From: Chloroflexota bacterium | GTDB lineage: Bacteria > Chloroflexota > Dehalococcoidia > Lucifugimonadales > Lucifugimonadaceae | Direction: 5' to 3' | Length of the DNA stretch: 39,809 bases | Assembly (NCBI GenBank): GCA_018649665.1 | Contig: JABIHL010000011.1 | Span: forward strand, 1 to 39,809 | Shown here: positions 1-39,809 of the stretch, one piece after another | Position numbering within the stretch: position 1 is the first letter of the stretch | How the letters are laid out: each line of letters begins with the position of its first letter | The notes under the pieces: model-generated | What the model was told of the DNA's origin: nothing | What the model saw: only the letters and a program-made list of their open reading frames with translations | Database searches by the model: none | Position numbers and translations under genes: made by a program

Positions 1-1
1 A

Positions 2-781
2 TTTCTGGCGACCAAAGTGAACGGTCGTATGTCGCCTAAGCCGAACGATATTGGAACCAGCCGACATCACATCATCGAGGGCTGTGAAGCGAGCTTGAGG
101 CGAATGAAGGTCGATCACATCGATCTGTACCAGCTACACCGACCGAACTCGCACATTGCAATCGACGAAACACTGCGAGCGATGGACGATCTCGTTGATT
201 CCGGCAAGATTCGTTACGCCGGAACGAGCAACTACGGATCATGGCAGTTCGTCGAGTCTCTGTGGGCATCGGAGAAGCTTGGCCTTAACCGATTCGTCAG
301 TGAGCAGTCGCCGTTCAACCTCGCCGATCGTCGTGCTGAACGCGAACACCTTCCTATGTGTCAGACGTACAGCACAGCGTTCATTCCGTGGTCGCCGCTC
401 GCTGCTGGCGGTCTAACCGGTAAGTACACGCGAAATGCTCAGCAAGCTTCAGGCACCCGATTTGGAGATGAAACCGACCCCGGCAAGCTCAAACGGTTTA
501 GCGGTGGTGTGATGGATATCGCCGATGGACTCGTTCCAATCGCCGAAGCCCATAACGCAACAGTCGCCCAAATTGCACTAGCGTGGGTCGCCGCACAGCC
601 CGGAGTGACCGCGCCGATAGCAGGACCTCGCACGCTCGATCAGTTCAAAGACAATTTAGGGGCATTGAATGTTGAACTAACTAAAGAAGATTTCGACAAG
701 ATCGACGAGCTAGCCCCTCCCGGTACCAACGTTGCTGAATACTATGAAGCTAGCTTCGAGCCTAACGCTCACCGTTTCTAG
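2..781 (+). CDS. Aldo/keto reductase, 5' end outside the window
   Basis: NADPH-dependent oxidoreductase of the aldo/keto reductase superfamily, a cytosolic TIM-barrel enzyme that reduces sugar or other aldehydes and ketones. The reading frame is open from the first bases, so the N-terminus (about 60-80 residues with the catalytic Asp and Tyr) lies outside the window. The first visible residues, FLATK, match the strand carrying the catalytic Lys, and YQLHRPN carries the catalytic His. Later segments (GTSNYGSWQ, the SEQSPFNLADR stretch, and the IAGPRTLDQFKDNL NADPH-binding end) are typical of the AKR11/YhdN-like branch. It ends 52 bases before two sugar-acid SDR genes on the same strand, which suggests a role in sugar catabolism. 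Family assignment is secure; the substrate is unknown. Confidence 0.9.
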   Translation, partial: FLATKVNGRMSPKPNDIGTSRHHIIEGCEASLRRMKVDHIDLYQLHRPNSHIAIDETLRAMDDLVDSGKIRYAGTSNYGSWQFVESLWASEKLGLNRFVSEQSPFNLADRRAEREHLPMCQTYSTAFIPWSPLAAGGLTGKYTRNAQQASGTRFGDETDPGKLKRFSGGVMDIADGLVPIAEAHNATVAQIALAWVAAQPGVTAPIAGPRTLDQFKDNLGALNVELTKEDFDKIDELAPPGTNVAEYYEASFEPNAHRF

Positions 782-833
782 ACGGCAACCCGACCTCTCT
801 TACTCCCAATTCCCAAAAGTAAATAATTCCTAA

Positions 834-1610
834 ATGACCGACAAACGAAAAGTTCTAATCACTGGTGGCGCTGGACTCATCGGTTCGTTGATGATCGACA
901 ATCTAGGCGACAAATACGAATTCTCGTCGCTCGACCTAGTCGAAAACCCAAACGTTCATTCAACCGTCGCCAACATCGACGATTTTGATGCCATAGCTCC
1001 CGCATTCGTGGGAGTCGACACCGTCATTCACCTCGCAGCAAACCCGCACCCGGATGGATCATGGGAATCGAATCTTCAGAACAACTTCATCGCAACGTAC
1101 AACGTATTTGAACTTGCAAAGCAAAACGGTGTGAAGCGAGTTATTTTCGCCAGTTCAAATCATTCAGAAGGCGGAAACTACCTCGACGCACCGTGGAGAC
1201 ACGTCAACGAAGGTAAGTACGAACTGCTTGAGCAGGACAACTACGAACTAATCACTGAAACCCATCGAATCAGACCCGATGGCTACTACGGTGTTGCAAA
1301 AGCGTACGGCGAAGCACTTGGCAGCTACTACAACGATTACCATGGCCTAAACTCGTTTCATCTTCGTATCGGCTGGGTGATTCGAGATAACGACCCAACC
1401 GTTTCGTCTCATGGCCTAGCACTCTGGTTGAGTCACCGTGATCTCGTACAGATCATGGATCTGTGTATCAGTGGTCCCGAGTCGTATCGCTACGACATAT
1501 TCAACGCTACTTCCGACAATACGTGGAAGATATTCGACATCGCTCACGCCAAGGAAGCTCTCGGATACAAGCCACAAGACCGAGCCGGATCTGAACTTAG
1601 AGCCGACTAA
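834..1610 (+). CDS. NAD-dependent epimerase/dehydratase, uronate dehydrogenase-like (copy 1)
   Basis: Extended short-chain dehydrogenase of 258 residues. The Rossmann motif GGAGLIGS is at the N-terminus, the active-site Ser lies in FASSNH, and the YxxxK pair is in YYGVAKAYGEALG. The order FASSNH, RPDGYYGVAK, LRIGW and WLSHRD fits the uronate dehydrogenase/haloarchaeal glucose-6-phosphate dehydrogenase branch, which oxidises a sugar acid or sugar phosphate at C1 with NAD. The next gene is a close paralog. This copy ends in DRAGSELRAD, about a dozen residues earlier than copy 2, so its C-terminus looks altered. I see no clear Shine-Dalgarno; the A/T-rich leader resembles that of copy 2. Substrate is inferred from family resemblance only. 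Confidence 0.85.
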   Translation: MTDKRKVLITGGAGLIGSLMIDNLGDKYEFSSLDLVENPNVHSTVANIDDFDAIAPAFVGVDTVIHLAANPHPDGSWESNLQNNFIATYNVFELAKQNGVKRVIFASSNHSEGGNYLDAPWRHVNEGKYELLEQDNYELITETHRIRPDGYYGVAKAYGEALGSYYNDYHGLNSFHLRIGWVIRDNDPTVSSHGLALWLSHRDLVQIMDLCISGPESYRYDIFNATSDNTWKIFDIAHAKEALGYKPQDRAGSELRAD

Positions 1611-1645
1611 TCTTTACGAAAATCCCAAAGTAATAAATCAACAAA

Positions 1646-2446
1646 ATGCCATCAAGCGACAAACGAAAAGTTCTTATTACAGGTGGAGCGGGTCTTATCG
1701 GCTCGATCATGATCGACAAACTAGGCGATAAATACGAGTTTTCTTCGCTCGATCTAAAAGAGGCCGACGGCATAAAGTCGACAGTCGCCAATCTCGATGA
1801 CCTCGAAGCGATCACTCCGGCTTTCGACGGAATCGACACAGTTGTTCACCTCGCTGCCGATAGATCACCCGCGGGTTCTTGGGATTCGATTCTCAAAAAT
1901 AACTTCGTCGCCACCTACAACGTGTTCGAGGCGTCAAAAAAAGCGGGCGTGAAGCGAGTGATTTTCGCGAGTTCTAATCACGCCGAGGGTGGCTTCTATC
2001 TTGACGCTCCGTGGAAGCATGTGAACGAAGGCAATTTCCACCTACTTGAACAAGACAACTACGAGTTGGTTACTGAAAACCACATGATTCGTCCTGACAG
2101 CTACTACGGAGTCGCCAAGGCGTACGGAGAAGCGCTCGGTAGCTACTACAACGACTACCACGGCGTAAGTTCGTTCCATCTGAGAATTGGCTGGGTGCTT
2201 GAGACGGATGATCCTACGTTCTCGGCATACTCGCTCTCGCTCTGGCTGAGTCACCGCGATACAGCTCAGATCATTGACCGGTGTATCGATGCACCAGAAT
2301 CGCATAGGTACGACATCTTCAATGCGACATCAGATAACACGTGGAAAATTTTCGACATAGCTCACGCGAAAAACGCACTCGGCTATAAGCCTGAAGATCG
2401 TGCTGGGTCAGAATTCATAAAGCGTCCGTACAAGCGAACCACTTAG
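1646..2446 (+). CDS. NAD-dependent epimerase/dehydratase, uronate dehydrogenase-like (copy 2)
   Basis: Paralog of the preceding gene, 266 residues, with the same motifs (GGAGLIGS, FASSNH, YYGVAKAYGEALG, WLSHRD, NATSDNTWKIFDIAHAK). The C-terminus is complete relative to copy 1 and ends in a basic tail (IKRPYKRTT). The 35-base gap contains a leader resembling the one upstream of copy 1, so the duplication probably included the 5' flank. The two proteins differ mainly in surface segments and in the loop after LRIGW, so they may have diverged in substrate rather than being a fresh duplication. Likely cytosolic oxidation of a uronic acid or related sugar; this is inference. Confidence 0.86.
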   Translation: MPSSDKRKVLITGGAGLIGSIMIDKLGDKYEFSSLDLKEADGIKSTVANLDDLEAITPAFDGIDTVVHLAADRSPAGSWDSILKNNFVATYNVFEASKKAGVKRVIFASSNHAEGGFYLDAPWKHVNEGNFHLLEQDNYELVTENHMIRPDSYYGVAKAYGEALGSYYNDYHGVSSFHLRIGWVLETDDPTFSAYSLSLWLSHRDTAQIIDRCIDAPESHRYDIFNATSDNTWKIFDIAHAKNALGYKPEDRAGSEFIKRPYKRTT

Positions 2447-2490
2447 AGATTGCCGCCTAAGCGATTGCTACAGATGGTTGAGGATGCGCT

Positions 2491-3399
2491 TTGGAACTAA
2501 GTTGGGTACTGCCCGCGATCGCTAGCCCGTTCATCTACGCGATGGTTTCGCTTGGCGACAAGTGGATTTTGTCGACTCTCAAGCTGCGGATCGAAAGTTT
2601 CAATCTGTTTGTAGGCGGAACCCAGTTAGGAATCTCGCTGGTAATTCTCCTGATTCTTGGAATTCCAAATGCCTCGGTCGAATCTCTAGCTGCTGCTCTC
2701 GGTGGTGGAATGATCTGGGGAATTGCGCTGATACTGCTGTTTATGGCGCTGCGTCGTGAACAGATCGGTCGAGTGGTTCCGGTATCTCAAACATCACCCG
2801 TATTTGCTGCGATTCTGGGAGTTGTGTTTCTCGGAGAGCACCTTGAATGGTGGGGCTGGCTAGCTGTTCTGTTGGTAGTGGCAGGAGCAGTTATCGTTTC
2901 TGCCGAGCCGCACCAACTGCTTTCTGGAGGATTCAGAAAGGTTTACTTATGGGTCGTTCTCGCTGCCGCTCTAATCGGTATCGCTCAAGTTTTACTGAAG
3001 GTCTCTTCAGATGAACTTAGCGTGTGGCACAACATGTCGCTTCGTGGGATCGGACTCTTCACGACACTCGCGATTCCGGTTCTTAGACCGTCGGTTGTTA
3101 GGGATTTTGCTTCTTTCGTAACCACCAAGAAAACTGCTATTCCGGTACTGTTTATCGAAGGATTGGGTCCGATATTAGGCAACGGATTCTTGCTGCTGGC
3201 ACTGGCGAACGGACCAGTCTCGCTCGTGAGTGCGTTGCTCGGCACCAGGCCGATATTCATCCTGTTGATTACGCTCGCTTTTGCACCGCTTGCCAAGAAG
3301 GCGCTGGCCGAGGAATTTACGAGAGCCGACATCATCACAAAGACGGCATCGACCGCCGCTGTAGTCGGCGGCGTCGTAATAATTTCTCTAGCTAGCTAA
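2491..3399 (+). CDS. EamA/DMT-family membrane transporter
   Basis: Integral membrane protein of 302 residues with about ten hydrophobic segments in two repeats, the pattern of the drug/metabolite transporter (EamA) superfamily. The first repeat ends around FLGEHLEWWGWLAVLLVVAGAV, the characteristic EamA helix pair, and the second repeat covers roughly residues 150-300. I use TTG as start because GAGG at 2480-2483 sits seven bases upstream; the next in-frame ATG (2542) would remove most of the first helix. It follows the sugar-dehydrogenase pair on the same strand and may move a sugar acid or other small metabolite, but the family does not predict substrate. Confidence 0.85.
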   Translation: MELSWVLPAIASPFIYAMVSLGDKWILSTLKLRIESFNLFVGGTQLGISLVILLILGIPNASVESLAAALGGGMIWGIALILLFMALRREQIGRVVPVSQTSPVFAAILGVVFLGEHLEWWGWLAVLLVVAGAVIVSAEPHQLLSGGFRKVYLWVVLAAALIGIAQVLLKVSSDELSVWHNMSLRGIGLFTTLAIPVLRPSVVRDFASFVTTKKTAIPVLFIEGLGPILGNGFLLLALANGPVSLVSALLGTRPIFILLITLAFAPLAKKALAEEFTRADIITKTASTAAVVGGVVIISLAS

Positions 3400-3414
3400 C
3401 TATGCCGCGGCTAA

Positions 3415-4392
3415 CTACACGATCTGGTTGCGCAGTTCCGTTTCGCCGTTCCAAAGTCGAGTCAGATTGTCGTTGAGAATGTCGATTACACGTTCTTCGT
3501 AAAGTCGAGTCTCACCACCGGTGTGAGGGGTGATAATCACGTTCTGATAATCCCAGAAGACCGAATCTGCTTCGAGAGGTTCGTTCCAGAAGTGATCGAT
3601 TCCAGCACCAGCTATTTGCCCTGATTTGAGTGCGACAGCCAGAGCAGGTTCATCGACGCACTGCCCCCTTGCAACGTTAATTAAGTAAGCAGTCGGTTTC
3701 ATCGCCAGAAGCACTTCCGCGTCCACAATATTGGTCGTCTCGGGTGTTAGAGGGCAAGTCAGAGCTACAAAATCAGCCCGCTGTACAAGCTCGTTGAGTT
3801 TGTCGGGAGTAACCACTTCGTCGGCAGGGCCTTCAGCGGTCGAAGGATCGCGTTTAGTGGCGATGATGTTCATGTCGAACGCTTTGGCGAATTTTGCCAG
3901 CCTTGAGCCAATCGCACCCATACCCACGATGAGAATCGTCTTACCGATCAGCTCGTCCTCACGTTGAGTAAGATCACCGAGCATGCCTCGCCACGTGCGG
4001 CTGTTCTGGTTATCTCGCCCAGTATGAATGTGTCGATTTAGACCCAAAATCATCGACATTGCGTGTTCGGCAACCGCGTTTTGGTTTACACCTGACGCGT
4101 TGGCGAGTCGAATTCCACGTTTTTTCAGTTCATCCAGCGGAAACTGATCGTACCCAGCCCCTATCGACTGGATGTACTTGAGTTTCTTCGCCCGTTCGAG
4201 CAAGGCGTTGTCCCAGTAGCCCGAGCAAACAAACACGTCGGCGTCTTCGATGCGATTCATCGTGTCTTCCGCCGTCCACGTCTGAAAATATTTCACTTCA
4301 GGGCTTCGGGCGGCGTAGCGCTCTTCCATCCGATACGCAACATGAGCAAAGTGAACGGTGGCGTCCACAGCGGACGGAAAATCTTCAGACAT
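3415..4392 (-). CDS. D-2-hydroxyacid dehydrogenase
   Basis: NAD(P)-dependent D-isomer-specific 2-hydroxyacid dehydrogenase that interconverts 2-oxoacids and D-2-hydroxyacids, for example glyoxylate/glycerate or pyruvate/lactate. The nucleotide-binding motif is GMGAIGS, the catalytic Arg is in NVARGQCVDE, and the acid-base His is in ITPHTGG. Length, 325 residues, is normal. I start at the ATG ending at 4392 rather than nine codons upstream because GGAG lies just 5' of it on this strand. It is convergent with the EamA transporter and divergent from the aldose epimerase. Substrate is not determinable. Confidence 0.9.
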   Translation of the reverse strand: MSEDFPSAVDATVHFAHVAYRMEERYAARSPEVKYFQTWTAEDTMNRIEDADVFVCSGYWDNALLERAKKLKYIQSIGAGYDQFPLDELKKRGIRLANASGVNQNAVAEHAMSMILGLNRHIHTGRDNQNSRTWRGMLGDLTQREDELIGKTILIVGMGAIGSRLAKFAKAFDMNIIATKRDPSTAEGPADEVVTPDKLNELVQRADFVALTCPLTPETTNIVDAEVLLAMKPTAYLINVARGQCVDEPALAVALKSGQIAGAGIDHFWNEPLEADSVFWDYQNVIITPHTGGETRLYEERVIDILNDNLTRLWNGETELRNQIV

Positions 4393-4558
4393 AACTTCTC
4401 CATTCGAAGTAATAATCACACGAAAAACGCTTCAAGTGCTGGACAATAGCGGAACCAAGATCGACCCTATAGGTCAACAGCAAGCGATTCCTTTATCGTC
4501 AATTTTGACGAGACCGAATCATACTGCCGAATTAGCACTAGCGACTACAAGAACGTAT

Positions 4559-5449
4559 ATGCCAGAAAACATAACGATTAGTAACGAAATCGTATCGGTA
4601 ACTATCTCACCAGATGCGGGTGCTTCACTGAGATCTATCAAGGTGAACAAAGGTGGCAAACAGTACGAACTGCTCTCAGGTGGAGACAATACACACGACC
4701 CAACCGATCTTCCGCACGGGGAAGGTTCGTTCATCATGGCACCGTGGGTGAATCGGATTCGGGACGGTCGTCTCGTTACACCAGATGGCATACATCAGCT
4801 ACCAATGAACGCTTCACCTCACGCTATCCACGGATTGCTGCGGGAGCGACAGTGGGATGTAACCTCACAGACCGAAAGCTCTCTCAATTTGGAAATATCG
4901 CTCGATGAACCGTGGCCGTACGCTGGTCGAGTTGAATACTCGCTGGCGCTAGAAGGCTCATCGCTAGTACAAACTATGCGACTCATCGCAAACGACAGCG
5001 AGACTCGACCGTTCCCTGGAAGCGTTGGCTGGCATCCGTGGTTCAACACCACTCTGGGAACACATCCTGTGACCGCTACTGCCGACGTTTCAAGTCAGTG
5101 GGAGCTTGATGACACAGCCACCGCAACAGGTAAGCTGTCGGTAACTGGAATGACCGAACGCCTACAAAAAGGCACTCAATTCGCAGTTCGAGAAGTAGAT
5201 GGCTGTTTCTTGATGAACCCGGGTGGCGGCGCAGTTCTAAGTTGGCCAGAGCTAACGATGACGATGACAGGATCGGAAAAAATCACCCACTTCATGTTTT
5301 ACTCTCCAGAGCACGCGTTGTGTGTTGAGCCGCAAACTTGCACAGTCGACGCCGCACAACTGGCAGACAAAGGACACGCGGACACGGGCCACGTGCTTGT
5401 CGATCGAGAAAATCCGTTGGTAGCCACTACTACTTGGAGTTGGGAATAG
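4559..5449 (+). CDS. Aldose 1-epimerase family protein
   Basis: Galactose mutarotase-like beta-sandwich protein of 296 residues, which interconverts alpha and beta anomers of free hexoses in the cytosol. Visible family features are ISPDAGASLRSI near the N-terminus, the APWVNRIRDG segment, the conserved His in HAIHGLL, VGWHPWF carrying the second His, and CVEPQT with the catalytic Glu. A longer frame opens at 4358 but would overlap the divergent dehydrogenase and adds residues without family character, so I start at ATG 4559. The stop is ten bases before the ABC transporter start, perhaps one transcript. It fits the sugar-catabolic theme of the flanking genes. Confidence 0.87.
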   Translation: MPENITISNEIVSVTISPDAGASLRSIKVNKGGKQYELLSGGDNTHDPTDLPHGEGSFIMAPWVNRIRDGRLVTPDGIHQLPMNASPHAIHGLLRERQWDVTSQTESSLNLEISLDEPWPYAGRVEYSLALEGSSLVQTMRLIANDSETRPFPGSVGWHPWFNTTLGTHPVTATADVSSQWELDDTATATGKLSVTGMTERLQKGTQFAVREVDGCFLMNPGGGAVLSWPELTMTMTGSEKITHFMFYSPEHALCVEPQTCTVDAAQLADKGHADTGHVLVDRENPLVATTTWSWE

Positions 5450-5458
5450 GGAGATCAG

Positions 5459-6223
5459 GTGTCTGCCACTGTGAACATCGCATCATCAGAATCGGCTATT
5501 TCGATTAGCGGGCTAGAGTTCGCTTACGGAAATCGCCCTGTCCTCAAAGGAATCGATCTTGAAATTCCACGAGGTGTGTCGTTCGGCGTTCTCGGCGCTA
5601 ACGGGGCTGGTAAAACAACTCTTGTCCGTCTGTTGATTGGCCGCCTTAAAGCGACAGCGGGGACGGCTCTGATCTTCGGGCAAGAACCTGGTCCTGAATT
5701 GGCCGATTCTGTTGGATATATGCCGCAACTAAACGCTCTTTACGAGGCGTTATCTGTTCGAGAAAACCTCGATTTCTTCGCTCGAATGCTTGGTCTTTCC
5801 AACAAAGAACAGCGAGTCGCCGCTGTTGCCCGTGCGATGGAATTGGTTGGACTCACTGACCGTGCCGACAGTGTGATGTCGGAACTCAGTGGAGGAATGC
5901 GACAACGAGTAAGCCTTGGCGCAGCGTTGGTTCACGAACCCGATATTCTGCTGCTCGACGAGCCGACGGTTGGGCTCGACCCAGAACTGCGTGCCACGTT
6001 CTGGCAGCATTTCAAAGAAATGACCGACTCGGGTACGACCATCGTGATTTCGAGTCACACTATGGACGATGCGGCCCATTGCGATACGTTGGGTTTCATG
6101 CGGGACGGCAAGTTCATTGCCACTGGCACACCCGACGAACTACGACAATCGACAGGCAAGCCAAATTCAACGCTTGAAGATGCGTTCTTATTCCTATCGA
6201 GAGCGAGCGATGATGTCATTTGA
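5459..6223 (+). CDS. ABC transporter ATP-binding protein
   Basis: ATPase subunit of an ABC-2-type exporter, 254 residues. Walker A is GANGAGKTT, the Q-loop lies in YMPQ, the signature is LSGGMRQRVSLG, Walker B is ILLLDEP, and the switch His is in VISSHTMDD. The CcmA/DrrA-like shape, with a short C-terminal tail, is typical of multidrug, polyketide or polysaccharide exporters. The start is GTG with a G-rich Shine-Dalgarno (GGGAG) just upstream. Its end overlaps the start of the permease gene, indicating translational coupling of a two-gene exporter. Substrate unknown. Confidence 0.93.
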   Translation: MSATVNIASSESAISISGLEFAYGNRPVLKGIDLEIPRGVSFGVLGANGAGKTTLVRLLIGRLKATAGTALIFGQEPGPELADSVGYMPQLNALYEALSVRENLDFFARMLGLSNKEQRVAAVARAMELVGLTDRADSVMSELSGGMRQRVSLGAALVHEPDILLLDEPTVGLDPELRATFWQHFKEMTDSGTTIVISSHTMDDAAHCDTLGFMRDGKFIATGTPDELRQSTGKPNSTLEDAFLFLSRASDDVI

Positions 6224-6944
6224 TAGAAAGCTTGCGATAGCAGCACGAATCACCAGAGAAATCAGACGTGACCGCCGTTCGCTCGCGCTAATCATCGGAG
6301 CACCGGTGATAGTCATGTCGCTCATAGGGTTCAGTTTTCAAGATCAAAAACCTGTTTTGAACCAAGCTGCACCAGCGTTAATCGCGACGATGGCGATGTT
6401 CTTCGTGTTCGTTCTTACCGGCATAAGTTTTTTGCGGGAACGTTCTCAAGGAACACTCGAACGACTACTCTCAACCGCTGTCTCACGATCCGATTTGCTG
6501 GTTGGGTATCTAGCAGGATTCCTGCTGTTCGCACTGATCCAGTCGATCATTATTCTTCTCTACACACTGTTCGTAGTCGATGTTGAATACTCAGGGAAGC
6601 TCTGGGACATCGTATTCATTCTGCTGATGGTGACGATTACTTCCGTGAGCATGGGAATATTCGTTTCAACCTTCGCCAAGAACGAATTCCAGGTCGTTCA
6701 ATTCATTCCACTGTTACTGGCTCCTCAGATATTCCTCTCGGGCGTGATCCTGCCGACTTCTCAGTTGCCCGGTTATTTCCAAGTTATTAGCGGTGTCCTG
6801 CCTCTCACATACGCGAATCGAGCGTTGCGAGACATCATGCTTCGGGGAGCTTCTCTTAGCGATGTATCGACCGAAATAGGTGTGCTAGCGCTGTTCGCTA
6901 TCGCTATGCTCGCTGCTGCTGCCGCAACCGTGCGCAAAACCTAA
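6210..6944 (+). CDS. ABC-2 type transporter permease
   Basis: Membrane subunit paired with the preceding ATPase, 244 residues from ATG 6210. About six transmembrane helices are visible, with the ABC-2 family segments TGISFLRERSQGTLERLLSTAVSRSD and the late FIPLLLAPQIFLSGVILP stretch. The open frame extends upstream to 6069, but that part lies inside the ATPase gene and encodes no family sequence; the ATG at 6210 (or 6213) follows GAGAGCGAG and overlaps the ATPase stop by 14 bases. The complex probably exports a lipid, drug or polysaccharide. A gap of about 130 bases follows with nothing recognisable. Confidence 0.9.
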   Translation: MMSFDRKLAIAARITREIRRDRRSLALIIGAPVIVMSLIGFSFQDQKPVLNQAAPALIATMAMFFVFVLTGISFLRERSQGTLERLLSTAVSRSDLLVGYLAGFLLFALIQSIIILLYTLFVVDVEYSGKLWDIVFILLMVTITSVSMGIFVSTFAKNEFQVVQFIPLLLAPQIFLSGVILPTSQLPGYFQVISGVLPLTYANRALRDIMLRGASLSDVSTEIGVLALFAIAMLAAAAATVRKT

Positions 6945-7077
6945 GTTTCTTACGCAAGAAATTGGGCACACCAAATCGATCCGACAGTACTACAATTCGT
7001 GACCTCGCTCGCAGTTAGACGATGTATGTCGGTCTAATCGCGAATTTCAGCTAGAAGATACGAAGTTTCAGGTACTC

Positions 7078-8586
7078 ATGTCCACAAATACGCTTGCGAA
7101 CCTACTCAATCCATCGTCATCGACAGATGATTCGATCATCATTCCCGGCGGCCCAACGCTTTCGTACGGTCAGTACGCCGAAGAGATTGAACGAGTAGCA
7201 GGCTTACTTGCCGGCGCCGGAGTAAAACCGGGCCGACCTGTTTCTATTGTTTTGACGAACAATCTCGAATTCATGGTGCTATTTCTCGCTGTTGCCCGAG
7301 CCGGTGCGGTAGCTGCCCCGCTGAACTCCACCTACACAGTCGACGAGTTTAAATTCTTCATGGAAGATGCCGATTCGCAACTGGCGATAGTTCCGCCGGG
7401 AGCGCATATGGGTCGTGACGCCGCGAGCCAGCTCGGAATTCCAGTACTCGGCGCTTCGTTAAATGGCGGATCAGTCGTACTAAGCAACGGCAGTGGCGCA
7501 GTCACGAAATCGTCAGATGCTCAGCCGCCTTCCGAGAGTGATATAGCTCTGTTCCTACACACATCGGGAACAACGAGTCGTCCAAAGGGCGTGCCGCTAA
7601 CTCATGCCAACCTGATGAAGTCGATCAGCAATATCAAGAACCACTACGAGCTAACGCCTGAAGACACTTCGATCATCGTTATGCCGCTGTTCCACGTTCA
7701 TGGCCTGATGGGAGCATCGCTCTCGACCCTGAACTCAGGTGGTTCACTGGTTATTCCTGAGAAATTCTCGGCTTCGAGCTTCTGGGGATTACAAAAGGAC
7801 TACTCGGCAACGTGGTATTCGGCAGTTCCGACTATTCATCAAATTTTGCTTATGCGAGCCGATGACGATAACGCTCCTCGGGAATCGTTTAGGTTCATCC
7901 GATCTTGCTCCTCAGCACTTGCTCCGGCAGTCTTCGAGCGACTCGAAGCACGATTTGGTGCTCCCGTTCTCGAAGCCTATGGAATGACAGAAGCTTCGCA
8001 CCAGATGTCATCGAGTCCGATGCCTCCCGGAAAACGAATTCCCGGCACTGTCGGACTGGCAACAGGCGTCGAGATAGCAATTATGGATATGGCAGCCACA
8101 GGTCAATTGCAGAAGACCGGCGATATCGGCGAAATCGTCATCAAGGGCGAAAACGTCATGCACGGCTATAACAACAATCCTGAAGCCAATGCCGAAGCTT
8201 TCGTCGATGGCTGGTTCCGTACTGGAGATCAAGGATTCTTAGATGCCGAAGGTTATCTAGCGCTTACCGGTCGAATCAAAGAATTGATCAACCGAGGTGG
8301 AGAGAAGATTTCACCACTCGAAATCGATGGAATCCTACTGAAGCACCCTGCCGTAGCAGAGGCGGTATGTTTCGCCGTGCCTGATGAAAAGTACGGTGAA
8401 GTTGTACATGCTGCTGTGGTTTTGAAGGGCGACGCCGACCAAGAAAACATACGGGCGTACTGCCGCGAACAGATGGCAGGTTTCAAGGTTCCAGATGTTG
8501 TCTACATCGCAGACTCGCTACCGCGAACTGCAACCGGCAAAATCCAGCGTCGCCACATGGTTGCAGCGTTCGCAGAAAGAAAGTAG
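7078..8586 (+). CDS. AMP-dependent acyl-CoA synthetase/ligase
   Basis: Adenylate-forming enzyme of 502 residues that activates a carboxylic acid to its acyl-CoA through an acyl-AMP. The P-loop motif HTSGTTSRPKG is near residue 165, YGMTEASHQ is the A5 motif, GWFRTGDQG the A7 motif, GRIKELINRGGEKISP the A8 hinge and TATGKIQ carries the catalytic Lys near the end. The stretch GYNNNPEAN...GEKISPLEID resembles the Pcs60/AAE3 branch, in which oxalate-CoA ligases are known, but short- and medium-chain ligases share it. It is preceded by a 130-base gap and followed by a lipoprotein gene 22 bases downstream. Substrate uncertain. Confidence 0.93.
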   Translation: MSTNTLANLLNPSSSTDDSIIIPGGPTLSYGQYAEEIERVAGLLAGAGVKPGRPVSIVLTNNLEFMVLFLAVARAGAVAAPLNSTYTVDEFKFFMEDADSQLAIVPPGAHMGRDAASQLGIPVLGASLNGGSVVLSNGSGAVTKSSDAQPPSESDIALFLHTSGTTSRPKGVPLTHANLMKSISNIKNHYELTPEDTSIIVMPLFHVHGLMGASLSTLNSGGSLVIPEKFSASSFWGLQKDYSATWYSAVPTIHQILLMRADDDNAPRESFRFIRSCSSALAPAVFERLEARFGAPVLEAYGMTEASHQMSSSPMPPGKRIPGTVGLATGVEIAIMDMAATGQLQKTGDIGEIVIKGENVMHGYNNNPEANAEAFVDGWFRTGDQGFLDAEGYLALTGRIKELINRGGEKISPLEIDGILLKHPAVAEAVCFAVPDEKYGEVVHAAVVLKGDADQENIRAYCREQMAGFKVPDVVYIADSLPRTATGKIQRRHMVAAFAERK

Positions 8587-8608
8587 TTCGAAAAGGCGAG
8601 GTGAGTTG

Positions 8609-11395
8609 ATGCGGCGATTTACGTATTTGATCGTTCTGTTCGCGCTAGTTGCAATTCTGGCTATCGTCGGATGCTCTAGCAATTCTGATAAAACGGACGA
8701 TCTGAGCACGCCAGCCGAACAATCAACCCCGACCACCACCATCGAATCAACTCCCGACTTGTCGGGTGGATCAACAGCGATTCCGACTACCAATACCGGA
8801 ACCCCGAACAACGGGATCGCTGTTGGAGAGCCCGCTCCGGGATTCTCACCAATATCACTACCGACCCGAACCATTACGTTCAGGGCAAACGTCCCAGAAA
8901 ACACGCCCGATGACGAACCGGTGTTTTTGACAATCATGGATATGACGTTCGGTGTTGACCAGCGAGTCGAAATGAAACGACTCGGGAACAGCACGTTCGA
9001 AGCGAAAGCTGACGTTCGGGACAGCGCTATGATTCGCTACACGTACGACCGTTTTGAGTACACCGACGTTTGCTGTCTCGAAGAGCAAACCCGTGAATCA
9101 CTTGGCGAATCATTTCGGCTTCAATATAGGTTCCTACTGACTCAAGTAGACGTAACCGAAATCAACGACAGCATTCCGATGTGGGCCGATCTACGAGTGC
9201 CGTATGAAGAAGGTCAGATTTCGGGATTCGTGTTCGATTCAACAACTGGTGAACCAGTCTTGGATGCCGATGTATCGATCTCGGGAGTTCACGTCGGGTC
9301 ACGCACTGACGGCAGTTTCCACGTTCCTCGACTTCCCGCGGGAGAACACACGGTCGTGGTTCATTCGAACACCGGCGACTTCAACTCGGTTCAGAAGACC
9401 GTTACATTGGATTCAGGTGGCGAGGTTTCGCTCGAACTTAGAGTTACGCCGACCAATTTGGTTCCAGTAACGTTCGATGTACTCCTGCCAGACTCAACAC
9501 CCAAAGGTGCATGGGTCAAACTAGCCGGGAATCTTCATGCTCTCGGCGGAAGAATTGGGCATCCGGGTCGAGCAAACAGTCCAGACAATTTCTTCATTCC
9601 CAAACTTGAACGAGACGGAAACCGAGCACATACCGAAATAATGCTGCCCACCGGTGCATTTATCGAGTATTTCTACACGATAGGACCACTCGGAGTTTCC
9701 GACGAGAAAAAATCGCCCGGGACGTTCGTTCGGCGCAGTTTCATCGTCGGATCTGACGGCGATAAACGTTCCGACAATGTGGAACGTTGGTCGAATGACG
9801 GATGGCCTCTGGTCACGATCCGTTTGATTCCTCCAGAGGGAACGCCTGCGAACGCACCTATTGCGCTGAACATGGGACCTTCATCCTGGATGGAACCTGC
9901 GGCAGACGGAACTTACACAACGGTCCTAGGCACAGCACCCTCGGGTGGCACTTACACCTACAGATATCTTTTGGGTGACGATTTCGACGGATCGGATGGA
10001 TCTGACGCGGCTATCGATGGCGTGAGAACACTAATCGTCCCAGAGAACGGCGGTGAGATAGTCGATGTGGTGACGCGGTGGACTGGTCAGGGTGATCCGA
10101 CTGCAAGACGGGACGACGGCTCACTGGCTGTGAAGTTCAGACTGTCTGTTCCACCCGAAACGCCATTGGATTCACAGATTTTCCTAGTTGGTGACCGACC
10201 CGCTCTTGGAAATGGCGTTGAGTTAGTGGCACGCGCAGAAAATCCTTGGTTGTATGAGGGCGAAATCGTGTTCGGGCACGATGGAACACTCAACTATTCA
10301 TACGAACTACGATCCGAAGGTTCTGGGTCGTCTAAACGGAGCATATTCACTCAATTTGACGGCCAAACGGTCAATGATTGGATCGTTGAATGGCCGGGTC
10401 TCACGCGTTCGGTCGACGAACGCGATGACTTCGTCAAAGGTATCTTCACACCCGATTTCTACTCGAACGGATTCATTGCACTTTCTGACTCGACTTACCA
10501 ACGAGCACGTGCCCATGAAGCTTCGGCAGTCGTAGTGTCGTCGGTGTGGTCATACGGCCAAACTCAACCGATTCCGACGCTCGAATATCGGTCGGTTCAC
10601 GCCGGAACAGTCTCGACACCACTTGAAGACGCCATAGCGCAAGCTCAGATCGCACACGATGCCGGACTCGATGTTTTCTTTGGGCCACAGTTCAACATGG
10701 AGCAGGCGCCGGGTGGGTTCGAGGTTTACAACGGCTCTAAAACAGACGAATGGTGGGTCGAGTGGCTGAAGCTCGCCGATGAAATGTGGACGTGGCAGGC
10801 AACAGTCGCTGAGATGATCGAAGCCGAATACATGATGCTTCCAGGGCCGCTGTTCCATGTGTACGACCAAATAGATCGGTCTGATGACCACCCGACTATC
10901 AAATTGATCGAATCTGAACACGTTCGGATCATAGCCAAGGTCAGATCAATTTATTCTGGAAAGATCGTCATCACCGGTGGAGCCGATCGATACGAATTCC
11001 CTGGTCTCGCCGACTACAACGGAGTTACGACTTACGACATCGGTGTGCCGTCGCTGCCCGCCGATACGACGGTCGCGGAGTTTGTTGAATATTACGAAGA
11101 ACGATTTACTGAAAGAGTCGATCCAGTTGGAGAACGATGGGGCAATCCTGTTTTCCTTTATACGATTCACACACCGGCTATGCCAACTGCTGACGATCCT
11201 GCGGGTGAGATCGGACAGGCAAACGCTCTCGAAGCACTATTCCAAGTCATTTCAACACGACCTGAGATAACAGCGAGCCTGTCTTGGTCCTACCGGATGA
11301 TAGACACTCCGTTAACGCCGAACGATGGCATTCGCGGTCGGCTCGGAGAAGCGGTACTAGCTAAGTGGTACGCAATTCTCGGTGGCGAAAACTAA
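8609..11395 (+). CDS. Large modular lipoprotein: CBM-like repeats plus hydrolase-like C-terminal domain
   Basis: Exported lipoprotein of 928 residues. The signal peptide ends in a lipobox (AIVGC, Cys22) and is followed by a Ser/Thr/Pro-rich linker to about residue 85. Next come a beta-sandwich resembling starch-binding CBM20 domains (about 88-195), a carboxypeptidase regulatory-like domain (about 202-285, GxV.D..TGEP..A.V), and three more CBM20-like units beginning near 287, 402 and 508 (each opens with V.F/I.L.P...TP). The last 310 residues (from about 610) look like a TIM-barrel glycoside-hydrolase-like domain, but I cannot assign a GH family. ATG 8609 is chosen because it starts the signal peptide and has GAGG upstream. 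Probably a cell-surface polysaccharide-binding or -degrading protein; activity is unproven. Confidence 0.8.
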   Translation: MRRFTYLIVLFALVAILAIVGCSSNSDKTDDLSTPAEQSTPTTTIESTPDLSGGSTAIPTTNTGTPNNGIAVGEPAPGFSPISLPTRTITFRANVPENTPDDEPVFLTIMDMTFGVDQRVEMKRLGNSTFEAKADVRDSAMIRYTYDRFEYTDVCCLEEQTRESLGESFRLQYRFLLTQVDVTEINDSIPMWADLRVPYEEGQISGFVFDSTTGEPVLDADVSISGVHVGSRTDGSFHVPRLPAGEHTVVVHSNTGDFNSVQKTVTLDSGGEVSLELRVTPTNLVPVTFDVLLPDSTPKGAWVKLAGNLHALGGRIGHPGRANSPDNFFIPKLERDGNRAHTEIMLPTGAFIEYFYTIGPLGVSDEKKSPGTFVRRSFIVGSDGDKRSDNVERWSNDGWPLVTIRLIPPEGTPANAPIALNMGPSSWMEPAADGTYTTVLGTAPSGGTYTYRYLLGDDFDGSDGSDAAIDGVRTLIVPENGGEIVDVVTRWTGQGDPTARRDDGSLAVKFRLSVPPETPLDSQIFLVGDRPALGNGVELVARAENPWLYEGEIVFGHDGTLNYSYELRSEGSGSSKRSIFTQFDGQTVNDWIVEWPGLTRSVDERDDFVKGIFTPDFYSNGFIALSDSTYQRARAHEASAVVVSSVWSYGQTQPIPTLEYRSVHAGTVSTPLEDAIAQAQIAHDAGLDVFFGPQFNMEQAPGGFEVYNGSKTDEWWVEWLKLADEMWTWQATVAEMIEAEYMMLPGPLFHVYDQIDRSDDHPTIKLIESEHVRIIAKVRSIYSGKIVITGGADRYEFPGLADYNGVTTYDIGVPSLPADTTVAEFVEYYEERFTERVDPVGERWGNPVFLYTIHTPAMPTADDPAGEIGQANALEALFQVISTRPEITASLSWSYRMIDTPLTPNDGIRGRLGEAVLAKWYAILGGEN

Positions 11396-11402
11396 GAAGC
11401 CG

Positions 11403-12854
11403 CTAGCCCTTATCGAGCAGCGACAAAAAGCCTGTCGCTAGTCCCATGTAAGCGGCAATTCCAGCGATATCGGTGACAGTCGTCAAAAACACGGCTGAAG
11501 ATGTGGCAGGGTCGGCTTTGAGTGCTCGTAAAGTAAACGGAATCAGCACACCTGAAAGCCCAGCGATGAGCATGTTCAAGAACAACGCTCCCGCTACGAT
11601 TCCGGCGAGATAAGCGTCGCCGCGCCACAGGAACACAATGCCGGCAATCACTACTGCCACAACAATGCCTTGCGCAATCGCCAACAACGCCTCTCGGACA
11701 AGCAGTTTGCGTGCATCACCCGGAGCGGTATCTCCAATCGCCATCGATCGAACGATGATCGTTAGCGTCTGATTTCCAGAAATACCTGCTTGTCCCATTA
11801 CCACCGGCAAAAACACCGCCAGAATAGTGAGCGAACTAAGGGTTTCGGTGAACAAATTCAACACGAATCCAGTTGCCAGAACGGTCGCAAGATTAATCAA
11901 CAACCATGGAAGTCGATGCCGAACTGAACCACGTACTGACTCGATGCTTTTCGCGTCTCCACGAACACCCAGCATTCGGAACATGTCCTCAGTTGCCTCA
12001 GCCTCGACAACATCGACCAGATCTTCGATGGCGATAGCTCCTTCGAGCCTGCCATCAGCACTTATCACCGGAACAGAACGTATCTCGTAACGTTGCATGA
12101 GCCGAGCGGCTTCTTCTTGGTCAGTTTTCGTTCGTACTGAGACGACATCGGGGTTCATCACGTCGGTAACTGTCGATCCAGCGCGAGCGAAAACCAGATC
12201 GGGAAGTTCAAGAACACCAACCAGTAATCCATCGTCATCGACGGCGAAAAGCTGACGCATGTCCTCGGGTTCTAGATCGGAATTCCTCAGAACCGTTATT
12301 GCCCGCGTAGCTGTCCACGAATCTCTTATGGCAACGAACTCTGTCGACATGAGTCCACCGGCATCATCGTCCTGATGCAGTAGCAAATTGCCAATTGCTG
12401 AACGATCTTCCATTCGAACGAGAATATTGCTAGCGTCAGCCCAATCAATTCCGCGCAGTACGTCGGCCGCCACGTCGTTAGAAACGGTTTCTAGCACCTT
12501 CGCCATTCGAGTTACATCGACTAAACCGGATACTTCCACGGCCTCATCGACGTCCATGTGCTCAAGAACGTCGGCAATTTCTTCTACCGAAAGGCTGCCG
12601 AGCAACGCACGTCGATTCTCAGGTTCAAGATCAGCAAGAACCTCCGCTTTGTCGGGATCTCTAAGCCCCTGAAGCTCGGATAAAGCCTGTTGAGCATCAC
12701 CAGATTCAACGAGTTCTTCAATAGTTTCTTGAATGCCGTCTAACTGATCGGCATCAGGAGCAGTCGAAAAAAGGACGCGTTCGTCCTGATCTTGAATCGA
12801 AGTCTGATCGGGATTACGAGATGAGTTGTGATCGTCCGGGGTCTGATCGGGCAT
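11403..12854 (-). CDS. mgtE: Magnesium transporter MgtE
   Basis: Mg2+ channel/transporter of the MgtE family, 483 residues, acting as a membrane dimer gated by cytosolic Mg2+. An acidic N-terminal tail leads into the MgtE N domain (about residues 40-165, with DLEPENRRALLGSLS and VLEHMDVDEA), then a CBS pair (about 168-295, DVMNPDVVSV) and a five-helix membrane domain (about 312-480) containing GISGNQTLTI and the Asp-bearing TDIAG segment near the end that lines the ion path. AAGGG precedes the ATG. It converges on the lipoprotein gene with a seven-base gap and no obvious terminator. Confidence 0.95.
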   Translation of the reverse strand: MPDQTPDDHNSSRNPDQTSIQDQDERVLFSTAPDADQLDGIQETIEELVESGDAQQALSELQGLRDPDKAEVLADLEPENRRALLGSLSVEEIADVLEHMDVDEAVEVSGLVDVTRMAKVLETVSNDVAADVLRGIDWADASNILVRMEDRSAIGNLLLHQDDDAGGLMSTEFVAIRDSWTATRAITVLRNSDLEPEDMRQLFAVDDDGLLVGVLELPDLVFARAGSTVTDVMNPDVVSVRTKTDQEEAARLMQRYEIRSVPVISADGRLEGAIAIEDLVDVVEAEATEDMFRMLGVRGDAKSIESVRGSVRHRLPWLLINLATVLATGFVLNLFTETLSSLTILAVFLPVVMGQAGISGNQTLTIIVRSMAIGDTAPGDARKLLVREALLAIAQGIVVAVVIAGIVFLWRGDAYLAGIVAGALFLNMLIAGLSGVLIPFTLRALKADPATSSAVFLTTVTDIAGIAAYMGLATGFLSLLDKG

Positions 12855-12935
12855 ACGTCGCCCTTGCCTACGTGCTCAGCGGTAACCAGAACATCGTACT
12901 AGGTGAGGTCAATCAAATACCGCAGCGAATCGAAA

Positions 12936-13772
12936 CTAAACATCCCAACTAATGATTCGGGGACGATGAGGTTCAGTCCACTTCAGCCTGAAGCCGCCTT
13001 CGACCTCAAGCAACGATTCGCCGAGCACGTCGTTCAACAGTTTCGATTTTTCCGATTCAGCCGAAACGAATAATCTTGCTTGGCATTCAGTCAACGCGTC
13101 TTCACGAGTCTTGAACGGACGCGATATCCATTCTTCGAGCAGGGTTTCCTTGTATTCGATTCCCATTTCACTGAGCAACGACTCGATTTGAGGAAGCGTT
13201 GGTAATTCAACTCGTTCTTCTCCGTGAACACGAGACCACAGCGGAAGATAAGTTGCAGTTGCAGGTCGACCGAACGAAATTAACGCAACTGACTTACGAG
13301 CGCTCTGGCTCAACTTACGAATGAATCCTTCGATTGCCGTAACGGTGTACACAACGTGAGCACACACAACCAAATCATGTGGTTCTACTTCAGCGTCCTC
13401 CCATGTACTTGCGATGACTGAGAGATTCCGCACTCCCCACGCTTCGGCAGTTCCGACGAGCTGCTCGCGCATCGCCTCAGACGGCTCGACGGCTGTTACG
13501 TGTGAGGAGTATTCAGCCAACGGAATCGCAATACGACCTCCACCGGCACCAACATCGAGAACGGTTTCACCTTTAGTTATGAATTCGACGAGCTTCTGAA
13601 TCGTGTCGTCAGGACCAGAATCACCCTTCTTAGGTGGAACGAACTTGTGAGCGACCGGACGCCAAAAATCGTCCGAAGCCATTTCTTCTCGTACGCTGTC
13701 CGATTGAGCATGCTCGGCTACTACAATTTTTTGCCATGCAATTCCCGATTGTGTCCTGTTTATTTCAGTCAT
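12936..13772 (-). CDS. Class I SAM-dependent methyltransferase
   Basis: Cytosolic methyltransferase of 278 residues. The SAM-binding motif I, VLDVGAGGGRIAIPLAEY, is at residues 71-88, the acidic residue closing strand 2 is in VTAVEPS, and motif IV lies in DLVVCAHVVYTV. The N-terminal 60 residues and the C-terminal third have no motif I recognise, so the acceptor cannot be named. It lies 80 bases upstream of mgtE on the same strand and is divergent from the sugar-isomerase-like gene. Confidence 0.85.
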   Translation of the reverse strand: MTEINRTQSGIAWQKIVVAEHAQSDSVREEMASDDFWRPVAHKFVPPKKGDSGPDDTIQKLVEFITKGETVLDVGAGGGRIAIPLAEYSSHVTAVEPSEAMREQLVGTAEAWGVRNLSVIASTWEDAEVEPHDLVVCAHVVYTVTAIEGFIRKLSQSARKSVALISFGRPATATYLPLWSRVHGEERVELPTLPQIESLLSEMGIEYKETLLEEWISRPFKTREDALTECQARLFVSAESEKSKLLNDVLGESLLEVEGGFRLKWTEPHRPRIISWDV

Positions 13773-13963
13773 CTACACCAGTTCCTGAGTTCGCTATACG
13801 AAATCTATTCGATAATTTGCCCCAAGTTGTCGAAGTTGTCGATAAGCTAGGTCACCGTTCGTAGGTTTAACTTATTGGATACATGAAACTCGTATCTCGA
13901 ATTATGTCGAGGTGGCGTCGAAAATCATGCGATCCAACGTGATATTTGTGGAAAGGTTCTCCC

Positions 13964-14827
13964 ATGCTATTAGGTGTTGCGGGTCTCGTGCCAGGCGACT
14001 GGAAATCAATCGATGGAGCTGTCCTCGATAACGTTGCAGAGCACGGATTCAAAACCGTTCAAATTCGAGTCGACGATCCGCAGTCGATGGGGAACGGCGA
14101 CGTTAAACGCCTGAAATCCATGTTCGAAGGGCGTGGCTTTGAGATGCCTCAGACCGTTGGAAACTACGGTGGCAAACTCATCGCTGAAGATGAAACCGAG
14201 CGAAAAAACGAGATCAAGTTCGTAAAACGAATGGTCAATGTAACGGCTCGACTCGGTAGCCCGAACACATATCTTCGACCCGGTAGCCTAAATCCAAAAG
14301 GCGGCTGGATGCCTCACCCGCTTAACCACTCTGACGAAGTATTTGATCGACTCGTCGACAGCACGAAGCAGATTTGTACAGTTGCTGAGAACGAGGGAAT
14401 CATGATGGCAGTCGAAGGTGGCACCGTTTGCCCTATCGACTCTCCACAGCGAATGAAAGATCTCATCGACGCCGTGGGATCGAAGGCACTAGGGCTGAAC
14501 ATGGACCCTGTGAACTTCGTAGGTTCTCTCGATATTGCATACGACACAACAGCGCTCATCAATGAGTTCTACGAACTAATCCCGGATCGAATCGTTGGAG
14601 CCCATGCGAAAGACTTCACAGTCGTAAACGCACTTCTGCCTCACTTCGAAGAATCGATCATCGGACAGCCAGAAAGCCTGCTCGACAATGAAGCCTTGTT
14701 GGTTGGACTACAGAAGGTCAATCCGAAGGCACATGTTCTAGTCGAACACCTTCCAGACGACAAAATACCGGTAGCTGCAGCAGGAATTCGCAAGGTTGCC
14801 GAGCGTGCCGGTATTGTTTGGGACTAA
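13964..14827 (+). CDS. Sugar phosphate isomerase/epimerase-like TIM-barrel protein
   Basis: Xylose isomerase-like TIM-barrel protein (AP endonuclease 2 superfamily), 287 residues. Typical members isomerise or epimerise keto sugars or inositols with a divalent metal. Candidate metal-binding positions are the Glu in MAVEGGTV, the Asp in LGLNMDPVNF, the His in GAHAKDF and the Glu in LVEHLPDD, in the usual order. ATG 13964 is taken because GAAAGG is nine bases upstream; the longer GTG frame adds six residues. An SDR gene follows 116 bases downstream on the same strand, suggesting a small sugar or polyol pathway. Substrate unknown. Confidence 0.85.
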   Translation: MLLGVAGLVPGDWKSIDGAVLDNVAEHGFKTVQIRVDDPQSMGNGDVKRLKSMFEGRGFEMPQTVGNYGGKLIAEDETERKNEIKFVKRMVNVTARLGSPNTYLRPGSLNPKGGWMPHPLNHSDEVFDRLVDSTKQICTVAENEGIMMAVEGGTVCPIDSPQRMKDLIDAVGSKALGLNMDPVNFVGSLDIAYDTTALINEFYELIPDRIVGAHAKDFTVVNALLPHFEESIIGQPESLLDNEALLVGLQKVNPKAHVLVEHLPDDKIPVAAAGIRKVAERAGIVWD

Positions 14828-14943
14828 TAGGAAATAAGAAGTCGGTTTTTATTTAGACCGACACTGGATATAAAACGTTTTTGGAATTCGTCTGCTGACC
14901 GTTCCAATAAAGAAAACCTGCCTCGGCAGTTCAGGAGCCAATC

Positions 14944-15690
14944 ATGCCCGTCGATCTCTCTGGCAAACGAATAATCATCACAGGTGCTGCAACTGGCATC
15001 GGGCGAGCCACAACTCTTCGAGTATCGGCGGCCGGAGCAAAAGTAGCTGCCTTTGACGTAAATGACGCAGATGGCGCAGCAACGATCGGCGATGTGAACG
15101 AAGCCGGTGGCGACGCTCGCTACTGGCACGTTGACGTGCGTGATGAAATTGCCGTTTCGGGCGCTGTCGCAGCCGCAGAGACGTGGCTCGGAGGCGTGGA
15201 CATACTGATTCACGTTGCCGGAGTACTCCAGGGCGCAGCGATTGAGCTTGATGAGTTCCCTGAGGAAATTTGGGACACAGTTCTCGACATCAACCTTCGC
15301 GGATCGTTCACCATCTGCAAGTACGTCACTGGTGCCATGAAAAAGCAGGGCAAGGGTGTAATTATCCTTACTTCTTCGGGAGCCGGGGTTACGGGTGGAA
15401 GTTCGTCTCTCGCATACGGTTCGTCTAAGGGCGGAGTTCACGGTCTTTCACTCGTAATGGCTGCTCATCTTGCGAAGTACAACATTCGTGTGAACGATGT
15501 TCTTCCGGGTGCGGTTGCAACACCTTTGAAGGTTGCGAATGTGGAAGACATGCACGATGCCGGTGGAAAAGCAGGAAACCTCGAAGAGAAGATCGATGCG
15601 CTTGTGTCGCCCGATGAGATCTCGAAGGTATTCGCGTTCCTAGCCAGCGACGAAGCCAGCATGGTCAAGGGAAGCGTAGCAACGCGCTAG
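14944..15690 (+). CDS. Short-chain dehydrogenase/reductase, C-terminus apparently clipped
   Basis: Classical SDR of 248 residues. The cofactor motif TGAATGIGRA is near residue 13, the catalytic Ser is in ILTSSGAG, and Tyr/Lys are in AYGSSKGG. The Asp after the second strand (FDVND) suggests NAD(H). Most classical SDRs end in a segment like G..L.VDGG.T; here the sequence reads MVKGSVATR and stops, so the usual VDGG tail is missing. A hairpin and a repeat-like motif follow within 65 bases, so the end may have been lost through a small rearrangement. It may oxidise a sugar or polyol together with the upstream isomerase-like gene. Activity of the clipped enzyme is uncertain. Confidence 0.85.
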   Translation: MPVDLSGKRIIITGAATGIGRATTLRVSAAGAKVAAFDVNDADGAATIGDVNEAGGDARYWHVDVRDEIAVSGAVAAAETWLGGVDILIHVAGVLQGAAIELDEFPEEIWDTVLDINLRGSFTICKYVTGAMKKQGKGVIILTSSGAGVTGGSSSLAYGSSKGGVHGLSLVMAAHLAKYNIRVNDVLPGAVATPLKVANVEDMHDAGGKAGNLEEKIDALVSPDEISKVFAFLASDEASMVKGSVATR

Positions 15691-15702
15691 TAACTTCGTG
15701 TC

Positions 15703-15725
15703 CTCCCTCCCTGCTAGGGAGGGAG
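15703..15725. terminator. 10-bp perfect inverted repeat between convergent genes
   Basis: CTCCCTCCCT and AGGGAGGGAG form a perfect ten-base-pair stem with a three-base loop between the convergent SDR and enolase-superfamily genes. No T tract follows on either strand, so it could be a weak bidirectional terminator or part of a dispersed element. Confidence 0.5.
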
Positions 15726-15731
15726 TTAGGT

Positions 15732-15754
15732 ACATGCTGAGCCAGTCGAAGTAG
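15732..15754. repeat. Motif resembling a widespread dispersed bacterial repeat
   Basis: The core TGCTGAGCCAGTCGAAG reads on the other strand as CTTCGACTGGCTCAGCA, resembling a short repeat family of unknown function (CTTCGACxGGCTCAG) scattered between genes in many bacteria. Only one copy is seen in this window, so the identification rests on memory of the motif. It lies just after the hairpin and the clipped SDR end. Confidence 0.4.
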
Positions 15755-15771
15755 AGTGAGTCTAATCACCA

Positions 15772-16917
15772 CTACTCCTGCTTTGCGGTGTCGCGCTTCT
15801 CCCAGCCGGGGCGGAACATTCGCAGGAAGTTGCTCTTGCCGTATGGGTGTTTTTTGGCTTCTTCTTCGTTCAGCGTAACCCCTATGCCTGGAGCCGTAGG
15901 CATGGTCAGATGACCGTCTTCAACTCTAAGGAATCCGGTTAGAACATCACTCACCCAAGGCTCCAAGAAATCGTCGAAACACTCCTGAATGAAGACGTTC
16001 GGCGTCACTGCATCGATATGAAGAGCGACCATCGTTTTGAACGGACTTTCGGCGTTGTGCAGAGCGATTTCGGCGTGGTGAGCTTCAGCAATTCCCGCTA
16101 TTTGTAATGACCGCCAGATGCCACCGACTCCAAGCGGCTCGGGATTAATAACGTCGGTTACGTTGTGCGATAGGAACTCGCCGAACTCGTGAATAGCGTG
16201 CATTCGCTCGCCAGCGATCATCCGAACTGGGATTCGCCGAGCGACTTCAACTAGCGCGCTCACGTCTGTCGACAGAACGGGGGTTTCGAACCAAGTGACA
16301 TCGTAGTCTTTGAGCCAATTGCCGATTTCGATCGCGGCGTACGTGCTGAATCGATCATGTGCTTCGATCAAAATATCCACTTCGTCGCCGACGGCATCAC
16401 GAACCGCGCCGATCAGTGCTTTAGCCTCGGCCGTTTCTTTACGTGACATCTGCATGTGCGCATCGCCAAACGGATCGAACTTGAGAGCGGTGTAACCCTT
16501 GGCAACTACCTCACTGGCCTTTTCCGCAAAACCCTCTGGAGTTCGTTCGCCCGAGTACCAGCCATTGGCGTAAACCCGAACGTTTTCACGAACCTTGCCG
16601 CCTAAAAGCGTGTGAACGGGAACCCCAAGGGACTTCCCAAGGATGTCCCAGCAAGCCATCTCGATTCCTGCCATCGCAGTCGTCACTTTGATAAATGCAG
16701 TCAAGTACAGCTTGTGAAAGATTTCGTGGACGTTGCGCGGATCCATTCCGATTATGAGGTGTTTGATCTCTTCGATCGCTGCCACCCGTGGCTGGGTCTC
16801 CGATCCGCCGGTCGCTTCACCAACCCCGATCAGCCCTTCGTCGGTTTCGACTACAACGTAAATCCAGTTCTTCCACGGGTTACCAACTACAACGGTCCTT
16901 ACATCGGCGATCTTCAT
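15772..16917 (-). CDS. Mandelate racemase/muconate lactonizing family (galactonate dehydratase-like)
   Basis: Enolase-superfamily enzyme of 381 residues that would abstract the proton next to a carboxylate of a sugar acid and eliminate water. Visible active-site elements: ALKFDPFG on strand 2, IEAHDRFS with the first metal ligand and an acid/base His, WFETP with the second ligand, AGERMH with the third, and ALHNAESP with the second His. This layout is typical of the galactonate dehydratase subgroup. The gene converges on the SDR and is divergent from the S9 peptidase. Together with the uronate dehydrogenase-like pair it points to oxidative sugar-acid catabolism; the exact acid is unknown. Confidence 0.9.
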   Translation of the reverse strand: MKIADVRTVVVGNPWKNWIYVVVETDEGLIGVGEATGGSETQPRVAAIEEIKHLIIGMDPRNVHEIFHKLYLTAFIKVTTAMAGIEMACWDILGKSLGVPVHTLLGGKVRENVRVYANGWYSGERTPEGFAEKASEVVAKGYTALKFDPFGDAHMQMSRKETAEAKALIGAVRDAVGDEVDILIEAHDRFSTYAAIEIGNWLKDYDVTWFETPVLSTDVSALVEVARRIPVRMIAGERMHAIHEFGEFLSHNVTDVINPEPLGVGGIWRSLQIAGIAEAHHAEIALHNAESPFKTMVALHIDAVTPNVFIQECFDDFLEPWVSDVLTGFLRVEDGHLTMPTAPGIGVTLNEEEAKKHPYGKSNFLRMFRPGWEKRDTAKQE

Positions 16918-17097
16918 TCAGCTGCTCCAGCAATGTGTGCACACGAGACCGGGTTCACTGCAAACCAAGTTTGGCGGGAATTCTACTTCGTCTTTTCTGA
17001 ACGATGTGCCTACAGCCGTGGCAGATTCAGGAATACAATCTCGGCTTATAGCAACAATTGCTCGATCGCTGACAAATAACCTGAATAGGCAATCAAA

Positions 17098-19086
17098 TTG
17101 GCAAAGTCCGTACCGCACGATTATCACTACGATCTAAAGACTGCTTCCAATCCCTCGATAAGCCCGAACGACAAAGCAGTTGCGTTCACAGTTCACCAGT
17201 TCGATCGTTCAACGCACAAGGCAAGTACCGATATCTTCGTGAAAAGCCTTGGGAACTCATCGGCGCTGACCCAGATGACGGATTCAGGTACTGCTTCAAA
17301 GCCAACTTGGTCGCCCGATAACAAACGGATTGCCTATTTGGATGAAGACGAATCGGGAGTGAAGCAGATTTTCACTCGCTTGGCATCGGGTGGTGATCGT
17401 AAAACGATCACTGCCCAAATTGCGGATGTCGACGCCATAGCGTGGTCGCCCGACCGATCGAAGATCGCATTTAGAGGTTTAGTGCCTGGCATCGACGAAC
17501 AGGATGCGATTACCGCTGATCCTGATTTGCCCAAAATACGAACGGCGCGCCGAATCAGGTATCGGCAAGATGGCGTTGGGTGGCGCGGCGACTCGTTTCA
17601 TCACATTTACATCTACAACTTCGATACAAAACAAACTACGCAAATCACCGACGGTGAAGGCGATGATGGCCCGCCAGTCTGGTCGCCAGATAGTTCTCAA
17701 ATAGCGTTCATCTCAGATCGAACGGCAGAGCGTGATCTCAGTTCAAAAACTGAACTATATGTATGTAACGCCGACGGTTCGTCGCTTACCCAATGGTCGG
17801 GCGATATGTTCATGGTCGAGTCGATTGCATGGTCGCCTGATGCGACCCGTATCGCAGTCACGGGCGGAAAGGACAAGGCTGAGGTAGGTGGCTATGGGCT
17901 CACCACGCAATCGAGTGTGTACGTCCTCGAACTCGGTAAAAGTCCGCAAAAACTGACCGACGACTCGATACGCCCGCACGCTAACGGCGCTGGATTTTCA
18001 GTTACTGCGGGCAGTCCATCTATGTCCTGGTCAGAAGCAGGTGTCGGAATCGTATTCGGAGCCGACTCTAAAGGGCAGTCACATGTAGCGATCGCTAATC
18101 CCGATTCGCCGGGTGATGTTCGATTAGTCTCTGATGGATGGTCGATCACAGAATTAGCGATCAGTTCTCAGGCCGGATTCGCAGTCGTGGCGGCAAGTTC
18201 TCCAACGTCACACGGCGAATTGTTCCTGATTGATCTCAACTCTGGTGATGTGCACACCACTACTCACCTGAACTCTAGATTTTTCGACAATCATGATGTC
18301 GCTGGTCTTGAGAAGTTCACTATCGACAACGGCGGATTCGAGATCGAATCGAGGGTGTGGTTCCCGGCAGACTTCGATCCTGCAAAAAAATATCCTCTAC
18401 TTCTCGACATTCACGGCGGGCCTCATAGCGCTTTCAACGACTCGTTCTATCCGATTCATCAGGTCGCTGCGGGGGCCGGATACGTGGTCGTAGCGCCAAA
18501 CCCAAGAGGATCTTCGTCGTATGGACTCGACTTCGCCACAGCAGTACATGGTGATTGGGGCATCGGTGACTATCAGGACGTAATCGCTGCGATGGAGCAC
18601 GTTGCGGCACGTGAGTACATCGATGAGACTCGGGTGGTTATTCACGGGTCGAGCTACGGAGGGTTTATGTCGAGCTGGGCTGTTGGCCATACCAACAGGT
18701 TCAACGCCGCCGTTATCGCAGCTCCAGTCACGAATCTTTCAAGCTTCTACGGAACGTCAGACATTGGCGTGAACTTCTCTGAGACTCAGCTTGGCGGTGA
18801 GCGATTCGAACGAATCGAACACTATCGGGAGCATTCACCGCTTACGTACGCCAGAAACGTAGACACTCCGGTTCTGCTGCTGCACGGTGAAGACGATGTG
18901 CGAGTGCCTATCGAACAGTCAGAACAGTACTTTGTTGCGTTGAAGCGACATGGCAAAGAGGTTGAGTTTGTTCGGCTCCCCGGCACTAGTCATGGAATAT
19001 TCAGAGCGAAACATCCATTAATCCGCAGTCAGTACTTCAGAAGAATGCTCGACTGGTTCGAGCACCACAACGGTTCACCGAGATAA
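17098..19086 (+). CDS. S9 family prolyl oligopeptidase/acylaminoacyl peptidase
   Basis: Serine peptidase of 662 residues with no signal peptide. Residues up to about 390 form a TolB/WD40-like beta-propeller with repeated WSPD-type motifs (TWSPDNKRIAYL, AWSPDRSKIAF, VWSPDSSQIAF, AWSPDATRIAV). The C-terminal alpha/beta-hydrolase domain has the nucleophile Ser519 in GSSYGG, Asp600 in HGEDDVRVP and His632 in TSHGIF. It would cleave short peptides in the cytosol. The start is TTG at 17098 with only a weak AGG upstream, so it is less certain than the rest. It converges on a response regulator gene with a strong hairpin between them. Confidence 0.93.
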   Translation: MAKSVPHDYHYDLKTASNPSISPNDKAVAFTVHQFDRSTHKASTDIFVKSLGNSSALTQMTDSGTASKPTWSPDNKRIAYLDEDESGVKQIFTRLASGGDRKTITAQIADVDAIAWSPDRSKIAFRGLVPGIDEQDAITADPDLPKIRTARRIRYRQDGVGWRGDSFHHIYIYNFDTKQTTQITDGEGDDGPPVWSPDSSQIAFISDRTAERDLSSKTELYVCNADGSSLTQWSGDMFMVESIAWSPDATRIAVTGGKDKAEVGGYGLTTQSSVYVLELGKSPQKLTDDSIRPHANGAGFSVTAGSPSMSWSEAGVGIVFGADSKGQSHVAIANPDSPGDVRLVSDGWSITELAISSQAGFAVVAASSPTSHGELFLIDLNSGDVHTTTHLNSRFFDNHDVAGLEKFTIDNGGFEIESRVWFPADFDPAKKYPLLLDIHGGPHSAFNDSFYPIHQVAAGAGYVVVAPNPRGSSSYGLDFATAVHGDWGIGDYQDVIAAMEHVAAREYIDETRVVIHGSSYGGFMSSWAVGHTNRFNAAVIAAPVTNLSSFYGTSDIGVNFSETQLGGERFERIEHYREHSPLTYARNVDTPVLLLHGEDDVRVPIEQSEQYFVALKRHGKEVEFVRLPGTSHGIFRAKHPLIRSQYFRRMLDWFEHHNGSPR

Positions 19087-19137
19087 TGATTCGCAGTGGT
19101 TGTTCATCGGTTCGAACTTCATCGAGTTAAACAAGAA

Positions 19138-19160
19138 GGGTCGGTGCAATGCACCGACCC
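19138..19160. terminator. Bidirectional hairpin terminator
   Basis: GGGTCGGTGCA and TGCACCGACCC pair around a single central base, so a folded RNA would have about nine pairs and a small loop. It sits between the convergent S9 peptidase and response regulator genes. Read on the minus strand it is followed by a T-rich stretch, so it best serves the regulator gene. Confidence 0.75.
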
Positions 19161-19183
19161 TGTAATGATTCGTACGAACTGAT

Positions 19184-19912
19184 CTAAGCGATCATCTGCA
19201 ACGGTGACATAACGTCTGCAGAACGTTCTACGTCGCCTTCATGCATTGGAAGCTGACCGGTCGACTCTAGATACGTAAGGATAGCGAATACACGCCCGTG
19301 CCTCTCGCCGTTTGAGTTGAAACCAAGCTTCGCAAGCACGCTGCTGATGTGGTGTTCAACAGTTCGTGGCTGAATGAACAGTGCCTCAGCAATTGCTCGG
19401 TTTGAGTGAGCCTTTGCCATTAGTCCAAGAACCTGAAGCTCACGTGGGCTGAGATTCTTGAGTGCTCCGCTCAAGCGAACGCCTTCATCGGAAGTAAGCT
19501 TCGAGACCATTGCTGGGTCGAGAACTGTGCGTCCTGCGGTTACATCTTCGATAGATCGAACGATGTCACGTGTGTTACGCAGAGTTGACTTCAGTAAGAA
19601 AGCTTTTCCTGCGGAATCATCACGCATGAACTCTTTCAAGTACTCGCCACGATCGTGAGTTGAGAGCATGACTAGACCCGTTTTTGGGCTGTCTACTCGT
19701 AACTGACGTGCGACTTGTATACCGTTGATCATCGGTAGGCTGACATCAAGAATCGCTACAGATGGCTGCAGCGACTTTGCCATAGATATGGCACTACGAC
19801 CATCGGCTGCCACGCCGACGACGTCGATTCCCGGCTCTCGGTCGAGAAGAAGTGCAAGACTTTCACGAGTCAGTTCGTGATCGTCTGCTATTAGAACAGA
19901 TATTGTTTGCAT
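19184..19912 (-). CDS. NarL/FixJ-type response regulator at the upstream edge of the archaellum locus
   Basis: Two-component response regulator of 242 residues. The receiver domain (1-125) has the acidic pair in IADDHE, phosphoacceptor Asp56 in VAILDVSLP and a Lys in FLLKSTL. The C-terminal LuxR-type helix-turn-helix (about 155-215: LSPRELQVLGLMA, NRAIAEALFIQPRTVEHHISSVLAKLGF) is intact, so it should bind DNA. It is divergent from the first archaellin gene across a 440-base gap. Its receiver carries the same extended linker before the Lys (FMRDDSAGKAFLLK) as the regulator at 34929, and both end in a matching tail (ILTYLEST/LLYLQET), so the two are paralogs at opposite ends of the locus. Control of archaellin transcription is inferred from position. 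Confidence 0.92.
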   Translation of the reverse strand: MQTISVLIADDHELTRESLALLLDREPGIDVVGVAADGRSAISMAKSLQPSVAILDVSLPMINGIQVARQLRVDSPKTGLVMLSTHDRGEYLKEFMRDDSAGKAFLLKSTLRNTRDIVRSIEDVTAGRTVLDPAMVSKLTSDEGVRLSGALKNLSPRELQVLGLMAKAHSNRAIAEALFIQPRTVEHHISSVLAKLGFNSNGERHGRVFAILTYLESTGQLPMHEGDVERSADVMSPLQMIA

Positions 19913-20352
19913 TCGAATTTCCCCTGTATACGATCAAGAATCTGACGGGATTACTTGAATCGTTTGCCCCCGTTACGTATAGGTACGGGCTTAAGGCGCA
20001 ATACTGATGCCGGGTATTGCTAGCCGTTTCCTACCGAACGTATCCCCTAATACTCTCCGCCAATAGTTCATGTGTCGTTAGCGCAACCCACGCGTCATGC
20101 TAGGTGGCAATACATGAGTGCGTTCACACACCCCGTTCGTACCCCGCACCCTGCACCCCATGTGGGTAAGTACACCGGGGTTCTTGGTGCGATCCCAATT
20201 CCCCACACCCGACTGTCTGAATACTGTTGATTAGTAGATAAAACGGACGGTCAGGTCGAGTACGCGCCCTCGTGCGCACGCTCCTTCTAATCCTCTTACT
20301 CCACGTGTGTGGTGAATCGGGGAATGACCAGAGCTTGAGGAGCATCCGAGAG
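19913..20352. promoter_or_regulatory. Long divergent regulatory region before archaellin 1
   Basis: This 440-base gap holds no convincing gene. It contains an imperfect palindrome (CCCGT to ACGGG, about 19968-19988) with an ACGTATAGGTAC centre, and related CGTATA/GTATACG words nearby, possible regulator sites. C-rich sequence at 20130-20210 includes TGTGGGTAAGTACACCGGGG (from 20161), which weakly resembles the 31-bp element before archaellins 3-5. GGAG at 20339-20342 is the ribosome site for ATG 20353. No promoter is assigned with confidence. Confidence 0.5.
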
Positions 20353-21087
20353 ATGATCACGAAACAGCTGGATACAAAAGAACCCCAGCAGCAGCGCGGT
20401 ATTACTGGATTAGAGACTGCGATTATTTTGATCGCATTCGTCGTAGTAGCGTCAGTGTTCTCATTTACGGTTTTGTCGACAGGTGTCTTCGCTTCAGAGC
20501 GATCAAAAGAAACTGTCTACGCAGTCCTTGAAGAAGCCAAGAGTTCGCTCAACCCAAGCGGCAGCATCATCGCCTTTAAAGGACGCGCTGGAACCTCGAC
20601 GGACGAAGACTCCATTTACAAAATTCAGTTCGTACTATCAAACGCCATTGCCGGCGAGCCAGTCGACATGACTCCTCCATACACAGTTGATGCGACGAAC
20701 ACCGATCCTGATATCTCTTCAGGTTCGGAATACAAGACCGTGATCTCCTACCAGGATAAAAATCAGTATATTTCCGATGTTCCCTGGTCTATCAAAATGC
20801 TTGGTCAGTCATCAAACGACTTCCTAGTGGAACAGGGCGAAAAAGCTGAAATCACTGTGTGGATCTTGCAGCGACTCAATGGTGTTGCGGATCCTCTCTC
20901 GAACAATGGCGTGTCCACATACAATTCAACCGATTCCAATGGGAGCAGCGGAATATTGACCACGGGCGGGACCCTGCTCAATGCAAACGACCAGTTCACC
21001 CTGGAAGTGAAGCCTGAAAGCGGTTCGACTATTGCCATTCAGCGAACAACACCAGCACGTCTCGACACAATTATGGATCTGAAATAA
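20353..21087 (+). CDS. arlB: Archaellin 1 (archaeal-type flagellin)
   Basis: Structural subunit of an archaellum filament, 244 residues. A short basic/polar leader (MITKQLDTKEPQQQRG) is followed by ITGLETAIILIAFVVVASVF, the class III signal-peptide arrangement in which an archaeal prepilin peptidase cuts after Gly and the hydrophobic helix packs into the filament core. The rest is a beta-rich outer domain. The upstream frame extends to 20272, but ATG 20353 has GGAG ten bases before it and gives a leader of normal size. It is the most divergent of five tandem archaellins (SVFSFTVLSTGVFASERSKETVYAV) and carries its own terminator. A minor or basal subunit role is possible but unproven. Confidence 0.93.
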   Translation: MITKQLDTKEPQQQRGITGLETAIILIAFVVVASVFSFTVLSTGVFASERSKETVYAVLEEAKSSLNPSGSIIAFKGRAGTSTDEDSIYKIQFVLSNAIAGEPVDMTPPYTVDATNTDPDISSGSEYKTVISYQDKNQYISDVPWSIKMLGQSSNDFLVEQGEKAEITVWILQRLNGVADPLSNNGVSTYNSTDSNGSSGILTTGGTLLNANDQFTLEVKPESGSTIAIQRTTPARLDTIMDLK

Positions 21088-21113
21088 CTTTCAAATCATC
21101 CAATCATAGTAGA

Positions 21114-21143
21114 AACGACCAGCGGAAATTCGCTGGTCGTTTT
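21114..21143 (+). terminator. Intrinsic terminator after archaellin 1
   Basis: AACGACCAGCG pairs with CGCTGGTCGTT around a six-base loop and runs into TTTT. It lies 27 bases after the stop codon and separates archaellin 1 from archaellin 2. Confidence 0.9.
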
Positions 21144-21309
21144 CGTTAAAGGTATTGGTGGCAGCACATTCAAGTTTGTGTGCCGACCCAACCGACTAAA
21201 TATTTCCCAATAACTAATGTTGAAATTAAGAGATACGTCATTGCGATTTGATCTAAGAAATCCATTTGGCGCAAAGAGAACTATTACGGGATTTGGGGAG
21301 GCTGCAGAA

Positions 21310-22020
21310 ATGTTGTTCAATAGAGAAACGAATGTCGGTGCACAAAAAGGGATTACCGGTCTTGAGACCGCGATTATCCTTATCGCATTCGTAGTAGTGG
21401 CTTCGGTATTCGCATTTACCGTATTGTCGACTGGAATATTCGCTTCCGAGCGATCGAAAGAAACCGTATTCACCGGATTGCAGGAAGCCAAAAGCTCAAT
21501 CGAGCCACGTGGTTCTGTGATCGCCTTCAAGGCAAATCGCGGTGGTACAGACACCATATTCAAAGTTTCGTGGGTTGTTTCTAATGCAGTCGCCGGTGAG
21601 CCGGTCGACCTGACACCGCCTTACACAGAGGGTGCAGACGGAACAGACCCAGACATCGTCACAGACGCAGAATACAAGACGGTGATTTCATACACCGACA
21701 TCAATCAGCACCTCAATGACGTCCCATGGACAGTATCTTGGGTTGGTAATAACAATGGTGACAATCTGCTCGAAGAAGGTGAAAAGGGCGAGATTACCGT
21801 CTGGCTTCTAGAGCGAACCACAACCGTGGGCATCACCGACGCCAGCGCAGCTGGGTTCTGGGTAGCAGACGCCAATGGTTCTCATGGAATGCTTGCAGGA
21901 GCCACGCTGATCAGCACGAACGACCAGTTTACTTTCGAGATGAAGCCAGAAAGCGGAGCTGTGTTGACGATGCAACGAACTGCACCTTCAAGGCTCGACA
22001 CCATCATGGACCTCAAGTAG
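21310..22020 (+). CDS. arlB: Archaellin 2
   Basis: Second archaellin, 236 residues. The leader MLFNRETNVGAQKG precedes ITGLETAIILIAFVVVASVF, so processing is expected after the K-G pair. The outer domain contains the family segments VVSNAVAGEPVDLTPPY, AEYKTVISYTD and DQFTFEMKPESGAVL, and the chain ends in RLDTIMDLK like all five copies. An upstream frame opens at 21217, but ATG 21310 has GGGGAG nine bases before it. Its leader region lacks the 31-bp element and the hairpin module seen before archaellins 3-5, so its expression is probably controlled differently. Confidence 0.94.
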   Translation: MLFNRETNVGAQKGITGLETAIILIAFVVVASVFAFTVLSTGIFASERSKETVFTGLQEAKSSIEPRGSVIAFKANRGGTDTIFKVSWVVSNAVAGEPVDLTPPYTEGADGTDPDIVTDAEYKTVISYTDINQHLNDVPWTVSWVGNNNGDNLLEEGEKGEITVWLLERTTTVGITDASAAGFWVADANGSHGMLAGATLISTNDQFTFEMKPESGAVLTMQRTAPSRLDTIMDLK

Positions 22021-22053
22021 GGCCAACCAGATCAACGTTCAATAGAACTTTCG

Positions 22054-22085
22054 AAACAGCCATCGGTTTTCCGATGGCTGTTTTT
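22054..22085 (+). terminator. Intrinsic terminator after archaellin 2
   Basis: CAGCCATCGG, a TTTT loop and CCGATGGCTG followed by TTTTT; flanking A's can pair with the T tract. The stem is identical to the one after archaellin 3. Confidence 0.95.
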
Positions 22086-22098
22086 GCTTAAAGCACCC

Positions 22099-22129
22099 TG
22101 TGGGCTACCCGCCCCCACACGTTGGAGTG
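22099..22129 (+). promoter_or_regulatory. 31-bp conserved element upstream of archaellin 3
   Basis: First of three copies of a 31-bp element placed just after the preceding archaellin's terminator. The shared pattern is TGTGGGCTACC, a C-rich middle and TTGGAGTG at the end; here GTGGG and CCCAC form an inverted repeat. It is likely an operator, promoter part or activator site for the next archaellin. No sigma-70 boxes are clear. Confidence 0.65.
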
Positions 22130-22229
22130 CACGCAATACCCCAACGAACTCTCTGGTCATAGCTTTATATACATAACTGCGATAACTGTCACTCGGTGCT
22201 AAGCCAGGGTCGAGATACAGATGCAGTGT

Positions 22230-22280
22230 TGAGGAAGACCAACTGGCTACCATCCCAATAATGAGGATGGATCTAGGAGA
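22230..22280 (+). promoter_or_regulatory. Structured 5' leader of archaellin 3
   Basis: TGAGGAAGACC (22230-22240) is followed after nine bases by a six-pair hairpin CCATCC/GGATGG (22250-22270) and after four bases by AGGAGA (22275-22280), six bases before the ATG. The same module precedes archaellins 4 and 5 with different stem bases but kept pairing. The block could also open a leader peptide (TTG AGG AAG ACC, stopping after ten codons). Confidence 0.65.
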
Positions 22281-22286
22281 TAGAAA

Positions 22287-23012
22287 ATGTTTACGCACAA
22301 CTTCGGTTCGCCGAAGAGCGAAAAGGGTATTACCGGTCTTGAGACCGCCATTATCCTTATCGCATTCGTGGTAGTCGCATCAGTTTTCGCATTCACGGTT
22401 CTCTCAACAGGTATCTTTGCCTCTGAGCGATCCAAAGAGACGGTTTTCTCCGGACTCGAAGAAGCGAAGAGCTCGATCGAACCACGTGGTTCTGTTATCG
22501 CTTACAAAGGCAACATCAGTGGATCAAACGACACGATCTACAAGGTTTCGTTTGTAGTTTCTAACGCAGTCGCCGGTGAGCCAGTTGACCTGACTCCTCC
22601 ATACACTGCTGGAGGCTCTGGTTCCGATCCAGACATCGTTGCAAGTGCTGAGTACAAGACGGTTGTTTCGTTCATCGATGGCAACCAGTACCTCAACGAT
22701 GTTCCATGGTCTGTTTCTTGGGTTGGTAACAGTAACTCGGACAGCCTACTCGAAGAGGGTGAAAAGGCCGAGATTTCAGTCTGGTTGCTCCGCCGTGACT
22801 TTGACACTCAGGCCACCGACCCTACCGCAACTGGTGGTGTAGCTTACTGGGCTGCTGCCGACGCGAACGGTTCACGTGGAATGCTTTCAACCGACACCTT
22901 CGTCGGCACGAACGACCAGTTCACTATCGAAATGAAGCCAGAGAGCGGAGCTGTGTTGACCATTCAGCGAACATCGCCTTCCAGGCTCGACACGATCATG
23001 GACCTCAAGTAG
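22287..23012 (+). CDS. arlB: Archaellin 3
   Basis: Third archaellin, 241 residues. The leader MFTHNFGSPKSEKG is followed by ITGLETAIILIAFVVVASVF, with expected cleavage after K-G. AGGAGA sits six bases before the ATG. The N-terminal coding region (about 22320-22490) is almost identical at base level to that of archaellin 4, while the outer domain differs (it has the segment RRDFDTQATDPTATGGVAYW), which suggests recent duplication or gene conversion of the core-forming part. It has its own upstream element, structured leader and terminator. Confidence 0.95.
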   Translation: MFTHNFGSPKSEKGITGLETAIILIAFVVVASVFAFTVLSTGIFASERSKETVFSGLEEAKSSIEPRGSVIAYKGNISGSNDTIYKVSFVVSNAVAGEPVDLTPPYTAGGSGSDPDIVASAEYKTVVSFIDGNQYLNDVPWSVSWVGNSNSDSLLEEGEKAEISVWLLRRDFDTQATDPTATGGVAYWAAADANGSRGMLSTDTFVGTNDQFTIEMKPESGAVLTIQRTSPSRLDTIMDLK

Positions 23013-23048
23013 TTCCTAATCGTCAAACGTTCAATAGAACAAACGAAT

Positions 23049-23075
23049 CAGCCATCGGTTTTCCGATGGCTGTTT
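23049..23075 (+). terminator. Intrinsic terminator after archaellin 3
   Basis: CAGCCATCGG, TTTT loop, CCGATGGCTG, then TTT. Same stem and loop as the terminator after archaellin 2, so it was copied with the gene unit. Confidence 0.92.
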
Positions 23076-23089
23076 CTATTAACCGAGTG

Positions 23090-23120
23090 TGTGGGCTACC
23101 CGCCCCCACGCATTGGAGTG
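23090..23120 (+). promoter_or_regulatory. 31-bp conserved element upstream of archaellin 4
   Basis: Second copy of the TGTGGGCTACC...TTGGAGTG element, at the same place relative to the upstream terminator. The central C-rich part keeps the GTGGG/CCCAC inverted repeat. Confidence 0.65.
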
Positions 23121-23221
23121 GTCTCAATTTCCCAGAACCACGACCGAGCATATCTTTGAATACATAGCCGTACCGATCAATGAGAAGCATCTGGTCAGAG
23201 CAACTCAAAGAGGTTACGGCA

Positions 23222-23269
23222 ATGAGGAAGACCATTCTGACCCCGCCGCAAATGGCGGATATTAGGAGA
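23222..23269 (+). promoter_or_regulatory. Structured 5' leader of archaellin 4
   Basis: TGAGGAAGACC (23223-23233), nine bases, then hairpin CCGCCG/TGGCGG (23243-23258, one G-U pair), five bases, then AGGAGA (23264-23269). The ATG at 23222, which has AAAGAGG upstream, would open a 36-codon overlapping frame (M-R-K-T-I-L...) that runs into the archaellin gene in another frame. Confidence 0.65.
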
Positions 23270-23276
23270 TACGTAA

Positions 23277-23990
23277 ATGTTTACGCACACCTTCGGCACG
23301 CCGAAGAACGAAAAGGGTATTACCGGTCTTGAGACCGCGATTATCCTTATCGCATTCGTGGTAGTCGCATCAGTTTTCGCATTCACGGTTCTCTCAACAG
23401 GTATCTTTGCCTCTGAGCGATCCAAAGAGACGGTTTTTGCCGGACTCGAAGAAGCGAAGAGCTCGATCGAACCACGTGGTTCGGTTATCGCATACAAGGG
23501 CCTTGTTGGATCCACCGAGACAATCTACAAAGTGGTATTTGTCGTATCTAACGCTGTCGCCGGTGAGCCTGTCGACCTGACAGCTCCTTACACTGCAGGC
23601 GGCTCTGGAACTGACCCAGATATCGTTTCAAACGCTGAGTACAAGACTGTTGTTTCGTACACAGACAAGAACCAATACCTTTCAGACGTACCTTGGTCGC
23701 TTGACTGGGTTGGTAACGCCAACTCCGACAGCCTTCTTGAAGAGGGTGAAAAGGCCGAGATCACTGTGTGGTTGCTCGAGCGAAACACCGGAACTGCGAT
23801 CGGGTCATCCGACAGTACTGGTGAATACGCTGCAGCAGATGTCAATGGTGCTTCTGGCATCCTTCAGGGTGGCACTCTAGTTGGGACAAACGACAAGTTC
23901 TCCCTCGAAATGAAGCCCGAAAGCGGCGCAGTACTGACAATTCAGCGAACTGCCCCTTCACGGCTCGACACGGTTATGGACCTCAAGTAG
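23277..23990 (+). CDS. arlB: Archaellin 4
   Basis: Fourth archaellin, 237 residues. The leader MFTHTFGTPKNEKG precedes ITGLETAIILIAFVVVASVF. The N-terminal third is near-identical to archaellin 3 and the outer domain is closer to archaellin 5 (DWVGNANSDSLLEEGEKAEITVWLLER). The variable loop (TGTAIGSSDSTGEYAAADVNG) is unique. AGGAGA lies seven bases before the ATG. Own element, leader and terminator, so it is an independent transcription unit. Confidence 0.95.
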   Translation: MFTHTFGTPKNEKGITGLETAIILIAFVVVASVFAFTVLSTGIFASERSKETVFAGLEEAKSSIEPRGSVIAYKGLVGSTETIYKVVFVVSNAVAGEPVDLTAPYTAGGSGTDPDIVSNAEYKTVVSYTDKNQYLSDVPWSLDWVGNANSDSLLEEGEKAEITVWLLERNTGTAIGSSDSTGEYAAADVNGASGILQGGTLVGTNDKFSLEMKPESGAVLTIQRTAPSRLDTVMDLK

Positions 23991-24013
23991 TTCCTAACTA
24001 AATAGAACTTTTG

Positions 24014-24044
24014 AAACAGCCACCGGTAACACGGTGGCTGTTTT
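24014..24044 (+). terminator. Intrinsic terminator after archaellin 4
   Basis: CAGCCACCG pairs with CGGTGGCTG around a six-base loop and is followed by TTTT. The outer CAGCCA/TGGCTG pairs match the terminators of copies 2 and 3, while the upper stem has changed from ATCGG/CCGAT to ACCG/CGGT with pairing kept. Confidence 0.93.
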
Positions 24045-24057
24045 CGTGTGGGTCGTA

Positions 24058-24088
24058 TGTGGGCTACCACACCCCCCGTGTTGGAGTG
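24058..24088 (+). promoter_or_regulatory. 31-bp conserved element upstream of archaellin 5
   Basis: Third copy: TGTGGGCTACC, then ACACCCCCCGTG in the middle and TTGGAGTG at the end. The ends are invariant across the three copies and the middle varies, as expected for a bipartite protein-binding site. Confidence 0.65.
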
Positions 24089-24187
24089 CCCCTGATGTTG
24101 TAATCCACTGTTTCCCACTAATTTAGAAGCATCGCTGAATTAACTGGACGAGTAACACGGTTGGCAACTCGACACCAGGACAGCAAA

Positions 24188-24232
24188 TGAGGATGACCTG
24201 CTGACCTCGCCTATCCGGCGACAACTAGGAGA
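24188..24232 (+). promoter_or_regulatory. Structured 5' leader of archaellin 5
   Basis: TGAGGATGACC (24188-24198), eight bases, then hairpin TCGCC/GGCGA (24207-24221, five-base loop), five bases, then AGGAGA (24227-24232). The ATG at 24187 preceded by AGGA would open a five-codon peptide M-R-M-T-C. Confidence 0.65.
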
Positions 24233-24241
24233 CCGGAAAAA

Positions 24242-24955
24242 ATGTTTACGCACAAATACGACGCACCTAAGAATGAAAAAGGTATTACCGGTCTTGAGAC
24301 CGCAATTATCCTTATTGCATTCGTGGTAGTCGCCTCAGTGTTTGCTTTCACAGTCCTTTCAACAGGTATCTTCGCTTCAGAGCGATCCAAAGAAACTGTT
24401 TTCTCAGGACTTGAAGAAGCCAAGAGCTCGATCGAGCCACGCGGTTCGATCATCGCCTACAAGGGCCGAGTCGACACCACAAGCGCAACCGACGCCATCT
24501 ACAAAGTTGTATTTGTAGTATCGAACGCTGTTGCGGGTGAGCCAGTTGACCTGACTCCCCCATACGACATCGATGGATCTGGTACAGACCCGGACATCGT
24601 ATCTGGTGCTGAGTACAAGACAGTCGTCTCGTATACAGACTCAAACCAGTACCGTCCTGATGTTCCATGGACTATCGACTGGGTAGGTAACGCCAACTCC
24701 GACTCGCTGTTGGAAGAAGGCGAAAAAGCTGAAATCACAGTCTGGCTGCTCGAACGAGCCACCGGTGTTTCCGCTGCAACCAGCTCTAACGGAGTTGGTG
24801 GTTGGGACGGCACGGTAGGTGGAATTCTCGAGGGCGGCACATTACTTGGAACGAACGACAAGTTCACCCTCGAAATGAAGCCCGAGAGTGGTGCGGTGCT
24901 AACTATTCAGCGCACAGCTCCATCTAGGCTCGACACAGTTATGGACCTCAAGTAA
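24242..24955 (+). CDS. arlB: Archaellin 5
   Basis: Fifth archaellin, 237 residues. The leader MFTHKYDAPKNEKG precedes ITGLETAIILIAFVVVASVF. Synonymous differences from copies 3 and 4 run through the N-terminal third, so it is an older copy than the 3/4 pair. The outer domain holds VVSNAVAGEPVDLTPPYDID, AEYKTVVSYTD and the common end RLDTVMDLK. AGGAGA is nine bases upstream. It is the last archaellin; instead of a normal T-tract terminator it is followed by a large nested hairpin and then the motor genes. Confidence 0.95.
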   Translation: MFTHKYDAPKNEKGITGLETAIILIAFVVVASVFAFTVLSTGIFASERSKETVFSGLEEAKSSIEPRGSIIAYKGRVDTTSATDAIYKVVFVVSNAVAGEPVDLTPPYDIDGSGTDPDIVSGAEYKTVVSYTDSNQYRPDVPWTIDWVGNANSDSLLEEGEKAEITVWLLERATGVSAATSSNGVGGWDGTVGGILEGGTLLGTNDKFTLEMKPESGAVLTIQRTAPSRLDTVMDLK

Positions 24956-24962
24956 AGGTCAT

Positions 24963-25022
24963 CCTCGTCTAAAAGCTCGCTCCTGATCGCCTAGTCGGTC
25001 AGGAGCGTAGCAGCAGACGAGG
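24963..25022 (+). other. Large nested hairpin between archaellin 5 and the arlC-like gene
   Basis: The outer stem CCTCGTCT/AGACGAGG (24963-24970 with 25015-25022) encloses a 12-pair inner stem starting CGCTCCTGATCG and returning CGGTCAGGAGCG (24978-25007, one G-U, loop CCTAGT). No T tract follows directly, so it is not a standard terminator. Two smaller hairpins follow (CCGATC/GATCGG near 25032-25045, and CGCAA/TTGCG after a T run) before ATG 25100. It may attenuate read-through or stabilise or process the mRNA. Confidence 0.6.
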
Positions 25023-25099
25023 CAACAGGCTCCGATCTTGATCGGGGCACATATTTTTTACGCAACTTTGTTGCGAATTACCCAAAGGACGCAAGAACC

Positions 25100-25231
25100 A
25101 TGGCCGACGACATCGACTTGGAACAGCGTCTTAAGAATCTGGAAGAAGAGATCCGACTCCTAAAAGAGTCGGTATTCCCGTTGATTGCGGACATCCGCGC
25201 AAGGGTTCTTTCACCAGGGGATGAGTTTTAG
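25100..25231 (+). CDS. Minimal ArlC-like coiled-coil protein (43 aa)
   Basis: Short ORF reading MADDIDLEQRLKNLEEEIRL and continuing with LLKESVFPLIADIRARVLSPGDEF. It is a predicted coiled coil with heptad Leu/Ile and ends in DIRARVLSPGDEF, which resembles the end of the coiled-coil segment of archaeal ArlC/ArlD (DIR...L..P..F). The next gene begins two bases after its stop and carries a similar coil (LDIREHILDATNPFN). Archaeal arl operons often have arlC just after the archaellins, so position and sequence agree. GGACGCAAGAA before the ATG is a weak ribosome site. It would be far smaller than archaeal ArlC. Confidence 0.6.
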   Translation: MADDIDLEQRLKNLEEEIRLLKESVFPLIADIRARVLSPGDEF

Positions 25232-25233
25232 CT

Positions 25234-26184
25234 TTGGCTGCCGAAGACGCTCGAATGAAAGCCGGTCTTAAGACCGCAGAGGACGAGCTTAACCTCATCA
25301 AGAACCAGGTCCAGCAAACGCTGCTCGATATTCGCGAGCATATTTTGGATGCGACCAATCCGTTCAACGCTATCGATGACGCGCTTACCGATGAAGACGA
25401 GATCGAATTCGGTGACGACCTCATGGGTGGCGGTGCCGGAGCTGCTGGAGCTGCTGGCGCCGATGGCGGCACCGATGGTGAAGCCGATGGTTCGGACAGT
25501 GAAGATCTCGACGATATCGACAACCTCCCAGATGAGGATGACGATGACGAGGGAGAAGAGCTGTACGAAGAAGACGCTGATGGCGGCGAAGGCGATATTG
25601 TCGAAGAGTACCCAGATGATGGCTACGGCGACGAAATTATCGACGACGGCATGGGCGGCGGCGGCGGAATGTCTTCAGGAGCGGGCGGTGTTAGCGAAGA
25701 AATTTTCGAAGAAGAAGTGGATGTGCCTGATGAGGACGAAGGATTCGAACTCGATGAAGAGCCGTCAGACGACGAGATGGAATCAGATGAAGAATCGGAT
25801 GCTCAGGCTTCGGCAGATGGAGCAGCCACTGGAGCAAATAGAGCTACCGCACCGTTAATGGCAGATTTCGACGTACTCACTATGGCAGGACTCGTTCGTT
25901 GGGTAGCTGTCACTACTGAGCGGCTCGGGCCTAATCGCACTGAAATTCTTCTCGACGCATTCGAATCTGCAGGGCGAATAGCACCTGCAACCCGAATGGT
26001 ATTACATCACCTAATGGCGCTTTCAGAAGAAGATCCAAGCGAGAACGTTCCTGTACGAGAAATCGTCTCAGCAATGGTCAGAATGGAAGGCGTACTCGAT
26101 ACCAATACTGGTTCTGAGAGTAGCCGACTATTGAGCATGCTTATGGACGTCGATGACGATCCACTAGATCGCATGATGGCGTAA
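25234..26184 (+). CDS. arlD: ArlD/E domain protein with a very acidic linker
   Basis: Cytoplasmic component of the archaellum switch/motor base, 316 residues. The N-terminal coil (1-45) ends in DIREHILDATNPFN. Residues about 50-195 are a low-complexity Asp/Glu/Gly-rich linker. The C-terminal domain (about 205-265: LTMAGLVRWVAVTTERLGPNRTEILLDAFESAGRIAP) matches the FlaD/E domain that in Euryarchaeota links chemotaxis input (via CheF) to the motor. The start is TTG, two bases after the upstream stop; ATG 25255 is an alternative. A strong terminator follows. The acidic linker recalls haloarchaeal homologs, which may hint at the donor. Confidence 0.87.
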   Translation: MAAEDARMKAGLKTAEDELNLIKNQVQQTLLDIREHILDATNPFNAIDDALTDEDEIEFGDDLMGGGAGAAGAAGADGGTDGEADGSDSEDLDDIDNLPDEDDDDEGEELYEEDADGGEGDIVEEYPDDGYGDEIIDDGMGGGGGMSSGAGGVSEEIFEEEVDVPDEDEGFELDEEPSDDEMESDEESDAQASADGAATGANRATAPLMADFDVLTMAGLVRWVAVTTERLGPNRTEILLDAFESAGRIAPATRMVLHHLMALSEEDPSENVPVREIVSAMVRMEGVLDTNTGSESSRLLSMLMDVDDDPLDRMMA

Positions 26185-26202
26185 ACGTTTACCACGTCAA
26201 CA

Positions 26203-26238
26203 ATGAAGGCAGTCGTACTCGGCTGCCTTCATGTTTTT
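26203..26238 (+). terminator. Intrinsic terminator after arlD
   Basis: ATGAAGGCAG pairs with CTGCCTTCAT around a ten-base loop, followed by GTTTTT. It separates the arlC/arlD unit from the downstream arl genes. Confidence 0.92.
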
Positions 26239-26432
26239 AAGCCGCATTTCTCGTTGAAACCTTCTCGGCAAAACAGCATCCCCCACCTAACGCACAACTT
26301 ATTCGTACATGGATATTCGAGTCGTATTACATCATTGTTTACAGATTGAATTGGACTGGAATTCCCGACCCGATTCGAACACGTGGAATCAAAGGCTAAT
26401 CCCCTCCACATACATCTCTAGGAGAGATCGTC

Positions 26433-26966
26433 ATCGATAAAGCAATTACAACTATGCTTCTCACCATCGCCGGTGTTATCGCAGCAGTTGCCGTGATGAA
26501 CGCGGTTTACCCCGCAGTAACACGAAGTTCTAGTGCAGTCGCATCTGCATCGAGCACAGTCGATGAGCGAATCCGAACCAACATCTCTGTTGTTCAATCA
26601 GTTGGAGAGCTCGACTCCTCAAGCGCTTGGGTCGATACGAACGCCAACTCACTGTTCGATTTCTACGTATGGAGCAAGAACGTCGGCGACATTCGTATCC
26701 CGGCGATCAATGAAGTCGATATTTTCTTCGGCCAGCCTGGCGGAATCGTAAGAGTTCCGCACGAAGATGACGCCGGCGGCACCTACCCACAGTGGTCATA
26801 CACGCTCGAAGGCGGAGCCACTGAATGGGGCATCGCTTCGACAGTCAAGTTCGATATCAAGTTCGACGATGGCTGCCCAGGTTCATGTATTCAATCAACT
26901 GGTACGTACTTCATCAGAGTAATCACGCCTAATGGTGTAGCAGCCGAAAGTTACTTCTCTATGTAG
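26433..26966 (+). CDS. ArlG/ArlF-like archaellum stator protein (ArlG-like favoured)
   Basis: Membrane-anchored protein with one N-terminal helix and a beta-sandwich, about 177 residues. The helix (LLTIAGVIAAVAVMNAVYPAV) and following S..VASASSTVDERIRTNISVVQS resemble archaeal ArlG, whose complex with ArlF is the proposed stator anchoring the motor to the envelope. The first standard start, ATG 26454, lies 28 bases after AGGAGA (26420-26425). In frame and at the right spacing from that site is ATC at 26433, giving I-D-K-A-I-T-T-M. Either ATC is a rare start codon, the site is a sequence error, or ATG 26454 is used. Assignment to G rather than F is tentative. Confidence 0.72.
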   Translation: MDKAITTMLLTIAGVIAAVAVMNAVYPAVTRSSSAVASASSTVDERIRTNISVVQSVGELDSSSAWVDTNANSLFDFYVWSKNVGDIRIPAINEVDIFFGQPGGIVRVPHEDDAGGTYPQWSYTLEGGATEWGIASTVKFDIKFDDGCPGSCIQSTGTYFIRVITPNGVAAESYFSM

Positions 26967-26996
26967 TTGGAATCTCCAACACACGGGTGATCCGTC

Positions 26997-27179
26997 ATGG
27001 CCAAAGCAGCAGTATCGATAACAACGTTAATTTTGATAGCCATCGTCATGGTTTCAATACTCACGGCTTTACCCGATTCGCTAAATGGCGGCGGGCAACC
27101 GATACAGATTGCTTATTCATCCGATCCGGCAAATGCCTCGCCTAGCGAGTACGCCAAATCGATTCTTTCCAGTCGCTAA
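26997..27179 (+). CDS. Small single-helix membrane protein between the two ArlF/G-like genes
   Basis: A 60-residue protein with one hydrophobic helix (VSITTLILIAIVMVSILTALP) and a short polar tail rich in Ser, Asn and Pro. It starts at ATG 26997 with a GGGTGATCC stretch upstream and lies 30 bases after one arlF/G-like gene and 64 bases before the next, all on one strand. I do not recognise it. Its helix resembles the archaellin/ArlF N-terminal helix, but there is no K/R-G cleavage site and no beta domain. It could be a motor accessory or the remnant of an ArlF/G-like gene. Confidence 0.6.
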   Translation: MAKAAVSITTLILIAIVMVSILTALPDSLNGGGQPIQIAYSSDPANASPSEYAKSILSSR

Positions 27180-27243
27180 TTCACTTCGATGACACCGAAA
27201 CTAAATCCACATATTTCCTCGGGACTCAAGACAGCGGTGAAGC

Positions 27244-27774
27244 ATGTCTAGTCTGATTGTGGCGCTCTTCGCGGTGATGATTATCCTGGCCGCTATGGCT
27301 GGCTACGCAACAAGCTCCGTCCAGTCGCAGGACCAAATCAACCGGAGTGTGAAAGTTACTCGCGACACAGCGGGTGATATTTCTCGCACAAAAGTGGCGT
27401 CGCTCGGAGCGACAGTTACGACTAATACAAGGCTCGATTTCACAGTTCAAAACAGTGGTCAATCCCAGTTCAGACAAGTCAGTAATTGGGATGTTGTTGT
27501 GTGGTACCACGGGGCTACCGGGAACGGTCTAGAAATCGAACGGCTCACATATACGACCTCCGCGACTCCTTCGGCCGGGGAGTGGACACTCACAGGGATT
27601 TACGAGGACGCCGGTTCCTCGACCCCGGAGGTTTACCAGCCCGGAATCGTCAATCCTAGTGAAGAATTCATAATACGAGCTGAACTGGGACCTGCAGTCG
27701 CAACCAGTTCGAGTAACACGGTGACCCTAGCAGTAGAGCAAGGGGTATCGATCACCGAGGTATTTACCAACTAG
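27244..27774 (+). CDS. ArlF/ArlG-like archaellum stator protein (ArlF-like favoured)
   Basis: A 176-residue protein with an N-terminal helix (LIVALFAVMIILAAMAGYATSSV) followed by a polar segment (QSQDQINRSVKVTRDTAGDISRTKV) and a beta-rich domain (TRLDFTVQNSGQSQFRQVSNWDVVVWYHG). The 'thresholded' pattern of helix, short stalk and N-terminal beta-sandwich with TVQNSG is like archaeal ArlF, which binds the S-layer and caps ArlG. If so, F and G are in reverse order relative to many euryarchaeal operons. GGTGAAGC just before the ATG is a weak ribosome site. The next gene is arlH, 44 bases on. Confidence 0.72.
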   Translation: MSSLIVALFAVMIILAAMAGYATSSVQSQDQINRSVKVTRDTAGDISRTKVASLGATVTTNTRLDFTVQNSGQSQFRQVSNWDVVVWYHGATGNGLEIERLTYTTSATPSAGEWTLTGIYEDAGSSTPEVYQPGIVNPSEEFIIRAELGPAVATSSSNTVTLAVEQGVSITEVFTN

Positions 27775-27818
27775 CGGTGGGCAGTAAAACGCCCGCTAAG
27801 TAAGACGCAGCCAAAACC

Positions 27819-28526
27819 ATGGCAAACGAAGAAGGTATCGCAAGCGTATCCACGGGTCAGCCCGATTTGGATAAGAAAATGGGTGGAGGAATTCCACTCG
27901 GTTCTCTCACGCTGCTCGAAGGACAATCTGACTCCGGAAAATCAGTTGTTTCACAGCAGCTCATTTGGGGTTCGCTTCAATCTGGTCTTACAGTCACGCT
28001 GTTCACTACCGAGAACACAACTAAGAGTTTCCTGCGCCAAATGAGCAGCTTGAACCTCGAAGTAATGGAGTTCTTGCTGCTAGGGCGCCTAAAGATCTAT
28101 CCGATCTCAGCCGGTAAACGAAAGCTCACAGCTAAGCAGGTATTCGACACCATGCTTCGCAACATCACCAATGGTCCGCGTGTCGACTTAATCGTTGTCG
28201 ATTCACTCACGACGTTCGTAACACGGGGTTCGTGGGAAGACACCGCAGCCTATTTCGAAGAGTGCCAGATACTCGTCGGAGAAGCTCGAACCATCATCAA
28301 CGTCGCATCCACCTACGCATTTGATGACACCACCCTAGCGAGGCTCCGTTCGATGTGTGACGCCCATTTGACTTTACGAACAGAGGAAGTCGGAGAGCAA
28401 CTCGTGAAAATTCTCGAGGTGGCGAAAATCCGTGGTGCTACCAAGAGCACAGGAAACATCGTCACGTTCGACATCGAGCCAGATCTTGGCATGAAAATCA
28501 TCCCGATCTCCAAGGCATCGGCGTAG
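27819..28526 (+). CDS. arlH: ArlH, RecA/KaiC-like regulatory ATPase of the archaellum motor
   Basis: RecA-superfamily protein of 235 residues. Walker A is GQSDSGKS (residues 35-42) and Walker B is DLIVVDS (123-129), inside a KaiC-like fold. In archaea ArlH forms a ring on ArlI and its nucleotide state and autophosphorylation control motor assembly. The length matches archaeal ArlH. No strong Shine-Dalgarno precedes ATG 27819. The arlI start lies eight bases after its stop, so the two are likely translated together. Confidence 0.93.
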   Translation: MANEEGIASVSTGQPDLDKKMGGGIPLGSLTLLEGQSDSGKSVVSQQLIWGSLQSGLTVTLFTTENTTKSFLRQMSSLNLEVMEFLLLGRLKIYPISAGKRKLTAKQVFDTMLRNITNGPRVDLIVVDSLTTFVTRGSWEDTAAYFEECQILVGEARTIINVASTYAFDDTTLARLRSMCDAHLTLRTEEVGEQLVKILEVAKIRGATKSTGNIVTFDIEPDLGMKIIPISKASA

Positions 28527-28534
28527 GTATCTAA

Positions 28535-30463
28535 TTGGCAGTATTTGAACTTCCATTCAATGTGGTCGACGCAAGCGATCACGAGTGCGACAGAGAGTCA
28601 TGCGAAATTGTTCAGCAGCTCCCTACCGCACTGAAGGAAGCCGCTCTCGATTACTCATTCCTGCTGCGATACCTCCACACGTTGCCGATCGCTGAAATCG
28701 GGCTTCCGATCTATCACGAAGAGCTCGAAAAGAGTGATGGTGACGAAGAAGTTCCTAACTTCATATACAAAGCGAACTCCGGTGAAATTTTCTTCCACGT
28801 GTACCCCGACCCAGAGGGCATTCGTGACTGGTTGATCGCTATCGAACCGTCGGTAGAACACCCGAAATTCCCGCAGATAATGTCCGACATCGAAGAAGGC
28901 CTCATCGAGTACACCAATGAGCTTGAATCGGCCATTGGTGATCAGCAGCTTGCTGCAACGCTCAGGTGGACACTGGCTCACATCTTCAAACAGCCTGTCG
29001 AGATGAGTCTCGATGATATTCAGGCTCTTCCAAAAGGATTCCTCGGTGAAATTATCGAGGAAGAGGAAGAAGATGCTGCTTTGCCTGAAGGCGATTCTGA
29101 AGCTGAATCGGAACAGAACGGATCCACAGCTGTCGCAGTAGCTGAAAAAACCGAAAAGAAGTCCGACAAATCTGAAAGTAAATCCAGCTTGTTCGCACCG
29201 ATCGCCAAAATATTTGGTGGCGGTTCCAAGATGAACATAGATATTGCTAAGAAGTACGGATTAAATGACGACGACATCGAAGGAATCAAGTACTCGATGG
29301 TTCGTGAAAAAGTTGGAATGGGTGTACTTCAGCCACTAATCAACGACCACCACATTGAAGATATTTCTTGCAGTGGTGTTGGCCAAATTTTCATTGAGCA
29401 CAAAGTGTTCAGTTCAATGAAGTGTTCTTTCGGCTACCAGACACACCAAGAGCTTGATGAACACGTTCTGCGTATGTCGGAACGTATTAAAAAGCCGGTT
29501 ACGTTCCGCCAGCCCGTTGTCGACGCATCGCTACCCGATGGCTCACGTATCAACATCGTTTACGGTCAAGACGTTTCGCTCCGAGGAACGAACTACACAA
29601 TTCGTAAGTTCTCGGAAGAAGCTATCAGCATCATTCAGCTGTGCAAGTGGAAATCACTCAGTTGGGAGATGGCCGCATATCTCTCTATCACTATTGAAGA
29701 CGGCATGAACATGTTCGTCTCTGGCGAAACAGCTTCAGGCAAAACGACTCTGATGAACGCGCTTTGCACGTTTATCGAACCGAACGCCAAGATCGTGTCC
29801 ATTGAAGACACGGCTGAAGTGAACGTGCCTCACAAAAACTGGATCAAAGAAGTAACCAGAAAGCCAAAACCTGGTGAAACCGACTCCGGTGTTGGTATGT
29901 TCGACCTTCTCCGAGCTGCACTTCGTCAGCGTCCTGAATTCATCATCATTGGTGAGATTCGTGGTGAAGAAGGATTGATTGCATTCCAGGCTATGCAGAC
30001 TGGTCACCCAGTTATGGCAACCTTCCACGCAGCTTCCGTACAGAAGCTCATCCAACGTCTCGTTGGTGACCCGATTTTGGTTCCAAAGAACTATGTCGAC
30101 AACCTCAACCTTGCTGTAATTCAGGTTGCCGTAAGGCTTCCTGACGGCAAGATGGGTCGTCGTGCAATCGCAATAAACGAGATCGTGAACTACGACTCTG
30201 CTGCCGACGCATTCTCATTTGTAGAAGTGTTCCAGTGGGATCCAGTAACCGACACATTTGAATTCACAGGGTTCAATAACAGCTATTTGCTGGAGCAGGT
30301 AATTGCGCCAGCACGAGGTTATCCGCCTGCTCGAAGACGCCAGATTTACTCGCTAGTGAAGCGCAGAGCCAGAATTCTTGAGAAGCTCGCAGCTTCAGGC
30401 CTTGAGGAATACCAAGAGGTCTACCAGACGATTGCTAAAGCCATTAAAGACGGAGTGTTTTAA
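28535..30463 (+). CDS. arlI: ArlI, archaellum assembly and rotation ATPase
   Basis: Type II/IV secretion superfamily ATPase of 642 residues, the motor that assembles and rotates the archaellum. Walker A is GETASGKT (397-404), the Asp box lies in VSIEDTAEVN, Walker B is FIIIGEIRGEE (469-479) and the His box is GHPVMATFHA (490-499). The N-terminal domain (about 1-170) is joined to the core by an acidic then Lys/Ser-rich low-complexity linker (about 174-222), making it longer than the roughly 500-550 residues I expect for archaeal ArlI. Arginine-finger-like residues are in RQPVVDASLPDGSRIN. The start is TTG with TAGGT upstream. arlJ starts three bases after the stop. Confidence 0.95.
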   Translation: MAVFELPFNVVDASDHECDRESCEIVQQLPTALKEAALDYSFLLRYLHTLPIAEIGLPIYHEELEKSDGDEEVPNFIYKANSGEIFFHVYPDPEGIRDWLIAIEPSVEHPKFPQIMSDIEEGLIEYTNELESAIGDQQLAATLRWTLAHIFKQPVEMSLDDIQALPKGFLGEIIEEEEEDAALPEGDSEAESEQNGSTAVAVAEKTEKKSDKSESKSSLFAPIAKIFGGGSKMNIDIAKKYGLNDDDIEGIKYSMVREKVGMGVLQPLINDHHIEDISCSGVGQIFIEHKVFSSMKCSFGYQTHQELDEHVLRMSERIKKPVTFRQPVVDASLPDGSRINIVYGQDVSLRGTNYTIRKFSEEAISIIQLCKWKSLSWEMAAYLSITIEDGMNMFVSGETASGKTTLMNALCTFIEPNAKIVSIEDTAEVNVPHKNWIKEVTRKPKPGETDSGVGMFDLLRAALRQRPEFIIIGEIRGEEGLIAFQAMQTGHPVMATFHAASVQKLIQRLVGDPILVPKNYVDNLNLAVIQVAVRLPDGKMGRRAIAINEIVNYDSAADAFSFVEVFQWDPVTDTFEFTGFNNSYLLEQVIAPARGYPPARRRQIYSLVKRRARILEKLAASGLEEYQEVYQTIAKAIKDGVF

Positions 30464-30466
30464 GCC

Positions 30467-32038
30467 ATGGCACAAGGCATTCTGTCCCGTCTGGGTTTCA
30501 GTGATAAATCGAAGAAAGCTGCTGAAGAAGCAGCGCTTAGTGAGACGTTTCGACCTCCCGTCGATAAAAAGTCGCTCGCCTTCGATCTATTCACACACAT
30601 CTCGTACATGGCGTCTATGGCAACAGCCAAGGCATCACGTGACGTCATGTTCAAGTACGCGGCCACGCTGAACCTTTCTTCGACTGCGTACTTTATTGAT
30701 ATAAACACTCTCGTAAACAGGCTCAAGTACGACTACTCAGAAGCCTGTCGGGCCGTCGCTGATCGAACCGAAGATCACGACGTTTCGTCACTTCTACTTC
30801 GAATGTCAGGTTCGTTGTCCTCTGGTGAGGATGAAGAAGAGTTTCTGACTCGTGAAGCAGCTGTGATGGCAGAGCTTTACCGAGCCACCTACGAAACCAA
30901 CATCGAATCGCTTAGGAAATGGACTGATGCCTATTCAGCCATGATCGTTTCGGCTGGCCTTATCGTGGTTGTATCCATCATTTCGATGATGATCTGGAGC
31001 CTTGGTCCTGGAATGATCCTCATGACCGGTACTGTCACGATGACAGTTGCGATCATCGGTAGTTGGACGATCTACCTTGCAGCTCCCAAAGAGAGCTATA
31101 CGAGAACATCGGGCCTTAGCGCTCCGAACCAGCTAGTTGCCTTAAAGCTGTTCAAGTATTTAGTGCCGGCAGGCTTTGTTGTCGGTCTTGGTGCCGTAGT
31201 CATAAGCGGCGGACAACTTGGCTGGGCGATGATTATTTTGGGCATCAGCTTGCTGCCAGCTGGGGTCGTAATAAACCGAGATTCAAAACGGCTACTGAGA
31301 CTTGATGCCGACGTTGCTACCGCAACACGAATGCTCGGTGGTGTTACTGATGCTATTGGTACCACTGTGAGTGATGCGCTAAGTAAGGTCGATCGGCGAT
31401 CGCTCGGTTCGCTCGAACCCTATTTCCGACGACTCGAAGTACGAGTGCGATCTGGCATCACACCTGATCGCTGCTGGGATCACTTAATTAAGGAGTCTGG
31501 CTCAGAAATGATGGAACGTACCATCAACATTTTCTGGGACGCTCTTACGATCGGTGGTAACCCGCTGGTCACTGGCAAGACGGCTGCATTTTTCTCGGCA
31601 GAAATATCGATTCTTAGGGAAAAACGATCTCTGGTTTCGCAAACATTTGGCTACCTAACGGTTCCACTTCACGCTTCGATGGTCGGTCTTCTCATATTCA
31701 TTGTGAACGTGATGCAACTTTTCGCAGAAAGCATGTTGTCCGATACCGACGCAGTCGACCCAACCGCATCTGGAGCCGCCATTCCCGACATCGCTAGTTC
31801 AAGCGGATTTAACACGTTCGCAAACGTGAATTTCGAGTTCTTGAACATAATCATCACTATGGTAGTGGTAGTTTTTACCATCGCGAATGCAGTGGCACCA
31901 TGGGCAGCAAGTGGGGGACACCGCATGCGTGCCGGATACCAGTTAGGTGTGATGATGGTTGTATCAGGCGTTTGTATGACGATAATCCCTCCTATATCAA
32001 GAGCGATTTTCACCACGATATCCGCCCCGGCAACCTGA
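30467..32038 (+). CDS. arlJ: ArlJ, archaellum membrane platform protein
   Basis: Polytopic platform protein, 523 residues, homologous to TadB/TadC-type (T2SSF) proteins. It anchors the ArlI hexamer and carries the filament base. Cytosolic four-helix regions lie around 50-150 and 280-370, and hydrophobic helices are visible near 157-180, 185-205, 240-275, 400-420 and 450-520, as in archaeal ArlJ with about nine helices. Basic residues in the cytosolic loops (SYTRTSGLSAPNQ, NRDSKRLLRLD) could contact ArlI. It is directly followed, after 47 bases, by a small ORF and the kinase, with no terminator seen. Confidence 0.93.
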   Translation: MAQGILSRLGFSDKSKKAAEEAALSETFRPPVDKKSLAFDLFTHISYMASMATAKASRDVMFKYAATLNLSSTAYFIDINTLVNRLKYDYSEACRAVADRTEDHDVSSLLLRMSGSLSSGEDEEEFLTREAAVMAELYRATYETNIESLRKWTDAYSAMIVSAGLIVVVSIISMMIWSLGPGMILMTGTVTMTVAIIGSWTIYLAAPKESYTRTSGLSAPNQLVALKLFKYLVPAGFVVGLGAVVISGGQLGWAMIILGISLLPAGVVINRDSKRLLRLDADVATATRMLGGVTDAIGTTVSDALSKVDRRSLGSLEPYFRRLEVRVRSGITPDRCWDHLIKESGSEMMERTINIFWDALTIGGNPLVTGKTAAFFSAEISILREKRSLVSQTFGYLTVPLHASMVGLLIFIVNVMQLFAESMLSDTDAVDPTASGAAIPDIASSSGFNTFANVNFEFLNIIITMVVVVFTIANAVAPWAASGGHRMRAGYQLGVMMVVSGVCMTIIPPISRAIFTTISAPAT

Positions 32039-32085
32039 TCAAACGGTTCTGAAACTGGTCGATCAGGCGAGAAAGGTAGTTCGTA

Positions 32086-32286
32086 ATGGTCCCCCCGGGT
32101 ACCGATTCAGCAACAGATGAGAAAGAGGACGCCCTTGGCGATCTTGGCGACATCTTTGCTGAAGAAGAAAGCGAAGATTCCGAGAGACTTGCCGCCTTCG
32201 CCGATCTCGAGCAGCTAACCATGATCGAAGTAGCAGCCGAGACTGAATCTGTACTCGAAGAACTTAAGATAAGGCAGGGTGGCTAA
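32086..32286 (+). CDS. 66-aa acidic protein coupled to the histidine kinase
   Basis: Unrecognised small protein that begins MVPPGTDSATDEKEDALGDL and continues with an acidic amphipathic segment (DIFAEEESEDSERLAAFADL) and a helix ending in VLEELKIRQGG. It has no signal peptide or membrane segment. AAAGG lies just upstream. Its stop overlaps the kinase start as TAATG, so translation is coupled. Position between arlJ and the kinase suggests an adaptor between the sensor and the archaellum, or a kinase partner, but nothing in the sequence proves this. Confidence 0.75.
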   Translation: MVPPGTDSATDEKEDALGDLGDIFAEEESEDSERLAAFADLEQLTMIEVAAETESVLEELKIRQGG

Positions 32287-33947
32287 TGGCTCCTGCCCAA
32301 AGTTCAACAGGCGTGAAAACAACTAGCAGCAAGAAACGAAAGAACAACGCCGTTTCCGTTGTAAAGTCTCGCGCTAAATCTGGTGCTGCGAAGAATCTGA
32401 TGCAGGCACTTGCCTCTTCCATTCCGCAGGCTATGGTCGCTCTCGACGGCCGACGTCGAATCATGTTCACAAATGCATCGTTCGATCGCATGTTCGGAAC
32501 TAGCAAAACTGGCGACCGACTATCTGACTACTTTGATCCATCTGGTCTAAAAGAGATCTTTAAACAGTGCGCAGTTACTTCTCGCCCTGTCGAGAAGCGA
32601 GAACTCGTTGGCACTGATGAAGGCGACGGCCAGTTCGAAATTAGCTACAACGTTACAGTCACGCCTCATTCAGACCCAGAACTGAAGTCGAAATTTCTTC
32701 TACTAATCGACGACACCACAGAAGGTTCTGACCGAGAAGACCGAATGATCGCCAACAGCCGATTGGTTTCCGTTGGTGAAATGGCAGCTGGTGTCGCTCA
32801 CGAACTGAACAACCCGCTCACGGCAGTATTGGGATTTTCACAGCTTGCGATGCGTCAGGCCGTTGATGACACGTTGAAACGCGATCTTGAATCGATTGCG
32901 GATGAAGCCGAACGTGCAGGTCGCATTGTAGACAATCTGCTCACTTTCGCTCGATCATCAGACACGTTCCATGATTCTCAAACGCTAAATATCACTAATT
33001 CACTGCAAAAAATTCTCGATCTTCGAGAATACGAGTGCAGAGTGAACAACGTTGAAGTAGTCACCTACTTTGGCGATGACACGCCTCAAACTCTTGCCGA
33101 TACTCACCGTATGGAACAGGTTTTCATGAACCTGATCGGAAACAGTATCCACGCAATTGGCGAAAGTGTCGGTCACGGAACGATCACTGTCGGGGTCGTT
33201 CACGATGAAGGCCGTATTCGAGTGAGTATCACCGACGACGGACCAGGAATTTCACCGGCAAACCAGAAGAAGGTCTTCGAACCGTTCTTCACTACAAAGC
33301 CCGTCGGAAAAGGTACAGGACTCGGTCTGTCTATCTGTAAGGGCATCGTAGAAGACCATGGCGGAGCAATTCGAGTCGACAGCGCAGTCGGACGCGGCAC
33401 AACCTTCGTCGTTGAAATCCCAATTATCGAAGTTCCAGCAGAAGCCGATACGCCTATGCAAAGTGAGCCAGCACAGCCAAACAGCTACACCAAGTTGAAA
33501 ATATTGGCTGTCGATGACGAACGCTCGGTAACCATGCTCCTAAACCGGGCATTGGTCGCACAGGGTCACGATGTAGATGTAGCTCATGATGGTGCGGAAG
33601 CACTACGTACGATCTTCCTTAACGACTACGACGCTATTCTTCTGGATGTTCGAATGCCTGGTCTTGGCGGACCCGAAGTGTTCCGAAGCATCGAGGTTCT
33701 GAGACCTGATCTGGCGGACCGTGTGCTGTTTATTACCGGTGACACTGTATCGCCTGACACGCGCACCTTCTTGGAGCAGACACGCGTTGATGTTCTGCAT
33801 AAACCCTTCAGTCTAGAAGAACTAAGACACAGCATGGACAAGTTCGCCGTTCAGAAGGAACAGCGACCAACAGAATCTGATTTGTCAGGACGACCCGATC
33901 TTTCGGCAGGACTGACGCAGATGAAATCGACGAGAAAAGCAAGCTAA
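32286..33947 (+). CDS. PAS-containing hybrid histidine kinase downstream of arlJ
   Basis: Soluble sensor kinase of 553 residues. A basic N-terminus is followed by a PAS domain (about 40-145, SSIPQAMVALDGRRRIMFTN), a HisKA domain with phospho-acceptor His172 in GVAHELNNPL, an HATPase domain (N box MNLIGNSIHA at 281-290, G1 DDGPGIS, F box FEPFFTT, G2 GKGTGLGLSI) and a C-terminal receiver with Asp454 in ILLDVRMPG and Lys506 in LHKPF. No membrane segment, so the signal is cytosolic. It is cotranscribed with the 66-aa ORF and probably arlJ, and is followed by two response regulators. A role in motility control is inferred from location. Confidence 0.94.
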   Translation: MAPAQSSTGVKTTSSKKRKNNAVSVVKSRAKSGAAKNLMQALASSIPQAMVALDGRRRIMFTNASFDRMFGTSKTGDRLSDYFDPSGLKEIFKQCAVTSRPVEKRELVGTDEGDGQFEISYNVTVTPHSDPELKSKFLLLIDDTTEGSDREDRMIANSRLVSVGEMAAGVAHELNNPLTAVLGFSQLAMRQAVDDTLKRDLESIADEAERAGRIVDNLLTFARSSDTFHDSQTLNITNSLQKILDLREYECRVNNVEVVTYFGDDTPQTLADTHRMEQVFMNLIGNSIHAIGESVGHGTITVGVVHDEGRIRVSITDDGPGISPANQKKVFEPFFTTKPVGKGTGLGLSICKGIVEDHGGAIRVDSAVGRGTTFVVEIPIIEVPAEADTPMQSEPAQPNSYTKLKILAVDDERSVTMLLNRALVAQGHDVDVAHDGAEALRTIFLNDYDAILLDVRMPGLGGPEVFRSIEVLRPDLADRVLFITGDTVSPDTRTFLEQTRVDVLHKPFSLEELRHSMDKFAVQKEQRPTESDLSGRPDLSAGLTQMKSTRKAS

Positions 33948-34012
33948 CGTCTGGCCTAGAGTCAGCCACACTCTGATCGTATAACCACCCAACACCAGAG
34001 CAGAAAAAAGCC

Positions 34013-34693
34013 ATGTACCAACACGATTACACAGCCACAGAAGCTGAAAATATGACAACCCAACCGGTAAAAGTCTTCCTAATCGAAGACCACATGGTTG
34101 TACGTGAAGGCACGCGCCGTTTGCTCGAACTCGATGGCCAAGCGACTATCATTGGTGAATCAAGCAGTGGCGAAGATGCCCTCAACGATCCAGCTCTCGG
34201 GCTTGCAGACGTTGTTATGTGCGATGTCATGCTTCCAGGGATAGACGGCATCGAAACCACCAAAGGCGTGATGGAGAAATACCCACATGTACGCGTGGTG
34301 ATGCTCAGTTCGTTCGGCGACACGCACTTGGGCCCAGCGCTCGAAGCGGGCGCAGCAGGTTATTTGCTAAAGCGAGCGTCACAAGAAGAACTTGTACGGG
34401 CCGTAAAAGACGCCGCACGAGGCGGTTCACCTTTGTCGCCAGCGCTTAACGCACTATTAGTCGACCGGTATCGTCAGATTCAGAACCAGACGATCGACAA
34501 TCAAAATCTAACTGAGCGTCAATCGAAGGTTCTTCAGATGGTCGCAGCGGGCGAAACTACTAAGGCTATCGCCGACGATCTTTTCTTGAGCCCGGCAACC
34601 GTCAAGCGCGAACTAAGGCACGTATTCGACGTTATGGGAGTTAGCAATCGCGCACATGCGGTTTCTGAAGCCCAGCGTCGCGGTCTTATCTAA
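34013..34693 (+). CDS. NarL/FixJ-type response regulator downstream of the hybrid kinase
   Basis: Response regulator of 226 residues. The receiver has the acidic pair in LIEDHM, phospho-acceptor Asp71 in VVMCDVMLPG, Ser in MLSSFG and Lys in LLKRAS. The C-terminal LuxR-type helix-turn-helix (LTERQSKVLQMVAAGETTKAIADDLFLSPATVKRELRHVFDVMGV) is intact. I keep ATG 34013 (A/G-rich site upstream); ATG 34052 would trim 13 non-conserved residues. It follows the hybrid kinase by 65 bases and probably receives its phosphate. A terminator follows. Confidence 0.93.
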   Translation: MYQHDYTATEAENMTTQPVKVFLIEDHMVVREGTRRLLELDGQATIIGESSSGEDALNDPALGLADVVMCDVMLPGIDGIETTKGVMEKYPHVRVVMLSSFGDTHLGPALEAGAAGYLLKRASQEELVRAVKDAARGGSPLSPALNALLVDRYRQIQNQTIDNQNLTERQSKVLQMVAAGETTKAIADDLFLSPATVKRELRHVFDVMGVSNRAHAVSEAQRRGLI

Positions 34694-34729
34694 TCGCCGA
34701 TCAGGCAAATCGCAACTACGAATAAACAG

Positions 34730-34761
34730 AAGCCCGTACTCGCTATGAGTGCGGGCTTTTT
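34730..34761 (+). terminator. Intrinsic terminator after the first downstream regulator
   Basis: A 12-pair stem (AAGCCCGTACTC with GAGTGCGGGCTT, one G-T) around a five-base loop ends in TTTTT. It closes the likely arlG-to-regulator transcription unit. Confidence 0.95.
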
Positions 34762-34928
34762 GCGTATTGCGGTTTTTACCTAGTGGCACGCGTCAGTTGA
34801 TTCCGAAATACCATTGATACCCGAGGGTCAGCCCTGTGACCCCAGAGTCTTCGCGCCGCGCCAACCACAAGACTAACGTTGGTACTACCGGCAACTAGCT
34901 AGGTTTCTACGGCAAGGAATCAACTTAT

Positions 34929-35630
34929 ATGGATCACGATCAGTTCGACTTCAGCAACGAAGCTCCACTGTCCCCGATCAACGTTCTTGTGTGTGACGAC
35001 GAATCTCTCTTCCGGGAGATACTCGTTTCCGCGCTCGACAAAGAACCGATGATCAATATTGTAGGAGCTGCAGCCACAGGGCTGGAAGCGGTCGAACTAT
35101 CTAAGCAGACAGAACCTGATGTTGTGCTGATGGATATCGAGCTCGGTAACGGACCAAATGGAATCGTTACTGCAAGCGACATCAAAAACGCCTTCCCCGA
35201 AACGGGAATCGTCGTTCTCTCATCTCATCGCGACAAAGAATTTCTAGCGAGCTTCCTCGACAAGGAAACCTCGGGCTGGTCATTCCTGCTCAAGCAGGGT
35301 ATTTCTGACATTCATTCGCTTGCACGTGCTATCGAATCAGCGGCAGCCGGACAAGTCACTATGGATCCAACAGTAATGAACGATCTCTTCCCACGCCAGC
35401 GATCTGTTCTAGAGCGACTGACTCACGATCAGATGGAAGCACTGATGTTCATTTCGTCGGGATACACCGATGCGGCAATCTCGGAAGAACTAAAAATAGA
35501 CGAAAATCTAATTGAACCGCTATTGCAGACTATCTATTCCGACCTCCACATCGAGGAAAGCGAATCGGTCGACCAGCGAGTTCAGGCGACACTTCTGTAC
35601 TTACAGGAAACAGCCCAAGTCTCTTCATAG
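34929..35630 (+). CDS. NarL-like response regulator with a degenerate helix-turn-helix
   Basis: Response regulator of 233 residues, paralog of the one at 19184-19912. The receiver is intact: acidic pair in VCDDES, Asp69 in VVLMDIELG, Ser pair in VLSSHR and Lys in FLLKQG. It shares the odd extended linker before Lys (FLDKETSGWSFLLK). The C-terminal domain keeps the length of a LuxR domain (LTHDQMEALMFISSGYTDAAISEELKIDENLIEPLLQTIYSDLHI), but the usual L(S/T)xRE start and TV..H/R..I..KL recognition helix are replaced, so DNA binding may be weak or absent. It may act as a decoy or dimer partner. It stands in its own unit, with a terminator on either side. Confidence 0.9.
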   Translation: MDHDQFDFSNEAPLSPINVLVCDDESLFREILVSALDKEPMINIVGAAATGLEAVELSKQTEPDVVLMDIELGNGPNGIVTASDIKNAFPETGIVVLSSHRDKEFLASFLDKETSGWSFLLKQGISDIHSLARAIESAAAGQVTMDPTVMNDLFPRQRSVLERLTHDQMEALMFISSGYTDAAISEELKIDENLIEPLLQTIYSDLHIEESESVDQRVQATLLYLQETAQVSS

Positions 35631-35660
35631 GCTGAATATTTTAGGATTGGTCTCCTCAGG

Positions 35661-35686
35661 ACACCCCGTGAATACCGGGGTGTTTT
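35661..35686 (+). terminator. Intrinsic terminator after the degenerate regulator
   Basis: ACACCCCG pairs with CGGGGTGT around a seven-base loop and is followed by TTT. It ends the archaellum/regulator region before the cupin gene. Confidence 0.92.
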
Positions 35687-35730
35687 GCTTTAACTCTGTG
35701 CTGAACGTTTACGCCAGTTATCATCGGAAG

Positions 35731-36129
35731 ATGATCGACCCTAACGTTCTCGCCAATCTGCCTGAAACACCTGACGTCATTGCACCTGACGGTTCTGAGA
35801 TACGCCTTCTTCAGTCAACCCAAGAAGGTTCAAGCATGGTTCACGCCCTGCTACATCCCGAGACAACAACTCACGCCGTGCATCACATAACAGTTGAAGA
35901 AGCTTGGGTTTGCGTTGGCGGGCAAGGCGAACTCTGGCGTAAAAACTCGGACGGCGAGTCTGTTCTCAAACTGAATTCTGGGGTTTCTAGCGAAATTCCA
36001 CTAGGCACCACGTTTCAGTTTCGTGCGACGGGTGACACTCCCCTAGAACTGGTGATCACTACGACACCGCAGTGGCCCGGTGATCATGAGGCAGTACGTG
36101 TCGAAGGCAAGTGGAAGCCTTCGGTCTAG
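35731..36129 (+). CDS. Small cupin-domain protein
   Basis: A 132-residue single-domain beta-barrel protein. The first cupin motif is seen in HAVHHITVEEAWVCVGGQGELW and a second, weaker one around IPLGTTFQFRATGDTPLELVI, which would bind a metal through His and Glu. Such proteins act as isomerases, oxygenases or ligand sensors. I start at ATG 35731; a frame open from 35512 overlaps the upstream regulator and terminator and has no family sequence. No operon partner. Function unassigned. Confidence 0.82.
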   Translation: MIDPNVLANLPETPDVIAPDGSEIRLLQSTQEGSSMVHALLHPETTTHAVHHITVEEAWVCVGGQGELWRKNSDGESVLKLNSGVSSEIPLGTTFQFRATGDTPLELVITTTPQWPGDHEAVRVEGKWKPSV

Positions 36130-36348
36130 GAACCCGTAAACGTCTCGAGCACAGCCGAGGGATCTGGTGAGGTGCTGTGAAAACTCGCCCAGTCAGCAGC
36201 CAACTTGCAAATCGACGTGATTCTTCGAGTGCATCACGCCAGAACATATACGGAATACCTCTAAACAGCCAACCTTCAACATTTCTACACACTCTCTGAA
36301 CAGGTTCCACACATTCGTTTTCTAAATTTGATTACAGGCAATCAATCA

Positions 36349-36364
36349 GGTCGGTCAATCGACC
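36349..36364 (+). promoter_or_regulatory. Small palindromic hairpin next to the ribosome site of the exported repeat protein
   Basis: GGTCG and CGACC pair around a six-base loop directly before AAAGG (36366-36369) and ATG 36378. It may be an operator or a leader hairpin. The preceding gap from 36130 to 36348 holds nothing I recognise. Confidence 0.4.
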
Positions 36365-36377
36365 AAAGGTTTAGAAA

Positions 36378-37055
36378 ATGTTCAAACGAAAAATTACTCT
36401 CGGCGTAACCGCAGGACTCCTCGGAGCATTCGCCCTTGCAGGAGCGGCATTCGCCCAAGAAGGACCAGTAGATGGTGAGAATCCACAGGATTCGATCAAA
36501 GACCGAGTCGCTGAAATCCTCGGCATCGACCGAGACGCCCTCGACACAGCAATGAGCACTGCTCGCGATGAGCACCGTGAGGCACAGCACGACGAGCGAT
36601 TAGCAACCCTCGTAGAAGCCGGGACTATCACACAGGCTCAGGCCGACGAGATCGACGCTTGGGAAGACGCCAAGCCTGAAGTCATGAACGATCTGAAGCA
36701 GCTCGGACCGGCCCACGACACCGGCAATGACGTAAGTATCGAGGCTCGACTTGCCGCTCTCGTAGAGCAGGAAGTCATCACCCAGGCGGAAGCTGACGAA
36801 ATTGCTGCATGGACCGAAGCCAAGCCCGACTACCTCGACGATCTTCGTCAAGAGCTAAAGGGCGACCGAGATGGCGAAGACCGACGTGGTCGACACGGAC
36901 ACGGACGCCATCACCGCGGGAATAACGGCCATGAAGGTCGCAGTCAAGGACGTGGACCAGGTGGCCCCGGACCTCGTGATTTTGGGCAATCAGTCCCTGA
37001 GTCTGGTTCCGGTACATCGTTCACTCTCCCGAGCGGCGACGAAATTAGCGTTTAG
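36378..37055 (+). CDS. Exported protein with a repeated helical unit and a Gly/His/Arg-rich tail
   Basis: A 225-residue secreted or periplasmic protein. The signal peptide (1-26, ending AGAAFA-Q) is followed by DRVAEILGIDRDALDTAMSTA and then two copies of a unit of about 37 residues (72-108 and 121-158) of the form RLA.LVE...ITQA.ADEI.AW..AKP. A low-complexity basic tail rich in His, Gly and Arg (165-200) precedes an ordinary C-terminus. This repeat is seen in uncharacterised proteins of other Chloroflexota and Actinobacteria as far as I recall. The His-rich tail could bind metal. AAAGG precedes the ATG. Function unknown. Confidence 0.82.
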   Translation: MFKRKITLGVTAGLLGAFALAGAAFAQEGPVDGENPQDSIKDRVAEILGIDRDALDTAMSTARDEHREAQHDERLATLVEAGTITQAQADEIDAWEDAKPEVMNDLKQLGPAHDTGNDVSIEARLAALVEQEVITQAEADEIAAWTEAKPDYLDDLRQELKGDRDGEDRRGRHGHGRHHRGNNGHEGRSQGRGPGGPGPRDFGQSVPESGSGTSFTLPSGDEISV

Positions 37056-37077
37056 TCCGTACTAACCAGACCTCCTA

Positions 37078-37115
37078 CGAAAAGCGCTCTTCGATTTATT
37101 GAGGGGCGCTTTTCG
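37078..37115 (+). terminator. Intrinsic terminator after the exported repeat protein
   Basis: CGAAAAGCGC pairs with GCGCTTTTCG across an 18-base loop that adds a few pairs. The T run is inside the 3' arm, so it can work in both directions. Confidence 0.8.
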
Positions 37116-37263
37116 CGTCTAGCTCAAACGAATTCGGGAATATTTAGTACCGACACCTGATTGGCGAAAGCCTAATATGTTCGGAGCAAATAGTTTGATG
37201 ATTCTGAATCGACAGAATCACCGGATTGAACTTGAACCTAAATTCGGCTCAGGAAACTCGCAC

Positions 37264-37950
37264 ATGGCTCAAAGCTTGAATAACAAAACTCAACGACTTC
37301 AACAGTGGTTCGACGACCAACCGAGATGGGATCATGCCTCCTACGGTGAGTTCATGCACGTCGGTGGTAACCAAACGATCTTCCAGATCGCTCTTGAAGA
37401 ACAAGAGATAACCACCGAAACTAAAGTGCTCGATACCGCATGTGCGGTTGGCGGAAACGCCCGCTGGATGGCGTCATTGTATGGTTGCCAGGTGTACGGA
37501 AATGACATCGATGAACAGGCGCTGACAGTTGCCAGGGATTTGGCGGAAATCGAGAATATCTCCGAGCTGTGCACGTTCGTGAAAGCTCCGGTCGAAGATC
37601 TACCGTTCGATGACAACACGTTCGACATGGTTATGACCACCGATGTTTACGACCCGGCGGAAGTAAAACGTGTGCTAAAACCCGGCGGGAGCTTCATCGT
37701 TGTTTCACTGTTCGAAGACCCTAAAGTAACGCCACTTCAACTCGCTGAAAGTTGGGGACTCGAACTCGAAATCTCGCTAGACGTTACTGATCTAGCTTTC
37801 GCATTCAACCGAGCGAAAGAAACAGAGGCACGCCTCCTTCACGAATCTAAGATGATCGGTGCACGCGAACTGATCGAGATCATGAACGAAAGCATCGTTC
37901 CGTACACCCGTGGCGGTCGCCATTACATTCTGCGACTCCGCAAAAACTAA
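37264..37950 (+). CDS. Class I SAM-dependent methyltransferase
   Basis: Methyltransferase of about 228 residues. Motif I is VLDTACAVGGNARWMA, the strand-2 acidic residue lies in VYGNDIDEQAL, and the post-motif DMVMTTDVYD and VLKPGGSFIVVSLFED are usual in the Methyltransf_11 group, which includes glycine/sarcosine N-methyltransferase-like enzymes. ATG 37264 is preferred over ATG 37177 because AGGAAA lies upstream and the extra 29 residues have no family sequence. The acceptor cannot be named. Downstream are sugar-acid genes on the same strand. Confidence 0.85.
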   Translation: MAQSLNNKTQRLQQWFDDQPRWDHASYGEFMHVGGNQTIFQIALEEQEITTETKVLDTACAVGGNARWMASLYGCQVYGNDIDEQALTVARDLAEIENISELCTFVKAPVEDLPFDDNTFDMVMTTDVYDPAEVKRVLKPGGSFIVVSLFEDPKVTPLQLAESWGLELEISLDVTDLAFAFNRAKETEARLLHESKMIGARELIEIMNESIVPYTRGGRHYILRLRKN

Positions 37951-37987
37951 CCTGCCGACGACTAACCCTTATCCCCTAGAAAAATAG

Positions 37988-38262
37988 ATGACCAACAACA
38001 CTACCGACCAATACCGCGGCATCTACGGAATCCCCGCAACGCCATTCAATGAAGACGAAACGCTCGACATACGCTCACTCGAAAGCGTGCTCGATTTTTC
38101 AGTAGAAAACGGCTGCCACGGCATCGTAATGCCTGTGATGGCAAGCGAATACCAAGCACTCACAGACACTGAACGAAAACAGGTGTTCGATATCACGACC
38201 TCGCCGAGTACGACACGCTACTGGCGTCGATCGACGATCTAATGACCTGGAAGGCATCCTAA
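37988..38262 (+). pseudogene. Dihydrodipicolinate synthase/KDG aldolase family gene with an internal deletion
   Basis: The first 65-70 codons encode a normal DHDPS/N-acetylneuraminate lyase N-terminus (YRGIYGIPATPFNEDETLD, GCHGIVMPVMASEYQALTDTER). After about 38187 this frame becomes nonsense and stops at 38242. From about 38191 a different frame reads YHDLAEYDTLLASIDDLMTWKAS and stops at 38262, which looks like the true C-terminus. So the central roughly 230 codons, including the active-site Tyr and Schiff-base Lys, are missing with a frameshift at the junction. An intact gene would cleave 2-keto-3-deoxy sugar acids, the product of the neighbouring dehydratases. An assembly error is possible. 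Confidence 0.82.
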
Positions 38263-38266
38263 CCCC

Positions 38267-39460
38267 ATGAAAATCGAAGCTATCGATCTCTTTTACGTCG
38301 CGCTCCCGAAAATCACTCGAACCGCCGATGGCACGCAGGATTCGCTCGTAGTTCGTGTTCGAACTGACAACGGACTCGAAGGCTGGGGAGAATGTGATGC
38401 GTCGCCTCTCGTATCGATGACTGCATACGTGATGCCGATGTCACACTCGAACATCATCAACATTCGCGAGGCACTTCTCGGCGAAACTCTAGATTCGCCT
38501 GAAGACGTAGTTCGTCTTCGAAATAAGGCCGGTGAGTACGGACTTGATATTCAACAACTCGATCACGCGGTCGCCGGAGCCGATATCGCAATGTGGGACG
38601 TACTTGGCAAATATCTCGGTGAACCAGTTTGGAAGCTGATCGGTCACGATGCTTCATACAAGAAACTCCCGTACGCCAGCGTGCTGTTCGGCGATGACCC
38701 TGCTGAGACCCGCGCAGTAGCCGATTCAATCGTTGAACGTGATTTCCGTGCTGCCAAGTTCGGCTGGGGCCCGATGGGTCGTGGCTCACTCGCAGATGAC
38801 ATTGCCCTCGTGCAGGCCGCCCGTGACGGACTCGGACCCGATGCCAAGTTGATGGTCGACGCCGGAGTTATTTGGGGCGACGACGTCGATGCTGCTTACG
38901 AACGCGCTGTCGCGTTTGCTGATCTCGGCGTCACATGGCTTGAAGAACCGCTTCGAACCGAAGAAGTTGGGGAATACAAAGCGTTGAGCGACAAGGTTCG
39001 TGCGAACGGCATAAACATCGGTGTAGCGGGGGGCGAAGGTGCCGACTACTACCGAGCTGCCGACGACATGATGACCAATGCCGGTCTCGACTTCGTACAG
39101 ATCGATGTTGGGCGAATCGGTGGCATTACTGAAGCCAAACGAGTCGCAGACAAAGCTCACGAACTTGGCATCCAGTACGTGAACCACACGTTCAAGAGCC
39201 ATCTATCGGTAGCGGCATCGATTCACGTCTTCGCCGGCTACGAAGAGTTCGATCTAACCGAATACCCGGCTGGCGATTCCGCATTAATTCTGGGACTAAC
39301 CGACCCGACCGGTATTTTCAGAGATGCCGACGGATTCGTGCGAGCTTCCGACAAGCCCGGGCTCGGCGTAGAAGTAAACCTCGACGCAATTCGCGAATAC
39401 CAACGCCAAGTAAAAATCGAAATCGACGGCGAACTACTGTTCGAATCGTCGCAGCCGTAG
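38267..39460 (+). CDS. Mandelate racemase/muconate lactonizing family enzyme
   Basis: Second enolase-superfamily enzyme, 397 residues. Strand-2 AAKFGWGPMG supplies the base region, LMVDAGVIW the first metal ligand (Asp), WLEEPL the second (Glu) and GVAGGEGAD the third; VNHTFKSHLSV carries the catalytic His. The N-terminal capping domain covers about residues 1-125. The spacing suggests a sugar-acid dehydratase of the rhamnonate/fuconate type rather than the galactonate-like gene at 15772. It starts four bases after the broken DHDPS gene, so it was probably its operon partner. Substrate inferred only by class. Confidence 0.9.
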   Translation: MKIEAIDLFYVALPKITRTADGTQDSLVVRVRTDNGLEGWGECDASPLVSMTAYVMPMSHSNIINIREALLGETLDSPEDVVRLRNKAGEYGLDIQQLDHAVAGADIAMWDVLGKYLGEPVWKLIGHDASYKKLPYASVLFGDDPAETRAVADSIVERDFRAAKFGWGPMGRGSLADDIALVQAARDGLGPDAKLMVDAGVIWGDDVDAAYERAVAFADLGVTWLEEPLRTEEVGEYKALSDKVRANGINIGVAGGEGADYYRAADDMMTNAGLDFVQIDVGRIGGITEAKRVADKAHELGIQYVNHTFKSHLSVAASIHVFAGYEEFDLTEYPAGDSALILGLTDPTGIFRDADGFVRASDKPGLGVEVNLDAIREYQRQVKIEIDGELLFESSQP

Positions 39461-39556
39461 AGCCGTTCGCATCACAACCAATCTCCTCTCGTAGCGCGAA
39501 CTCACCGACATCCCGTCTTGACGCATGCCCTTCACCTTCATAGAATTCGTTGGCTG

Positions 39557-39603
39557 GCACTCGAAGCCCGCGACTGCTAACAGTCGGCAAGGTCGAGTGC
39601 TAA
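39557..39603 (+). promoter_or_regulatory. CIRCE-like inverted repeat before groES, with an enlarged spacer
   Basis: GGCACTCGA and TCGAGTGCTAA match the two arms of the HrcA operator CIRCE (TTAGCACTC/GAGTGCTAA). The right arm is perfect and the left has TGGCACTC. The spacer is about 30 bases instead of nine and contains its own hairpin CGACTG/CAGTCG (39571-39586). It lies about 100 bases upstream of groES, so HrcA-type heat-shock repression is plausible. Confidence 0.6.
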
Positions 39604-39704
39604 TCAAGAAATCGGTCTGAATTGAGACTGAATCGGTGTGTCCGCATCGTTCATCTGAGTTTGAAAATCCGAATTCTCGTCTACCACTAAGGAGAACCAT
39701 TTCA

Positions 39705-39809
39705 GTGGCATTGAACCTCACACCGCTTGGTGACAGGGTGATTATCGAACCTGCCGAATCAGAGGCATCAACCTCTCCCGGCGGAATCATCATTCCCGAC
39801 ACCGCGAAA
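39705..39809 (+). CDS. groES: GroES co-chaperonin, 3' end outside the window
   Basis: First 35 codons of the 10-kDa chaperonin that caps GroEL. The start GTG gives MALNLTPLGDRVIIEPAES and then the mobile-loop region with STSPGGIIIPDTAK. An AGGAG ribosome site lies about ten bases upstream. The rest, and probably groEL, lie outside the window. It confirms a bacterial host for the archaellum genes. Confidence 0.95.
   Translation, partial: MALNLTPLGDRVIIEPAESEASTSPGGIIIPDTAK

Follow-up and report, generated by a model that had tools for sequence, protein, structure and literature searches.

An archaellum locus of a Ca. Lucifugimonas genome, with neighbouring bacterial regulator genes and a small conserved gene behind arlJ

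What does an archaeal-type motility machine do in a bacterial genome, and which of the neighbouring genes belong to it? Between positions 20353 and 32038 of the stretch of DNA analysed here (the window, 39,809 nucleotides), five archaellins, an ArlC-like coil protein, ArlCDE, ArlG, ArlF, ArlH, ArlI and ArlJ make up a near-complete arl set. The bacterium is a species of Ca. Lucifugimonas, a marine SAR202 genus within the Dehalococcoidia (Chloroflexota). Such a find is not new, because archaella of Chloroflexota have been published for Ca. Lucifugimonas and, as a working organelle, for Litorilinea: a paper of 2023 describes this genus (PMC10444878), and one of 2025 reports archaellum genes from 243 Chloroflexota genomes along with one swimming archaellated bacterium (PMC12488501). 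The first-pass annotation of this DNA had noted that arl genes in Chloroflexota are not unprecedented; its suggestion that the arrangement might be new finds no support in view of the same two papers. Presence alone thus adds one more genome. As far as the accessible portions of the literature go, orfX, an enlarged unit that includes regulators, and repeated loss with co-loss of other genes are apparently new, and the interest lies in orfX beside the motor genes of both archaea and bacteria, in the constant attachment of bacterial regulators to a machine of archaeal type, and in a genus that has lost this machine repeatedly.

Since the sequence comes from a draft bin of 180 contigs (86% complete, 3.65% contamination), a chimeric or contaminated contig might be suspected. 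We rejected this explanation, whose probability is negligible: gene order along the contig matches that of the closed Ca. Lucifugimonas marina JH1073 chromosome and recurs in several congeners, and the contig is therefore not chimeric. A break in coverage or tetranucleotide composition at the locus edges, or trees that place flanking genes in Archaea, had been named beforehand as evidence against the locus; GC content stays at 0.48–0.54 along the window with no step at the locus, and the flanks follow those of the complete isolate chromosome. They encode MgtE, an S9 peptidase, enolase-superfamily, SDR and AMP-binding enzymes and LuxR-type regulators, and also contain:

39577–39603, strand not given: CIRCE-like site, 3 mismatches
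window's end, strand not given: start of groES (PF00166, 5e-7)

The arl genes and the small ORFs among them are as follows.

20353–21087, + strand: arlB1, archaellin (PF01917, 2.2e-19)
21310–22020, + strand: arlB2, archaellin (PF01917, 6.8e-22)
22287–23012, + strand: arlB3, archaellin (PF01917, 4.9e-21)
23277–23990, + strand: arlB4, archaellin (PF01917, 2.5e-20)
24242–24955, + strand: arlB5, archaellin (PF01917, 2.3e-21)
25100–25231, + strand: arlC-like coil protein, 43 aa; ORF found in five distinct Lucifugimonas genomes scanned
25234–26184, + strand: arlCDE, N-terminal coil, acidic linker and C-terminal ArlD/E-like domain (SAR202-family profile)
26454–26966, + strand: arlG (NCBIfam ArlG NF052591, E 6e-7, below cut-off)
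26997–27179, + strand: small single-TM ORF, 60 aa; intact in G067, 55% identity in JH1073
27244–27774, + strand: arlF (PF22201, E 0.0098; PF01917, E 0.0023; both below cut-off; position)
27819–28526, + strand: arlH (NF004723, 257 bits, over cut-off)
28535–30463, + strand: arlI, motor/assembly ATPase (NF058587, 618 bits, over cut-off)
30467–32038, + strand: arlJ, platform (NF004703, 394 bits, E 7e-118, under the curated cut-off of 570)

All genes lie on the + strand in the order B-CDE-G-F-H-I-J, which is the arl2 order with G before F, and all arl ORFs are open. Family matches, order and strand thus bear out the near-complete archaellum locus that the first-pass annotation had proposed, including the start of the first archaellin at 20353. 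The five archaellins exceed the Pfam cut-off and carry the class III motif GITGLE. Walker A motifs are intact in ArlH (GQSDSGKS) and ArlI (GETASGKT), as is GEIRGEE in ArlI; against a second model, NF052589, ArlH reaches 198 bits, just under the cut-off of 215. The naming of ArlF and ArlG rests on weak scores together with position, and family profiles match ORFs at these positions in many archaeal and bacterial loci. Close relatives possess two arlF copies, the first of which is absent from the window; that the ORF at 26997–27179 might be its remnant was considered and rejected, and it is treated as a separate small ORF. The arlC-like gene is under purifying selection: dN/dS stays under 0.5 in all ten pairs compared within the genus, and under 0.25 in nine of them. 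No Pfam or NCBIfam model matched the arlCDE product above any cut-off. A profile made exclusively from homologues of the SAR202 family, however, scored 23–77 bits against archaeal ORFs at the corresponding position upstream of arlG/arlF/arlH. Since the family profile matches the equivalent archaeal position, the gene is arlCDE, of the euryarchaeal type, and not arlX.

Very probably, the locus encodes a rotary archaellum that has been inherited within Chloroflexota and is under bacterial two-component control, with gene content, synteny, clade and co-loss as what was observed, and assembly, rotation and regulation as the predicted parts of this reading. ArlB1–5 and archaellins encoded elsewhere in the genome would be cleaved by a prepilin peptidase (the single PF01478 match in the window's genome, G000:C53, with an open ORF) and then build the filament. 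ArlI and ArlJ, together with ArlH, would assemble and rotate this filament, ArlG/ArlF would constitute the stator, and ArlC/ArlCDE the switch platform. A pilus of archaeal type that does not rotate and serves in adhesion or uptake could be proposed instead, because Ca. L. marina cells, SAR202 isolates, are described as non-motile with no archaella seen, according to the sections of PMC10444878 considered, and two Chloroflexota members fall inside the archaeal pilus clade of the tree in PMC12488501. Against this, ArlI scores 618 bits with the archaellum motor model versus 179 for the bindosome ATPase model, ArlH, ArlF, ArlG and ArlCDE, which the literature consulted gives as archaellum parts, are all present, chemoreceptors track the locus among congeners (see below), and the Litorilinea relative is reported to swim (PMC12488501). 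We consider the pilus highly improbable and retain the rotary archaellum.

In a quick tree of ArlI and ArlJ (70 rows, archaeal pilus sequences not among them), the window falls into a single Chloroflexota clade (SH-aLRT 100), in which it stands beside JH1073 and L033. The direction of transfer is fixed by the published tree, as presented in PMC12488501; together with the arlCDE profile matches this upholds the earlier proposal of kinship with euryarchaeal arl2 loci, and the genes would derive from a euryarchaeal arl2 ancestor with subsequent inheritance within Chloroflexota. A contig titled Fermentibacteria (L053) was rejected as a bacterial archaellum outside Chloroflexota; its distance to a Methanogasteraceae row is only some 0.06 changes per column, and mis-binning is the most likely explanation. 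Ca. Lucifugimonas marina (JH545, JH1073; PMC10444878) shares genus, gene order and flanks with the window, with ArlJ 90% and ArlH 97% identical, but has six tandem archaellins instead of five as well as the first of the two arlF copies. Litorilinea aerophila (PMC12488501, PMC13319060), compared by description, likewise has an arl2-like order and swims, but belongs to a different class, has PilN/PilO-like genes near the locus, and its description, in the parts considered, names a CheY homologue and no unit of histidine kinase and response regulators. Euryarchaeal arl2 (fla2) loci, such as those of Archaeoglobi, Methanomicrobia and their relatives (PMC1914349), show the same B-CDE-G-F-H-I-J order and an orfX-like ORF directly behind arlJ. 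Many of these archaea reportedly carry CheF (PMC4858521) and their orfX is longer, whereas CheF (PF04283) was found in none of the 22 SAR202-family genomes searched, with control matches in three archaea, in agreement with the account in PMC12488501.

Each archaellin gene of the array is separated from the next by a hairpin.

21115–21140, + strand: intrinsic terminator hairpin 3' of arlB1, perfect 10-bp stem, T-rich tail
22055–22082, + strand: intrinsic terminator hairpin 3' of arlB2, perfect 12-bp stem, T-rich tail
23049–23072, + strand: intrinsic terminator hairpin 3' of arlB3 (hairpin scan)
24016–24041, + strand: intrinsic terminator hairpin 3' of arlB4 (hairpin scan)

Strong terminator hairpins of this kind occupy all four inter-archaellin gaps; the window's + strand has no others, and 500 shuffles yielded none. 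A general terminator scan was not clearly above chance (24 sites versus 17.0, sd 4.9, in shuffles), and a sigma-70 scan was uninformative, with fewer sites (10) than shuffled sequence (15.1).

The predicted unit, as delimited by conserved gene order, extends past the arl genes on both sides: a NarL-type regulator gene lies upstream in divergent orientation, and genes for a histidine kinase and two receiver proteins follow downstream.

19184–19912, - strand: narLup, REC + LuxR-type HTH response regulator, divergent from the archaellins (PF00072, 5.5e-19; PF00196, 8.6e-15)
19998–20020, strand unassigned: inverted repeat GCAATAC-N9-GTATTGC, possible regulator site in the conserved narLup–arlB1 gap
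32286–33947, + strand: HK, hybrid kinase PAS-HisKA-HATPase-REC (domain matches; conserved, co-lost with the locus)
34013–34693, + strand: RR1, REC + LuxR-type HTH (PF00072, 6.5e-21; PF00196, 2.2e-15; HTH conserved)
34929–35630, + strand: RR2, REC + HTH-like C-terminus (PF00072, 2.5e-16)

The first-pass annotation lists neither orfX (32086–32286) nor the single-TM ORF, and it names regulators among the flanks, not as members of the unit. Domain matches, the comparison with JH1073 and the hairpin scan agree with its description of bacterial-type regulators and terminators around the locus. In JH1073, narLup is 97% identical and occupies the same place; it is missing from the 1.5 kb upstream of the first archaellin in L032, and the arms of the inverted repeat are not preserved across all four genomes compared. 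RR2 gave no GerE match, and in an alignment of 14 sequences the usual recognition helix is missing, so that it looks unable to bind DNA. Most likely, the predicted kinase and receivers switch the expression of the archaellin genes, which are terminated separately. Position, conservation and co-loss are what links them to the archaellum, and a deletion of arl genes takes neighbours along too; they could accordingly be mere neighbours with no archaellum role, which we regard as unlikely. The order HK-RR1-RR2 is found 3' of arlJ in 14/14 SAR202-family loci fetched with their right side and is held down to 43–48% ArlJ identity, whereas genes farther out vary between genera. Moreover, relatives of RR1 (about 200 bits) lie near archaellum genes, in other positions, in four further Dehalococcoidia/Chloroflexi loci (L046, L049, L073 and L088). 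In one genus RR2 is only 29–32% identical and was assigned by position, and in L042 the kinase is present with no RR1 or RR2 match in the last 1.6 kb of the contig.

Between arlJ and the kinase gene lies one further ORF.

32086–32286, + strand: orfX, unnamed acidic protein, 66 aa, directly 3' of arlJ; stop overlaps the HK start

In 66 of the 73 readable bacterial and archaeal loci, an orfX stands immediately 3' of the final arl gene. The protein has no Pfam family, its gene pairs indicate purifying selection, and a C-terminal module is common to the bacterial and archaeal versions; the latter are longer (133–459 aa), often with a hydrophobic N-terminal stretch. Because the archaeal counterparts occupy the same place, orfX probably arrived with the locus. 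These proteins could also be unrelated acidic ORFs that resemble each other through composition: their N-terminal parts are of low complexity and barely alignable, profile-profile comparison gives a probability of 86%, or 63% after realignment, rather than 99%, the archaeal-only profile reaches just four Chloroflexota loci at E 0.01, and one of nine new matches of a C-terminal-only profile is off-position (L072, E 0.64). However, the real score of 33.0 is well above the maximum of 12.7 that 200 shuffles of the columns produced, and above the 11.4 obtained on reversal. A full SAR202-only profile, searched position-blind against 31,385 ORFs, gave 15 new matches (E up to 5), all of which adjoin the last arl gene, and the archaeal-only profile recovers the Lucifugimonas proteins at E 0.003–0.004; at E 0.01, no orfX profile matched away from the post-arl position. 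Resemblance through composition is thus decidedly unlikely, and we lean, with some reserve, towards orfX as an unnamed archaellum component of both bacteria and archaea. Encoded directly after ArlJ, it is probably a part of the motor on its cytoplasmic side. A bolder version, which we consider rather improbable in its entirety, would make orfX a core archaellum protein predating the transfer from archaea to Chloroflexota, whose two-helix C-terminal module on an acidic tether docks to ArlJ/ArlI or ArlCDE and which, with HK and RR2, provides the motor of SAR202 bacteria with a signalling route of its own; the structure model of orfX has a pLDDT of 68.5, a modest confidence. A role as simple CheF replacement was dropped, since archaeal groups that often carry CheF, according to the parts of PMC4858521 considered, have orfX too. 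PMC12488501 asks by what route the motor receives signals when CheF is lacking, and this question can now be directed at named, testable genes.

Comparison of flanks indicates that the predicted unit has been lost at least twice within Ca. Lucifugimonas, leaving scars behind: it is missing, with the flanks retained, at seven contiguous sites. Not all 13 congeners without ArlJ can be counted as losses, as G052 keeps narLup and archaellins up to its contig end, and G058, G063 and G069 yielded no location for the site. An HK orthologue scores above 900 bits in 6/6 congeners with ArlJ versus at most 107 bits in 13/13 without. The prepilin peptidase gives a full match in all six of the former and in one of the latter (G052, where archaellins are still present), is broken or partial in three others, and absent from nine. 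Chemoreceptors exceed the cut-off in 3/5 tested congeners with ArlJ versus 0/9 without; genomes lacking the unit also have far fewer histidine kinases, and CheW is intact in one of the congeners without ArlJ (G040). Given the repeated loss, this co-loss points to the prepilin peptidase, the kinase unit and the chemoreceptors as genes that probably serve the machine. The locus might be real but defunct in the window's species, at an early stage of the loss that is visible in a sister species (G046, flanks 94% identical), where RR2 is broken, narLup truncated, the prepilin peptidase interrupted by an internal stop, and CheW reduced to broken pieces; in the window itself one arlF copy is gone, and its genome yielded no chemoreceptor. 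We consider such decay very unlikely, as that genome is an 86% complete draft, the arl ORFs and the prepilin peptidase are open, the orfX and arlC-like pairs are under purifying selection, and chemoreceptors are present in G067, which has lost the same arlF copy.

The window, contig 12 of a draft genome (2.65 Mb, 180 contigs, 86% complete), encodes at 20353-32038, all on the plus strand, five archaellins, a 43-aa ArlC-like coil, ArlCDE, ArlG, ArlF, ArlH, ArlI, and ArlJ. In Pfam and NCBIfam the archaellins, ArlH, and ArlI score above the curated cut-offs, ArlJ is a clear match yet below its cut-off, ArlG matches weakly and ArlF very weakly, and ArlCDE has no accepted family match. A profile built from SAR202-family ArlCDE alone retrieved ORFs at the equivalent place in archaeal loci (23 to 77 bits), and the window genes carry intact motifs for nucleotide binding and archaellin processing. 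Family matches, profile, and motifs together bear out the near-complete archaellum locus that the first-pass annotation had recognized in this bacterial genome. Its parts very probably have the roles established for the family, as in archaea: ArlB would form the filament, ArlI, ArlJ, and ArlH the motor, ArlG and ArlF the stator, and ArlC and ArlCDE the platform. Three lone archaellin genes (PF01917, over cut-off) lie on contigs C18, C32, and C30 of the same genome; extra archaellins scattered in Lucifugimonas genomes are already published, with scattered copies in JH545 described in PMC10444878. A small single-TM ORF between arlG and arlF (26997-27179) recurs in G067 and JH1073 and was not found in two other congeners, and several Dehalococcoidia archaellum loci (L067, L088, L103, L107) carry a tandem arlI pair.

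The bacterial archaellum as such is not new, because the Chloroflexota archaellum, its arl2-like gene order, its euryarchaeal origin, the arlF duplication, and the absence of CheF are already covered by the consulted parts of PMC12488501, PMC13319060, PMC10444878, PMC4858521, PMC1914349, and PMC4307647 together; the suspected novelty of the arrangement is not supported. The nearest complete relative, Ca. Lucifugimonas marina JH1073, is collinear with the window from an AMP-binding enzyme across the archaellum to an enolase-family gene (identity 97% for ArlH, 90% for ArlJ, 59–97% for flank proteins); MgtE was not found in the compared JH1073 stretch. As GC content shows no step across the window either, a chimeric contig is excluded for practical purposes. 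In a quick ArlI+ArlJ tree, which covers the window and 69 of the best 80 loci (the other 11 had short or missing genes), the window groups with all 40 named Chloroflexota rows (SH-aLRT 100), which supports a single Chloroflexota clade. This group sits beside Methanophagales and other rows labeled Methanobacteriota by NCBI, but a tree restricted to the best 80 loci and lacking a far outgroup cannot by itself fix the donor; the euryarchaeal origin postulated at first pass is fixed by the published tree in the consulted part of PMC12488501, with which it agrees. Locus L053 (QNDS01000161.1), filed under Ca. Fermentibacteria, is very close to a Methanogasteraceae archaellum locus and, given this closeness, most likely represents a mis-binned archaeal contig.

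The archaellum genes are flanked by the following features:
19184-19912, minus strand: divergent NarL-type regulator gene, narLup
32086-32286, plus strand: orfX, a 66-aa acidic ORF directly 3' of arlJ, whose stop overlaps the kinase start
32286-33947: hybrid kinase gene
34013-34693: RR1, LuxR-type
34929-35630: RR2, a second receiver protein

ArlJ is followed by the same kinase, RR1, and RR2 in all 14 family loci with a right side (the window, nine genomes, and four genomes; ArlJ-bearing G023, G039, and G057 are not covered that far right), the RR2 proteins of L025-L027 being just 29–32% identical and assigned by position. Locus L042 shows a kinase, with no RR1 or RR2 match in the remaining 1.6 kb of its contig. 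Divergent narLup lies upstream in eight loci (the window, L023, L027, L028, L029, L042, L122, and L131) and is missing from 1.5 kb of upstream sequence in L032. RR1 relatives of about 200 bits occur near archaellum genes elsewhere within L046, L049, L073, and L088. PMC12488501 and PMC10444878 use neither “response regulator” nor “histidine kinase” in their main text, and the former term is also absent from the consulted part of PMC13319060; a literature search for response regulators with the Chloroflexi archaellum yielded, judged by titles, nothing on the subject.

RR1 and narLup possess a conserved LuxR-type helix-turn-helix. In an alignment of the 14 RR2 sequences, with residues read by eye, the recognition helix shows no conservation, and three of them also have an altered receiver acidic pocket; the RR2 ORFs of L025, L026, and L027, from one neighboring genus, have lost this pocket and carry Glu in place of the phospho-Asp. 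Each of the four inter-archaellin gaps contains a hairpin whose stem pairs perfectly over 10 bp or more and is followed by a T-rich tail. No other such hairpin lies on the plus strand of the window, and none arose in 500 gap shuffles. JH1073 has hairpins in four of its five archaellin gaps, and their stems differ by paired changes. A looser general terminator scan gave 24 sites vs. 17.0 (SD 4.9) in shuffles, not clearly above chance. The 440-bp gap between narLup and arlB1 is strongly conserved among four genomes compared. Probably, the kinase, sensing a signal with its PAS domain, controls the separately terminated archaellin genes by way of RR1 and narLup. More tentatively, RR2 seems incapable of LuxR-style DNA binding and might serve protein partners or act as a phosphate sink.

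Within the genus (“genus” and “family” denote computed kinship groups), ArlJ was detected in six of 19 genomes (in G068 as a partial copy where the contig ends) and, across the family sample, in 13 of 61. Seven congeners join the flanks in an unbroken stretch without the unit.

Flank junctions in these seven genomes
G032: S9 peptidase, followed by RR2 starting at residue 129
G022: peptidase through residue 54, followed by RR2 starting at residue 163
G062: peptidase, cupin
G061, G064, G065: enolase gene, cupin
G066: dehydrogenase, cupin

In G046, whose flanks are 94% identical to those of its sister, the window species, a truncated narLup and a broken RR2 remain, and in G040 a remnant of narLup is left where the contig ends. 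Such remnants show that the unit was lost and do not reflect a state preceding its gain. The flank tree (16 rows; G070 and one outgroup row had insufficient data) requires three changes, at least two of them forced by starred branches. The absence of ArlJ from G052 may be an assembly gap, since archaellins are still present there.

Other genes follow this pattern, although drafts give soft evidence for the absence of a gene. The kinase orthologue occurs in 6/6 ArlJ-positive and 0/13 ArlJ-negative genomes. The single prepilin peptidase is matched in full in all six of the former; among the latter, G052 is the only genome with a full match, G046, G040, and G063 have a broken or partial copy, and in nine none was found. 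Chemoreceptors exceed the cut-off in 3/5 vs. 0/9 genomes tested (ArlJ-negative G058 has one fragment below it), and histidine-kinase-like matches overall number 39–62 vs. 2–30 per genome, or 15.6–20.7 (JH1073 included) vs. 1.1–10.7 per Mb. CheW-domain genes track ArlJ less strictly among eight congeners, being intact in the window's genome, JH1073, and ArlJ-negative G040, fragmented in G046 and G058, and not found in G022, G032, and G052. Owing to kinship among the genomes and genes missed in drafts, these co-loss counts describe a pattern and are not a probability test.

A homolog of orfX follows arlJ in all family loci scanned. A place-blind search of 31,385 ORFs of the loci with a profile of 15 orfX sequences yielded 15 further matches at E up to 5, all adjoining the last arl gene (14 starting within 122 bp of its end, that of L044 at 370 bp); a C-terminal-only profile added nine, of which eight stood at the expected place and the ninth in another location (L072, E 0.64). 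Profiles built on the C-termini of 38 bacterial and 22 archaeal sequences detected orfX at the expected place in 66 of the 73 loci, out of the best 80, whose downstream sequence extends for 150 bp or more, a count that is partly circular because the C-termini were picked by eye and place. It was not found at L047, L062, and L077, where contig ends are nearby, nor at L087, L104, L111, and L112, and among 22,394 ORFs nothing matched away from this place at E 0.01. Bacterial and archaeal orfX match in profile-profile comparison (P 5.6e-6; probability 86%, or 63% with realignment), scoring 33.0 vs. a maximum of 12.7 over 200 column shuffles and 11.4 on reversal. At E 0.01, an archaeal-only profile picks up four loci from Chloroflexota, including three from Lucifugimonas (E 0.003–0.004). 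None of ten orfX proteins tested exceeded a Pfam cut-off. A literature search of running text for an archaellum-cluster gene downstream of arlJ returned no paper; orfX may already be drawn in the locus figure of PMC1914349, whose text says that the unnamed genes there carry a hypothetical annotation. Across six congeners, pN is 0.02–0.20 and pS 0.22–0.83, and of the 15 pairs, the 11 without saturation have a dN/dS of 0.05–0.18. The predicted structure of the window protein consists of two helices (21–39 and 46–63; mean pLDDT 68.5). There is about an even chance that orfX acts on the motor side, as a component or a tether. At its right end, the window holds a CIRCE-like element (39577-39603, three mismatches) followed by the start of groES (39699-39809).
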